Source: Astropecten irregularis | Lineage: Eukaryota > Echinodermata > Asteroidea > Paxillosida > Astropectinidae | Assembly (NCBI GenBank): GCA_963971285.1 | Contig: OZ020246.1 | Coordinates: 11,329,217 to 11,393,216, forward strand | Direction: 5' to 3' | DNA length: 64,000 nt | In this document: in pieces, positions 1 to 64,000 of the stretch | Layout of the letters: each line of letters opens with the position of its first letter | Position numbering within the stretch: the first letter of the stretch is position 1 | Notes under the pieces: model-generated | The model's input: only the letters and a program-made list of their open reading frames with translations | What the model was told of the DNA's origin: nothing | Database searches by the model: none | Translations under genes and position numbers: made by a program

Positions 1-480
1 ACTGTTTCAGGGTTTACAGCAAGTTTTTGGTTTGTATGCTAATTATAATTTCCATATTCATGAGCAAAACTGTGATGTCATCTAGGTATAAACCGAGAGC
101 AGTAACCCAATTGAACGGGCACAACAAATTGGGGTTGTTTTATAGGTTTTTCTGACAAACCTTTTTCTCCTCAATAGGTTTTGTTTTGCCAAATATGTTC
201 CTCTCACTCAACTGGTGGTGTAATTTCTTTTGCCAAATCATTTCTGTGGGTCAAGTTTGCCTTTTCAAGTTTTATGTTTTTTCATTATATTTTGGCTGTT
301 GGTTCCCTACATGAGTATGCATGAAAATCCCCCATTTTGTAAAGCCATTCCAAGGAAAAACCAAATGCTGGTTTGAAACCAAAATAAGACTTGCCATTCA
401 TTATCTGTCAGTATATTCTCTGTATGAAGGCAATAAAATAACCTGACTGAAAAAAGCACTGCAGGAACCCTGTAAGCTAC
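1..480 (-). repeat. Interspersed element, inverted partner of 10957-11513
   Basis: The reverse complement of this stretch matches 10957-11415 over about 460 bases with scattered differences. Shared landmarks are the CATTCATTATCTGTCAG and CAACTGGTGGTGTAAT blocks. The copy is cut by the left edge of the window, so only one terminal region is visible (GCAGGAACCC near 470-480). No coding capacity is recognisable. It is probably a non-autonomous DNA transposon, judging from the better-preserved copy at 10957-11513. Confidence 0.75.
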
Positions 481-950
481 AATCTGAACCAAGTTTTGGA
501 ATGCGCAGGACTTTTAATAAAAAATGCTAATGTACTAGTAGAAATGGCTGACTGAATTCTTGATACATGTAGTTAAGGTTAATGGTTCGTTGCTTTGATG
601 GGTTTTGTAGTACAGAAAGCTATTTTTGGAGTATACTTGTACTGTGGGTCTTTGTGCTTTTGGTATGGGTTTGCTCAATTTTGCTCATTCCGTAACGATG
701 ATGGTTTTATAATTACACAAATGTGATGATGTGTGTATTTTCCTCTATGTAGTATACATGTACTGTACGTGTAGGTATGGACTGCCTATGTAATTCATGC
801 ATATACAATTGTATGCATAAATGTACATGCGTGGAATGTACACTTGCAAACATACCAACAGAAATAATTATAAGCCTACAAATACATGTACTGTAAGCAC
901 TCACATGGTGCATAAATGTCTCAAATCCAGACAAAATTCATGTGTAAGAT

Positions 951-1116
951 CAGGGCTGGAAATAATGTTTGGTGAGGGCAAGGCCAATTTTCCATTGCAA
1001 GGGGCACTTCCATTGGAAAATCATAATGTCTATGGAAACATTTAAAGGGGGCATGAAGGCCAAGAACCAGGGCAACGAAGGCCATGGCCTCCGTGGCCTC
1101 CGTTTATTTCCAGGCT
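951..1116. repeat. Short MITE-like element with GGGCTGGAAATAA ends
   Basis: The left end CAGGGCTGGAAATAA is mirrored by TTATTTCCAGGC at the right end, giving terminal inverted repeats of about 12 bases. The interior has short GGCC-rich repeats. No open frame of note. No second copy was noticed in the window. Confidence 0.45.
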
Positions 1117-1390
1117 TGTATTGATTTAGGAGTTCATATTTTTGATAAAAATCCGTCTTCAGTTCTTGTACAAAATGTTTAAACAACGTACGACACTGGA
1201 AAGAGGCTCTTTTGTTTTATTGATAGGAAATGTTTGTTCAATCAAATGATAACTGAAGATAAAAGCTTTCGAAAATTGAAATAAAAGTGGAACAGCATAT
1301 CTTAATTCTGGAACCACAAGAATAAATTTTGGTGAGATGCAAATTTTTGTCTGACAAATTTTAAAGTGGAAGAACCGTCTTTACCATGGC

Positions 1391-1552
1391 AATAGCGCTC
1401 CGCACTAATGACGTCACAAAATCCCCGGATGTCAGACAAACATTGGCTCACACACGTAGTGTACATGCACGCGCACACCCACGCTCATGTGCATGGTTGC
1501 AATGTTTGTCTGAGGTCCGGTGCTTTTTCTAGCGCAAGTGCGGATCTCTATT
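1391..1552 (+). repeat. MITE family A, copy 1 (CRE-bearing palindrome)
   Basis: Starts AATAGCGCTCCGCACT and ends in the degraded inverse, about 160 bases in all. Subterminal inverted blocks GACAAACATTG and CAATGTTTGTC bracket a GT/CA-rich centre. A perfect TGACGTCA lies at 1409-1416. Other copies are at 3941-4111, 8558-8716, 18134-18270, 20185-20344 and 27715-27876. No protein is encoded. The layout is typical of a miniature inverted-repeat transposable element, but no target duplication was established. Confidence 0.8.
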
Positions 1553-2409
1553 CACTTCCAATCTGAATTGAACACTATGGCTATTTCTGCATCAGTCGTT
1601 GGATAATTTGTATCAAACATGATTCCCATCTATCGGTTGTGTATTTCTCTTTAAATTGAATTTTGTGCCCGCACTTTCCACGTAAACAAAAAAAAAAGAG
1701 GTAGAAATGCTTCCTTTTTTTTTTCCTCGGTTTACTAGAGATGCTGCCACTGTTGCCCTGGCAACCACGTGGTTGGATGTCCAATTTATTCACCGATGTT
1801 CAGCCCAGAGGCACTGTGTAATTTCACTGTGTGTTGCCGTGGCAATTGTCCATGATACGCGCATGCATGCCTGCAACTTTTGCTCTTTGTGAAGTGCACT
1901 ATAAGCTGTATGGCTGTGTGTCATGCTCTCTCTAGTATTGTACACAAGGGGTAATGTTGCGCACAGCAATCCTAGGGAATAGAGAAGGTGGTTTTCATAT
2001 TTTTTTTTCATTTGGCGCGAGAGAGCCATTGTGAATGATGAGGAGTGAAATGCACCATTCATGGAGAAGAGTATGGCCGCTGCTCCTCCGGGTTAAAAGA
2101 GAGGCACTCTGGGTAGACAGCAATTATGTAACTGTAAGGCAAATGAACAGTAGTACAAAGATGTTATACAGTAGTACAATGATCATACAGGCACAGTTCA
2201 ATGTGTGCATAATAGGAGACTCATCACAGTCATACAAATAATCCTGCAGTGATGATGATTACATTTCAAGAATGAAATGTAGTTTTGTCTTTTTGCAGTG
2301 CCAGTTAATTGAGGTGAAACATGTCATTCTCGTTGTCCATGTAATATTTAATAACTCATTACACACATCATATTAGATGTGTATAATGTACCTATAGGTT
2401 TAATAATCA
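1553..2409. other. No gene seen; non-repetitive stretch
   Basis: Apart from the two X-box-like motifs and poly-T runs near 1710-1725 and 2000, nothing recognisable is present. Short open frames here lack family resemblance and splice context. Confidence 0.5.
1752..1846. promoter_or_regulatory. Two X-box-like RFX motifs
   Basis: GTTGCCCTGGCAAC (1752-1765) and GTTGCCGTGGCAAT (1833-1846) both fit the RFX-factor X-box consensus of two inverted GTTGCC half-sites. They lie 81 bases apart in an otherwise unique stretch. An E-box CACGTG follows the first. RFX factors typically drive ciliary genes, but no gene start is visible here, so a function is inference only. Confidence 0.35.
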
Positions 2410-3299
2410 CAGGTGTAACATCTCACAGATGTAACATCACATAGGTGTAACATCCCACAGGTGTAACAACCCACAGGTGTAACATCCCACAGGTGTAACA
2501 TCCCACAGGTGTAGCACCCCACAAGTGAAACATCCCACAGGTGTAACACCCCACAGGAGTAACATCACACAGGAGTAACATCACACAGGTGTAACATCCC
2601 ACAGGAGTAACATCCCACAGGTGTAACATCCCACAGGTGTGTCATCCCACAGGAGTAACATCCCACAGGTGTAACATCCCACAGGAGTAACATCCCACAG
2701 GTGTAACATCCCACAGGTGTAACATCCCACAGGAGTAACATCCCACAGGTGTAACATCCCACAGGTGTAACATCCCACAGGTGTGTCATCCCACAGGAGT
2801 AACATCCCACAGGTGTAACATCCCACAGGAGTAACATCCCACAGGTGTAACATCCCACAGGTGTAACATCCCACAGGAGTAACATCCCACAGGTGTAACA
2901 TCCCACAGGTGTAACATCCCACAGGTGTGTCATCCCACAGGAGTAACATCCCACAGGTGTAACATCCCACAGGAGTAACATCCCACAGGTGTAACATCCC
3001 ACAGGTGTAACATCCCACAGGAGTAACATCCCACAGGTGTAACATCCCACAGGAGTAACACCCCACAGGAGTAACATCACACAGGAGTAACATCACACAG
3101 GTGTAACATCCCACAGGAGTAACATCCCACAGGTGTAACATCCCACAGGTGTAACATCCCACAGGAGTAACATCCCACAGGTGTAACATCCCACAGGTGC
3201 AACATCTCACAGGTGTAACATCTCACAGGTGTAACACACCACAGGTGTAACATCCCACACATTTAACATCCCACAGGTGTAACATCCCACAGGTGTTAC
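2410..3299. repeat. 16-bp minisatellite with 144-bp higher-order repeat
   Basis: About 55 copies of the 16-base unit AGGTGTAACATCCCAC. Common variants are AGGAGTAACATCCCAC and the rarer AGGTGTGTCATCCCAC. The rare variant occurs at 2637, 2781 and 2925, exactly 144 bases (nine units) apart, with the same order of variants between. This shows block amplification of a nine-unit higher-order repeat. Because 16 is not a multiple of 3, all minus-strand frames read the same repeating peptide; the long open frames (up to 209 codons) are not genes. Confidence 0.95.
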
Positions 3300-3940
3300 A
3301 CACCCCTCTTAAATGTAGCACCCTACACATGTAAAACATCCATCACACCAAGATTCCTCAGTCACACAAGTTTAACACCATCTCTCATGTTGTATGATGA
3401 CTTCTCCTAGATATAGCTTTGCCTCCCATGGCCTACCTCTCCCATTGGCCTCAAGACCATTTTCCAAGGCTGTTGATTAGGAGTGAGTGTTAATACCCCT
3501 TGGGATCAGGATAGCAGAGGCTGCCATGAGGTAGTCATATAAAGCTTGGCCTTTTGCTGGCAAAGAAAATTGCCCAAATGCAAAGGAACACATGCACGGA
3601 CATTGGCAAAGGGTTAATGAAATTAGGCGGTCGATACCGCCGCTCTTTGTATTGGCACGGTGCACCCTTAGCAATGAAACCAGCCCATTACATTATTAGG
3701 TGCTGTTCTCAATAGGCTTATGGTATACATGTACCTGATGATGAATCTCATGCAGTGCTGCACTAAGGACTGTCTGGTCTTTCAGGTGGTTTAATATTTA
3801 GGTCTAACTTGGATCTCTTTCCGAACATTTCCCTGTGCATTAAAAGGTTTGTTTCTTGTGGTATTTTCTAGAAATCCCAACAGACCACATTAACGGTTGT
3901 CAATTTACTGGGAAGTTTTATCTTATTGCATGTATTCAGT
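3300..3940. other. No gene seen
   Basis: Decaying edge of the minisatellite up to about 3380 (CACACC- and TGTAAC-like remnants), then unique AT-rich sequence. No splice-bounded open frame is recognisable. Confidence 0.5.
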
Positions 3941-4111
3941 CCACTTGCGCTAAAAATAGCATATCGGATCTCAAACAAACATTGCAACGTGTGTTGGGTG
4001 TGCTTGTGTGCATGCATGTGCATGCATGAAGTTTGTCTGACATCCGGGGATGTTGTACATGCGCGCACTGGCCAAATCACTCGTGTGACGTCATTATTGC
4101 GGAGCGCTATT
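3941..4111 (-). repeat. MITE family A, copy 2
   Basis: Reverse orientation relative to copy 1: CACTTGCGCTAAAAATAGC at the left and GCGGAGCGCTATT at the right. The perfect TGACGTCA lies at 4086-4093. The centre has ATGCATG-rich repeats. Confidence 0.8.
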
Positions 4112-4549
4112 GTAGTAGTGTATTGAATGAAAATTTGAAGAGCAATGTCTGTTTTAATGATTAATAGGTTTGTAGGTATGTATATTCCATACACGAAGTT
4201 ATCATATTTCAAACTCGGCTAGAATTTCAGAAACACAAGAGACTTAATTATTGTCCGTGTTCATAAGAAAAACCTCTGTGACAAATGCATACACATACAT
4301 GTACATGTATAATAATACACATGTTTGCATACATAGTGTTTGCGTACATGGCAGTTAGCGTTTCCAATACCAAGCACCTTACTACAAAAACCAGTAGGTT
4401 GCATTGTATGTTGATCATGCTGCTTACAATATTGAGTTTTGAAACAACTTAGGATAGTGGCACAATAAAGTTAATGTACTTTAATAATAATCATCAATGA
4501 TCCCCCATGTACAGTTCTCAGGTTGCAGCATTGCTGCGCGTATCGGTGA

Positions 4550-4735
4550 AATGATCCCTGGGGTATGGCGGTGTGTTCGTGGTTTCATGGCTTCTGACAA
4601 ACAAAGATAGTTGACTATTGGGGACCACCACCAACGTAGGGCTGGATGGCTCAGTTGGTAGAGCGCCTGTACGGTATTCAGGAGGTTGCCGGTTCGAATC
4701 CCGCTCCTGTCAATTTTTCTTTGTTCACTTTTCAA
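4550..4735 (+). repeat. tRNA-related SINE-like repeat, copy 1
   Basis: The 3' part (about 4639-4710) looks like a tRNA. It has an A-box-like GGCTCAGTTGGTAGAGCG and a perfect B-box GGTTCGAATCC. The acceptor stem pairs poorly and the anticodon loop is oversized, so it is not a working tRNA gene. About 90 bases before it, and a TTTTTCTTTGTTCACTTTTC tail after it, are shared with copies at 11550-11724 and 30889-31081. Having the repeat body upstream of the tRNA-like part is unlike ordinary tRNA-headed SINEs. Confidence 0.7.
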
Positions 4736-7065
4736 GTACTTTAATAATGTTACAAATTAGCACTGAAATGAAATGAATGAAGCAGCCTTTTAAAAATCAC
4801 AGCATAAGGAAACGTTGTGCATATCAAATACTTCACAAGATGCCCTGGTTCTCAGCAGTTCAGGCCAAAATATTATTCAGTAATTCATAAATACTGGCAA
4901 AATCTTTGTCAGGCTTCTTTTTATCATACATAAATCTATGCTGTTAGGGTATAATACGGTTTGCCTAATACCTCCCAAGTCGCCAAGTTTCCAAGATATG
5001 TTTGAATAATAATGTTTGTTTATGACTGTCTGAATATGAATACTACTATTTTAATACTTAGACTCTAAAAGGCTGATGTCCTGAATCACAAAGCGTCACG
5101 TAAAAGCTATTTCAAAAATTGTATCTAATCTAGCAGTTAGGCATTGAGCTCAGTGAGTGATGTAGGAAAAAGGGCCATAAAGGTACCGAGGCCTGATATC
5201 ATCAGAGCTCGGCTTGAATTAAGCCTACAGATTTCTGGCTTGCCTTCCTGTGACGCATTTCGGTTAGATTTGAAATCCTTTTGAATGCTGCAAATCGGTT
5301 CCAAATCTATTTGACTTTCAAATCTCGCCAGAATCTGAAATTGAGATGAAGTCAGTCAGAGGAGGAAAGAGTGGAAGTGTGTCGGAGGGCAAAATGAGTC
5401 TTGATGTTTTGGTGGAACATATTCAGAGTTTGGATTCGTTGAGACCAAACTTTAGGCCTTTTCACATGACGCCAAAAAAACTCTCTCACGGTTGCGAAAT
5501 CTTAATACAAAAGTGTCATCGTGTGAAAGGACACCAATGCTTGAGAGTGGCCGACGTCCCTGGTGAATCCTTGAGAGATTTTGACCGAGGTCCAGACCTA
5601 CGACAACATTTCTCAAGTAACCCAACCTCAGCGTTATGATGATACTCAGCAGCGTTTACATTCATAAAATGCATAGTTTATCGATTACCCGCGTTCCGTC
5701 TCAAGGGAGGCTTGCGAAATGTTACACTTTGCCATGTGGAAGGACGCAAAAACGGCCGCATATTAAAACCGTTTTGTAAGATTTTGCAACCATGAGAGAA
5801 TTTCTCAATGGTCGAGAGTTTTTATAAACGTCGTGTGAAAAGGCCTTTTTTGCCATGTTTGTGGATTGGGTACCTTTTCACTTGAGTTATGCTGCCAATT
5901 ACTGAAACGAGGGAAACTGACTGGGTGCGTGGCTGTGGGGTTTGGTTCCTGGAGCGGCATTGCTTTGATGATTCTTTCTATAAGAGATGAGTGTGATTTC
6001 ATTCTAGTGTTCAGCGAAGGCGAACACCTGGGGCTATTTGTTTCCTCTGTAAGGGCACTTTCATCTGCAATATGGGTGTTTCACAACAATGCGCCACTAA
6101 AAGCGGAACTAATTTTGTCAACAAACTGCGCATGTAGAAAGATGCGCAGTTTGGTGACAATTTGGCCAGCGCGTTACTATAACTCATGGTGGCGCGCTAT
6201 TATAAATCGCCTGTATTCTGCAGCAGTCTCTGGATCCTTTAAAAGGAAGACATGCTGGCTGTCTGTGAAACTTCCGTTGTGGGGATTACTTTCAGTTACC
6301 TTGTGAGGGGAGCAGAAACAAATGTCTGAATGAGAACTTGAGCCTCCTGTAGGTGCTGGATTACTCTTGCCCTGTCCTTCACTGCCTAGTTGCAGGAGGA
6401 ATCATCTTCAGAGTTTCCTGGGAATAGACTAAGAGCTTTGCCCTGCATCCTGCGAGGGACTCTCAAGCAAAGAGATGCAGTTCCAAAGGGAACTATACCT
6501 CTTCGTGTCCAGCCAGGTCATTCTCTAGTAAGAAGCCCCAGAGTGTCCTCCCAGGAACGTTGAGTCGAACGAAATCCTTGGTTCATTCAGAACCCTAATT
6601 GTTCCAGGAAGACGTATTCACTGTGAACCCGTTGCTATAAGTCCTGCACTGTGTCTCCACACAGAGCATTGCATCTGAGAATAGATTGAAATTGTGTTAC
6701 CACAAGCAACCATTAGTTCTATTCAGCTGACCCTATTGTGTGTCATGCATATGTGAAAGGAAAAGGCCGTATAACCTCTGGGTCTGATATATCTAGACAG
6801 AAATGCACCCTATAGCTTGCTAGAGGAACACTGTAGCATCAACTGTGTATTAAAAGTTCATGTGTTTATTACAGTGAATGAACTTTTTTTTTTCCCCTAA
6901 ATTGTTCCCCGTGATTGAATTTGAATTTCTGTTGTGTGGAATGGCCCATGGCACTCCCCATCCAACCTGCGCTCTTTAAATTTTAATTTTGAAGTTTAAG
7001 CGCAGGTTGGTGAGATTGAAGTCCCAAGATTTCCAGGCCCGAAGCTCAGTGCACAGCTTGCATCT
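4736..7065. other. No supported gene; small hairpin inside
   Basis: Open frames at 5346-5639 (97 codons) and 5866-6306 (146 codons) have no recognisable motif or splice-site support and probably arise by chance. A near-perfect hairpin lies at 6115-6160: TTGTCA-ACAAACTGCGCAT paired with ATGCGCAGTTTGGTGACAA. The 6300-6700 stretch is somewhat GC-richer but is not recognisably coding. Confidence 0.45.
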
Positions 7066-7324
7066 GGGGCAATTTCATAGAGCTGCTTAGCACACAAAAA
7101 TTGCTTAGCACAAAAATTGCTTAGCACAAAAATAGCTTGCCCAATAAAACAAACCACCATTGAAAATCCCATTTGATATTCATGGTCACGAACAACAGGC
7201 AAAGAACAATTGCAAGTGATACACAACACGTGGAAATTTGGTTGTTAATCCTGTTTAAACTATTAAGACAGAAATGTCATGCTTAGCAAATTTTTGTGCT
7301 AAGCAGCTCTTTGAAATTGGCCCC
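7066..7324. repeat. MITE family B (CAATTTCATAGAGCTGCTTAG ends)
   Basis: Terminal inverted repeats GGGGCAATTTCATAGAGC and GCTCTTTGAAATTGGCCCC, with internal AAAAATTGCTTAGCAC direct repeats. Other copies are at 34418-34660 and a decayed one at 59548-59780; a one-ended remnant lies near 14080-14123. No coding capacity. Confidence 0.8.
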
Positions 7325-7757
7325 ATTGGTTTTATTTACATGTGCAATACACAGTATCTGTCCTCATAATATCCGGAGTATTTCAGTGGCTTCAATTTTC
7401 ATACACTGATCAATCATAGATATTCATATGACACACTGTGCATACATGGCCAGTATACTGGATAATGATATGAAACGGTAGCATGTGTACTGTATGTAAT
7501 GTGTACATGGTCGGGCAGCACAGTGGAAATGTACCTTGGGATGTAATACTGTGGGATATGCAACAAGATCCTCTTTGATTATGAAAATATGAAGCGTGCT
7601 TTACATAAACAAATGTAATATGATATCACTGAGTGGTTTACTGAATGCAGGAGAAAAAACAAGCAACAGGTCAGTTGGGAACATCACATGGCACAACGCC
7701 CCTTTGAATTCATAATGATTGTAAAGTCCCCATAATATATGAAAGCATGTATTATAT

Positions 7758-8112
7758 TAAAGGGATGGTACAGAACTGGTTTTTGCGACAAAATCGTTGC
7801 TGGCAGTGAAAGCACATTATATAATCCATCATATACCTTAGCTGACAAACCTGTAGAAGTTTGAGGTCATGCAATCAGCCATCTGGGTCACGAGAAAATA
7901 GTTTACACATTTCAACGAATGAATAAAACGCTTCGAAGTGATTTATTCAAATCGGAAAATAGTTTCATTTATTTCTCAACGAATATGGCATTTCAGACAA
8001 AAACATTTCATGGGATGTTTTCTCCTATCATCACCATTATACTGTGTAGGTTTTATGTGAATCTGTGATCTTGGAGTGTATTTTGTCTTACCAATTCTGT
8101 ACCATCCCTTTA
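7758..8112. repeat. MITE, TAAAGGGATGGTACAGAA ends
   Basis: Terminal inverted repeats of about 20 bases (TAAAGGGATGGTACAGAA and TTCTGTACCATCCCTTTA). Size and phrases such as 'gggtcacgagaaaata' tie it to the 63083-63520 and 18763-19105 elements and more loosely to the ~360-bp TAAAGG family. A 17-base direct repeat AAAGCATGTATTATATT flanks it at 7742-7758 and 8120-8136. Confidence 0.75.
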
Positions 8113-8557
8113 AGTCTCCAAAGCATGTATTATATTGAGCTATCTGATAATAATAATGATAATAATAAAACAGTGAGCCGATGGTTGCATTGGCTGTGAT
8201 GGGGAATATTATGCACTATAACTATGCCTCTCCCATTGGTCATTATATATGATCATATGATGCAATAGAATATTACCGAAGGTTCGTCGAGCCTGCATAA
8301 AATATCAAGCAAGCCTACATGGCTATATTTATATACACACACCAGCCTGTGTCTCCAGCCCCATGTATATAGGCCTACCCAGGTCGTATTTAAAAACAAA
8401 TATTCATTATCATAACTAGAATATTATTCAAATACGAACTATGTGGTTATTTAATCTTGTAAAAAAACATCTCTTAGCCTTGATCTCCACTCAAATTTAT
8501 CATAGTTTCAAACATTTTGGGAAGTAAAGACAAGGATTTTTTTTAAATATCATGACT
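8113..8557. other. No gene seen; short TAA-type microsatellite
   Basis: AT-rich unique sequence. A short (TAA/GATAA)n microsatellite lies near 8147-8168. Nothing coding is recognised. Confidence 0.5.
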
Positions 8558-8716
8558 ATAGCGCTCCGCACTTGCGCTAAAAATAGTAGCGGATCTCAGA
8601 CAAACATTGCAACCATGGAAACGTGTGATGGTGTGCGCGTCCATGTACACTACGTGTGAGACAATGTTTGTCTGACATCCGGGGATTTTGTGACATCATT
8701 TATGCGCAGCGCTATT
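8558..8716 (-). repeat. MITE family A, copy 3
   Basis: ATAGCGCTCCGCACTTGCGC at the left and GCAGCGCTATT at the right, with the same GACAAACATTG/CAATGTTTGTC subterminal pair. The CRE-like site has one mismatch here (TGACATCA). Confidence 0.8.
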
Positions 8717-8959
8717 AGATTTAAGTTATGAGTGTGACTCATGATACAAAACTGTTGAATCTAAAATTCTGATAATCCACTTCCAATCTATTACATGGGA
8801 GTGACGGGATACATTAATTATGCATTAATATTTGCAATTCTTATTTATTGCATATATTTTTATTTTGGGGTACAAATTTCACAAATTTTGCACTAATTTG
8901 TACTAATTTTCAAAGTCACTCACTTATCACAAAATCCTCTTTCATGCTATATATATAAA

Positions 8960-9205
8960 GGGGCCACTCAAAATTTTAAGTGATTTTTAAATGTTCTGTT
9001 TTTTTTTCCAAACTTGTTTGACACACCCACCTACCACGAATTTCGATAAAAAAAGAAGAAGATTTTTCAGAAAAAGATTCTTCATTTTAATATATAAAGT
9101 GAATTTCGATTTTCAATTGACTTCAATTTACTTCCTTGACCCACCCACCCACCATTTTCGAAAAAAAAGTAGAAATTTACAAACATTGGAAATTTGAGTG
9201 GCCCC
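8960..9205. repeat. MITE with GGGGCCACTCAAA ends
   Basis: Terminal inverted repeats GGGGCCACTCAAAATTT and AAATTTGAGTGGCCCC. The interior holds two related ACCCACC...TTTCGA...AAAAA segments about 100 bases apart. The open frame crossing it is low-complexity. Confidence 0.75.
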
Positions 9206-10174
9206 TAAGTGGATCCAAGTTGAATTTTGAGCTTGTTGTTTGTTGAGTAGCTGATAAACTGTGGATTTTCCTGAGCCAGGTCCTCATGAAGTAAAAAAGA
9301 GCTGTTCTGTATCTCTTAGTACTGTGTGTGTTGCTCGATTGTAGTGTACGATTCTAAAAATAGGCAACTTCATATTAAATTAATAAGGAGACCTGAATCT
9401 ATTTCTCATTAGGCCATGGTCAGCAGACCTGAGTGATCGCTCCTGATCCCGGATCCACTGGCAACTCCGTGGGGACCTAACCCTCGGTTGCTGTTTCAGT
9501 GCTTAATGGTCAGATAATCAAACAAAACCGTACTCGGTGCTGTCAATGTGCCCTTTAATGGGACGCAAACGCATTTGCACAGTAGTCCTAAATCGCCGTC
9601 AAAGTGTCTTGATAAAACAGCCGGAATATTGCGAATCGGGGTAAAAAATGTACAGTGACCTCTGTTTACCTGTAACAATGAAAACACAGCTTCGTGTTCA
9701 AGTAGATCGCATGGACCTTTAAAAGTGTGAACTTGTACTTTGTACTCTCTTAATACAAAAAGACCTGATATGTATTTACAGCACAAAGCAAGGATGTATG
9801 ATATCATTAAGTAATGTCATGATTTCATTTCAATATGAAATCGACACTAAGTGATTGCAATGACATTTTAAATGTAGTAGTGCAAATAAAAATAGATTTT
9901 CATGTTTGCCATAATAACCCTCCCTCCCCCCTTCCCTCTAAAAATAGCAAAAAACAGATAAATTTAATAATATTGAAGAATTGGATAACCAATGCTCCTA
10001 AAAATTTGGCTGCCTCATTGAAAAGTATCATCTGTATCATGTTAAAGTAGGTTTTCATGCTGTGTTTAAATGCAACTTCTTGTGAATTGAGCAATTATAA
10101 AGTCAAGAATTGGTATATTTGGGATGTGTGCATGTTTAAAGTTACAGTACAGCATAGGTAACACACTCAAACTG
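9206..10174. other. No gene seen
   Basis: Unique AT-rich sequence. The longest open frame (minus strand, 9496-9807, 103 codons) has no recognisable family, splice or start context. Confidence 0.45.
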
Positions 10175-10722
10175 AAATGTTCACAGATTTACGTATGAAG
10201 ATGGTGCTGGTAGAAATGTACCGTCAAAATATTTCTGCCTGAAATGCTGTATTTATCCAGAAATTAGTCAAACCATTCTTTATGTGAACATAGATTTTCA
10301 CAGGTTTATAATTTGGTACATGTAGTGGTCAATTGGTCATCCTGTTGTCTTGGCCCTGAACCAGCTTGACCAGTGTCTATTTTAGCCACTGACCGAGAGC
10401 TAGCATGTTGTAATCAAATGTCCCACTTCCCCCTTAAAGCAATCTGTGAAAATTTCAGTCCCTTACGGTGCCCTCTTTTTGAGAAAACAGTCTAAAACGG
10501 CCGCAGTATTTCTTAATTCTTTTCTCTGTTATTTTTATCATTTAAAAGATCAAACAGATTTTCGGTCATTGTTTTAATTTCTGGATAAATACACCATTTC
10601 AGGCCGAAAAATGTTAACGGTACGTATGTTTCTACCAGCATCATCTGCATACCCTGTAAGTTCTACGTAAATCTGTGAACATTTCTGTTTTGGTTTCTTA
10701 CCAGAGTATGATACTACCTTTA
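10175..10722. repeat. Broken copy of the ~360-bp TAAAGG MITE family, two arms
   Basis: Positions 10175-10275 match one arm (GTTCACAGATTTACGTAT...TATTTATCCAGAAATTAG) and 10436-10722 match most of the element, ending GAGTATGATACTACCTTTA. The two parts face each other around about 160 bases of other sequence. This suggests rearrangement or two overlapping insertions. Confidence 0.65.
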
Positions 10723-10956
10723 ACATCATGTCATTGTTCCTTTAGTCTGAGTCACTCATTCATGTTCACATCGGGGACAACATGTTTCAGATGGCCCCCT
10801 TATTCAGTGTGTACATTGCATGGCCACATAATCAGGTTAATGTGATCAAAGCACGAAGGCAGGAACACTTGTTTCCAAGGGTTTTTGCATTTTATGAATA
10901 CATCTGATTCATGCTCACGTGTTCCTATGGCTACACCTGCAGCTGTTAGTTACTTA

Positions 10957-11513
10957 AAGGGTTCCTGCAGTGTTTTTTTCAGTCAGGTTTATTTTATTGC
11001 CTTCATACAGAGAATATACTGACAGATAATGAATGGCAAGTCTTAATTTGGTTTCAAACCAGCATTTGGTTTTCATATGAATGGCTTTAAGAAAAAATGG
11101 GGATTTTCATGCATGCTCATGTGGGGAACCAACAGCAAAAGTATGATAAAAAAAACAGAGGCAAACTTGCCCCACAGAAATGGTTTGACAAAATGATTAC
11201 ACCACCAGTTGAGTGAAAGGAACATATTCGGCACAATAAAACCCATTGAGGAGAAAAAGGTCCGTCAGAAAAACCTATAAAACAACCCCAACTTTTCGTG
11301 CACAAATCAATTGGGTTACTGCTCTCAGTTACCCAGATGACATCACTGTTATGCTCATGAATATGGAAATTCTAATTAGCATACAAACCAACAAACCTGT
11401 TGTTAACCCTGAAACAGTGTGAGGAAGTGGGTAAAATCACAGGCCCCATAAAACAGTTGCTTTTAGGCACATGTTCAAGCCATAATATTCCTATTGCAGA
11501 GACCCTTTAAAGT
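10957..11513 (+). repeat. Full-length ~557-bp MITE
   Basis: Left end TTAAAGGGTTCCTGCA and right end TGCAGAGACCCTTTAA form imperfect terminal inverted repeats. Its internal sequence is found inverted at 1-480. It shares the TTAAAGG start with the other MITE groups here. No protein is encoded. Confidence 0.7.
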
Positions 11514-11549
11514 GACCATGGTTATCATGTGGACAGCATTTGGCACATT

Positions 11550-11724
11550 ATACTATGTGCATGGTTCCATGGCTTCTGACTGTTAAACGAACAAAGATAA
11601 TTGACTATTAGGGACACCGGCAACATAGGGCTGGATAGCTTAGTTGGTAAGCGCACCGGTACAGTATTCTGGAGGTAGCAGGCTCGAATCCTGCTCCACC
11701 TGATTTTTCTTTGTTCACCTTTCA
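11550..11724 (+). repeat. tRNA-related SINE-like repeat, copy 2
   Basis: Shares the upstream body (CATGGCTTCTGACTGTTAAAC), a tRNA-like part (GGCTGGATAGCTTAGTTGG, B-box-like GGCTCGAATCC) and the TTTTTCTTTGTTCACCTTTC tail with copy 1. It is more diverged in the anticodon arm. Confidence 0.65.
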
Positions 11725-12184
11725 ATGACTTTTTCAAAAGATATCATTCAGTCGTTTGGTTTTCAAAAATGCATGTAACGCTGCCCAGTATAAAAAATGA
11801 AATCATCAAAATCAATTATTCATGTTTCAAGAAAAATTGAGTGCCCTGTTCAATTGAAACATAATAACAATATAGAATGCATAAAATAATTCATTTGTTG
11901 TTGGGTTTTCTCGACGATTCTTATAAAAGTTCACAGGATGCATTGCTCTTTGAATACAGTATGACTCATGGTGTACTGTACCCATATTTTGCAAAGACAA
12001 ACATGTACAAGTGCAGGATTTGAAGTAACTTGGTTTTCTTGAACTTAATGTAAGGCAATTTTCGCTCTGTGAAGAGCCCTTCCCTTAAGTGGAATTCAAA
12101 TATCTTGTAGAATATTTCCAAAGATAACAAGATACTGAAGACAGTTGTTCCAATGGCATCTTCTGAAGTTCAAGACGCGGGCGA
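11725..12184. other. No gene seen
   Basis: Unique AT-rich sequence leading into the minisatellite; no recognisable feature. Confidence 0.45.
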
Positions 12185-13001
12185 CAAGTCAATGACCTGA
12201 GGCACAGGCTGGCAATTGCATCATTGAATCTGTTCAAGTTCAAGGTGTGGGTACCAAGGCAATGACCTGGGGCACTCTGAGGCAATGACCTGGGGCTCTG
12301 AGGCAATGACCTGGGACTATGAGGCAATGACCTGAGGCTCTGAGGCAATGACCTGAGGCACAGGCTGGCAATTGCATCATTGAATCTGTTCAAGTTCAAG
12401 GTGTGGGTACTAAGGCAATGACCTGAGGCTATGAGGCAATGACCTGGGGCTATGAGGCAATGACCTGGGGCTCTGAGGCAATGACCTGGGGCTATGAGGC
12501 AATGACCTGAGGCTATGAGGCAATGACCTAAGGCTCTGAGGCAATGACCTGGGGCTATGAGGCAATGACCTAAGGCTCTGAGGCAATGACCTGGGGCTTT
12601 GAGGCAGTGACCTGGGGCTCTGAGGCAATGACCTGGGGCTATGAGGCAATGACCTGGGGCTCTGAGGCAATGACCTGGGGCTCTGAGGCAGTGACCTGGG
12701 GCTCTGAGGCAATGACCTGGGGCTCTGAGGCAATGACCTGGGGCTCTGAGGCAGTGACCTGGGGCACTCTGAGGCAATGACCTGGGGCTCTGAGGCAATG
12801 ACCTGAGGCTATGAGGTAATGACCTGGGGCTCTGAGGCAATGACCTGGGGCTCTCTGAGGCAGTGACCTGGGGCTCTGAGGCAATGACCTGAGGCTATGA
12901 GGCAATGACCTGGGGCTCTGAGGCAATGACCTGGGGTACCAAGGCAATGTCCTGGGGTACCAATTCAATGACCATGGGTACCAAGGAAATGACCTGGGGC
13001 A
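12185..13001. repeat. 21-bp minisatellite
   Basis: About 35 copies of the 21-base unit AATGACCTGGGGCTCTGAGGC with point variants (TATGAGGC, GAGGCTCTGAGGC) and a few phase slips. A longer block containing GGCTGGCAATTGCATCATTG is present twice (about 12200 and 12356). Since 21 is a multiple of 3, several frames stay open on both strands. They read a seven-residue repeat (MTWGSEA on plus, PGHCLRA on minus), up to 251 codons. These are repeat artefacts. Confidence 0.95.
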
Positions 13002-13322
13002 CATGTGTCCTTGTTGCGTCAGTTAACTCCCCACCATTATTGTACATTCATTGTTTTTCAAATGAGAATGAAGTCAATGGGCTACTTGAACAGGGAGACA
13101 TGCAGGAATTAAGGAAATGTTGAGCTGATTAAATGCCCTTTCAAACTTGTCACCACCTTTCAAAAAGGAGAATTTGGAACTGGTGTGGCAGGATATGTTG
13201 TATTTGTAAGATTTCTTGAAATAGAATAACAATCATTACCTTTTCCACCAGTGTTTCTTTTAAATTACATCATTTGTCACTTGCGGTGGTTATATGTTAT
13301 TTTCCATTTTTACATTTTGCAG

Positions 13323-13452
13323 GCAACCACCTGTATCGGTACTCCAAAGTATTAGACGCCCACCAGCTGGGAGAGCCCAAGCCCCGCCCCTTACCGGCCT
13401 GCCCCCATCTAGCCTGGGCCAAAGGAGAACCTTTGAATATCTCAGCTCCCAG
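13323..13452 (+). CDS. Penultimate coding exon, unrecognised membrane protein
   Basis: A 130-base exon bounded by a pyrimidine-rich acceptor (TTTTACATTTTGCAG) and a strong donor (CCCAG|GTGAGT). It is more GC-rich than its surroundings. It reads [15 protein letters not shown], then a proline-rich part with a CPHLAWAKG core and an N-glycosylation sequon (NIS) near the end. Two codon bases (AG) are left at the donor; the next coding exon at 28080 starts with T, completing Ser and continuing NLFKHHK. This phase match across 14.6 kb supports one gene. The exon would lie on the lumenal or extracellular side of the membrane segment in the next exon. Earlier exons were not found in 1-13322. I do not recognise the protein. 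Confidence 0.8.
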
Positions 13453-13736
13453 GTGAGTTACTGAACTTATTTATTACAAGAAAAATCCATAGGGATTCCA
13501 CATTAGGGTGACAATTTCTTAGACTTGTGCACACAAATAAACCTTTTTTTTTGTTTTTCTTGTTAGGAAAAACTCAGCTGAACCAAAAAAACAGAGGTTT
13601 TGGACTACGAGAATTCCAAATAAAACATTTCTGACAATAAATTTCTGTTTAGTTGTTGAGAAAAAATACTAGGGCAACATGAAATATCGTCCTAATGTGG
13701 TATGTCGCCCTAACATAACTTTTTTTCTGTAAAAAC

Positions 13737-14083
13737 TGTCATACTTTGGTAAGACACCAAAACAGACATTTTCACAGATTCATGTATAACTTACAGCCTA
13801 TGAAGATGGTGGTAGTAGAAACATACTGTTAAAATGTTTCCGCAAGAAATGGCATATTTATCCAGAAATGAGTAAAACAACGACCGAAAATCTTTTTGAT
13901 TTTTTAAAAGATCAAAAATAAAACAGAAAAGACTTAAGAAATACTGTGACCATTTTTCACTGTTTTCTCAAAACATGGGCACCGTATGGAACTGAAATTT
14001 TCACAGATGACTGTTACTGTATCTGTCTTGATATTTTTGCCCGTGAATCTGTATTTCTTTGATAAAAACCAACCTTTAAGCAA
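13737..14083. repeat. TAAAGG MITE family, diverged copy
   Basis: Matches the family consensus (CATACTTTGGTAAG, TTTATCCAGAAATGAGTAAAA, GCACCGTATGGAACTG, GATATTTTTGC). The terminal TAAAGG is lost on the left. A family B end (TAAGCAGCTCTATGAAATTGG) abuts it on the right. A separate fragment lies at 14920-14999. Confidence 0.7.
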
Positions 14084-15172
14084 CTTTTGTGCTTATAAGC
14101 AGCTCTATGAAATTGGCCCCAGAACGTAAATGAATACATGAATTATAAAACTGCAGTTCTGTTTTTATTAAATCATACATGTATAACAATACAAATGAGA
14201 TCAAACTTTTAAACAAGGAAATAGAATAAGGTGGTGTACACCTCCTTTGACCGACTCACAAATGATCGTGTGTGGCATATAGCTTATGAATTAAAAATGG
14301 TCTGTCTTAAATAGCGAGGTCTGATCAACTGTGTAAGGGAATGGATGTTATGAATAATATTCATATTATGAGTTGATACAGTGTAGGATAGTCTCAATTG
14401 ATGCACAAATCGCCTTCACTTTATCCTGTAATAATATTGAATGAAGATGCATACATGCATACAGAATACAACTGAGTAATCCTTGAAAATGTCATCGAAT
14501 ATTAATACATACTGATGAATCCCTGGATATTATCCTTTAAAATAGCCATGAATATCCATACATACAGAATACCCCTTGCTATTCTTGGAAATATTGAAGA
14601 ATACTTATTAATGCATATTGAGTGGCCATTAAAGATTAAGGTCTTAAACTATGTTTAATGTATAAATCCACTTTACTTCCTATATTTTGATCGAATCTTA
14701 TGTTTTATTTTGTTTGTGGGTTGTTTGATTTGTTCTGTTTTGCTTTTTCCTGATTCATACATTGCTATTTATCTGTTTTTAAACATTTTTTGTTAAGGGT
14801 GACTTTGATTTGGCAAATATTGCAAAAATGAATGCATAATTATAAAGGAGTAGCATCTTTTTGGCAAAACATTATTATCCTGAAAATATCCAACACTTTA
14901 AACGAGATCTGACAGAACTATCTTCATACCCTGTAATTTATACGTAAATCTGTGAACATTTCTTTTGGTTTCTTACCAAAGTATGATAATACCTTTAAGC
15001 AACGGCAATTGATATAAAAAAAAAAAAAACAAGCCAAGTCCATTGAAGTGATTTTGAGAAAATTAAACAAAATCTAGCATTATTTGAGATTTATTTTTCC
15101 TTTTTTTGGCTACTTTGGCTCAATAGGCCAAAGTACATGATACATGTTTAAGTGAGTGAGGCCATTTGGCCA

Positions 15173-15461
15173 TGCGCGGTTCTAGAGTGAACATTTTTGG
15201 GGGGCTAGAAGAGCCATTTTTTTTTGGGGGGGGGCTATAAGACCCAATATTTTGGGTTCTTCTAACACTCGCTTCTGCTATGTCTTATTAGGGGTCGAAA
15301 AACATGCACATATAGCCTACACAACACGTTTTATTTTATGTAATTGGCGCTTTATTTTTCAATTGCATTTTTTTTGGGGGGGGGGTGGGGGGCTAGAAAA
15401 AATTTGGGGGGGGGGGGGCTCAAGGCCCCCCTAGCCCCCCCCCCCCATAGAACCGCGCCTG
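15173..15461. repeat. MULE-like MITE with 10-bp target duplication and G-tracts
   Basis: Ends GCGCGGTTCTA and TAGAACCGCGC are inverted repeats. A perfect 10-base direct repeat CATTTGGCCA flanks it at 15163-15172 and 15462-15471. Duplications of 9-11 bases are typical of Mutator-like transposons. Subterminal G8-G10 and C13 runs (15226-15236, 15376-15440) face each other and could form quadruplexes or a long hairpin. No transposase is present. Confidence 0.7.
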
Positions 15462-15471
15462 CATTTGGCCA

Positions 15472-17299
15472 TTTGCAGTAGCCATAGGGATGTGTGCTAC
15501 TCTCAAGAGGGTCATTTTACATGTATTCTCAGGACACGGGTCATTTTCATATTCAGTTATTCTGTCTTTTACTGCACACATCTTCCTTGAAGCCTTGCTG
15601 AAGACCGTTAGGGGTATATTGACCGGGAAAGAGGTCAGCTCCAAACCAGCTGCTCCTCTTATCCGGCCCCCCTTCTTCAATCTTCTCCTCCTGATCGAAA
15701 TCCTTTCGGGAGGTAAGGGAAAGATGGCAGTGCAAGCCTTGCGGTTTTTTTTTATTTTACGATCTACTGATTCCGTTCCTCGTTTCATTCAAATTTCAGT
15801 CCGTGCGTAGGATTTGCGTGGGAACCGTGGGTTTAAAAAAAATGAAATTCAAGAAGAACAACGTTTTAAGAGGATTCATCTTTTTTTTTTTTTTTTTTTT
15901 TTTTTTTGTACAATGGGCCCGAGATAGCAAATGCAAAAGTAGATGTTGCCATTAAGTCATATTGATGACATCGTCTGAAGAGTTTTGAAGCTCGGAGTCT
16001 CCGGAGTATGCTTAGTATTAGATGCAGGTGGCTTCGAGGGAATAATTTTGCATTGGACTCTCATACTGTACATACAAAGCTGTATTGATGAAGAAAGAAC
16101 AATGTGCGTCAAACCATTATGTGAAATTGTCGATTTTCTTCGGTTGTGCTTTTTGAGGGTAGAAAGTGCAGACTGTCTGGGGATAAAAGTGTGTATAGTC
16201 ACAATAGGAGAAAAAAGAAAATCAAAGTAATGCCTCTGAGATGCCATTAATGGGTATTTTTTTTTAGTTATTAGAGGAATTAAAAAAATTGACACTTGAT
16301 GGCAGCCTGACTGCATTCGGAGGGAGAATGAATTGAGTTTCATTTGAAGAGAGACTTGAAACCGAGCTTTATTTTGTTCGTTCCCAAACCCCCCTCCCCC
16401 CGGGGGGTTTCTCATCACCGAGATCTTGCCCACATATACGCTCTCGCGATTATTTTTAGCCTCGTCTTCTCTTGAAGATGCGCCGCCGTACCGATGTCAG
16501 TGAACCTCGGTGAGAAAGCTCTGGCAAAACATTTTTTTTTTTCCCCAAAGAAGAGGCCTCACCAGTGGCAATACAGTGTCTTTATGCTTAAGTTTTGGCT
16601 AGGTTTGCGGTGGTTTTGTTTTTGGTTAGCAGGGGATGATTTTGCTGAGTTTCTTTGAATGTTGACACCGAGGTCTTGAAATTATCCACTTCAAGAAATA
16701 AATCAGTGGTTGTTAGAAGCGGCCTCCAGGGAAGGGGAAGGGTGGACCTCATCATGGTGGCAGCCTTAGACTCTCAGGTGGAGCACCCCTCTCATGAAAA
16801 ATTCATTCCCTCTGACGTTTCCCGGCGCTGCAATTTGATTTGGGCTTTCACTTGGCCTACCTACTACTCGGTTGTCTTGTGGAAACCGTTAAGGGTATAG
16901 TGCTCGGAGTGTAGACTAGAGTCACAGGCTGGAATTCAATGTCCTGAATCACGCGTCAAGTGTAGTAACGGGAGGCACTCTTCACAGCCAAGTTGCCTCT
17001 GTCAGTAGGACGCTGTACTGCGATCCCTCCGAGTCACGATTTTGACTTTGAAGATTGTTAGCCCCGTGCATCCTTCTTATTGATAAAATTTGTAAAGCAA
17101 TTAATTGACCCTGATGCCATAGTAACGGTCAAGCGGTCAGTCATTGGTCAGATGGAGAATTGTGGTCCTGACTTTTTTTTCTCCAATGGTGTGCATAAAC
17201 TCACGTGAGTGAAAATTAAAAATTAAGATAAGAAAGGTTTGTAGAATTTAATAGAAAATTGTGGTCGGTGAAAATGCTGTCGTAAAATGCATCCTGCTT
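15472..17299. other. Intronic sequence, no exon recognised
   Basis: Contains a run of about 26 T at 15882-15907 and a C/G block near 16388-16410. Open frames at 15490-15810 and 15957-16433 lack family resemblance. Nothing else is recognised. Confidence 0.4.
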
Positions 17300-17536
17300 G
17301 TTAAAAGAAGGTAGGTTTGCGTTAACACCATGTAATCTCTTCTGTGAGAATGTGTGGTTCTGAGAAGAACCGTAGGTATTATCTCGACATTCCGAACAGT
17401 GTGCTTAGTGACTCTCCTGAGGACGAACAGAGCACACTGTTCAGAACGTCGAGATAATACCAACGGTTCTTCTCAGAAGCACACACTGTCACAGAAGAAA
17501 TTACATGACGTCTCTGCAAACCTAATTTTCTTTTAG
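17300..17536. repeat. Long palindromic element with ribozyme-like centre
   Basis: Arms of about 105 bases (17300-17404 and 17431-17536) are imperfect inverted repeats. Shared blocks are AGGTTTGC, ATGTAAT, CTTCTGTGA, GGTTCTGAGAAGAACC and TATTATCTCGAC. The centre reads CTGAGGA, then GAACAG-AGCACA-CTGTTC, then AGAACGTCGAG, a stem-loop module similar to the one at 62122-62171. One arm, with the adjacent ACTTCCACCATGCA, recurs near 44440-44541 and 56405-56506. Confidence 0.65.
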
Positions 17537-17589
17537 TACTTCCACCATGCATAGCTTCAAGTCTTATCCTGTTTGTTGTGGGAAAAAAC

Positions 17590-17711
17590 CTCCGTGCAAG
17601 AACAGGACATTATTTGCAGCATAAATGGGGGATGGGAGACAGCCCTGCCTGTGATTGTGGCTACAAAGATCGGACATGACAGTTCACCATATTGTGAATA
17701 ACTGCAGCTTA
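17590..17711 (+). mobile_element. LINE reverse transcriptase C-terminal fossil
   Basis: One frame reads RARTGHYLQHKWGMGDSPAC, then DCGYKDRT to a stop. After a +1 shift it continues MTVHHIVNNCSL. The order RTGH, GxxxSPxCxCG, HIVxxC is the conserved segment after the polymerase domain of many non-LTR retrotransposons (C-terminal Cys/His motif). Only about 120 bases remain, with one frameshift, so it is a dead fragment; clade not determined. Confidence 0.6.
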
Positions 17712-17713
17712 AT

Positions 17714-18019
17714 AGATCTTTCTTTTACAAACACTGGTTGGCATGGCATGGGCGGCCAAAGGTTGCAAAAATCATTTCGTCTTCTTGACAGACGGCATGA
17801 CCAACTTCAACATTTTTGTTTAAACTTTCCAAAGCTATACAAAATACATACCAGCATTGCTTGTGTTGTTTCCATTACATTCGGCAATATCTTTCAATGT
17901 TTATGAAACGTTGTGTTTAAATTGTGGTTATTTCTTATGCTTGGCATTGACAGCTTGCCATAGTTTCCGCCATGCTGGTTGGCAAAAACTTGGGCTGTTA
18001 CGTTGCAAAGAAAGGTCTA
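17714..18019. repeat. MITE family C (AGATCTTTCTTT...AAAGAAAGGTCT), copy 1
   Basis: Terminal inverted repeats of about 12 bases. It shares long blocks with 29708-30034 (CTTGTGTTGTTTCCATTACATTC, CCATAGTTTCCGCCAT), so the two are copies of one ~310-bp family. Confidence 0.75.
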
Positions 18020-18133
18020 TACAGCGTTTCAAAGATTATATAGTGCTACGGGCAAGATGGATAACTGACCATAGAGCGCTTGGTAATCGCTATGGAGGTC
18101 GCCATTCTCCATACAAATTATACACGATCCGCC

Positions 18134-18270
18134 AATAGCGTTCCGCACTAATGACGTCACACCACGCGCGACGCGCACACATACTTCCACTCACCACACG
18201 TTTGCATGGCCACGTTGCAATGTTTGTCTGAGGTTCGGTGCTATTTTTAGCGCAAGTGCGCAGCGCTATT
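18134..18270 (+). repeat. MITE family A, copy 4
   Basis: AATAGCGTTCCGCACT at the left and GCGCAGCGCTATT at the right. TGACGTCA lies at 18152-18159. About 25 bases shorter than the other copies, in the centre. Confidence 0.8.
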
Positions 18271-18762
18271 TGGTGTGCAATTGGTGAGTAGTTTGTACAC
18301 AGGACATATGGAGGCTGGACGCTTTATCAAAGAAAAGAGGAGTGTTAGGCAAAATTTTGGCCCGGATTGCCTGCTTGTCTTGCCAAGACCTGGCTCTTTA
18401 GACCATTAAAGCTATAGTGATCGCTTCAGAGAAGGAAGGAAAGGGAAAAACGTTGAATTACTGCGATACGTCAAGCTCCTATAAAGTACCTACTTGTACC
18501 CTGGCTTGCAGTGGACTTGACTGATGTTGAACGCGGAGCCCTGTCACTGTATTACAAACCAACCGGAAACTCCACAATGGGAAGTCAGTAATAGCACAAC
18601 TCAATAATGTTCCAGTCAATTGATCGTTTCCAGGGAATGCCATCATCATTCAAGGGTCATTGGGTTAGAATAAGCATGCAGAATAAGCATCTCTGGGTGA
18701 GGGAAAGGAAAAATTTGCTAATTCTTGATCATAGGGTGCATGGCTTATGATAATCACGACTT

Positions 18763-19105
18763 TAAAGGTATAATACATGATTGGTTAAGGTCACAGAACA
18801 GCACTCACACTTTGTCTGATCCAGCATGTAAATGAAATACGACACCTGTGAAAATTTGAGCTCAATCAGACATCTGAGTTACGAGAAAATCATGAAAACC
18901 TGACTCAATTTTTCCCATCAAACATGAGGAATGGTTTTGATCTTACCCCAAGATCAAAACTGTTTTCAGTCTTTGTTCCTGAATTCCTGGATAAATACAC
19001 CATTTCAGGCGGAAACATTTTAAATGTATGTTTCTACCACCACCATCTTCATCATCATACCCTGTAACTTATATGTAAATCTGTGAACATTTCTCTTTGG
19101 GTATG
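18763..19105. repeat. MITE related to 63083-63520
   Basis: Begins TAAAGGTATAATACATGATTGG and shares 'ctttgtctgatccagcatgta' and 'gagctcaatcagacatctga' phrases with 63083-63520 and 27878-27990. The right part merges into the TAAAGG family (GGATAAATACACCATTTCAGG). A further TAAAGG-family fragment lies at 19199-19317. Confidence 0.65.
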
Positions 19106-19317
19106 TTAATGTTTTTAAAACAACACTTTGTTTTCATGTAATGTAGGATTTCACTGAAATGTTTGGGCTTCAAAGCAAATTTAAAATTTTTCAAAAATAA
19201 AATTTTATTTTAACGGTATGTTTCTACCACCACCATCTTCATACCATGTAAGTTATATGTAAATCTGTGAACATTTCTGTTTTGGTTTCTTACCAAAGTA
19301 TGATACTACCTTTTAAG

Positions 19318-20184
19318 ATGACCAGTCTTATTTGTGTTGTTGAATAATCAAACTAAGGCTTGCTATTAGCCTAGATACGGAAAAGATTATTACATTAAAA
19401 CTGTGCCACAATGACCTTCATTAAAAAAAACAACAGGGAAACGATCCAATGTATTCTTAAGTTCTTAAGATTGTGCGATATGTCGTCTACTCAAAGCAAA
19501 CGCGTACTTCTAAATCTTATGTAAATGCAGCATTTGCTGAACTACCCTTTATTCAAAGAGTCCAAGCAACCTTTAGATTCGGTCTCTCTTCTTCCTGCTG
19601 TGGCAAAGAAGAAACAAGTCATTGTTGCTTTAATACAATTAACCTATTTCGCTTGCAAAGCATGAATACAGCATATTGGGAACTGCCTGCCGAGTGCCGA
19701 CTCAGATCAAAGCACAGTACAGCAAGCATTCAATTCCGGGAGGGATTTTATTTTTTTCTTCTTTCCCTGGGTTCTTTTAAGGAGAGGGTATGGTTATAAA
19801 GCCACGGCATCTGGGAATAGGTTGACAAGCAAGGGTCATAGTCATCCATAGACCGATGGACGATAGGGGGAAGGGCTTTAGGACCGTGATCCATCTCTAG
19901 CTGTCAATACCTGAGAGACAGGAGAGTACCATGATGAACAATTCATGATTCCAACAATTCACAGCTTCGCTGGTTGTGGGATCGAGCTCGCCGAGCTAGG
20001 GCTCTTTGTGATGGGAAAAGCAGGCAATATGAAGGCGTGATATTCCTCAGGTTGTGAAAGTCTTGTATCTATTCCAAGGTCTGCCCCGGAAGGCAGGGGT
20101 GGGGGTTCTAAGGGTGTCTTGGGAAATTTATTTTTCTCTAGGGGCGATTTTTAGGGGGGGGGGGGAGATTCTAAGGGAAATGGG
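19318..20184. other. Intronic sequence, no exon recognised
   Basis: The open frame at 19473-19799 (108 codons) has no recognisable motif. A G-rich tract lies near 20087-20165, including a run of 13 G. Confidence 0.4.
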
Positions 20185-20344
20185 AATAGCGCTCCGCACT
20201 TACGCTAAAAATAGCACCGGATCTCAGAAAAACATTGCAACCATGCACGTGGGTGGGTGTGCGCGTCCATGTACACTACGCGTGTGAGACAGTGTTTGTC
20301 TGACAGCCGGGGATTTTGTGACGTCATTAGTGCGGAGCGCTATT
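20185..20344 (-). repeat. MITE family A, copy 5
   Basis: AATAGCGCTCCGCACT at the left and GTGCGGAGCGCTATT at the right: the best-preserved ends of the family. TGACGTCA lies at 20319-20326. It interrupts a G-rich tract; GGGAAATG-like sequence flanks both sides. Confidence 0.85.
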
Positions 20345-20654
20345 GGGAAATGTGGTTTTTTTTTCAGGGGCATTATTTTTTTTGTAAGGGATAAGCAACC
20401 TTTTGATATATGTTTCAAATTAGGGCATTTTGAAGACATTTATCGGCAATGTTTTGCCGCAGTTTTTTTTTTATTAGATTATCTTGACTGCAATTTGTGT
20501 TTGTTCTGAGTCATGTTGCTCCATTTTGACTTAGTTAATACTCAAGAAGATGCATGATTTACAATGGCTTATGGGTGTACCAGTAGTTACATGTATAACA
20601 AATTATCTGAACCTTTACCAGCCTACCAGCAGTGAGAACACAGTCCTTTTTCAA

Positions 20655-22365
20655 CAGGGAGCCTCTAAGGTATTGTAGGGTCAGACAACTTACTTCACAA
20701 CTTGCTTCACCAGGAGGGTTACATTATGCTGTAGGGAGTATGTGAGGTATTCAGACTGCTTGCTCTATAACTGCCCTGCCACTAGGAGGGTTATCTTATG
20801 CAGCAGGGAGTCTGTAAGGTACTGTAGGGTCAGACTGCTTGCTCTATAACTGCCCTGCCACTAGGAGGGTTACCTTATGCAGCAGGGAGTCTGTAGGGTA
20901 TTGTAGGGTCAGACTGCTTGCTCAATAACTGCCCTGCCACTAGGAGGGTTACCTTATGCAGCAGGGAGTCTGTAGGGTATTGTAGGGTCAGACTGCTTGC
21001 TCAATAACTGCCCTGCCACTAGGAGGGTTACCTTATGCAGCAGGGAGTCTGTAGGGTATTGTAGGGTCAGACTGCTTGCTCAATAACTGCCCTGCCACTA
21101 GGAGGGTTACCTTATGCAGCAGGGAGTCTGTAGGGTACTGTAGGGTCAGACAGCTTGCTCAATAACTGCCCTGCCACTAGGAGGGTTACCTTATGCAGCA
21201 GGGAGTCTGTATAAAGGTATTGTAGGATCAGACAGCTTGCTCAATAACTGCACTGCAACTAGGATGGTTACCTTATGCAGCAGGGAGTCTGTAAGGTATT
21301 GTAGGGTCAGACAACTTCCCTAACAACTGCCCTGCCACTAGGAGGGTTACTCCAGCAGGGAGTCTGTAAGGTATTGTAGGGTCAGACTGCTTGCTCAATA
21401 ACTGCCCTGCCACTAGGAGGGTTACCTTATGCAGCAGGGAGTCTGTAAGGTATTGTAGGGTCAGACAGCTTGCTCAATAACTGCACTGCAACTAGGATGG
21501 TTACCTTATGCAGCAGGGAGTCTGTAAGGTATTGTAGGGTCAGACAGCTTGCTCAATAACTGCACTGCAACTAGGATGGTTACCTTATGCAGCAGGGAGT
21601 CTGTAAGGTATTGTAGGGTCAGACTGCTTGCTCCATAACTGCCCTGCCACTAGGAGGGTTACCTTATGCAGCAGGGAGTCTGTAAGGTATTGTAGGGTCA
21701 GACAGCTTGCTCAATAACTGCACTGCAACTAGGATGGTTACCTTATGCAGCAGGGAGTCTGTAAGGTATTGTAGGGTCAGACTGTTTGCTCCATAACTGC
21801 CCTGCCACTAGGAGGGTTACCTTATGCAGCAGGGAGTCTGTAGGGTATTGTAGGGTCAGACTGCTTGCTCCATAACTGCCCTGCCACTAGGAGGGTTACC
21901 TTATGCAGCAGGGAGTCTGTAAGGTATTGTAGGGTCAGACAGCTTGCTCAATAACTGCACTGCAACTAGGATGGTTACCTTATGCAGCAGGGAGTCTGTA
22001 AGGTATTGTAGGGTTAGACTGCTTGCTCCATAACTGCCCTGCCACTCGGATGGTTGCCTTGTGCAGCAGGGAGTCTGTAGGGTATTGTAGAGTCGGACAG
22101 CTTGCTCCATAACTGCCCTGCCACTAGGAGGGTTACCTTATGCAGCAGGGAGTCTGTAAGGTATTGTAGGGTCAGACTGCTTGCTCCATAACTGCCCTGC
22201 CACTAGGAGGGTTACCTTATGCAGCAGGGAGTCTGTAAGGTATTGTAGAGTCGGACAGCTTGCTCAATAGCTGCCCTGCCACTAGGAGGTTTACCTTATG
22301 CAGCAGGGAGTCTGTAAGGTATTGTCAGGTAAGGCTGCTTGCTCAATAACTGCACTGCCACTAAC
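20655..22365. repeat. 79-bp satellite array, about 21 units
   Basis: Unit of 79 bases containing GGTATTGTAGGGTCAGAC, TTGCTCAATAACTGCC and GGGTTACCTTATGCAGCAGG. Two main variants alternate in part of the array. Type A has CTGCTTGCTC with CCCTGCCACTAGGAGGG; type B has CAGCTTGCTC with CACTGCAACTAGGATGG. The array is flanked by decayed units on both sides and lies inside the 14.6-kb intron. Confidence 0.95.
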
Positions 22366-24149
22366 TAGAGGTTCACCAGCAGCTTGATAAGCACATGTTG
22401 TTAACATGTCACAAGGTAATTCAGAAGTTAGGAAACTTCCAACATAAGGCTGAAGATCTTAGTTGGTGCAGTGCCTATACTGTACGTACAGTATTTCTTT
22501 GTTGACTCTCAAAATACATAAATTTATCCATTCAGATTCCTTGTAGTTTATCACAGTGAAAACCAACATGGTTAGTTAAGGAACAACATTTTGTTCTGCA
22601 TTTTTCTGCTTCGAGTCATATGCATCCAAAATGAAATATAAATAGAAAACAAAACATTAGCTATAATCATAGTTCGTTCAAATTTTAATGAATTTTTCAC
22701 TCGCAAACTTTCACCAAGAAATAATGAATGAAAGAACCTCTTTGAAACTACCGGTAATCATAACAGAGCTTTAATACACAACCAGCAATAAGGATAATAT
22801 GTCCATGTTTACATTCGGAGATGTTTAATTTTCCCCCCGGGAATGCAATTTGATCAGTTCTCATTGATAAAACATGTTTAGGCTTGTCTCCTTGGGTCAA
22901 CAATGAGGGTCCAAGTTGTAATTGCTCAATTAAGATGCCTTGTTTGTCTTTTTTGAATTGGGGAGTAATTCTTGGGAGGTGGGCAGTTAAGGAAGGTATA
23001 GATCGCACTGCCTGTCATTTTTATCGATGTCCAGGACGCGTCAATGAAAACGTGTCATCATCTTGGAGCGCGTACTAGCTGGGAACCATGTCATATGCGT
23101 ACCATTCTCTCTGCAGATCATATTACAATTATAATGGAGACTGTTGTATGTTTGCGTAGCTTTGTGCAAGGGGTATGATATCCGCTGGTTGTGGATCTAG
23201 ACGTGGTGGGAATGAAATGGCCGGACATTGTATTATTGCCATGGAGCAGTTTGGCAAGTCCAGCCACGTAGCATAAAAGCACAGCAACCTACAAAGGAGA
23301 TTACAGTTGCTTGACACATGATACGTATGATGAGAGACCGAGGGGTATTGTGGGGAGGGAGCTCTTTCTTCGGGAGTCACGGATACGCCATCTTAAGCAA
23401 GCGCAAACAAGCGTATATACTTGTGTTACATTTTCTTCATTTTCCAACTACGTTCTTCAAAGTGCTTTATGTCACACACACACTCTCCATGCAAGAGAAT
23501 GGAACAGTCTAGATGTCTTCTTTTACATATTAAAAGTTGAAAATTTTGTCTAGTATACTGACTTCATTTGATTGCTAGTGCACATTGTAAATGTCACTTC
23601 CCCTGACTACATCTGTCATGTGATATTATGATATCACTTGATATACCCATGTTATTGCCGCCATTGTGCCTTACTCACTCATTGTGTACTGTGTGTTGCT
23701 ATCTTCCTACATTGGCTTAGTGATTAAGTAATGGATGTTCCTTGAATCATGTGATACATTCAGCCCAAGTCCGGGTGATTCAAATGCTGGATGTGCACAT
23801 GTGGTCTTTTTGAAGTCAGGGTACCAGGCAGGATTCAAGCTTAAGGCCGTATCCCAATTCTCTGGCTGCGGCTGCAAATTACGCTTAGGTGTTCAGCGGC
23901 GGAGAAAACTGATCGGTTTTAGATAAATAACTGTTTAGAGCGACCAGACACATTGTTAAAACCAATCGGGTTAAAACAGTTGTTTTAGCGAATTTAACAC
24001 GCTGCCTGAACGTACCCAGTGTAGGTCTAACGAGTGTCAGTTCACCACTGCTGTATATCACAGCTGTTCTTTTCAACTCCTTCAGTTCATCTTCGCTTGT
24101 TATACAAAATTTATAGCTGCAAAGAAAAAAGATAAAAGAAGAAAAGAGG
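22366..24149. other. Intronic sequence, no exon recognised
   Basis: A weak trace of the tRNA-related repeat (GATCTTAGTTGGTGCAGTGCC) lies near 22455-22500. The longest open frames (86-90 codons) have no recognisable family. Confidence 0.4.
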
Positions 24150-24297
24150 CAAACCAAACATTTTGGATCTCAGGCTGTGCTCCGTGATCATATATGGGTT
24201 GATGTGGCTGGCAGCCAAGGGCATTTATGAATGCCGACAACTCGATCACGTTGTAGCCGCATCTTTTGCAATTCAGCACCCCAGCTGCGAGTAAGGA
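24150..24297 (+). repeat. SINE body fragment, 5'-truncated
   Basis: Matches the body of the tRNA-headed SINE at 47262-47628 in inverse orientation: CTCAGGCTGTGCTCCGTGAT, CATATATGGGTTGA, GGCAGCCAA and CTCGATCACGTTGTAGCCG. The tRNA-derived head is missing, as expected of a 5'-truncated insertion. Confidence 0.65.
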
Positions 24298-25010
24298 TGA
24301 TTAGCCTCCCAAATTATTATTATTATTATCAAAGACAAGTTTACCACAAACCAAGAAATTGAAATGAAATTGCTCGAAGAAGTGAAAACAACAAGAATGA
24401 GCGTTGCCTGTAAGTCTCACAAACGAGCGCACACACGCGCCAACAGGCAGGAATCTCCTCCCATGGACATTGTAACCAAACACCCTGACTTTATTGCGAA
24501 AAGATAAGAAGGCAGGGTATGGTTAAGTCCTGCATTGATCCAATGATGATATCTTGTTCTGTGGTAATATACCTAACCTCCCGTGTTTATTTCATTCTTA
24601 ATACTCGTTTTGGTATATTGCTTTTGGAGAAATAACGCCCCGAGTCATCTATTCCGTATACCTCAAGGGGCTTTTTGTCTTCGTCTCCATGTTCAGTATT
24701 GATCAAACTTGATTTGATTTAGAGAAGTTATCTCTCTCTCTTCACCACTGGAGGTTGTCCTGTTGGTTAAATTTTTTTTCATATACAGGTGCAGCTTGAA
24801 ATGGCCAGTGTGGCAGGGTTTCAACTTCAAGATTGGGTCATTCCATCAGCTTGTGGCAAGAGTTGTCAAATTGTTCTCTCTTTGTTACCTGTACATGTTT
24901 TATTTATTATCTTAAACATGTTACAGTTCTCTTTGTCTAGAAATCGTCAATTGATGGTCTGTAATTTGATTATATGTATATTTGATTATTGATATTATCT
25001 TACAAGTGTC

Positions 25011-25188
25011 AATAGGGCTCTGCGCTCGAGCTATTTATATTTATATGCCCTTTATAATTATCGACAGCTATAGTTACCCGGATGTTTGGACAAACTTCAC
25101 AACGTTTACGTGTATTCAGTTCATTGGGCAACGTGCGACTTGTTTGTCCGAACTTCTGAATGTGACGTCATGAGCGCGGAGCCCTATT
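25011..25188. repeat. Diverged relative of MITE family A, copy 1
   Basis: Ends AATAGGGCTCTGCGCT and GCGCGGAGCCCTATT are inverted repeats resembling family A ends with a changed second block. TGACGTCA at 25163-25170 lies in the same subterminal place as in family A. The centre has TTTGGACAAAC and TTTGTCCGAAC. Confidence 0.65.
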
Positions 25189-25481
25189 AGAATTCATGGT
25201 GAAGTATGTTAGATGGTACTATACTACACAGATCATCCAGCAGTTTGGTGAAATTGCCCATTTCTGGCAGGATACACAATAATGTTTTTGTTAAGTTTCT
25301 AACACAAAACGGGAACTGTTGCATAGTGTTAACCATGTTAACAGCAGTATGTAAGACACAAAGGAAATCTTATAGTCTTCATGTCTTGCATGTTACATTT
25401 TCTTCTTAGATTTGAGCTGGATTTCTGCAATTCCGCCCTAAATACATGAATATTTGGTATACATACTTATTACTTAACATT

Positions 25482-25794
25482 TATTAGACTCTGCGCTTGT
25501 GACATCACATTCATAGTAACCACTTGCTTTGAGTACTCAGATGTTTGAACAAACAAGCCTCGTACGTATGGCTTAGCAAATAATGTCAACTCAATCATTC
25601 AATCATGAGGTCATGGTGCAAATTTCAAGAAACTTCAAATTTGTGTGATTTTTTACATACAAAATTTGTAGCAAATGCATTCTTGCAAGGCCTTACACCA
25701 TATGTAAATGTTGGACAATGTTGTCCGAACATCCAAGTAACTATAGCTTTCCCTACAGGCCGTATTCTATAAATAGCTCAAGCTCGGAGCTTTA
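25482..25794. repeat. Diverged relative of MITE family A, copy 2 (longer)
   Basis: Begins TTAGACTCTGCGCTTGTGAC and ends TAAATAGCTCAAGCTCGGAGC, the inverse of the ends at 25011-25188. It has the same TTTGAACAAAC and TTGTCCGAAC subterminal blocks, with extra central sequence. The CRE-like site is imperfect (TGACATCA). Confidence 0.5.
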
Positions 25795-26073
25795 TCACAT
25801 TGACGAAATTGAAACACATTTAATTTTAGGGTGAACAAGCGATACTCTGACTGTTTCATCTCTTGATTGATAGCACATAGTGTGATTAAGTACGATCGAA
25901 GAATTATATGCGAACGCAAAAATAGTGGTGAAATTAATCCTCTTCAAATCCAGAAATCAATATCCATCGACAGTTGACAGCTTCCTCGTTGAAGTTAAGG
26001 TAAACCCCGAGATGAGCGAGCAAGAGACAAAAAAAAAAAATCACAGCAAGTCGGACCTAGATGTTTTCAGAGA

Positions 26074-26400
26074 TGGGCAATTCCAGCGTAACGGACATGA
26101 CAATCTCACATTTTTTGCCTTATTCAGAGGATCACAAAGTAGGATTGGCAGTTTGCAAGCAATTTTAATTAGGCTTATCAGACACATTTAACTAGCAGTG
26201 ACATATGTAGTAAATTTTATGTAATTTCATTGAACAGTTGTAGAGAAAATGCACTTCTTGTGACCGTAATGGACATGACACCAATTGCCACTTTAAAAGT
26301 GTTAATTAAAATTGTTTGCAAACTGCCAATCCTACTTTGTGATCCTCTGAATAAGGCAAAAAATGTGTGATTGTCATGTCCTTTACGCTGGAATTGCCCA
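26074..26400. repeat. Foldback element with ~95-bp inverted arms
   Basis: TGGGCAATTCCAGCGTAACG at the left returns inverted as CGCTGGAATTGCCCA at the right. The arms (about 26074-26170 and 26305-26400) match almost base for base around a ~135-base spacer. No coding capacity. Confidence 0.8.
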
Positions 26401-26447
26401 GATGCAACTTTTCAGATTTTAATCTGAAATCAAAATTTCTTTTTCTA

Positions 26448-26990
26448 TTTTTCATTCCAATTCCGATTGTTGTCCCCTTAAAATGTTTTTGAATTGTACA
26501 ATTGATTTCCAAGTCTGCTTTGATGACAGGGCTCAAATTGGGCTGAAAAAAAGTACTATTTTTCATTCCAATTCCGATTGTTGTCCCCTTAAAATGTTTT
26601 TGAATTGTACAATTGATTTTCAAGTCTCCCTTGATGACAGGGCTCAAATTTCGTGGAAAAAAAGTACTTGACAGCAGGTCTAGTAACTGGAGCATTTTAC
26701 TAGACCTGAACTTTTTTTCACTAGACCTGTGACATGTACTATATGAGGTTGAAATCTTTGGTCATGATCTTGCATCATTTCCTCAAAAGGTGGAGGTTTG
26801 TTCAATACAGTTTGCTAATAAAGTATTCAAGAAATAAAGCCACAAAATCATCAATTTAGGCACCATTTTAATTATGCAAGGAAAACAAAATCACTAGATA
26901 GCCGGATTTGTGTAGAACACTCGAATCACTAGACCGAAACTGAAATCACTAGACTCGGTCCACGGTCTAGTGGATATTTTGGGCCCTGGA
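26448..26990. repeat. Two-copy 110-bp tandem repeat and adjoining GGGCCC-ended element
   Basis: A ~110-base unit (TTTTTCATTCCAATTCCGAT to GGGCTCAAATT) occurs twice in tandem, 26448-26558 and 26559-26670. The second unit runs into an element from ACAGGGCTCAAATTT (26637) to ATTTTGGGCCCTGG (26990), whose ends are loosely inverted. That element contains five CACTAGACC/GGTCTAGTG-type short repeats. Confidence 0.55.
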
Positions 26991-27714
26991 TGATATTCAC
27001 TTTATATCTTCTGCCTTGAATCGTGCTGTTTGTCTGCACACAGCGTGCAAGTGATGGACATGTATCTATAACTTTAATAGGCGGGCATTATCAGATTTTG
27101 TGGGGCATAGGCCACTTGCATCTCTGGGTCTTAGCTGTAGGCGTGAATGTTGTGTATTAGAGGACGTTGGAGGGCTTGAAGATGGAACGTATCCAATAAG
27201 AGTAGGTCATAGTCTGATCTGATATGCACAGTGTCATCTACAGTTAGTTGTCAAGGAGTCTGTATTTATTAGTAACCACTACATTTCACTGCTTCAGATG
27301 CTAGAGCTCTGAATAAACACAGCGGCGGGTCAGAATAACACAGATGGTGCTGAGTTACCTTTCTCTGTTTCTCTGATTTTTTATTATTTTTTTTCTTTCC
27401 GGCCGCACACTTCACGGAATGACAAGCATTAGCGTTCATTGGTTGTCAAGACTTTTTTTGGTTAAATGTTGACGTAGTTGTTTTTTTTTTTTGTTTTTTT
27501 TTTGGTGAGCTGCTTCGTGATGGTTTTGAAGTATGGGCAGAGAGTGATGTGTTAATTCTAGCATCACCTGAGGACTCTTAATTCTCATTGTGCCACTGCC
27601 TACCTTTGAAACTAAGCTGGCCCTGTGCCAGGGTCGGACTTGGTCCGATTTTTTCAGATTTCAGCATTGGTTTAATACAGACAGCATTGTTGTGTTCACA
27701 CAGTATATTTCTCC

Positions 27715-27876
27715 AATAGCGCTCCGCACTAATGACGTCACAAAATCCCCAGATGTCAGACAAACATTGACTCACACACATAGTGTACATGCACGCGCAC
27801 ACCCACGCACGTTTGCATGGTTGCAATGTTTGTCTGAGGTCCGGTGCTATTTTTAGCACAAGTGCGGAGCGCTATT
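27715..27876 (+). repeat. MITE family A, copy 6, next to a second MITE fragment
   Basis: AATAGCGCTCCGCACT at the left and GTGCGGAGCGCTATT at the right, with TGACGTCA at 27733-27740. It abuts a fragment of the 18763-type element at 27878-27990, about 100 bases before the last exon of the host gene. Confidence 0.85.
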
Positions 27877-28079
27877 AATATGTATAATACATGATTGGTA
27901 AAGGTCACAGGACAGCACTCACACTTTGTCTGATCCAACATGTACATGAAATAATAAACCTGTGAAAATTTGAGCTTAACACATATTACACTATTTTTGG
28001 TAGCATGATGATTTGAAAGTTAATATAATAATTTCATGTCCATTCTTTTTTCTTCTGTTCTTTTTTCCTCTCCTACCAG

Positions 28080-28416
28080 TAATCTGTTCAAGCATCACAA
28101 GCTTCTATCCATCGTGGAAGGTGCTCCTATGCCCGCCCTGGCTGCTGTCAACATGAAACGGGACGAGCCTAACGCCCCGGCCGACCTCCTGCGAGACTCC
28201 AACAACTGGGACGGGCAGAACTCCGGCAGCCTCGTTGTGTCCGACAACTGGGGAACCGTCAGCCTCCTGGCTTTCGTCTCCGGCATCCTAGTACTAGGCT
28301 TCTTCGTGCATTTGTTATACCGCAACCGGAGGAAACGAATGAAGCCGATCACTTGGAAGAAGAAACCTGCTCGGCTTCTAAGGAGAGCCAGATATTCCAA
28401 GATTCCCTCCGTATAG
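28080..28416 (+). CDS. Last coding exon, type I membrane protein C-terminus
   Basis: Opens after a TTTTTTCCTCTCCTACCAG acceptor and runs 111 codons to TAG (28414-28416); its first base completes the Ser split from 13451-13452. It reads NLFKHHKLLSIVEG, then a polar stretch with acidic residues. One hydrophobic segment follows (TVSLLAFVSGILVLGFFVHL, about 28256-28320). A strongly basic tail (RNRRKR, KKKPARLLRRAR) comes next. The last seven residues are YSKIPSV, where YSKI fits the YxxPhi sorting signal for endosomes and lysosomes. Basic residues after the membrane segment and the upstream NIS sequon predict C-terminus in the cytosol. The exon is clearly GC-richer than its flanks. Family not recognised; a lysosomal or cell-surface glycoprotein or ectoenzyme is a guess. 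A possible ATTAAA poly(A) signal lies at 28792. Confidence 0.85.
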
Positions 28417-29104
28417 CGTCCCGGAATAACAGCTCCTGTGTATGATATGTAAATATGATTTGTACATACAGTTTTTTATACCGTTGTATACTTACAACAT
28501 GTATATTATTTAAATTATGTAGTCATAATGCATATGTATTTCAGGGACAGTTACTGAAAGTTACTGGAATGTCTTGTACAGTTACTTGGTTTAAATACTG
28601 TACAAGGTAGAAGGTTCTAGGTAGATTTGAGAAGGAGGTCTGCTGTAGATCGTGCAGAACTCTGCTAGTCTATAGACGGCGATCAATTGGAACAAGTAAG
28701 AACTTGTTTGGAGGAGAGTCGATATTCTCCCTCGCTGTGGTGCAGCTAAGTGTATGTAGGCAGGGTCCAATTTGTTTTTTCATCAGGTCAAATTAAAATA
28801 CAATATTCTTTTTAAAGATTCTCTTCTTCTATCAATTTGGTTGGGTTTTGTTTGTTCTTATTTCGTAATGAAATTAGTTTCTCCAGTGTATTGCTGCTGT
28901 TTTCAGGGACTCTAGCTGTGTAAATCTGGTCTCGTCCCGTCTTTCTCCGCTGCTGGTAATCAATGTTTGGTGCATCAAGGTTTGTGTCTGTCTGTTGTCT
29001 GTCTGTGTAGTTTTTTTTATATCCATTTCCCATCCACCCACGTTTCATCTGAAGTAGTCACCTGTGTTTCTTATTTTATCACTAAAGGTCTCAGTATCAG
29101 TAGT
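28417..29104 (+). other. Probable 3' UTR and downstream region
   Basis: AT-rich, without a recognisable gene. ATTAAA at 28792-28797 is the nearest poly(A)-like signal downstream of the stop codon; the real 3' end cannot be read from sequence alone. Confidence 0.45.
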
Positions 29105-29468
29105 TAAAGGTAGTATCATACTTTGGTAAGAGACCAAAACAGAAATGATCACAGATTTACGTATAACTTTCAGGGTATGAGGATGATGCTAGTAGAAACT
29201 TACCGTTAAAATTTTTCCGCCTGAAATGGTGTGTTTATCCAGAAATTAGTAAAACAACGACCGAAAATCTTTTTGATCTTTTAGAAGATCAAAAATAAAA
29301 GAGAAAAGACTTAAGAAATACTGTGGCTGTTTTTCACTGTTTTCTCAAAAAGTGGGCAACGTATGGGACTGAAATTTTCACAGATGACTGTTACTGTATC
29401 TTCCTTGATATTTTTGCTCATAAATCTGCATTTCTTTGTCCAAAAACCAAAGTATGATATTACCTTTA
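29105..29468. repeat. TAAAGG MITE family, full copy 1
   Basis: Terminal inverted repeats of about 23 bases: TAAAGGTAGTATCATACTTT and AAAGTATGATATTACCTTTA. The centre carries the inverted pair TTTTGATCTTTTAGAAGATC. Size 364 bases. The family has at least five full copies in the window plus fragments. Confidence 0.85.
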
Positions 29469-29486
29469 ATGTGACCTTTTCAAGAA

Positions 29487-29680
29487 CAATGGACCTTTCC
29501 CATGAAATATGCTAATTAGATACACGCACGCGCAAATGCATCACTGGTTGGCAAGCTATATGCCGGCTGCGTTGTATGTGGTACGTACGTGCGTAATGTA
29601 GCTGCAACTTCCTTGCCATCCAGTGGTGCATTTGCGCATGCGCGTATCTAATTAACATATTTCTTGGGAAAGGTCCATTG
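29487..29680. repeat. Palindromic MITE, CAATGGACCTTTCC ends
   Basis: Arms of about 65 bases (CAATGGACCTTTCCCATGAA and its inverse TTCTTGGGAAAGGTCCATTG) continue through TAATTAGATAC and GCGCAAATGCATCACTGG. Short spacer with ACGTACGT. No coding capacity. Confidence 0.8.
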
Positions 29681-29707
29681 CAAAAACAAACCAAAAGTCA
29701 AGAGAAT

Positions 29708-30034
29708 AGGCCTTTCTTTTGTTTACAAACATTGACTGGTGGTTGGCAATACTTGCAAATGGCCAAATGTTGCAAATTATTTTGTCTTCTTGACAGGCGG
29801 CGTGACCAAATTCAACATTTTTACAAACTTTCCATAGCTGTACAAACTACATAGCATCATTGCTTGTGTTGTTTGCATTACATTCAGTAATATCTTTCAA
29901 TGTTAATGGAACGTTGTGCACAAATTGTGATCAAATTGTGGTTATTTTTTATGCCCAGCTTTGATGGCTCGCCATAGTTTCCGCCATCTTGGTTGTCAAA
30001 AATTTGTGCTGTGACGTTGCAAAAGAAAGGTCTA
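29708..30034. repeat. MITE family C, copy 2
   Basis: AGGCCTTTCTTTT at the left and AAAAGAAAGGTCT at the right; the internal sequence is homologous to 17714-18019 throughout. It lies 27 bases after the previous palindromic MITE. Confidence 0.75.
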
Positions 30035-30381
30035 TTATATTCACGTGGGCTTACCTTTCAAAAGCGAAATTGGACATGCCTGAAAACTGCATTGACATTA
30101 AAATGCATTGAGTGTGTTTGTCTAATTCATATCGGTTGACAAGCTTTGTGCCTTTGTGCTTTGACTTGTGCGGATGAGAAATCTTTCGGCTATTAAACAT
30201 CTCAGGAGGATTTTACAATAACATTGTGTTATTGGTTGGACTCCTGTGTACATCTCCTTGTCTCTATGTTATTGGACTTGGCAGCACTTTGTCTGTGTAT
30301 GCAATACATCTAGTCTCCTTGTGATCCGTTATACAGTCTTACAGGCCCTGCTATCAGGGTAATAAAGAGAAAATGTCTTAA

Positions 30382-30747
30382 TAAAGGTAATATCATACTT
30401 TGGTTTTTATCAAAGAAATACAGATTCATGAGCAGAAGTATCAAGACAGATACAGTAACAGTCATCTGTGAACATTTCAGTCCCATACGCTGCCCACTTT
30501 TTGAGAACTTAACAATGAAAAACAGCCACAGTATTTCTTAAGTCTTTTATCTTTTATTTTTGATCTTTTAAAAGATCAGAAAGATTTTCCGTTGATGTTT
30601 TACTAATTTCTGGATAAATACACCATTTCAGGTGGAAATATTTAAACGGTATGTTTCTACCACCACCATCTTCATACCCTGTAAGTTATATGTAAATCTG
30701 TGAATATTTCTGTTTTGGTTTCTTACAAAAGTATGATACTACCTTTA
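30382..30747. repeat. TAAAGG MITE family, full copy 2
   Basis: TAAAGGTAATATCATACTTT at the left and AAAGTATGATACTACCTTTA at the right, 366 bases. Inverse orientation to copy 1, judged by the internal order. Confidence 0.85.
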
Positions 30748-30888
30748 ACCACAGTGAACACTAATAAACTGTATTTAGTTGTAGTATGGAGGAAAAGTTG
30801 TAGGATAGAGTGATTCCTTGCCAAGAACTTTTGTCAATTTCTTCTAATCATCAAATAACCACAATGAAATCTGACTGGATCAATCTTA

Positions 30889-31081
30889 AATGATCCTTGG
30901 GATATAGCAGTGTGTGAATGGTTTCATGGCTCCTGACTGCCAAACAAACAAAGATATTTGACTATTAGGGACACCACCAACGTAGGACTGTATAGCTCAG
31001 TTGGTACGAGCGCCGGTACAGTATTTCCGGGGGTTGCTGGTTCGAATCCTACTCCAGTCAATTTTTCTCTGTTCACTTTTC
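30889..31081 (+). repeat. tRNA-related SINE-like repeat, copy 3
   Basis: Same body and tRNA-like part as the copies at 4550 and 11550. Here the acceptor ends GACTG and CAGTC pair, TAGCTCAGTTGG is A-box-like and GGTTCGAATCC is a perfect B-box. The anticodon arm is irregular, so a working tRNA is unlikely. Confidence 0.7.
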
Positions 31082-31184
31082 ATTTTTTTTCTTCTTCAGT
31101 TTTTCTTCACATCAACAGTTTGTCTTAATCAGAAATCAATCAATTAGTGAACTTTACAAAGAAATGATATTTGCATGTTCTTGT

Positions 31185-31300
31185 CCTCTTGTCATTTAGC
31201 CTTTGATAAAGATCCTGATAAAGATTGAAACGTGTCAGGCCATCCTATAAGCTCCAAGCACTATTTTGGCTGATGAGTAGTTTGCTGCAGTTTATTACTT
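31185..31300 (+). repeat. Interspersed repeat with stem-loop plus GAAACGTGTCAGG
   Basis: Inverse copy of sequence at 48720-48910, including CTCTTGTCATT, CCTTTGATAAAGATCCTG, GAAACGTGTCAGGCC and the CTGCAGTTTATTA downstream. Related ends occur at 49305-49360 and 63976-64000. Confidence 0.6.
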
Positions 31301-31845
31301 GTATTAAAATGATATTTAAACAATGTTTAGACTATTATTGTTTTTTAGGAATTTAACACAGACACCAATGCAAATTGTACTCCTGGTAGAATACCTCATG
31401 AAATCAGTGGACTGTTCCAGCTTTGCCTCGCCCACCTTTAGGAATGCCACATGTTTACATACCGCATTTGACCGAGTTTGACCAAGGTAAGGGCTTTCGT
31501 GTCCACCAATTGGACAATGCACATACATGTAGTTTGATTGACAGGCCGGAACGGTCTATCATGCAAAACAGGCTTTAAATTGAGCCCAGGATCCTACCTT
31601 GTTTTCCCCATCAAGGTATCTCTATCTGCAACGAGGTGCCCCTCTTGGAGCCAAGCTGGACTTGCCCCTCCAAAAAAAAAATCAAATTTATACAAATGCA
31701 CCCCTGTGTGCCTCCTCCTCTATCACAATGTATCTGTACCTCATATTAGATACCGGTATGGCTTCCAAGTGCAATGAATGCAATTCCGAAGCTGATATCA
31801 TTGTAAATGAATATACAATTTTGACTCTGGTTTGGTACTCTCATG

Positions 31846-32199
31846 TAAAGGTAGTATCATATTTTGGTTTTTGTCAAAGAAATACAGATTCATGGGCAAA
31901 AATATCAAGACAGATACAGTAACAGTCATCTGTGAAAATTTCAGTCCCATACGGTGCCCACTTTTTGAGAAAACAGTAAAAATCGGCCACAGTATTTCTT
32001 AAGTCTTTTCTCTTTTATTTTTGATCTTTAAAAGATCTCAAATCATTTTGGTCACTCTTTTCTGGATAAATACAGCATTTCAGGCAGAACAGTTTTAACA
32101 GGATGTTTTTACCATCACCATCTTTATACCCTGTAAGTTATAGGTAAATCTGTGAAGATTTCTGTTTCGGTATTCTACCAAAGTATGATACTACCTTTA
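31846..32199. repeat. TAAAGG MITE family, full copy 3
   Basis: TAAAGGTAGTATCATATTTT at the left and AAAGTATGATACTACCTTTA at the right, about 354 bases; internal blocks as in the other copies. Confidence 0.85.
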
Positions 32200-32943
32200 A
32201 GAATATTTATGAATACGGTATTCTGAATATACAAACATTAAAGGGCAATTGAGTTTTGTGTTTCAGTAATTTTAGGATATAAGCTTTCTTTGGAGAAGGT
32301 TCTGACATAGGTTTAGTTTCTTTGTCTTATTCAGAGTTGTATTTTAGAAATGTCAATGATGCACAACTTTTTTTTAACCAGGTCAGAAAGTTTGATATTA
32401 TTCAATTTGTACATTTTGACCATTTTATATGATAAACATTGAATAATTATTCTCCTTATGTATGGTAATAGTGGCATTGAACACTATAAATAGTTCCATG
32501 TTGTTTTGTCTAGATTGAACAAATAAACAAATTAATAAATTCAGAGAATTTGTGAATAATAATAACAAAAAGAAAGAAAAGAATATAACATTTTAAAGTA
32601 GCAGTATTTGTCTCTTGTTGTTGAGTAAAGATTAATTTTTTTTATCCCTAGATATATAAATTCCCAACAGTATGTACCCTTCTGCTACAGTATTCTATTT
32701 GTTCAGCCGCCAAAACAAATGAATGAATAATTGAAACAAATAAAGAAATCGAAAAAGCAACATTTGTTGAATTAATGAATGCATTTAACTCCTTTCGTGT
32801 AATTGACAGGATAAGTGGATACCTGCACACAAAAAAGCAAACAGATCCCATTAAGGGTAATTGTGTGTACATGAAATTGTACTTCTCACTGAAATATTGG
32901 AGACTGAATTATAAAAAGTTACTTTCCTTTCCTATAAACTCAC

Positions 32944-33057
32944 GGCCTGTTTGTTTCGGACGAATCCTGCGGATCCGGATCCCGATCCCATTTTAGCGTA
33001 CCATGCATAGGAGAAGGATCCCAAAATATCGGATCCTTTGCGTGAAACAAACAGGCC
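32944..33057. repeat. Palindromic MITE family D (GGCCTGTTTGTTT), copy 1
   Basis: Ends GGCCTGTTTGTTTC and GAAACAAACAGGCC. The interior is rich in GGATCC repeats. Copies in the other orientation lie at 38524-38645 and, in the duplicated block, 50489-50610. Confidence 0.8.
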
Positions 33058-33731
33058 CTCATCAGTTACAGTTTTAGAAACCACTTGTCCTTTCCTTTAT
33101 AGTTTTGGGAACCACTTGTCCACAATTACCCGATTATGCTGCAACTGACATGTTCGACAAGTGTTTTGAGATGTAAAATTAGGAAATCTATAGACTGTTT
33201 ACAAGCTTTCAATTAAATTATCATCCTAAACAGCACGAGTCATGAAAAAAAAAACACTTTTTGTGGCCAAATTCCAAGCAATTGTTTGGTCCTTTTGTTA
33301 GGTACGCGTGGCGTTCGTCTGCCAACTTATTGGAATATACCATTCGCTTTTGGGGTGATGTATTTTTCATTGTAATGAGGAGTACCACAATAGGGTACAT
33401 TTAACATGGACTAGTATTTATCTCCCACCATTTAAAGTGTTATATGGGTCTAAATATTTGTTTATCAAATTAAGGAGAGCAATTGGGACGAAAAACTACC
33501 AGAAATTAAGTTTGAATGTTTTAAATATTACCCCCACCCTATCAACCGAGTAACGACGTCCCCCTCTGACAAGTTTTGGTAAAGACTGATAAAAGGTCAT
33601 AAGGTCGTCGGCTGTTATCTCAACAGGAACGTCTGCCACACACTTGCTCGGAATAATTGAGCTTTTTAGCTCGAAGTCACGCCTTCTACTTGTTGAGTAA
33701 ATGCATAACTTTTGGAGGACACTTTTGCTAA

Positions 33732-34157
33732 GTTGGTGAGCTGGAATTTACAGTCGGAAATGCTCTCGAATGGACTGGAAAAGGCGAGAAGGTTGGCTTA
33801 CTTCCCGGCGTGGAAATCTCGTGGTGTCAACTTCAGTTCGCTTCACCGGTATTACTAGTTCACGTTAGCAGGCGAACTTTGAAATTGGTGGGAAGATTGC
33901 CGGCCATAATACTACTGGAACAGCTACATGAAAGTGAAGTTGACGTGGAAGGGATTATATGGAAGCATTTCTTCAGACTTGGACACCGTAGTTCGCAGAT
34001 TGTTGCCAGCAACTGGACCGAACAGTTCCACATCCTTCCGGCCATCGATTTAATGACATATCAAATGTTGTTCCAGAATTCAACCCCTCTGGCCTCAGCA
34101 AGAACCCTGGATGAAAAATACCTCATCGTACCTTCAGAACAAGACCAGGAATCCACG
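33732..34157 (+). CDS. Possible orphan exon (uncertain)
   Basis: A 142-codon open frame (from after a TAA at 33729) ends exactly at a strong donor (CCACG|GTAAGT at 34158). It reads VGELEFTVGNALEWTGKG and later WTEQFHILPAIDLMTYQML. Local base composition is less AT-rich than the flanks. A competing frame has ATG at 33762 but stops after 32 codons. I recognise no family, and no partner exon was found downstream. It could be a first exon, a non-coding transcript or chance. Confidence 0.25.
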
Positions 34158-34370
34158 GTAAGTCTACTTAAATCAAGCAGAATTGGGGTAAGTTGAACAT
34201 TGAAATAAGTATCGGGCGGAGCCTAATTGAATTTCAGTTAACCGCAAGGTCTCGGGAATCCAAATGATTGAATTCCAATTGTTTATTCAACCGAGGCCTG
34301 GAATTATGTCTAGTGCGCAGTGAATCTAAACTGCACACGCAAAATGTTCCTAGATTTTGTGACTAAAGCA

Positions 34371-34850
34371 GCGTGTACACTGTAAACAATTTCGGTAACA
34401 TTTTCGGTAACATGTTGCCCAATTTCATGGGGTTGCTTAGCACCAAAAATTGCTTGGAACAAAAATGGCTTGCCCAATAAAACAAACCACCATTTGAAAT
34501 TCAATTTGATATTCATGGTCAGCGAATAACAGGCAAAGAACAAGTGCAAGTGATACACAACACAAGGAAATTTGATTGTTAATCCTGTTTGTTTGTTTTT
34601 AAGACAGAAATGTCATGTTTAGCGAATTTCTGTGCTAAGCAGCTCTATGAAATTGGCCCAGGGCAACACGACTTTGGGCCCTGTGTATACTAGCAACATT
34701 TTGGCCAACATGTTACCGAGATGTTGCTGCGTTATGTTACCCAACTCGTTTTGCTCTGTGTACACTGACAACATTTTTCAGCAACAAGGTATCTGGGCAG
34801 TATGTTACCGAAAATGTTGACAGTGTATACACTGTCAACAACTCTGTTTA
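34371..34850. repeat. Nested insertion: family B MITE inside a GTGTACACTG-rich element
   Basis: The inner family B copy is 34418-34660 (CCCAATTTCATGG to CTCTATGAAATTGGCC). It splits an outer repeat made of inverted phrases such as GTGTACACTG, AACATTTTCGGTAACATGTTG and AGTGTATACACTG, seen on both sides. Confidence 0.6.
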
Positions 34851-37451
34851 AACCTAAAACAATTGGACAGACAACGAAAAGAATGAGACAACAAGAAAAC
34901 TTTGAGCATATATATTCCGAAGAAGTGACAAGGTCTTTTAATTCTGCCAAACGAGAGCGAAAAAGGCAACATCTTCGGATGAGAATAAGTGTCCTTCGTA
35001 ATACATACAATATTCAAATGTGAAAGTTTTAAAGATACAAGTTTTTTCCTATACTGTTTTGCCATATCCTGGATTTGATGGTTTGCTATTCTGTGAGGGT
35101 ACCTTTGCCCGTTATAGGTCTAAGCTTAGTGTGGATATAACGGAATGTATTAGCCCAGTTAATTGCCATTGTAAGACCGCACAAATTGTGTGGCTTTGTA
35201 TTCTCAATGTGTAACGGTGAGCTACCATACACATTCTAATGTGCGGTCAGAGATGTGTCCCTTTTGTGGTTGAATTGTGTGGAATAGATCAATGAATAGC
35301 CCTTTAATTCCAGTTAACCACTGTCTATCAAGTATCAGCGCATAATGAGTGTTCCCAGGTTGAATTTCTTTAGTTGTCAACACCATTTGAATACAGCTGA
35401 TAAAAATTAATTACTATATCTTTGAAAGTCGAATACATTTGACTGATTTAGCTTCTGTTACATAGCAAAAGTACATTATTTTTGAAGTCGTAATATCATA
35501 CACAAATACTCGTAAATATACAAGTCTGACTGTTGTCCCTTCATAATGAGATAAAGTATTCTGTACATAAACACGCAGTCGGTCAACATAATATTGTAAT
35601 ATAGAACAGACTTTCCTGCATGCATTGATTGGGGGCGAGTGGTCAAGGGTGTTGGCCAAACTCCGTTGGTTTTACTGAGAATGTTCTTAGGCTTCAGTAT
35701 TTAAGTGTGAACAGTTAATATCCATTTCATTGAGGTGAGACAGTCCGAAAAAACGCGTAATTATTCAATACCGCTTGTGTTGTGTACCGGATCTTTTAAT
35801 GTAAGAATCACACGGTATTCAATGAGTGACCTTACATAAATTAACTTAAGGCTGCAGTTTTAGGGGAAATAAGCGAATTTTCCGTTCTACACCGTGACAG
35901 TTTATAGTTTTTCCAACCTTGTGATGGGATCTTTGATGTGCATGGATATGATCATACTGCCGTTGCTTTTTGCACGTAACCCAGCTCATTATATACTTGG
36001 CCAAACACCCCCTTGTTTAAATCTCCATTATTCCTTTCAACAAATTAGGAGTCATGTATGTAAATGGTATGTAGTGTTTATAAATTATGTCAGCGATCAG
36101 AATTTCTTCAATGAGGTATGAGATCTTGCTTCTCCTCAAATATTATGACCTCTAATCGAAGGAGCTTCATGATTCTTAGGTTTGATTGGAACCTGTATTG
36201 TGCCCCTATCTGACAACTTGAAAGCATTGCTACTGCAAAATTCTATCCTTTAAGCCCTTTTTATCTTATGCAAATTAGGCTTGCCTTATGCAAATTAGGC
36301 TTGTCGTTGTATTGTATTTTCTGTACAGAGAATCATTAAAACGTTCTGTTAAACTGCATTGCACACCAGCTGAAAACTGTATAGGTCTAATGGTACATGA
36401 TAATAATGCTAATTACTGATAGAAACCCTTTAGAAATAAAGACACGATTGTAAAATGGCGGCATAAAAACCAAATATGCAAATTTAAATGATTCGTGGAA
36501 TGTGAATTGCGATATGCAATGAAACATTCTCTTCAGAGTTTCGTTCTACGAAACTAAATCAAACATGTCATTCATAACTTCAACTTATGTGTTCAAGATG
36601 TTATCATAAGAGTATAAGATAGGTGTGTGAAACCTAAAGTATACGAAGTTTTTATTTCTGTAGACTTAAAAAACTCATAATTGATGGACAACAACTTATA
36701 AAAGCTTTGAAATACAATATACGTGCGATTTAACATCAAAACAGTGCAAAAGGTATAAAAAATGTATCTTAAAGAAATCATAGAACATAGCCCTTTTCCT
36801 GCAAAGACCGTTAAAAAAAATCGGTCATTTGAAATGTTCCATTACAGTGGCAGCTTAGATTAATTAATACATCGAGTCTGCTAAACTTGGTCAGTCTGCT
36901 TGAACTTGGACTCTTTTAATAATTAAGGACCTGAAAAAAGGACATCACAACACCAATTGCTAAATGCATAGAAAAAAGCACTAATAATTAATATGAACCA
37001 ACGGAATGAATGGGCAAACATTGCTGTACGTAATCCACGAAAACCTTTCCATGTTTGGCAACGGATACCGCAATGCACATCCAACAATAAAACTGATTGA
37101 TAATTTGCCGTTAAGATGTCTTTTTTGTTAATGTATAAGATAAATTTTACACAGTTATCAATTTTCTTGAGTAGAATATTAACGCTACATTTTTATATGA
37201 AAACTTTAGAAACCAAATGGACCATCCATTTCAAATCTATTGTTTCTGTTTTACAATATAATTATATTAATTTTTATAATAAGTCGAAGGCAAGGTGCTA
37301 TTTATAGCTACGTTAATTAATTTATTAATGACGTGAGTTTTAATTATAAATGCCGTGAGTGCAGCTAGTAACTATATACGTATATGATCTAATAATTTCC
37401 CATGCCTATGGGGAATCGGCAAAAAATGACGGTCAAAAATTGTGAAGAGGT
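34851..37451. other. No gene seen; paired octamer motifs near 36265
   Basis: Unique AT-rich sequence, presumably the 3' flank of the EF-hand gene. ATGCAAAT occurs at 36268-36275 and 36288-36295 within a 20-base tandem duplication. Open frames (up to 92 codons) have no recognisable family. Confidence 0.4.
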
Positions 37452-37592
37452 TCAAAGTCGACTATGCGTCGTCACTGTGACGCCCAGGAACATTTTCAGC
37501 TCATTCTCTGATATCATTTCGTCGTTGTTCTTGTCCACCATTGCCATTATGTCCTTGGCGCACCGTGTTAATGTTTCCTCCATGACTGGCCC
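37452..37592 (-). CDS. CALB/SCGN-like: Terminal exon with EF6, present only once
   Basis: A 141-base exon: acceptor CATGTTCAG, then 46 residues to TGA. It reads GPVMEETLTRCAKDIMAMV, the EF6 loop DKNNDEMISENE, then LKMFLGVTVTTHSRL. Position 6 of the loop is Glu instead of the usual Gly, but ligand positions 1, 3, 5 and 12 are kept. In the second copy of the gene the matching place (49417-49557) falls in the N gap, so this exon is represented once. Confidence 0.9.
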   Translation of the reverse strand, partial: GPVMEETLTRCAKDIMAMVDKNNDEMISENELKMFLGVTVTTHSRL

Positions 37593-40500
37593 CTGAACAT
37601 GAACAATCCAATGGTTTTATACACAAGTTATAGACACAGGAAGGAACTCGGGATTCGAATGCACAGATTTTATTAAAATAGCCTTTCTCCAATACCACTG
37701 ATTAGTTCTTCAGTTCTTCTGTTTAGTCACTTGATCTGGTCGAAACCAATCATAGTTGCCAATTTTGTCGTTATTTTATTTCTTATTCCTTAGATCAAAT
37801 CATTCTATACTGCCGCGGTCCTTTTTTTCCCGGCAGAAATTGTATGTGCAAATTTGCAATTGCATGTATTTTCAATAATGCCCTTCAGTATTAGACATTT
37901 CCAATCGGATTTCACATTCTTCAGGAGTCGATTTCACCAAACACATCGTAACTTACTATCAATCGTAGGACTTATGATGTATTGCAGCCTTAATACATAG
38001 GATACGATGGGTTATCCATCGCAACTCAGTTACGATCGATCGGAGGGCTTCATGAAATCGACCTCTGATAAAATTAACACCACTGCTAAAACAACAACGC
38101 ACGTGTATTATTGAGAACTTTAAAGTCAATTACGTAAAAGATTATCCGTGAACTCGTCTGAACAAAGCAAACAAAGCAAAGACATTGATGGTGTCTTACC
38201 GAATCTGCACGAAGAATAACCAAGTCCTTGAGGAATTCCTTGAGTTCGTCACCACAGATGACATTGTTCTTATCCTACATTCGCAAAGATTAGGGGAATA
38301 AGATTTCAATCCGTTATGGAGTAAGTCATAAAAGATGACCAGTGATCGATCGGTTCAAGATAAACTCCTGTGACACTGAACTGGTTGCTTTCAAATTCTA
38401 AGGTGACACGAAATGATACGACTCGTATCATCTTTGACATTTTCCCTTCAGAACTGAATCAACTGAAAGTTCAATTTAACACCGTATAGTATCATTTTCA
38501 ACATTGTAATATTGCCCAACTAGGAGCCTGTTTGTTTAATGCAAAGGATCTCATATTTAAAGATCCACGTCCTATGCAGGGTACTCTAAAATGGGATCAG
38601 GATCAGGATCCGCAGAATCCGTGATCCTTTGCATTAAACAGGCCCTAGAATACTGTGTTTTTCCGACCCGAGATCTCAAGTTTGTAAATGAGTTTTCTAT
38701 AAAGTATTTCTATATTTCAGGGATGTGAGTGCCCACACGGAAACATTTGAAAACACACAGGAAAAGCTGAAATTTAAAAGTTCCTATTATACTTTTGTAC
38801 AGAGCAGGTGTACACAAAAATGAAATTCTGAGTTAAAATCTAAACCAAAAAATTTAAAATCTGAAGTTTGAAATCCCTAATATATTTACCTTGTCGTAGT
38901 GGTCAAAAACCCTCTTGAAATCCTCATTGGACACCTTCACCTTCTTCTGTTTTGGACGAAAATGAACCCGAAATATTCAATTAACCTATAGTTTTTAAGT
39001 CACAATAACCATCTTTTAAAATAATATTTCTATCAGTCGATCCACACAATTTCTTCATAGCCGTAACAACATACCAGTTGATTTATTGTACATAATAATG
39101 TGCCCATTAACATGTCTTGTTATGGCAAAGTGTTCGACTATATAGTGACCTTATACGGGATAGAACAAAATGCGTTTTCAGAGAGGAGCGCATGAGGTAG
39201 GCCTTTAATATCCATAGGCCAGAAGTGCAGTTTGTGTCGGTGAAAATCAAACCGCATGCATTTTAATATCAGAAGCTTGCTGAACATCAGAAGGATATTA
39301 TATAGTGTACATCATTATGCATATGGGTCATAAAATATAGAGTGAAATGCGATACAGACACAGATAGAGTAACATATCTCGTTGTGGAACAGAAAAAAGG
39401 GGGATATGATGTTTCATTATCAAACACTGCAAAATGTTGTTCCAGCGGGTTGACATGAAGTATATAGAGGAGATCATAACTTGTCAATCATAAAGAAGAA
39501 CGTTTTATAAGTTCAAGCTGAAAGTACACCTAACCTGATTTGTCTAGTTGCTGTTCTGAATCGGCAAATCTTTCAGTTAGAAAAGTTGTCTTCGTTACAA
39601 TTTTTAGGCCACGTTTTATTCATTTTTTATGTCAAGAAATTCTGATTCAGCAACTATATAATTGTCACAAATAGGGATTTTTTTTTTTTACTTTTTCAAT
39701 GGGAACTTTATTTCCAAAACAGAAACAAATTACCAGATTCTGTGCTCAATGTTTCTTTATAAGACCTAAATTACTTAAATTTTCAAAATTTCACCTTTTG
39801 TAGGATCGTGGCTTGTTCATACAATGTCCATTTGGGCGCGTGACTATTTAATAATCTCACTTACCACAATATACAGGGCGGTAGACATTATACAGAATGT
39901 GGTTCAATATTGCATCGTGAGGTAGGACTTATCTACGGTGCTCCCGAAGGGACAACCCTCCTTCACTATTTTCCGTTGAGAGAAGTATTTATTTTTATAT
40001 GAGGAAAGCCCGAGGGCAAATGAAGGCCTCCGTAACAAGCCATGCTTCTAACTATTATAACCCCGAATTGGCCTTGAGTGCATAATGCTCATGCATCGGT
40101 ATAGTAGTAAAGGCCTAATGTTAATATAATAACTCGGTGCAGTACTTTGTAAAGCTATGCAGCTTTTAGTGCTCCCCTTTGTGATAAAGAATCTTATGCA
40201 CCCAACAAACCAGTGACGTGAACATTGGGTTAGTTTAAATATTGACAAAGACCACAAGCATCACAGGGGAGGTTCATGCAGATGGAATGATAAGCGAGCA
40301 TTATGATAGGAAGAGAGAGAAAAAAGAAGATAAAATCATGAAGATGTGAAAGTGGTTAAAATGAGATAAAATGGTTAAAGCATCGGCGCATGAAAAACTA
40401 AAAACAAGCCTGTTAAAGATGAGGAAAAATAAGAAAAACACATGAAGTAAAAGCGATACTTGGGGCACAAGATACCCCTATATACAAGCAACTTCGAAAA

Positions 40501-43500
40501 GAAACAATGAAACATTTTTGGTGCGCATCGTTCATGTGTAAAGTGGGCGTTTTCGATTGCTTGATACATTTGTGTATAAATATATAATACAAAGCGCCGT
40601 AATGTCGGCACAATCTATATGCAGGGCGGACATACATGATTGTTATTTATGGCTCATGATTTCAGAAAACTTGGCCCAGAAAGAGAGCATTTCAAGTCAC
40701 TTGATCTGCTCGAAACCGATCATATGTGCCAATTTTGTCGGTTTTTTTTCGTATTCCTTAGTTCCAATCATTCTATACTGCCGCGGTCATTTTTCCCGGC
40801 AATTACATGTATTTTCAATAATGCCCTTCAGCTTTAGACATTTCGAATCGGATGTCACATTGTGGGGCAATATTTTTGGTGCATTTTTTCACTCGTTTTA
40901 TTTGCTTCAAGGGTTTTCTTCCAGCAATCCTCGCCAGCTCTTCTCGATTTTTCTGTTTCCTTTCTTTTTTTGCCAAATTATTGTCACTTCAAGACAGAAA
41001 GGATATATCGTTTACAAGGAGAAAAAAATGAATAAATTAGTACTACAATAACTAGATGGAAATGCACAACACATTTAAGTAAATATGACTGATAGAAATA
41101 ATTGTAGACGCCACTCAAAATCCATTTCATAAAAAAGAAATCAGTTTGAACTGGCAGTAAAAGTGATGTTCCAGTATGCTGCAATATATCATGCGTGCAA
41201 CAAAAACAGTGAACATTATAAAGGAGCCATTGAGGAGGAAATAATTTTTGCGAATAAATTTGCTGTGTTGCATATAAGAGGTGTCTTGTGCTCCTAGCAT
41301 TCCGCTGATTGTCTTGGACCCGTCATGAACTACCTTATGTACTTACTCCTTTCTCTCCCAGCGATCCCTGTCAAGGGTTCCAGTGCAAAGAGACAGTGCA
41401 CCGACCGGGGGCAATCAAAGCCAAATTGAAAACACAAACACAAAAAGGGGGAAATAAAAAACAAAATCCGAGAATTGAGCTTTGTTTTGTGTCAAACACT
41501 CAAATTCGATTCCTGAAGAAAAGGCCGTTATTGTTTCTATGATGCTCGGTATGTGTTCACATGGAGCTTTGATTTTAATAGCTCACCATGCATGTACATG
41601 TATAGGCCTAATCAAAGAACAGGTGGGCCATTTCCACCTGTTTGCATCAGTTCAAGTTACAACTTTTTGAAGTTTTTGGTCGATGATTTAATTTCTTTCA
41701 GTTGCCTTTTTGTTTTTGTTGTACTACTTCATGCATGCATAGTGTTCCTAGACATTGACTCACATGCACGGACATGTTAAACACATTAATAACATACAAA
41801 ATCAAAACATTGTCAGGTTAACGTTTTTTTCCATTCGGCCTTGGTCCATGCAGTATAATTGGTCCGATCTCACTGGTCATAATATATTAACACGTTTTTG
41901 AAAAATATCGCCTTTCTTGTTATTATTTTGGATCATGGTGAATCAGCGTTGCAAAGAAAAACTGTGATGAATGATGCATTGATGAAGCCGTACACATTGG
42001 GATTTCTACATTTTGTTGCTTTGTGCTGCCTACGATAGCGACAAAAATCCGTCACAACTAAAAATAAAAAATAATCAAAAATAAAAAACAGGAACCAACA
42101 TTGATTATATCAACTCTACTTGATGATCTTGCATGACAACCAAAATGATCGGGAATCATGTAACCCATACAGGAAAAATCCCAAACTTTATGAACAAAGT
42201 GTGAAATTTTCTTTTCTATCTTTTTTTCTGCCCATTCGTTGTAATAGACGTTTCCATGTGCATGTGAATTTCAATACACAGTGACCAAATGCAATATCAA
42301 GTCTTGCATGGTGTCTAAAGCCTTTTTTTAAAGTGCCGTAAAACCCTGACAAATAATGATTCAAGCTCTCGGCAAAACCGTGCCATTTCAACCCCATTTT
42401 TATAAAAAAAAAATAACAAATGAGACGAAAATCGTAAAATAGGTAACAAAGAAAAAAAAGTTAAATAGGCTAAGAGCAGACTTGTCATTAATTTAAAAAA
42501 AACATAAAACGCAATGGGAGACTTTGGAGAACCGGTCTTGAGTCAACAGCGCACGCGCAAACCATGCTTTGTTTTGCGCGTGCGTGCGCGTGCGCTGTTG
42601 ACTTGAAGACCGGTTCTCCAAAGTCTCCCATTAGCCAAAAACCAAAAAACTTTTTTTTTTCTGAATGAAATTGTCTGTCTGCATCGTATTTTTTCCATAT
42701 GGGTTACAAAGAAAACTGATTTCTTGGGGTGGAATTGACACACGACGACGTATAGACTTCACCGGGGATGAACAACCTCACGCATCACGAAGGGGGCAGG
42801 GGCCACAAAGACTTACTGTGGGAACGAAGTGCGGACTTGGGTCAGGTATGTTACCTTGTAACATAGACTATTACATGAATATAAAACAAGATATAATACC
42901 AAAGACAGGTTACACGACTTGTGTCTAGTTTTTTTTTTCTCTCTATTTTTTCTTCTTCTTTTTTTTCTTTCTGTGTGTGCTGCCAGTGGTTTTAAACAGA
43001 TCGGCCGATGGAAGAGGGGGATAAAAAGAGATAATCTAATTCATCGGGGAGATCGGAGTTTGTGTGAGGTGTACAGTGACCACTTAGGCTTGTTCACAAG
43101 TCTGCCTTTTTGACAATATCGTTTAAGAAATTTATAGCATTTTTTGTATCAATAAAACCACGTAAAACCTGTGCAGCTGTTAGCATCGGTCAACTGTGGT
43201 GGTGTTTTCTTGTACTGAAATGGCACAGAGTATATCAATTATAAGTTCTGTTTGTTGGGCCAAAATGATTTGCATGATTGTGAACACGCCCGGGGTCCAT
43301 ACAAAACAAGGGGGGTTATACCAAAGAAAAACTAAACTGTTCAAGATCTGAGATGGAAAGTGGAATAATGGGGGGAGACCATGAACTATCCTGGCGGAGA
43401 GAGGTATTGTTTTGACCCACCCACCTCAAGCATTGCTTCCAAAAACGAACTCTGAAATAAGAACACTGACTTAGTTATTATCAGATATGCATTTGAAAGT

Positions 43501-46500
43501 TCTGCAGGCAGGTTGAAAGAATACAACGTTGCAATGTCAAATATTGTTGATTACATCTTCAGAAAACACAAAGTCTATAATTTATCACTATAGCGTGGCA
43601 CGTGTCTGTTTAAGAGTTTCAGAAACGAACATTTTGTTAAATCGTGTTGTACCACTTGATTACGCAATGATCATAGCTGAATACAATATGTCTTATTTGC
43701 TCATAGTTTGTCTTTGGACTTAAAATCACCTTTGTGTGTTTTTTGTGTCGATCTCTACCAAAGGACTTGTGTTTAGGATCCGAGCAACCTCATGTCAGCT
43801 AATATGTAGGCCAATACGATACTAAAATTGTGTCACAATGTAGACTGTTGTAGTTGTTTTTATTGGTGACTGGTCCGATTCCCAAGGAGGATACCACTTG
43901 GAATAATTTACTTCCGATGATCACATGGACTTTCCAAAGAACTATCAGTAAGGGTTCTGGTGCCCCATTTAATAAAGATTGTACCTTCACTTGATATAAG
44001 TCCACGAATGACCTTAAAAGTCAAACAAAATAATGATATGGTGATAATGAAAACCATTTGGTGTTCGTTTATCCCCAGGGAAACGTTAATATTCCCTGCC
44101 TTCTGTTTCCCTGCATATCCACTTAACTTAACTTCAAGCAAGAAATGTTGTATCCTAAATTATGTGTGTATCTTTTTGTTTAAGGCAAAAAAACCAGCTT
44201 TTTTGAGTAGCAATTGAAAGCACATCATTATAAGAAAATGGCCGCCGCAGCTTGTGCAATGTGAGGGAGAGAGTTTCAGTTTGAGTGAAACCTGACCTCA
44301 TCTGGACCCTAGACGTCTTGAATTATATACTCCTTACCTCGAACTGCAAGAAAATGTTTTCCTTCACGGGCACCAATCTGTGAAAAGAAAAATGTATACT
44401 TGTAAATTATCAAGTAAACCATACTCGAGACTTTTTCCACCGGTTCTTTTTAGAACCACGCATCTATGAAAGAGATTATACATGGTGTCTACGCAAACTT
44501 ACGTATTACGTGACTTCCACCATGCAAAGCTTCAAATCCTAGAACGTTTCGTGTATTTCTTAATACTTTGCGGCCAGACTATGACAATTTGAAGTCGTTA
44601 CAGAACAGGTCTGGGAATATTCTTTTGAAAGGTTCAAAACCTGAAAATTATATCACTCACTTGAGCATTTCCTTGAAACTCAGTTTGTTGTCCTTGTCCA
44701 CGTCGAACAATTTGATCTATGAATAGAGAAATAATATAATTAAGTACCAGCATACGGCCACGATGACTTATTCAATTTCTCCTGAAAAAAATTCTGGACC
44801 GAATGCTCAAAACTGAAAACAAATCCCAAAACAAATAGATGAAAACCTAAAAGAAAACAAACAAACCCCCAAAACAAGGTTTTTTAGACCATTGGAGATT
44901 GTATTCATGTTGGCTGATTTTGAAGAGAAAGAGTTCCGCATTAACTTGGCTTTACTTTGAAAATGAAAGGGGCTCTCCCCTGAGATGTAATCCTCCATGC
45001 AGTATGACGCCCGAATGTAAAATGATATGAGATTCCATGTCTGAAAATACGCCTGCATGCAATGGCCCAATTATTCCTAGAGGAAATGGGTCTGCCTGCA
45101 TTCATTCATCATTCATGAAAGATGTAATCATACCCGAAAAAACAAGAAGCTGCAATCAAATACCATGACGTCATTCACTATGTGCTTAGATTAGTGTGCG
45201 TGCGGACGTGTATAGCTGTAGACCCGTACTATAGTAAATCATGGCGTTGTGATCGTGAGAGGGAATTATGAAAGTGGGGCACACAAACATGAAGGGATTT
45301 TGTGATAGAATAAAATTGTGTAACCATGCGAGGCCCTGTCCTGCGTTTCACCTTTCACAATTGTATTATATCATTGGACAAATACAGGTGGAATCTATTG
45401 TTGGCATACTGTCCAGTTTTTGCGTTCTCACACTAAAAATAATAATTTTTTTGTGGTTTGGAATTGATCTTGATAATAACCATCCCGCAGATAACTTTTT
45501 TGCCCAGATCGTCCTCAGAAAAATCATAAAGATGGAAATTAACGGGCCTCGGTTTTATATTGGAAAGTTATCAATCATTTTCTCAGTATAAGTTTGATTA
45601 CCATAGCATCTGCGTACGTCTGGAGTTTCTCATCCGGTAGCTCGACGGTACTCAGGTCCTTCAAAAAGCTCTGTTATTCAAACAAACAAATAAATAACAA
45701 CAAACTACATGTATATGTATCAGTCCTCAGATACCTGGATATACTCGGCATAAACCCACTTCACATCCCTAATATCACGGCGCATACAATTGCAATATAA
45801 CTTAAGTCGGAACGCAACGGCAATATTAAAGGTAATATCATACTTTGGTTTTTGTCAAAGAAATACAAATTCATGGGCAAAGATATCAAGGACGATACAG
45901 TAAAAGTAATCTGTGAAAATTTCAGTCCCATACGGTGCCAACATTTTGCGAAAAGAGTGAAAAACGGCCACAGTATTTCTTAAGTATTTTCTCTTTTATT
46001 TTTGATCTTTTAAAAGATCAATAAGATTTTCGGTCGTTGTTTTATTAATTTCTGGATAAATACACCATTTCAGGCGGAAATATTTTAACGGTTTTTTTAC
46101 CAGCATCATCTTCATACCCTGAAAGTTAAATGTAAATCTGTGAACATTTCTGTTTTGGTCTCTTACCAAAGTATGATACCACCTTTAAATATTCAGTTAT
46201 AGGTTAAATGTTCAACGTATCATTCAACAATTAGGCGTGATGTCTTTCCCCATTTTTTCCTCTCCAAGTTGGCCTGGACGCATGATGCTTATTTTTACTC
46301 TATAGACATGCACCATTGACTTTTTCCTTATGATTTCACAAATCCCATGACCATTATAGTAGAAACCTTAAACATTGCGAACGTTTCGATCGTGCCGATC
46401 TGTTCACCAACTTAAACTTTTGCAAACCTTTTTAACACTCTCTGGAACGAAAGCTCGTATAACTTCAGTAATAATATTCTCATGTTAACTCAAAAATGTT

Positions 46501-46584
46501 AACAAAATTTATCTCCGTGTACACATACCTTAAGTTCGCTCTTATCAATGAACCCGTCCCGATCAGCATCGTATCTTACCAAAT
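37452..46584 (-). CDS. CALB/SCGN-like: Calbindin/secretagogin-family EF-hand protein, copy 1 (EF3-EF6)
   Basis: Calcium-binding sensor/buffer of the six-EF-hand family (calbindin-D28k, calretinin, secretagogin), cytosolic and often neuronal or neuroendocrine. Exons in transcript order: 46529-46584, 45602-45670, 44661-44716, 44338-44377, 38890-38946, 38200-38274, 37452-37592 (stop TGA at 37452-37454). All junctions have GT-AG sites and matching phase except the first, which is one base short of in-frame. Loops: EF3 DADRDGFIDKSE, EF4 DVDKDNKLSFKE, EF5 DKDKNNVICGDE (split between two exons), EF6 DKNNDEMISENE. Between EF4 and EF5, LVPVKENIFLQFE matches the family's conserved linker. EF6 keeps its ligands, as in secretagogin rather than vertebrate calbindin, whose EF6 is degenerate. 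About 164 residues are visible of an expected 260-280; exons for EF1-EF2 were not found. Confidence 0.9.
37726..37918. repeat. Diverged intragenic repeat, pair with 40696-40861
   Basis: GTCACTTGATCTGGTCGAAA to TCGGATTTCACATT returns at 40696-40861 in another intron of the same gene with about 80-85% similarity by eye and one ~20-base length difference (GTATGTGCAAATTTGCAATT). Both copies also recur in the duplicated block (49691-49883 and 52661-52826). Confidence 0.7.
37927..38062. repeat. MITE family E (GTCGATTTCACC...ATGAAATCGAC)
   Basis: About 136 bases with inverted ends and internal CATCGTAACTTACTATCAAT and GATACGATGGGTTATCC. Other copies are at 47834-47966, 49892-50027 (duplicated block) and, inverted, 60693-60843. 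The family is very GATC/TCGAT-rich. Confidence 0.8.
38524..38645. repeat. Palindromic MITE family D, copy 2
   Basis: GAGCCTGTTTGTTTAATGC at the left and GCATTAAACAGGCCC at the right, with GGATC-rich interior; homologous to 32944-33057 in inverse orientation. Lies in an intron of the EF-hand gene. Confidence 0.8.
38947..44337 (-). other. CALB/SCGN-like: 5.4-kb intron of the EF-hand gene
   Basis: Between the exon ending the conserved ENIFLQFE linker and the exon starting KKVKVSNEDF, phase 0. It holds the second intragenic repeat (40696-40861) and a palindromic MITE (42513-42632). Long open frames here (for example 40557-41051) are AT-rich and have no family resemblance. Confidence 0.75.
42513..42632. 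repeat. Palindromic MITE family F with Z-DNA-prone centre, copy 1
   Basis: AATGGGAGACTTTGGAGA at the left and TCTCCAAAGTCTCCCATT at the right; arms of about 50 bases include GTCAACAGCGCACGCGC. The centre is a run of alternating purine-pyrimidine (GCGCGTGCGTGCGCGTGCGC). Copies at 54478-54597 (duplicated block) and 62290-62434 (independent). Confidence 0.85.
45837..46187. repeat. TAAAGG MITE family, full copy 4 (copy 5 at 57803-58153)
   Basis: TAAAGGTAATATCATACTTT at the left and AAAGTATGATACCACCTTTA at the right, within an intron of the EF-hand gene. It recurs in the duplicated block. Confidence 0.85.
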
Positions 46585-47138
46585 CTGCAGAGAAAGAAAT
46601 CAAGGAGAAATACTCAAAATTATGCCATCATGAGGCATATTTTGAGACCAATATACAATGAAATAAAAAAAATTATGAAGAAAGTATGCAGTTCATATTG
46701 TTAAGTTGAGTTGACCATGAATCAATTCGCCTTATTCACTGTGCATTCATCCTACATTCGAAGCAGTGCAATCAAACCGAGGCTTGGATTCAAAGTAGTC
46801 TGGTACCCTATTTCTTTTTAGAATGGGTGTTATCTCTTCCAACGGGTATACAAGGAAGGTGACAAGATGGACGTACCTATAATAAGGTTTATTGAGCTTG
46901 TGCCTGTACTCGCTTCAGTAAGTCAGGCCGATCAGGGGATCGTGCTTCATTTACAAAGGTATCAGCCTTGTTGGTACCACAAAACGACTGTTGTATGTTT
47001 GATAAAACGTTCCACGGCGAGCGTGTCCTTTGATTTAGTTACCTAGTCTGTATGAAATGCAACTTAGACATTTTATGGAAATATAATTTGTAGATGAAAA
47101 GCCATGTCAAAAAATGATGTGTTCCTTCCACGCCTTAC

Positions 47139-49180
47139 GAGTTTCATGATGTGAGCAGGAGCGAAGAAGTGCATTCCAATTACGCTCTCTGGCCGTTTGG
47201 TGGCTGACGCGATCTGGAGACGAATTCAGACACACAGAAGATCACTATCAGAAACGCTATCTTTTATTTCTTGTTTACCCTGGGGTTACCTCTCAGTGAA
47301 ACACTGATTACCAGAGGTGCCCAGCAATTACAAAATGTACAGTGCTGAAATGCGAAGGATCCGGCTACAACGTGATCGAGTTGACAGCGGCGCCTTTGGC
47401 TGCCAGCACAATTCAACCCATATATGATCACAGAGCACAGCCTGAGATTGAAAGTGTTTGATTTTTGTGGAGGGAGGAAAACCGGAGAACCTTGAGCAAA
47501 ACCCTCGTAGAATAGGAGAGAACCAACGCACAACTATACTCACATATGACCCAGACCGGGATCGAACCCGGGCCACATTGGTGAGAGGCGATTGCCTAAC
47601 GCAATTGCCACCTATGCCCCCTAAATAGCTTCTTCTTCAATATCGAGTTGCTACATTACATCAGTCCAGAGAAGCAGCCAGAGCCTTGCCTGAGGCGCTA
47701 AGGTTTCAGAAATAGCTAAGGCCACACACTAAACAGCAGATGGCCTTACTTACGTTCAAGCAAAAATGATGAGGACGAGGTGAGTGACAGTGGAGCAGGT
47801 TTCTTCAAACAAGGCTGACAAACATGACCAGGGGTCAATTTCACCAAACTCATCGTAACTTACTATCAATCGCAGGACTTATGATGCATTGCAGCCCTAC
47901 TCAGGATACGATGGGTTATCCTTCATAAGACGAGTTACAATCGATCATGGGCTTCTTGAAATCGACGCCTGATCTCAATTTAGTGGATGATGGTTGGACT
48001 GGTCTAGCCAGAGCATAGAGATGCATACTAATCAAACTAGAGGGCGGGCTCGGCGAAATTTCTGTGACAACATGGGGATCGATCCGCCATTACTGAAATG
48101 GGCACTGCGCCGGCACTTTACTATCTTTGCTGTGGTACGTACGGTGTAGGCCTTTGTACTGTAGTTTACTCAAGTGCTCCGTCAGCACAGGCATTCCCTG
48201 GTATGCATGCGTATACGTAATTCGTGCCCATAATAGTAATGGCGGCACGGGCCCATGTGATCACAGCGCCACAGTACAGGGGAGTATTGTGCGTCCACCC
48301 TCTAGTTCATTAGTATGTATCTCTATGAGTCAGAGAGACTATCGTACCTGGTCTATGTTCAATCCTGATGTGTTACTAGCCAATATGGCAGACGGTTTGC
48401 AGACGGCGTCCAATTTGCCAAAGATATCCTGCTTGATCTTCATGTTCTCGAAGACTGCTTCGATGACAACATCCACGTCTCTCAAGTCATTGTAATTCAG
48501 CGTAGGCTTTAGCAGAGTCTGCAGCTTCTGAGCTTGAGCCATTGTGGTTCTTCCTCTCTTCACGTTGTACTCTACAAATCTTTTGACTGTGGCCACGCCA
48601 CGTTGCAGGAACTGTACATTAAACAAAAATCATGGTAAAAATAGGTTGCCGAGATTTCCACCGACTGGGCTGACCTAAAATATATTCACTGAAAAGTTAG
48701 GAGGCCCTGACATTTCAATCCAAGCAGAATCTTTACAGGTTAATAAACTGCAGCAAGCAGCACATCAACCAAACTAATGAATTTCAATTATAATGCTTTA
48801 AGTTTAATAGTCGGGCCGGACATCACGGTCCTAGTAGGATCTTTCTCAAAGGCTGAATGACAAGAGGACAAGAAAGTGCAAGTAAATGGATGACAGGAGC
48901 AGAACACAGGCAAAGATTCTAGCATAATCATTGTCAAAGATCAAATGACAAACGAATTCAGAAATTGTTGTTGGTCTCCAAAGTACAATTTCAAGAATTT
49001 CAATCACAATTTGAAGCAACTGACCTGATCAGTCTGTTCAATCATGTAGGTGGGATACCGACTGAGATCAATGCCATGGCAATGCCAGCTCCCATGGGTA
49101 CCCGCCCCAATCACAGCGACCGACTTGATCGGTTGGGCTTGGCGGGTCACATGACTAGCAGATCGACTTGGAATCTCCCA
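47139..49180 (-). CDS. EHHADH: EHHADH-like bifunctional enzyme, three internal exons
   Basis: Peroxisomal L-bifunctional enzyme (enoyl-CoA hydratase plus 3-hydroxyacyl-CoA dehydrogenase), acting in fatty-acid beta-oxidation. Exons in transcript order: 49025-49180, 48348-48611, 47139-47213, each with GT-AG sites and phase-0 joins. Exon 1 gives PIKSVAVIGAG, the start of the Rossmann NAD-binding fold. Exon 2 (88 codons) runs LKPTLNYNDLRDVDVVIEAV, FENMKIKQDIFGKLDAVCKP, SAILASNTSGLNIDQ. Exon 3 gives IASATKRPESVIGMHFFAPA, HIMKL, the family's substrate-binding and catalytic His region. The hydratase domain (upstream) and the C-terminal helical domain (downstream) are absent: the left side is cut two bases into the next intron by the duplicated block, and the right side reaches the N gap. 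The related mitochondrial trifunctional alpha subunit is a less likely identity. Confidence 0.85.
47262..47628 (-). repeat. tRNA-derived SINE
   Basis: On the minus strand the head (about 47628-47545) is tRNA-like: GGTGGCAATTGCGTTAGGC as A-box region and GGTTCGATCCC as a perfect B-box. The body follows with CCGGTTTTCCTCCCTCCAC, CTCAGGCTGTGCTCTGTGAT and CAACTCGATCACGTTGTAGC, ending in an A-rich AAGAAATAAAAG tail. The body matches 24150-24297. It lies in an intron of the EHHADH-like fragment in the same orientation. Confidence 0.75.
47834..47966. repeat. MITE family E, copy in EHHADH intron
   Basis: GTCAATTTCACCAAACTCAT at the left and CTTGAAATCGAC at the right; same interior as 37927-38062 with independent differences. 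Confidence 0.75.
48720..48910 (-). repeat. Interspersed repeat with GATCC stem-loop, copy in EHHADH intron
   Basis: Inverse match to 31185-31300 (TAATAAACTGCAG, AGGATCTTTCTCAAAGGC, AATGACAAGAGGACAAGAA). A second, better-preserved copy of the stem-loop end lies at 49305-49360, upstream of the NAD-binding exon. Confidence 0.6.
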
Positions 49181-49427
49181 CTGTGGACAAATAATAAACA
49201 CAAGAACAAATCAACCCAAATGGAAAGTTTTGATACCTTCTGCAGAATGAAAAAAAAAGTAAGGGAATCGGTTTTGTAGTCTTTCAGTGTTTAAAGTTAG
49301 GCGGGGCCTGACGCGTTTTGATCCTGGCAGGATCTTTCTCAAAGGCTGAATGACAAACTACACGAACATGCAAGTGAAGGAAGCATACATACATGAATAA
49401 GAGGATATGGACAAAGGGAAAGGGTGG

Positions 49428-49627
49428 NNNNNNNNNNNNNNNNNNNNNNNNNNNNNNNNNNNNNNNNNNNNNNNNNNNNNNNNNNNNNNNNNNNNNNNNN
49501 NNNNNNNNNNNNNNNNNNNNNNNNNNNNNNNNNNNNNNNNNNNNNNNNNNNNNNNNNNNNNNNNNNNNNNNNNNNNNNNNNNNNNNNNNNNNNNNNNNNN
49601 NNNNNNNNNNNNNNNNNNNNNNNNNNN
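49428..49627. other. Assembly gap, 200 N
   Basis: Exactly 200 unknown bases between the EHHADH-like contig and the second copy of the EF-hand block; a round number suggests an arbitrary scaffold gap. Open frames that cross it are meaningless. Confidence 0.99.
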
Positions 49628-50164
49628 ACAGATTTTATTAAAATAGCCTTTCTCCAATACCACTGATTAGTTCTTCAGTTCTTCTGTTTAGTCACTTGAT
49701 CTGGTCGAAACCAATCATAGTTGCCAATTTTGTCGTTATTTTATTTCTTATTCCTTAGATCAAATCATTCTATACTGCCGCGGTCCTTTTTTTCCCGGCA
49801 GAAATTGTATGTGCAAATTTGCAATTGCATGTATTTTCAATAATGCCCTTCAGTATTAGACATTTCCAATCGGATTTCACATTCTTCAGGAGTCGATTTC
49901 ACCAAACACATCGTAACTTACTATCAATCGTAGGACTTATGATGTATTGCAGCCTTAATACATAGGATACGATGGGTTATCCATCGCAACTCAGTTACGA
50001 TCGATCGGAGGGCTTCATGAAATCGACCTCTGATAAAATTAACACCACTGCTAAAACAACAACGCACGTGTATTATTGAGAACTTTAAAGTCAATTACGT
50101 AAAAGATTATCCGTGAACTCGTCTGAACAAAGCAAACAAAGCAAAGACATTGATGGTGTCTTAC

Positions 50165-53100
50165 CGAATCTGCACGAAGAATAACCAAGTCCTTGAGGAA
50201 TTCCTTGAGTTCGTCACCACAGATGACATTGTTCTTATCCTACATTCGCAAAGATTAGGGGAATAAGATTTCAATCCGTTATGGAGTAAGTCATAAAAGA
50301 TGACCAGTGATCGATCGGTTCAAGATAAACTCCTGTGACACTGAACTGGTTGCTTTCAAATTCTAAGGTGACACGAAATGATACGACTCGTATCATCTTT
50401 GACATTTTCCCTTCAGAACTGAATCAACTGAAAGTTCAATTTAACACCGTATAGTATCATTTTCAACATTGTAATATTGCCCAACTAGGAGCCTGTTTGT
50501 TTAATGCAAAGGATCTCATATTTAAAGATCCACGTCCTATGCAGGGTACTCTAAAATGGGATCAGGATCAGGATCCGCAGAATCCGTGATCCTTTGCATT
50601 AAACAGGCCCTAGAATACTGTGTTTTTCCGACCCGAGATCTCAAGTTTGTAAATGAGTTTTCTATAAAGTATTTCTATATTTCAGGGATGTGAGTGCCCA
50701 CACGGAAACATTTGAAAACACACAGGAAAAGCTGAAATTTAAAAGTTCCTATTATACTTTTGTACAGAGCAGGTGTACACAAAAATGAAATTCTGAGTTA
50801 AAATCTAAACCAAAAAATTTAAAATCTGAAGTTTGAAATCCCTAATATATTTACCTTGTCGTAGTGGTCAAAAACCCTCTTGAAATCCTCATTGGACACC
50901 TTCACCTTCTTCTGTTTTGGACGAAAATGAACCCGAAATATTCAATTAACCTATAGTTTTTAAGTCACAATAACCATCTTTTAAAATAATATTTCTATCA
51001 GTCGATCCACACAATTTCTTCATAGCCGTAACAACATACCAGTTGATTTATTGTACATAATAATGTGCCCATTAACATGTCTTGTTATGGCAAAGTGTTC
51101 GACTATATAGTGACCTTATACGGGATAGAACAAAATGCGTTTTCAGAGAGGAGCGCATGAGGTAGGCCTTTAATATCCATAGGCCAGAAGTGCAGTTTGT
51201 GTCGGTGAAAATCAAACCGCATGCATTTTAATATCAGAAGCTTGCTGAACATCAGAAGGATATTATATAGTGTACATCATTATGCATATGGGTCATAAAA
51301 TATAGAGTGAAATGCGATACAGACACAGATAGAGTAACATATCTCGTTGTGGAACAGAAAAAAGGGGGATATGATGTTTCATTATCAAACACTGCAAAAT
51401 GTTGTTCCAGCGGGTTGACATGAAGTATATAGAGGAGATCATAACTTGTCAATCATAAAGAAGAACGTTTTATAAGTTCAAGCTGAAAGTACACCTAACC
51501 TGATTTGTCTAGTTGCTGTTCTGAATCGGCAAATCTTTCAGTTAGAAAAGTTGTCTTCGTTACAATTTTTAGGCCACGTTTTATTCATTTTTTATGTCAA
51601 GAAATTCTGATTCAGCAACTATATAATTGTCACAAATAGGGATTTTTTTTTTTTACTTTTTCAATGGGAACTTTATTTCCAAAACAGAAACAAATTACCA
51701 GATTCTGTGCTCAATGTTTCTTTATAAGACCTAAATTACTTAAATTTTCAAAATTTCACCTTTTGTAGGATCGTGGCTTGTTCATACAATGTCCATTTGG
51801 GCGCGTGACTATTTAATAATCTCACTTACCACAATATACAGGGCGGTAGACATTATACAGAATGTGGTTCAATATTGCATCGTGAGGTAGGACTTATCTA
51901 CGGTGCTCCCGAAGGGACAACCCTCCTTCACTATTTTCCGTTGAGAGAAGTATTTATTTTTATATGAGGAAAGCCCGAGGGCAAATGAAGGCCTCCGTAA
52001 CAAGCCATGCTTCTAACTATTATAACCCCGAATTGGCCTTGAGTGCATAATGCTCATGCATCGGTATAGTAGTAAAGGCCTAATGTTAATATAATAACTC
52101 GGTGCAGTACTTTGTAAAGCTATGCAGCTTTTAGTGCTCCCCTTTGTGATAAAGAATCTTATGCACCCAACAAACCAGTGACGTGAACATTGGGTTAGTT
52201 TAAATATTGACAAAGACCACAAGCATCACAGGGGAGGTTCATGCAGATGGAATGATAAGCGAGCATTATGATAGGAAGAGAGAGAAAAAAGAAGATAAAA
52301 TCATGAAGATGTGAAAGTGGTTAAAATGAGATAAAATGGTTAAAGCATCGGCGCATGAAAAACTAAAAACAAGCCTGTTAAAGATGAGGAAAAATAAGAA
52401 AAACACATGAAGTAAAAGCGATACTTGGGGCACAAGATACCCCTATATACAAGCAACTTCGAAAAGAAACAATGAAACATTTTTGGTGCGCATCGTTCAT
52501 GTGTAAAGTGGGCGTTTTCGATTGCTTGATACATTTGTGTATAAATATATAATACAAAGCGCCGTAATGTCGGCACAATCTATATGCAGGGCGGACATAC
52601 ATGATTGTTATTTATGGCTCATGATTTCAGAAAACTTGGCCCAGAAAGAGAGCATTTCAAGTCACTTGATCTGCTCGAAACCGATCATATGTGCCAATTT
52701 TGTCGGTTTTTTTTCGTATTCCTTAGTTCCAATCATTCTATACTGCCGCGGTCATTTTTCCCGGCAATTACATGTATTTTCAATAATGCCCTTCAGCTTT
52801 AGACATTTCGAATCGGATGTCACATTGTGGGGCAATATTTTTGGTGCATTTTTTCACTCGTTTTATTTGCTTCAAGGGTTTTCTTCCAGCAATCCTCGCC
52901 AGCTCTTCTCGATTTTTCTGTTTCCTTTCTTTTTTTGCCAAATTATTGTCACTTCAAGACAGAAAGGATATATCGTTTACAAGGAGAAAAAAATGAATAA
53001 ATTAGTACTACAATAACTAGATGGAAATGCACAACACATTTAAGTAAATATGACTGATAGAAATAATTGTAGACGCCACTCAAAATCCATTTCATAAAAA

Positions 53101-56100
53101 AGAAATCAGTTTGAACTGGCAGTAAAAGTGATGTTCCAGTATGCTGCAATATATCATGCGTGCAACAAAAACAGTGAACATTATAAAGGAGCCATTGAGG
53201 AGGAAATAATTTTTGCGAATAAATTTGCTGTGTTGCATATAAGAGGTGTCTTGTGCTCCTAGCATTCCGCTGATTGTCTTGGACCCGTCATGAACTACCT
53301 TATGTACTTACTCCTTTCTCTCCCAGCGATCCCTGTCAAGGGTTCCAGTGCAAAGAGACAGTGCACCGACCGGGGGCAATCAAAGCCAAATTGAAAACAC
53401 AAACACAAAAAGGGGGAAATAAAAAACAAAATCCGAGAATTGAGCTTTGTTTTGTGTCAAACACTCAAATTCGATTCCTGAAGAAAAGGCCGTTATTGTT
53501 TCTATGATGCTCGGTATGTGTTCACATGGAGCTTTGATTTTAATAGCTCACCATGCATGTACATGTATAGGCCTAATCAAAGAACAGGTGGGCCATTTCC
53601 ACCTGTTTGCATCAGTTCAAGTTACAACTTTTTGAAGTTTTTGGTCGATGATTTAATTTCTTTCAGTTGCCTTTTTGTTTTTGTTGTACTACTTCATGCA
53701 TGCATAGTGTTCCTAGACATTGACTCACATGCACGGACATGTTAAACACATTAATAACATACAAAATCAAAACATTGTCAGGTTAACGTTTTTTTCCATT
53801 CGGCCTTGGTCCATGCAGTATAATTGGTCCGATCTCACTGGTCATAATATATTAACACGTTTTTGAAAAATATCGCCTTTCTTGTTATTATTTTGGATCA
53901 TGGTGAATCAGCGTTGCAAAGAAAAACTGTGATGAATGATGCATTGATGAAGCCGTACACATTGGGATTTCTACATTTTGTTGCTTTGTGCTGCCTACGA
54001 TAGCGACAAAAATCCGTCACAACTAAAAATAAAAAATAATCAAAAATAAAAAACAGGAACCAACATTGATTATATCAACTCTACTTGATGATCTTGCATG
54101 ACAACCAAAATGATCGGGAATCATGTAACCCATACAGGAAAAATCCCAAACTTTATGAACAAAGTGTGAAATTTTCTTTTCTATCTTTTTTTCTGCCCAT
54201 TCGTTGTAATAGACGTTTCCATGTGCATGTGAATTTCAATACACAGTGACCAAATGCAATATCAAGTCTTGCATGGTGTCTAAAGCCTTTTTTTAAAGTG
54301 CCGTAAAACCCTGACAAATAATGATTCAAGCTCTCGGCAAAACCGTGCCATTTCAACCCCATTTTTATAAAAAAAAAATAACAAATGAGACGAAAATCGT
54401 AAAATAGGTAACAAAGAAAAAAAAGTTAAATAGGCTAAGAGCAGACTTGTCATTAATTTAAAAAAAACATAAAACGCAATGGGAGACTTTGGAGAACCGG
54501 TCTTGAGTCAACAGCGCACGCGCAAACCATGCTTTGTTTTGCGCGTGCGTGCGCGTGCGCTGTTGACTTGAAGACCGGTTCTCCAAAGTCTCCCATTAGC
54601 CAAAAACCAAAAAACTTTTTTTTTTCTGAATGAAATTGTCTGTCTGCATCGTATTTTTTCCATATGGGTTACAAAGAAAACTGATTTCTTGGGGTGGAAT
54701 TGACACACGACGACGTATAGACTTCACCGGGGATGAACAACCTCACGCATCACGAAGGGGGCAGGGGCCACAAAGACTTACTGTGGGAACGAAGTGCGGA
54801 CTTGGGTCAGGTATGTTACCTTGTAACATAGACTATTACATGAATATAAAACAAGATATAATACCAAAGACAGGTTACACGACTTGTGTCTAGTTTTTTT
54901 TTTCTCTCTATTTTTTCTTCTTCTTTTTTTTCTTTCTGTGTGTGCTGCCAGTGGTTTTAAACAGATCGGCCGATGGAAGAGGGGGATAAAAAGAGATAAT
55001 CTAATTCATCGGGGAGATCGGAGTTTGTGTGAGGTGTACAGTGACCACTTAGGCTTGTTCACAAGTCTGCCTTTTTGACAATATCGTTTAAGAAATTTAT
55101 AGCATTTTTTGTATCAATAAAACCACGTAAAACCTGTGCAGCTGTTAGCATCGGTCAACTGTGGTGGTGTTTTCTTGTACTGAAATGGCACAGAGTATAT
55201 CAATTATAAGTTCTGTTTGTTGGGCCAAAATGATTTGCATGATTGTGAACACGCCCGGGGTCCATACAAAACAAGGGGGGTTATACCAAAGAAAAACTAA
55301 ACTGTTCAAGATCTGAGATGGAAAGTGGAATAATGGGGGGAGACCATGAACTATCCTGGCGGAGAGAGGTATTGTTTTGACCCACCCACCTCAAGCATTG
55401 CTTCCAAAAACGAACTCTGAAATAAGAACACTGACTTAGTTATTATCAGATATGCATTTGAAAGTTCTGCAGGCAGGTTGAAAGAATACAACGTTGCAAT
55501 GTCAAATATTGTTGATTACATCTTCAGAAAACACAAAGTCTATAATTTATCACTATAGCGTGGCACGTGTCTGTTTAAGAGTTTCAGAAACGAACATTTT
55601 GTTAAATCGTGTTGTACCACTTGATTACGCAATGATCATAGCTGAATACAATATGTCTTATTTGCTCATAGTTTGTCTTTGGACTTAAAATCACCTTTGT
55701 GTGTTTTTTGTGTCGATCTCTACCAAAGGACTTGTGTTTAGGATCCGAGCAACCTCATGTCAGCTAATATGTAGGCCAATACGATACTAAAATTGTGTCA
55801 CAATGTAGACTGTTGTAGTTGTTTTTATTGGTGACTGGTCCGATTCCCAAGGAGGATACCACTTGGAATAATTTACTTCCGATGATCACATGGACTTTCC
55901 AAAGAACTATCAGTAAGGGTTCTGGTGCCCCATTTAATAAAGATTGTACCTTCACTTGATATAAGTCCACGAATGACCTTAAAAGTCAAACAAAATAATG
56001 ATATGGTGATAATGAAAACCATTTGGTGTTCGTTTATCCCCAGGGAAACGTTAATATTCCCTGCCTTCTGTTTCCCTGCATATCCACTTAACTTAACTTC

Positions 56101-58551
56101 AAGCAAGAAATGTTGTATCCTAAATTATGTGTGTATCTTTTTGTTTAAGGCAAAAAAACCAGCTTTTTTGAGTAGCAATTGAAAGCACATCATTATAAGA
56201 AAATGGCCGCCGCAGCTTGTGCAATGTGAGGGAGAGAGTTTCAGTTTGAGTGAAACCTGACCTCATCTGGACCCTAGACGTCTTGAATTATATACTCCTT
56301 ACCTCGAACTGCAAGAAAATGTTTTCCTTCACGGGCACCAATCTGTGAAAAGAAAAATGTATACTTGTAAATTATCAAGTAAACCATACTCGAGACTTTT
56401 TCCACCGGTTCTTTTTAGAACCACGCATCTATGAAAGAGATTATACATGGTGTCTACGCAAACTTACGTATTACGTGACTTCCACCATGCAAAGCTTCAA
56501 ATCCTAGAACGTTTCGTGTATTTCTTAATACTTTGCGGCCAGACTATGACAATTTGAAGTCGTTACAGAACAGGTCTGGGAATATTCTTTTGAAAGGTTC
56601 AAAACCTGAAAATTATATCACTCACTTGAGCATTTCCTTGAAACTCAGTTTGTTGTCCTTGTCCACGTCGAACAATTTGATCTATGAATAGAGAAATAAT
56701 ATAATTAAGTACCAGCATACGGCCACGATGACTTATTCAATTTCTCCTGAAAAAAATTCTGGACCGAATGCTCAAAACTGAAAACAAATCCCAAAACAAA
56801 TAGATGAAAACCTAAAAGAAAACAAACAAACCCCCAAAACAAGGTTTTTTAGACCATTGGAGATTGTATTCATGTTGGCTGATTTTGAAGAGAAAGAGTT
56901 CCGCATTAACTTGGCTTTACTTTGAAAATGAAAGGGGCTCTCCCCTGAGATGTAATCCTCCATGCAGTATGACGCCCGAATGTAAAATGATATGAGATTC
57001 CATGTCTGAAAATACGCCTGCATGCAATGGCCCAATTATTCCTAGAGGAAATGGGTCTGCCTGCATTCATTCATCATTCATGAAAGATGTAATCATACCC
57101 GAAAAAACAAGAAGCTGCAATCAAATACCATGACGTCATTCACTATGTGCTTAGATTAGTGTGCGTGCGGACGTGTATAGCTGTAGACCCGTACTATAGT
57201 AAATCATGGCGTTGTGATCGTGAGAGGGAATTATGAAAGTGGGGCACACAAACATGAAGGGATTTTGTGATAGAATAAAATTGTGTAACCATGCGAGGCC
57301 CTGTCCTGCGTTTCACCTTTCACAATTGTATTATATCATTGGACAAATACAGGTGGAATCTATTGTTGGCATACTGTCCAGTTTTTGCGTTCTCACACTA
57401 AAAATAATAATTTTTTTGTGGTTTGGAATTGATCTTGATAATAACCATCCCGCAGATAACTTTTTTGCCCAGATCGTCCTCAGAAAAATCATAAAGATGG
57501 AAATTAACGGGCCTCGGTTTTATATTGGAAAGTTATCAATCATTTTCTCAGTATAAGTTTGATTACCATAGCATCTGCGTACGTCTGGAGTTTCTCATCC
57601 GGTAGCTCGACGGTACTCAGGTCCTTCAAAAAGCTCTGTTTATTCAAACAAACAAATAAATAACAACAAACTACATGTATATGTATCAGTCCTCAGATAC
57701 CTGGATATACTCGGCATAAACCCACTTCACATCCCTAATATCACGGCGCATACAATTGCAATATAACTTAAGTCGGAACGCAACGGCAATATTAAAGGTA
57801 ATATCATACTTTGGTTTTTGTCAAAGAAATACAAATTCATGGGCAAAGATATCAAGGACGATACAGTAAAAGTAATCTGTGAAAATTTCAGTCCCATACG
57901 GTGCCAACATTTTGCGAAAAGAGTGAAAAACGGCCACAGTATTTCTTAAGTATTTTCTCTTTTATTTTTGATCTTTTAAAAGATCAATAAGATTTTCGGT
58001 CGTTGTTTTATTAATTTCTGGATAAATACACCATTTCAGGCGGAAATATTTTAACGGTTTTTTTACCAGCATCATCTTCATACCCTGAAAGTTAAATGTA
58101 AATCTGTGAACATTTCTGTTTTGGTCTCTTACCAAAGTATGATACCACCTTTAAATATTCAGTTATAGGTTAAATGTTCAACGTATCATTCAACAATTAG
58201 GCGTGATGTCTTTCCCCATTTTTTCCTCTCCAAGTTGGCCTGGACGCATGATGCTTATTTTTACTCTATAGACATGCACCATTGACTTTTTCCTTATGAT
58301 TTCACAAATCCCATGACCATTATAGTAGAAACCTTAAACATTGCGAACGTTTCGATCGTGCCGATCTGTTCACCAACTTAAACTTTTGCAAACCTTTTTA
58401 ACACTCTCTGGAACGAAAGCTCGTATAACTTCAGTAATAATATTCTCATGTTAACTCAAAAATGTTAACAAAATTTATCTCCGTGTACACATACCTTAAG
58501 TTCGCTCTTATCAATGAACCCGTCCCGATCAGCATCGTATCTTAACCAAAT
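50165..58551 (-). CDS. CALB/SCGN-like: Calbindin/secretagogin-family EF-hand protein, copy 2 (EF3-EF5)
   Basis: Exons in transcript order: 58495-58551, 57567-57635, 56626-56681, 56303-56342, 50855-50911, 50165-50239. The first exon is 57 bases here, one more than in copy 1, and reads IWLRYDADRDGFIDKSELK in phase 0. The Trp before the EF3 loop is conserved in calbindin (TWRKYD) and secretagogin (IWRKYD), so this frame is the right one. The following exons give SFLKDLSTVELPDEKLQTYA and on, as in copy 1. The EF6 exon is lost in the N gap. Sequence to the right of 59102 should be the genuine upstream flank, but I did not find EF1-EF2 exons in it. Confidence 0.88.
58495..58551 (-). CDS. CALB/SCGN-like: EF3 exon, intact version
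   Basis: 19 codons between acceptor TTTCTCTGCAG and donor AAG|GTATGTG; phase 0 on both sides. The loop DADRDGFIDKSE has all canonical ligands (1, 3, 5, 12), Gly at 6 and Ile at 8. The matching exon in copy 1 (46529-46584) has TTACC instead of TTAACC on the plus strand and would shift frame. Confidence 0.9.
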
Positions 58552-59102
58552 CTGCAGAGAAAGAAATCAAGGAGAAATACTCAAAATTATGCCATCATGA
58601 GGCATATTTTGAGACCAATATACAATGAAATAAAAAAAATTATGAAGAAAGTATGCAGTTCATATTGTTAAGTTGAGTTGACCATGAATCAATTCGCCTT
58701 ATTCACTGTGCATTCATCCTACATTCGAAGCAGTGCAATCAAACCGAGGCTTGGATTCAAAGTAGTCTGGTACCCTATTTCTTTTTAGAATGGGTGTTAT
58801 CTCTTCCAACGGGTATACAAGGAAGGTGACAAGATGGACGTACCTATAATAAGGTTTATTGAGCTTGTGCCTGTACTCGCTTCAGTAAGTCAGGCCGATC
58901 AGGGATCGTGCTTCATTTACAAAGGTATCAGCCTTGTTGGTACCACAAAACGACTGTTGTATGTTTGATAAAACGTTCCACGGCGAGCGTGTCCTTTGAT
59001 TTAGTTACCTAGTCTGTATGGAAATGCAACTTAGACATTTTATGGAAATATAATTTGTAGATGAAAAGCCATGTCAAAAATGATGTGTTCCTTCCACGCC
59101 TT

Positions 59103-60692
59103 GATGTTGTGTATTAATATAGTTTGTTAAGGCAGTGTGCATCTCAACTGCACAATTTGAACGTTTCCGTTTGACACACTTAAGTTACCCCCGATATGTC
59201 TTCGAGCTCGCAGACACTTGAACGGTTTTCCCTTTTTTTCTGTGGCTTTTAGACATGCATTAGTTCAGTGTACTGGTACTAATGAAAATAGTAGTGCTTG
59301 GTCAGGCATAAGCAAAACGGACTGTTAAACGTTTCAATGCCACCAATGCATTCGTAGAAACGTTTTAATTATGTCATTTGAAACGAGGAACCAATCCAGG
59401 AGAAACGATAATACCCATCCAGACTGCAAAGTATCAGATATGGTTTGAACTATAAGAGCAAATATTTGAATTCTTCGACGTAAGAATTGGGATTACGGTG
59501 CAAAATATAGTTTGGGGTTTTGTCCTGATGATTCGGGTATATATACAGGGGCCAATTTCTTGGAGCTGCTAAGCACAAAATAAAATGCTTAGCACTAAAC
59601 GTCTTGCTCAATAAAACAAACCACCATTAAAAAATTCCATTTATCAGCGAACAACAGTCAAAGAACAATCACAAGTGATACACAACACATGGACATTTGT
59701 TAATCCTGTTTTCATTAAGACATAAAGTTCATGGTTTCTAGGAATTGTTTGTGCTAAGCCGGGCCGTGAAATTGTGCCCTCAACTGAGTTGGTAAAGATT
59801 AAAGAGTTAAAATTGTGTTTCAGAATTAGGATGAGTGCTCGTTTGAGGGCAGATATAACAAAGTCGGCATAGGAATAAAAAAAACAGCCGTGTCTTCGCC
59901 TCACATAACCAACGGTGGGGATAAAACATGAGTACTATGTGCACTGCTTTCTACTATGATTGAAACTCTTGCCCTATAGCGGGAATGTAACACTAAATCC
60001 AGGTACAATTCGTTGCAGGCACGTTCGCATGTAAGCGCTCTTGCTATACAAGGGGCATCATCACCTTATACTCTCAGGTGACAATCAAAATAACACTGGC
60101 TTCATCACCCATGGGGCATATTACACCTGAACTCAATATCAGTGCTTAGGCCTGGGTCCCTAGTATCGAAAATAACATTCTGTGAATTGTAATTTTGAAG
60201 AAAACAAATCTTCAAAAGATGAAAAAAACAGCAACAAATATTCAGAAGATATATTGTAGCAGAGAAAAAATCCATATGATTCATATGTCGAAAATCATAT
60301 CTTATGAAATGTTATATTTTGTGAAAATATAATTACATATAAAAAGGAAAAAATACATGTGATTCAAAATTATAAGGGTGGCAAAATATGATTGATGCAC
60401 TTTCCGTGTTTTCTGCAGTTATTTAGGTCAGCGAAGACTATCTTTTTACCAGGCCTAAGAGCATTCCATTGCATTAAAATTGCATGAAAAACTGCGACCT
60501 TGTAAAGACAAATGGATACCCAATAATGTGGCCAACTGGGCATGATATTGCAAATGCCTCACCTTCCGTACTCAATCGGTAATATGAATTACTGGTACGT
60601 TTCTTGTGTTTAATGCTTTGGTATGCATCATGTCAGTGTATGTAAAGGATGAAAACTGTTGTCGATGGGCTTTTTTTTTATACATGCCTGGG
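59103..60692. other. No gene seen; decayed family B MITE at 59548-59780
   Basis: Unique AT-rich sequence after the duplication boundary. The family B relic keeps GGGGCCAATTTCTTGGAGCTGC and a weak inverse end. No EF-hand exon was recognised. Confidence 0.45.
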
Positions 60693-60843
60693 GTCAATTT
60701 CACGAAGCCCTACGATCGATCGTAACTCGAGTTACGAAGGATAACCCATCGTATTCGTATAGGAGGCCTATCCTAAGTAGGACTGCAATGTATCATAAGT
60801 CCTACGATTGATAATAAGTTACGATGAATTCGGTGAAATCGAT
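60693..60843. repeat. MITE family E, inverted copy
   Basis: GTCAATTTCACGAAGCCC at the left and GGTGAAATCGAT at the right; the interior GGATAACCCATCGTAT and TCATAAGTCCTACGATTGAT are inverse to 37927-38062. Confidence 0.75.
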
Positions 60844-61005
60844 TCCTGTCATTCTTTAGTTGTGATTTTCCTTCTTATTCTTTACATTATCAGGGTTCCT
60901 CTCTGAGCCGAATTTGGGCTTTTTGTTGTTATAAAGCAGCATGCGAGTGGAGTCTGTGATACCGAGGCGATTATACAAGCCTTTGATTCGCCGTCAAAGT
61001 GACAG

Positions 61006-61019
61006 GTTGCCATGGCAAC
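61006..61019. promoter_or_regulatory. Perfect palindromic X-box (RFX site)
   Basis: GTTGCCATGGCAAC is a perfect 14-base inverted repeat matching the RFX X-box consensus. The next 100 bases are GC-richer than the surroundings (GCAGCGCCTCGGGAGCGTG), as at a promoter. No transcription start can be assigned. Confidence 0.4.
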
Positions 61020-61334
61020 TCATCTTCTTCAACCTGCCGATCGAAAAAAAAAAAGCAGGCCCGTGTAAATGCAGCGCCTCGGGAGCGTGTTGATTCCACG
61101 GGACACGGAATGAACGCGCTGATTGATACCATAGAGTAATTCCTTACTCTATGATTGTACCAAACACCCTCGGTATTTCTTTTCTTTTTTTTTTGGTGGT
61201 CGTTCCGTGTTGTCGCGATGGCCAGTGTTGGAGAGAATTGACGTCAGTACTCACCCACCACTTTACATCGAGATTCATTGCTATACTGTATATCCATGAC
61301 CATGCCATGCCAGGAAAAAAAACAGTAAAGCTTA

Positions 61335-61780
61335 TACAGGGTGTCCAGTGTCCACACAAAAAACGCAACACTTGTGTCGAGAACTATTATATATGAACAT
61401 TAAACTGTTTACCACTTCAAGATTCAGATATAAGATACAGCTATGTCTTGGCTATCACCATGTAGAATTTGAGCCAAATTTGACTAAATTTGAGTGAAAA
61501 GACTGAATTACCCAACCTCAAAACCCGATTTTCATCTTTCTTTCGTACACATTATGTGTGTATTGACCACTATGCGTGTTATCCTTGCAGATTTGTTTTT
61601 AAGGAGTGCGCTTTCAATCGGTCATATTTTCGCCAATTTCAGGCCCAATATGCTTACATTCTACGTGGTGATAGCCAAGACATGACTGTATCACATATCT
61701 GAATCTTGAAGTGATAAACAGTTTAATTCTAACATATAGGTCACGACAAAGTGTTGCGTTTTTTTCTGGAACACCCTGTA
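61335..61780. repeat. DNA-transposon-like element with TACAGGGTGT ends
   Basis: TACAGGGTGTCC at the left and GGAACACCCTGTA at the right. The termini are followed by long subterminal inverted repeats: AACTGTTTACCACTTCAAGA with TCTTGAAGTGATAAACAGTT, and CTTGGCTATCACCATGTAGA with TCTACGTGGTGATAGCCAAG. No transposase; about 446 bases. Confidence 0.75.
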
Positions 61781-62121
61781 TAGGAGAACCAGGCGTCAGC
61801 TGTACAATACCTTTTACTTTTGAACAATTTTCGTGAGGAGGATTTCACACAAAAAGCTTTTACGCTCTCCATATCTCATATCGCATTAACAAGTTAAATT
61901 TGTCGGCCCCTCCAAGATTATTATTGAGTATTGACCAGTCCTTTGTCTATCAGATCTGAACAGAATCAGATAAATATGTTTTTCTTGCATCACTTGTGCA
62001 TTTTTAAATAAAAACACATTTGAACAGCATCGTTTTAGGTTTGTGGATCGGTTTTAATAAGGAGACACCATGTATAAGAATCATTCGTACTTTCGCATTT
62101 CTATTTCGTTCGCACTTCTCG

Positions 62122-62171
62122 TAAGGTCTCAACGTTTCGACTAGCCTGCTCTAGTCATCATCAGGAGACGA
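62122..62171 (-). repeat. Hammerhead-like stem-loop module of an interspersed repeat
   Basis: On the minus strand: CTGATGA, T, then a perfect 6-bp stem GACTAG/CTAGTC with loop AGCAGG, then GAAACGTTGAGACC. The order CTGATGA-stem-GAAA is that of the hammerhead ribozyme core, but a full stem III and cleavage triplet are not evident in this stretch. The same layout with a different stem lies at 17417-17454. Whether it self-cleaves is unknown. Confidence 0.4.
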
Positions 62172-62289
62172 TTGAAATCGTTTTAGCTTTTTGTCACATT
62201 TTGTACAACTCGTGACTAGAAGTAAAAGATTGAAAAGAAGTGACAAACTGTTGTCCATTGTTTTAATTGGGTTTGAATCTTAATTAATT

Positions 62290-62434
62290 AATGGGAGACT
62301 TTTGGAGAGTCGGTCTAGAGTCAACAGCGCACGCGCACGCACGCGCAATACAACGCGCGCATGCTCACACTTGCACAAGCATGGTTTGCGCGTGCGCTGT
62401 TGACTCAAGACCGACTCTCCAAAAGTCTCGCATT
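62290..62434. repeat. Palindromic MITE family F, independent copy
   Basis: AATGGGAGACTTTTGGAGAG at the left and CTCTCCAAAAGTCTCGCATT at the right; the same GTCAACAGCGCACGCGC inner arms and an alternating purine-pyrimidine centre, longer than in 42513-42632. Confidence 0.85.
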
Positions 62435-62522
62435 CTGATCAGAATAGGTGTGCACTTTGATCTTAACCTAAAATTGCAGTAATACTAAAGGGAAAAATAG
62501 ACCAAAAACAGGAAGTTTTTTT

Positions 62523-62985
62523 TCATTTCATGCCATTTTGACTGGGTATCGATTGGGGATCAATCAAAATGTCGATTTCTGCTAGAAGCTGCACGGCCAT
62601 TGTATGTCTAGAGACACACTCTCTTGTCTCTGGAATATCCATCTCATTTCCGGAGCCATATCCATTCAGCGGAAGATCAAAAAATCTCCGCAGGGATCTC
62701 ATCCTGGCTAGGAGAGGCTTTGCAGTGGATAAACAGCGGTGGGAATCGGGGAATATTAGACAATAGTATGTGACACTCTGTATCCGGTGTGTATGTGATG
62801 AAAAATCGCTCTGTTTCACTCTGAATTTCACCTGAACTCCCTTCCCCCCACACTCGCATGCAGCATCCGCGGTCAAAGACTTTGCAAACGGCCTTCGCGT
62901 CACAGCAGCACCTCATTTTCTTCGAGTTGATCACCCTTAGGGTGGAGTGATATTTCCGGACTGTATACTTGATATTGCGACGCAC
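62523..62985 (-). CDS. Overlapping open frames, possible exon (weak)
   Basis: Two minus-strand frames of 126 and 102 codons overlap here, in sequence less AT-rich than its flanks. One ends MDIPETRECVSRHTMAVQLL and reaches a stop at 62523. I recognise no family and no convincing start or splice pair. A chance origin is quite possible. Confidence 0.15.
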
Positions 62986-63082
62986 AATTATCGGAGTCTG
63001 ATTCTCTGAAAGACTCTGCTACTTTCAGTGTTCCCTGTCTGTTCATGATGTAGGTGTTGACAAATACTAATGCTAATGAAAC

Positions 63083-63520
63083 TTTAAAGGGTATGTACAA
63101 CTTTTGTAAAGGTGACAGAACAGCACTATCTCTTTGTCTAATCCAGCATGTACATGAAAAGATAAACCTGTGAACATTTGAGCTCAATCGGACATCTGAG
63201 TCACGAGAAAATAGCAAAAACTCAACTCAATTTTGTTCTTATAAAACATAAAGAAGGATTTTTCATCTTGCCAAGAGAGCTCAATCGGACATGAGTCAAA
63301 TGTTTTTCTTATAAAACATAAAGAAGGATTTTTGATCTTCCCAAGATCAAAAATGTTTTTGGTGTTTAGTTTTACTCCTACTGGATAAATACATAATTTC
63401 AGGAGGAAATATTCTAACGGTATGTTTCTACCAGCACCATCTTCATACCCTAAAAGTTTTGGGTAAATCTGTGAACATTTTCTGTTTTGGTTTGTCACCA
63501 ATGTTATGTGAAGCCCTTTA
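63083..63520. repeat. Long MITE, TTTAAAGGGTATGTACAAC subfamily
   Basis: TTTAAAGGG at the left and CCCTTTA at the right, about 438 bases. Contains CTAATCCAGCATGTACATGA and an internal duplication of CTTATAAAACATAAAGAAGG (63240 and 63310). Related to 18763-19105, 27878-27990 and 7758-8112. Confidence 0.65.
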
Positions 63521-63975
63521 AAGGGTATACTTAATTCGACACAGTGTCAAATCTTGTATGTAGTGAGTTTTGCGAGTATAGGCGTATCAATCAAAGTGCC
63601 AAGTACCAACGACCGTGTAGACCTATTACTTAAATCACGCCACTCAAAAAGCCTTTTCCCGGTAGCAAGTGAAATGCCAAATGTGGATTAGCAGGCATCG
63701 GATTGCCCTACCATATATACGGCCTACATAGTGATTTGTGGTCATGTTGGCCAAGCATGACTGTGAAGCAAACTCATAACGACAGGTGTTTGATTCGTTC
63801 CTTACAGGACGAATTGACGGCTTTGAGTGATACAAATTGCATATAACTTTGCTGATTCTTTGAAATCATCCTATACGTTTCCACTTGACATTAATCACCG
63901 AAAACTTCACTGTTATTTTATGTAATTGAGCCACAATCTGGATTTCCTTTTCTTTCTTGCATGGAGTTAGGACGG

Positions 63976-64000
63976 CATGACGCGTTTCGATCCTAGCAGG
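63976..64000 (-). repeat. Start of the GATCC stem-loop repeat, cut by window end
   Basis: On the minus strand CCTGCTAGGATCGAAACGCG, then TCATG: the best-preserved version of the stem-loop and GAAACGCGTC end seen at 49305-49345 and 31199-31243. The rest lies beyond the window. Confidence 0.6.

Follow-up and report, generated by a model that had tools for sequence, protein, structure and literature searches.

A block of about 9.47 kb that occurs twice in a stretch of DNA from Astropecten irregularis is very probably a false duplication, in which the contig to the left of a gap (contig A) has an interchromosomal chimera at its end, its overlap with the contig to the right of the gap (contig B) was left unmerged, and 9.47 kb of sequence was written twice. 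The analysed stretch, here called the window, covers 64,000 nucleotides (C9:11329217-11393216), where C9 is OZ020246.1 with a length of 28,814,611 bp; the genome searches were run against an assembly made up of 168 contigs, with a total of 475,729,200 bases. An earlier note on this DNA had proposed an assembly artefact, and this is supported as by far the best explanation, although the mechanism can now be described more specifically as a chimeric contig end with an unmerged overlap. The artefact reading gains weight from the presence of a tail derived from another chromosome, from the crowding of errors at the contig end, from the frame-breaking indels in contig A and from a duplicated length close to that of a read. 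The coordinates of the features are collected in Table 1.

Table 1. Features of the duplicated region (window positions; an empty strand cell means that no strand applies).
Feature	Position	Strand	Basis and remarks
Weak EF-hand stretch adjoining the left edge of the block	37485..37556	-	Pfam EF-hand_1 E=0.01; its 15.8 bits fall short of the curated cut-off (25.4)
Copy A of the block	37663..47136	+	Distal part of contig A (C9:11323237-11378643); alignment to copy B, contig limits from N gaps
Error-rich end of contig A	45673..49303		16 one-base indels and 0 substitutions against copy B and C19
EF-hand exon, copy A	46529..46584	-	56 bp, out of frame; the indel at 46577 leaves it one base short of the copy B exon
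Chimeric tail of contig A (very probable reading)	47137..49427	+	Matches C19:16744848-16747133; holds minus-strand exons of a putative 3-hydroxyacyl-CoA dehydrogenase (NAD-binding domain)
Other exon stretch of the same gene, tail copy	48342..48629	-	No indels; 3HCDH_N 4.6e-24, identical score on C19
Nucleotide-binding exon stretch, tail copy	49007..49210	-	Carries 4 of the 11 tail indels, no substitution
200-N scaffolding gap between contigs A and B	49428..49627		N run
Copy B of the block	49628..59102	+	9,475 bp at the start of contig B; alignment to copy A
EF-hand exon, copy B	58495..58551	-	57 bp, in frame, bounded by AG and GT

When the two copies were compared by BLASTN and global alignment, the 9,474 bp of copy A and the 9,475 bp of copy B filled 9,477 columns with no substitution and five one-base indels, located at window positions 45673, 46577, 46935, 47053 and 47109, all of them within the 1.46 kb at the distal end of the block. 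The block coordinates and the indel count given in the earlier note were exact, and its remark that the second copy begins at a 200-N gap was borne out, since copy B opens at the first base after the only N run of the window (200 bases), at a point equivalent to position 37663 of copy A. The same note had argued for an artefact from the indel-only difference; the observation is confirmed, but the argument is insufficient by itself, as substitutions would be lacking in a very young duplication too. In the genome search with 1,001 bp of the block, two full-length matches of 100% identity, both on C9, were found among the matches listed (best 40 of 4,599 candidates), and the remaining 43 matches listed for this query were short and at most 89% identical. 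As far as the chimeric join, copy A is treated as genuine sequence of the chromosome.

The 2,291 bp that separate copy A from the gap form a tail with a match on another chromosome-scale contig, which went unnoticed in the earlier note. This tail aligns with the plus strand of C19 (chromosome 12, if the order of the contigs is followed) over 2,294 columns, with no substitution and 11 one-base indels, and the C19 segment was its only other full-length match among the matches listed (best 40 of 8,041 candidates). On C19 itself, the matching region is continuous across the join point, with no N within 1.5 kb on either side. The join at 47136/47137 cuts the dehydrogenase gene in the middle of an exon: the C19 reading frame runs unbroken through the join point, inside a match to Pfam 3HCDH_N at profile positions 121-173. 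A splice site at the block boundary was also considered, as the bases at 47136 read as a minus-strand GT donor, but it was rejected, since the C19 frame continues through. Microhomology at 47136/47137 was absent, and the parent bases of C9 and C19 differ on both sides of the join.

The differences are distributed very unevenly along contig A. All 16 indels (five in the block and 11 in the tail) fall within the 3.76 kb next to the gap, and the preceding 8,010 bp contain none. A KS test of the indel positions gave p=3e-8 for all 16 over the whole 11,765 bp and p=1.8e-4 for the five block indels alone. Expressed as rates, the count goes from 0 over those 8,010 bp to 3.4 indels per kb at the end of the block and to 4.8 per kb within the tail, the split points behind these rates having been picked after the data were seen. 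Of the 16 indels, 15 alter the length of a homopolymer run, including 10 in which the run is at least 2 in both sequences and five between 1 and 2, and the remaining one inserts one base. Should contig A be at fault in all 16 cases, the final 3,755 bp of this contig correspond to Q23.7; the assembly QV of 56.8 stated in the genome report (PMC11480709) predicts 0.02 errors in 11,765 bp. Such an error pattern would suit an uncorrected single HiFi read.

Judged by their predicted reading frames, contig A carries damage in two coding exons that are intact in the matching copies, one in copy B and one on C19. The coding evidence assigns the faulty side for one of the five block indels, namely the one in the EF-hand exon, and for the four tail indels in the nucleotide-binding exon stretch. 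The C19 version of the latter matches 3HCDH_N at E=6.1e-7, and its tail version matches no Pfam family at E <= 0.1, so that 3HCDH_N was found in one of the two tail stretches tested. On the minus strand of C19, three of the four stretches tested match this family, at profile positions 1-33, 33-122 and 121-173; for the middle one (33-122), the best match among PDB sequences is an enoyl-CoA hydratase/isomerase, and peroxisomal bifunctional enzymes are also listed.

In the block, EF-hand stretches were found in one of the three minus-strand frames (Pfam EF-hand_1, 6.8e-7). The best of 180 distinct sequences matched is the secretagogin chain 8bav_C, with a whole-sequence E=3.3e-10 that sums several EF-hands; the 19 residues of the copy B exon align one to one with secretagogin 113-131, a stretch that by itself has an i-Evalue of 0.57. 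No Pfam family was obtained at E <= 0.1 from the three plus-strand frames of the block or from the six frames of the right flank (59103-64000), and phmmer against PDB sequences gave no match at E <= 1 for one read-through frame of the block and none at E <= 10 for 38086-38271. To the left, the three minus frames of 28000-37662 yielded one weak EF-hand only in Pfam; the stretch next to the block edge is perhaps a further exon of the same EF-hand gene, and it accompanies contig A only, copy B being without a left stretch of this kind. If the block is counted once, its translated EF-hand stretches would fit one minus-strand secretagogin/calbindin-like gene. In the present assembly, one exon of copy A is broken and this copy ends on the right in foreign sequence.

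According to passages of the genome report (PMC11480709), the genome was sequenced with PacBio HiFi (22.66 Gb in 2.30 million reads) and processed with hifiasm --primary, purge_dups, YaHS and manual curation, resulting in an assembly of 475.80 Mb with 22 chromosomes, 186 scaffolds and 786 gaps, in which chromosome 3 measures 28.81 Mb. The mean HiFi read computed from these figures is 9.85 kb, close to the 9.47 kb of the overlap. In the proposed sequence of events, a chimeric long read would have joined C9 sequence at 47136/47137 to 2.29 kb of C19, thereby ending contig A; this tail is probably one uncorrected HiFi read. Contig B would start inside the same locus, at 49628, and carry the true continuation beyond 59102. 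The foreign dangling tail would then block a proper end-to-end overlap, so that the assembler, presumably failing at the overlap step, would leave contigs A and B unmerged. Finally, scaffolding, with placement of the contigs by Hi-C as the likely means, would make them neighbours across a 200-N gap, both copies being kept. A literature search on chimeric HiFi reads did not find the phrase in the papers listed (12 of 85), and the main texts of PMC12667832 and PMC12991106 are without the word "chimeric", so the read-chimera step rests on the sequence evidence and on reasoning from it. Contig A spans 55,407 bp between two gaps, and this shortness may reflect thin coverage. Over the final ~3.8 kb of contig A, read depth would be expected to be very low, with contig B at normal depth; the half depth in each copy that the earlier note predicted fits the expectation for a haplotig.

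Several observations count against an artefact. The overlap survived hifiasm, purge_dups and manual curation; the exon stretch at 48342-48629 is undamaged; and the 264 kb examined contain two gaps, of which only one shows the pattern, since a search of 2 kb to either side of the other nearby 200-N gap (C9:11323037-11323236) revealed no such overlap or chimera.

The main alternative is a real and very recent tandem duplication, in which template switching would have copied at least 2.3 kb of C19 into the junction of the 9.5-kb duplication, with the gap lying in or beside the insert. C19-like sequence and an N gap stand between the copies, an arrangement that would look the same in an artefact and in a true duplication carrying an insert beside an unclosed gap. 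The order of block, C19 piece, gap and block is topologically what this event would produce, and the lack of substitutions is possible if it was very young. However, the indels increase towards the gap instead of being spread across the block, the exons are broken, with four indels and no substitution in one exon stretch of the tail, the foreign piece extends exactly to the contig end, and the duplicated length is near the mean read length. A real duplication is therefore considered very unlikely.

It could also be supposed that the end of contig A and the start of contig B are two alleles, that is, a haplotypic (heterotype) duplication. Errors of this kind did occur in this assembly, as 87 haplotypic duplications were corrected in its curation according to the genome report (PMC11480709), and the copies are separated by an N gap. 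Against this, the heterozygosity of two other sea stars, given as 0.96% and 1.20% in parts of PMC11090083 and PMC12961294, leads to 91-114 expected substitutions in 9.47 kb, a borrowed value that may differ from that of Astropecten irregularis, and 0 were observed; a haplotig was rejected on this comparison. Allelic copies would also leave the C19 tail unexplained, and this explanation is extremely unlikely. A wrong join in contig B (59102/59103), with the link between C9 and C19 being real, has to be weighed as well, because the block alignment alone is silent on which flank is right. But the right flank 59103-61400 has its own place on C9 as the only full-length match among the matches listed (best 40 of 6,760 candidates), and contig B continues gap-free past 59102 through the next 100 kb examined, on which grounds contig B was dismissed as the chimeric partner. 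The tail, by comparison, has a full-length match on C19, and the exon damage lies on the contig A side. Since the tail matches C19 and the right flank matches only its own C9 place among the matches listed, it is contig A and not contig B that carries the foreign sequence, and a misjoined contig B is hardly credible.

The 9.5-kb duplication belongs to a known type of artefact, the "homotype" false duplication. In the relevant passages of Rhie et al. 2021 (PMC8081667), homotype duplications are described as often lying at contig boundaries, as being about as long as a read, and as appearing after scaffolding as tandem copies with a gap. The present case is similar in that one locus appears twice, over about one read length, at a contig boundary, with a gap and with unequal consensus quality. 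There are no haplotype-specific variants between the copies, the gap lies on the same scaffold, and the length is 9.47 kb against a mean read of 9.85 kb; the poorer consensus of one copy is seen in the block indel (one of five) that breaks an exon of copy A and in the clustering at the contig end. Allelic divergence between the copies, which marks the heterotype, is absent, with 0 substitutions. The difference from the cases described in those passages of PMC8081667 is that here the overlap is followed by a 2.29-kb interchromosomal chimeric tail, which adds a false gene fragment, whereas what is described there are graph branches that were left unselected and sequencing errors that had piled up. 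Parts of Ko et al. 2022 (PMC9516828) name very low depth and a gap separating the copies among the signs of false duplication, and report false duplications that contain false chimeric PacBio sequence as long as the raw reads (7-17 kbp). The gap between copies on one scaffold and the false partial gene copies are shared with those cases; unlike them, in which the chimeras were palindromic, two chromosomes are joined here.

This case is useful as a warning about gene counts, since counts taken from this scaffold could be in error in three respects: one secretagogin/calbindin-like EF-hand gene would be counted as two incomplete copies in tandem, chromosome 3 would gain a false dehydrogenase fragment, and the apparent homology between C9 and C19 could pass for an interchromosomal duplication. 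If the false-duplication reading is true, the redundant stretch would be 37663-49627 (11,965 bases including the gap). A check that uses no reads is also suggested by this locus: at gaps flanked by near-identical sequence, the sequence that separates the copy from the gap can be searched against the rest of the assembly, and indel-only differences can be looked for that crowd towards the contig end.

A second gap of 200 N lies on chromosome-scale contig OZ020246.1 (C9), 6 kb left of the window, and therefore contig A, the piece ending at the gap within the window, is only 55,407 bp long. In the 2 kb on either side of this second gap, no other full-length match in the assembly was found among the matches listed.

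A dispersed repeat family, with members of ~330–370 bp in both orientations and ~85–91% identity among the pairs listed, is also present in the window, and these are perhaps the MITEs mentioned in the earlier note. The chimeric join at 47136/47137 is located outside every member. In addition, there are three long tandem arrays and several RNA matches, among which two of the three tRNA matches are closer to threshold and the histone match is marginal.

Features in the window (window positions) and the gap to its left
Feature	Position	Strand	Details
Second gap	C9:11323037-11323236		200 N
Dispersed repeat	13739-14072		
Dispersed repeat	29104-29470		
Dispersed repeat	30379-30748		
Dispersed repeat	31846-32200		
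Dispersed repeat	45825-46191 (and 57791-58157)		
tRNA match	4640-4712	+	
tRNA match	11629-11702	+	
tRNA match	30986-31060	+	
Histone 3′ UTR stem-loop match	17332-17376	-	34.5 bits vs threshold 34
Tandem array	2408-3300		period 16 bp, 56 copies
Tandem array	12257-12957		period 21 bp, 33 copies
Tandem array	20751-22363		period 79 bp, 20 copies
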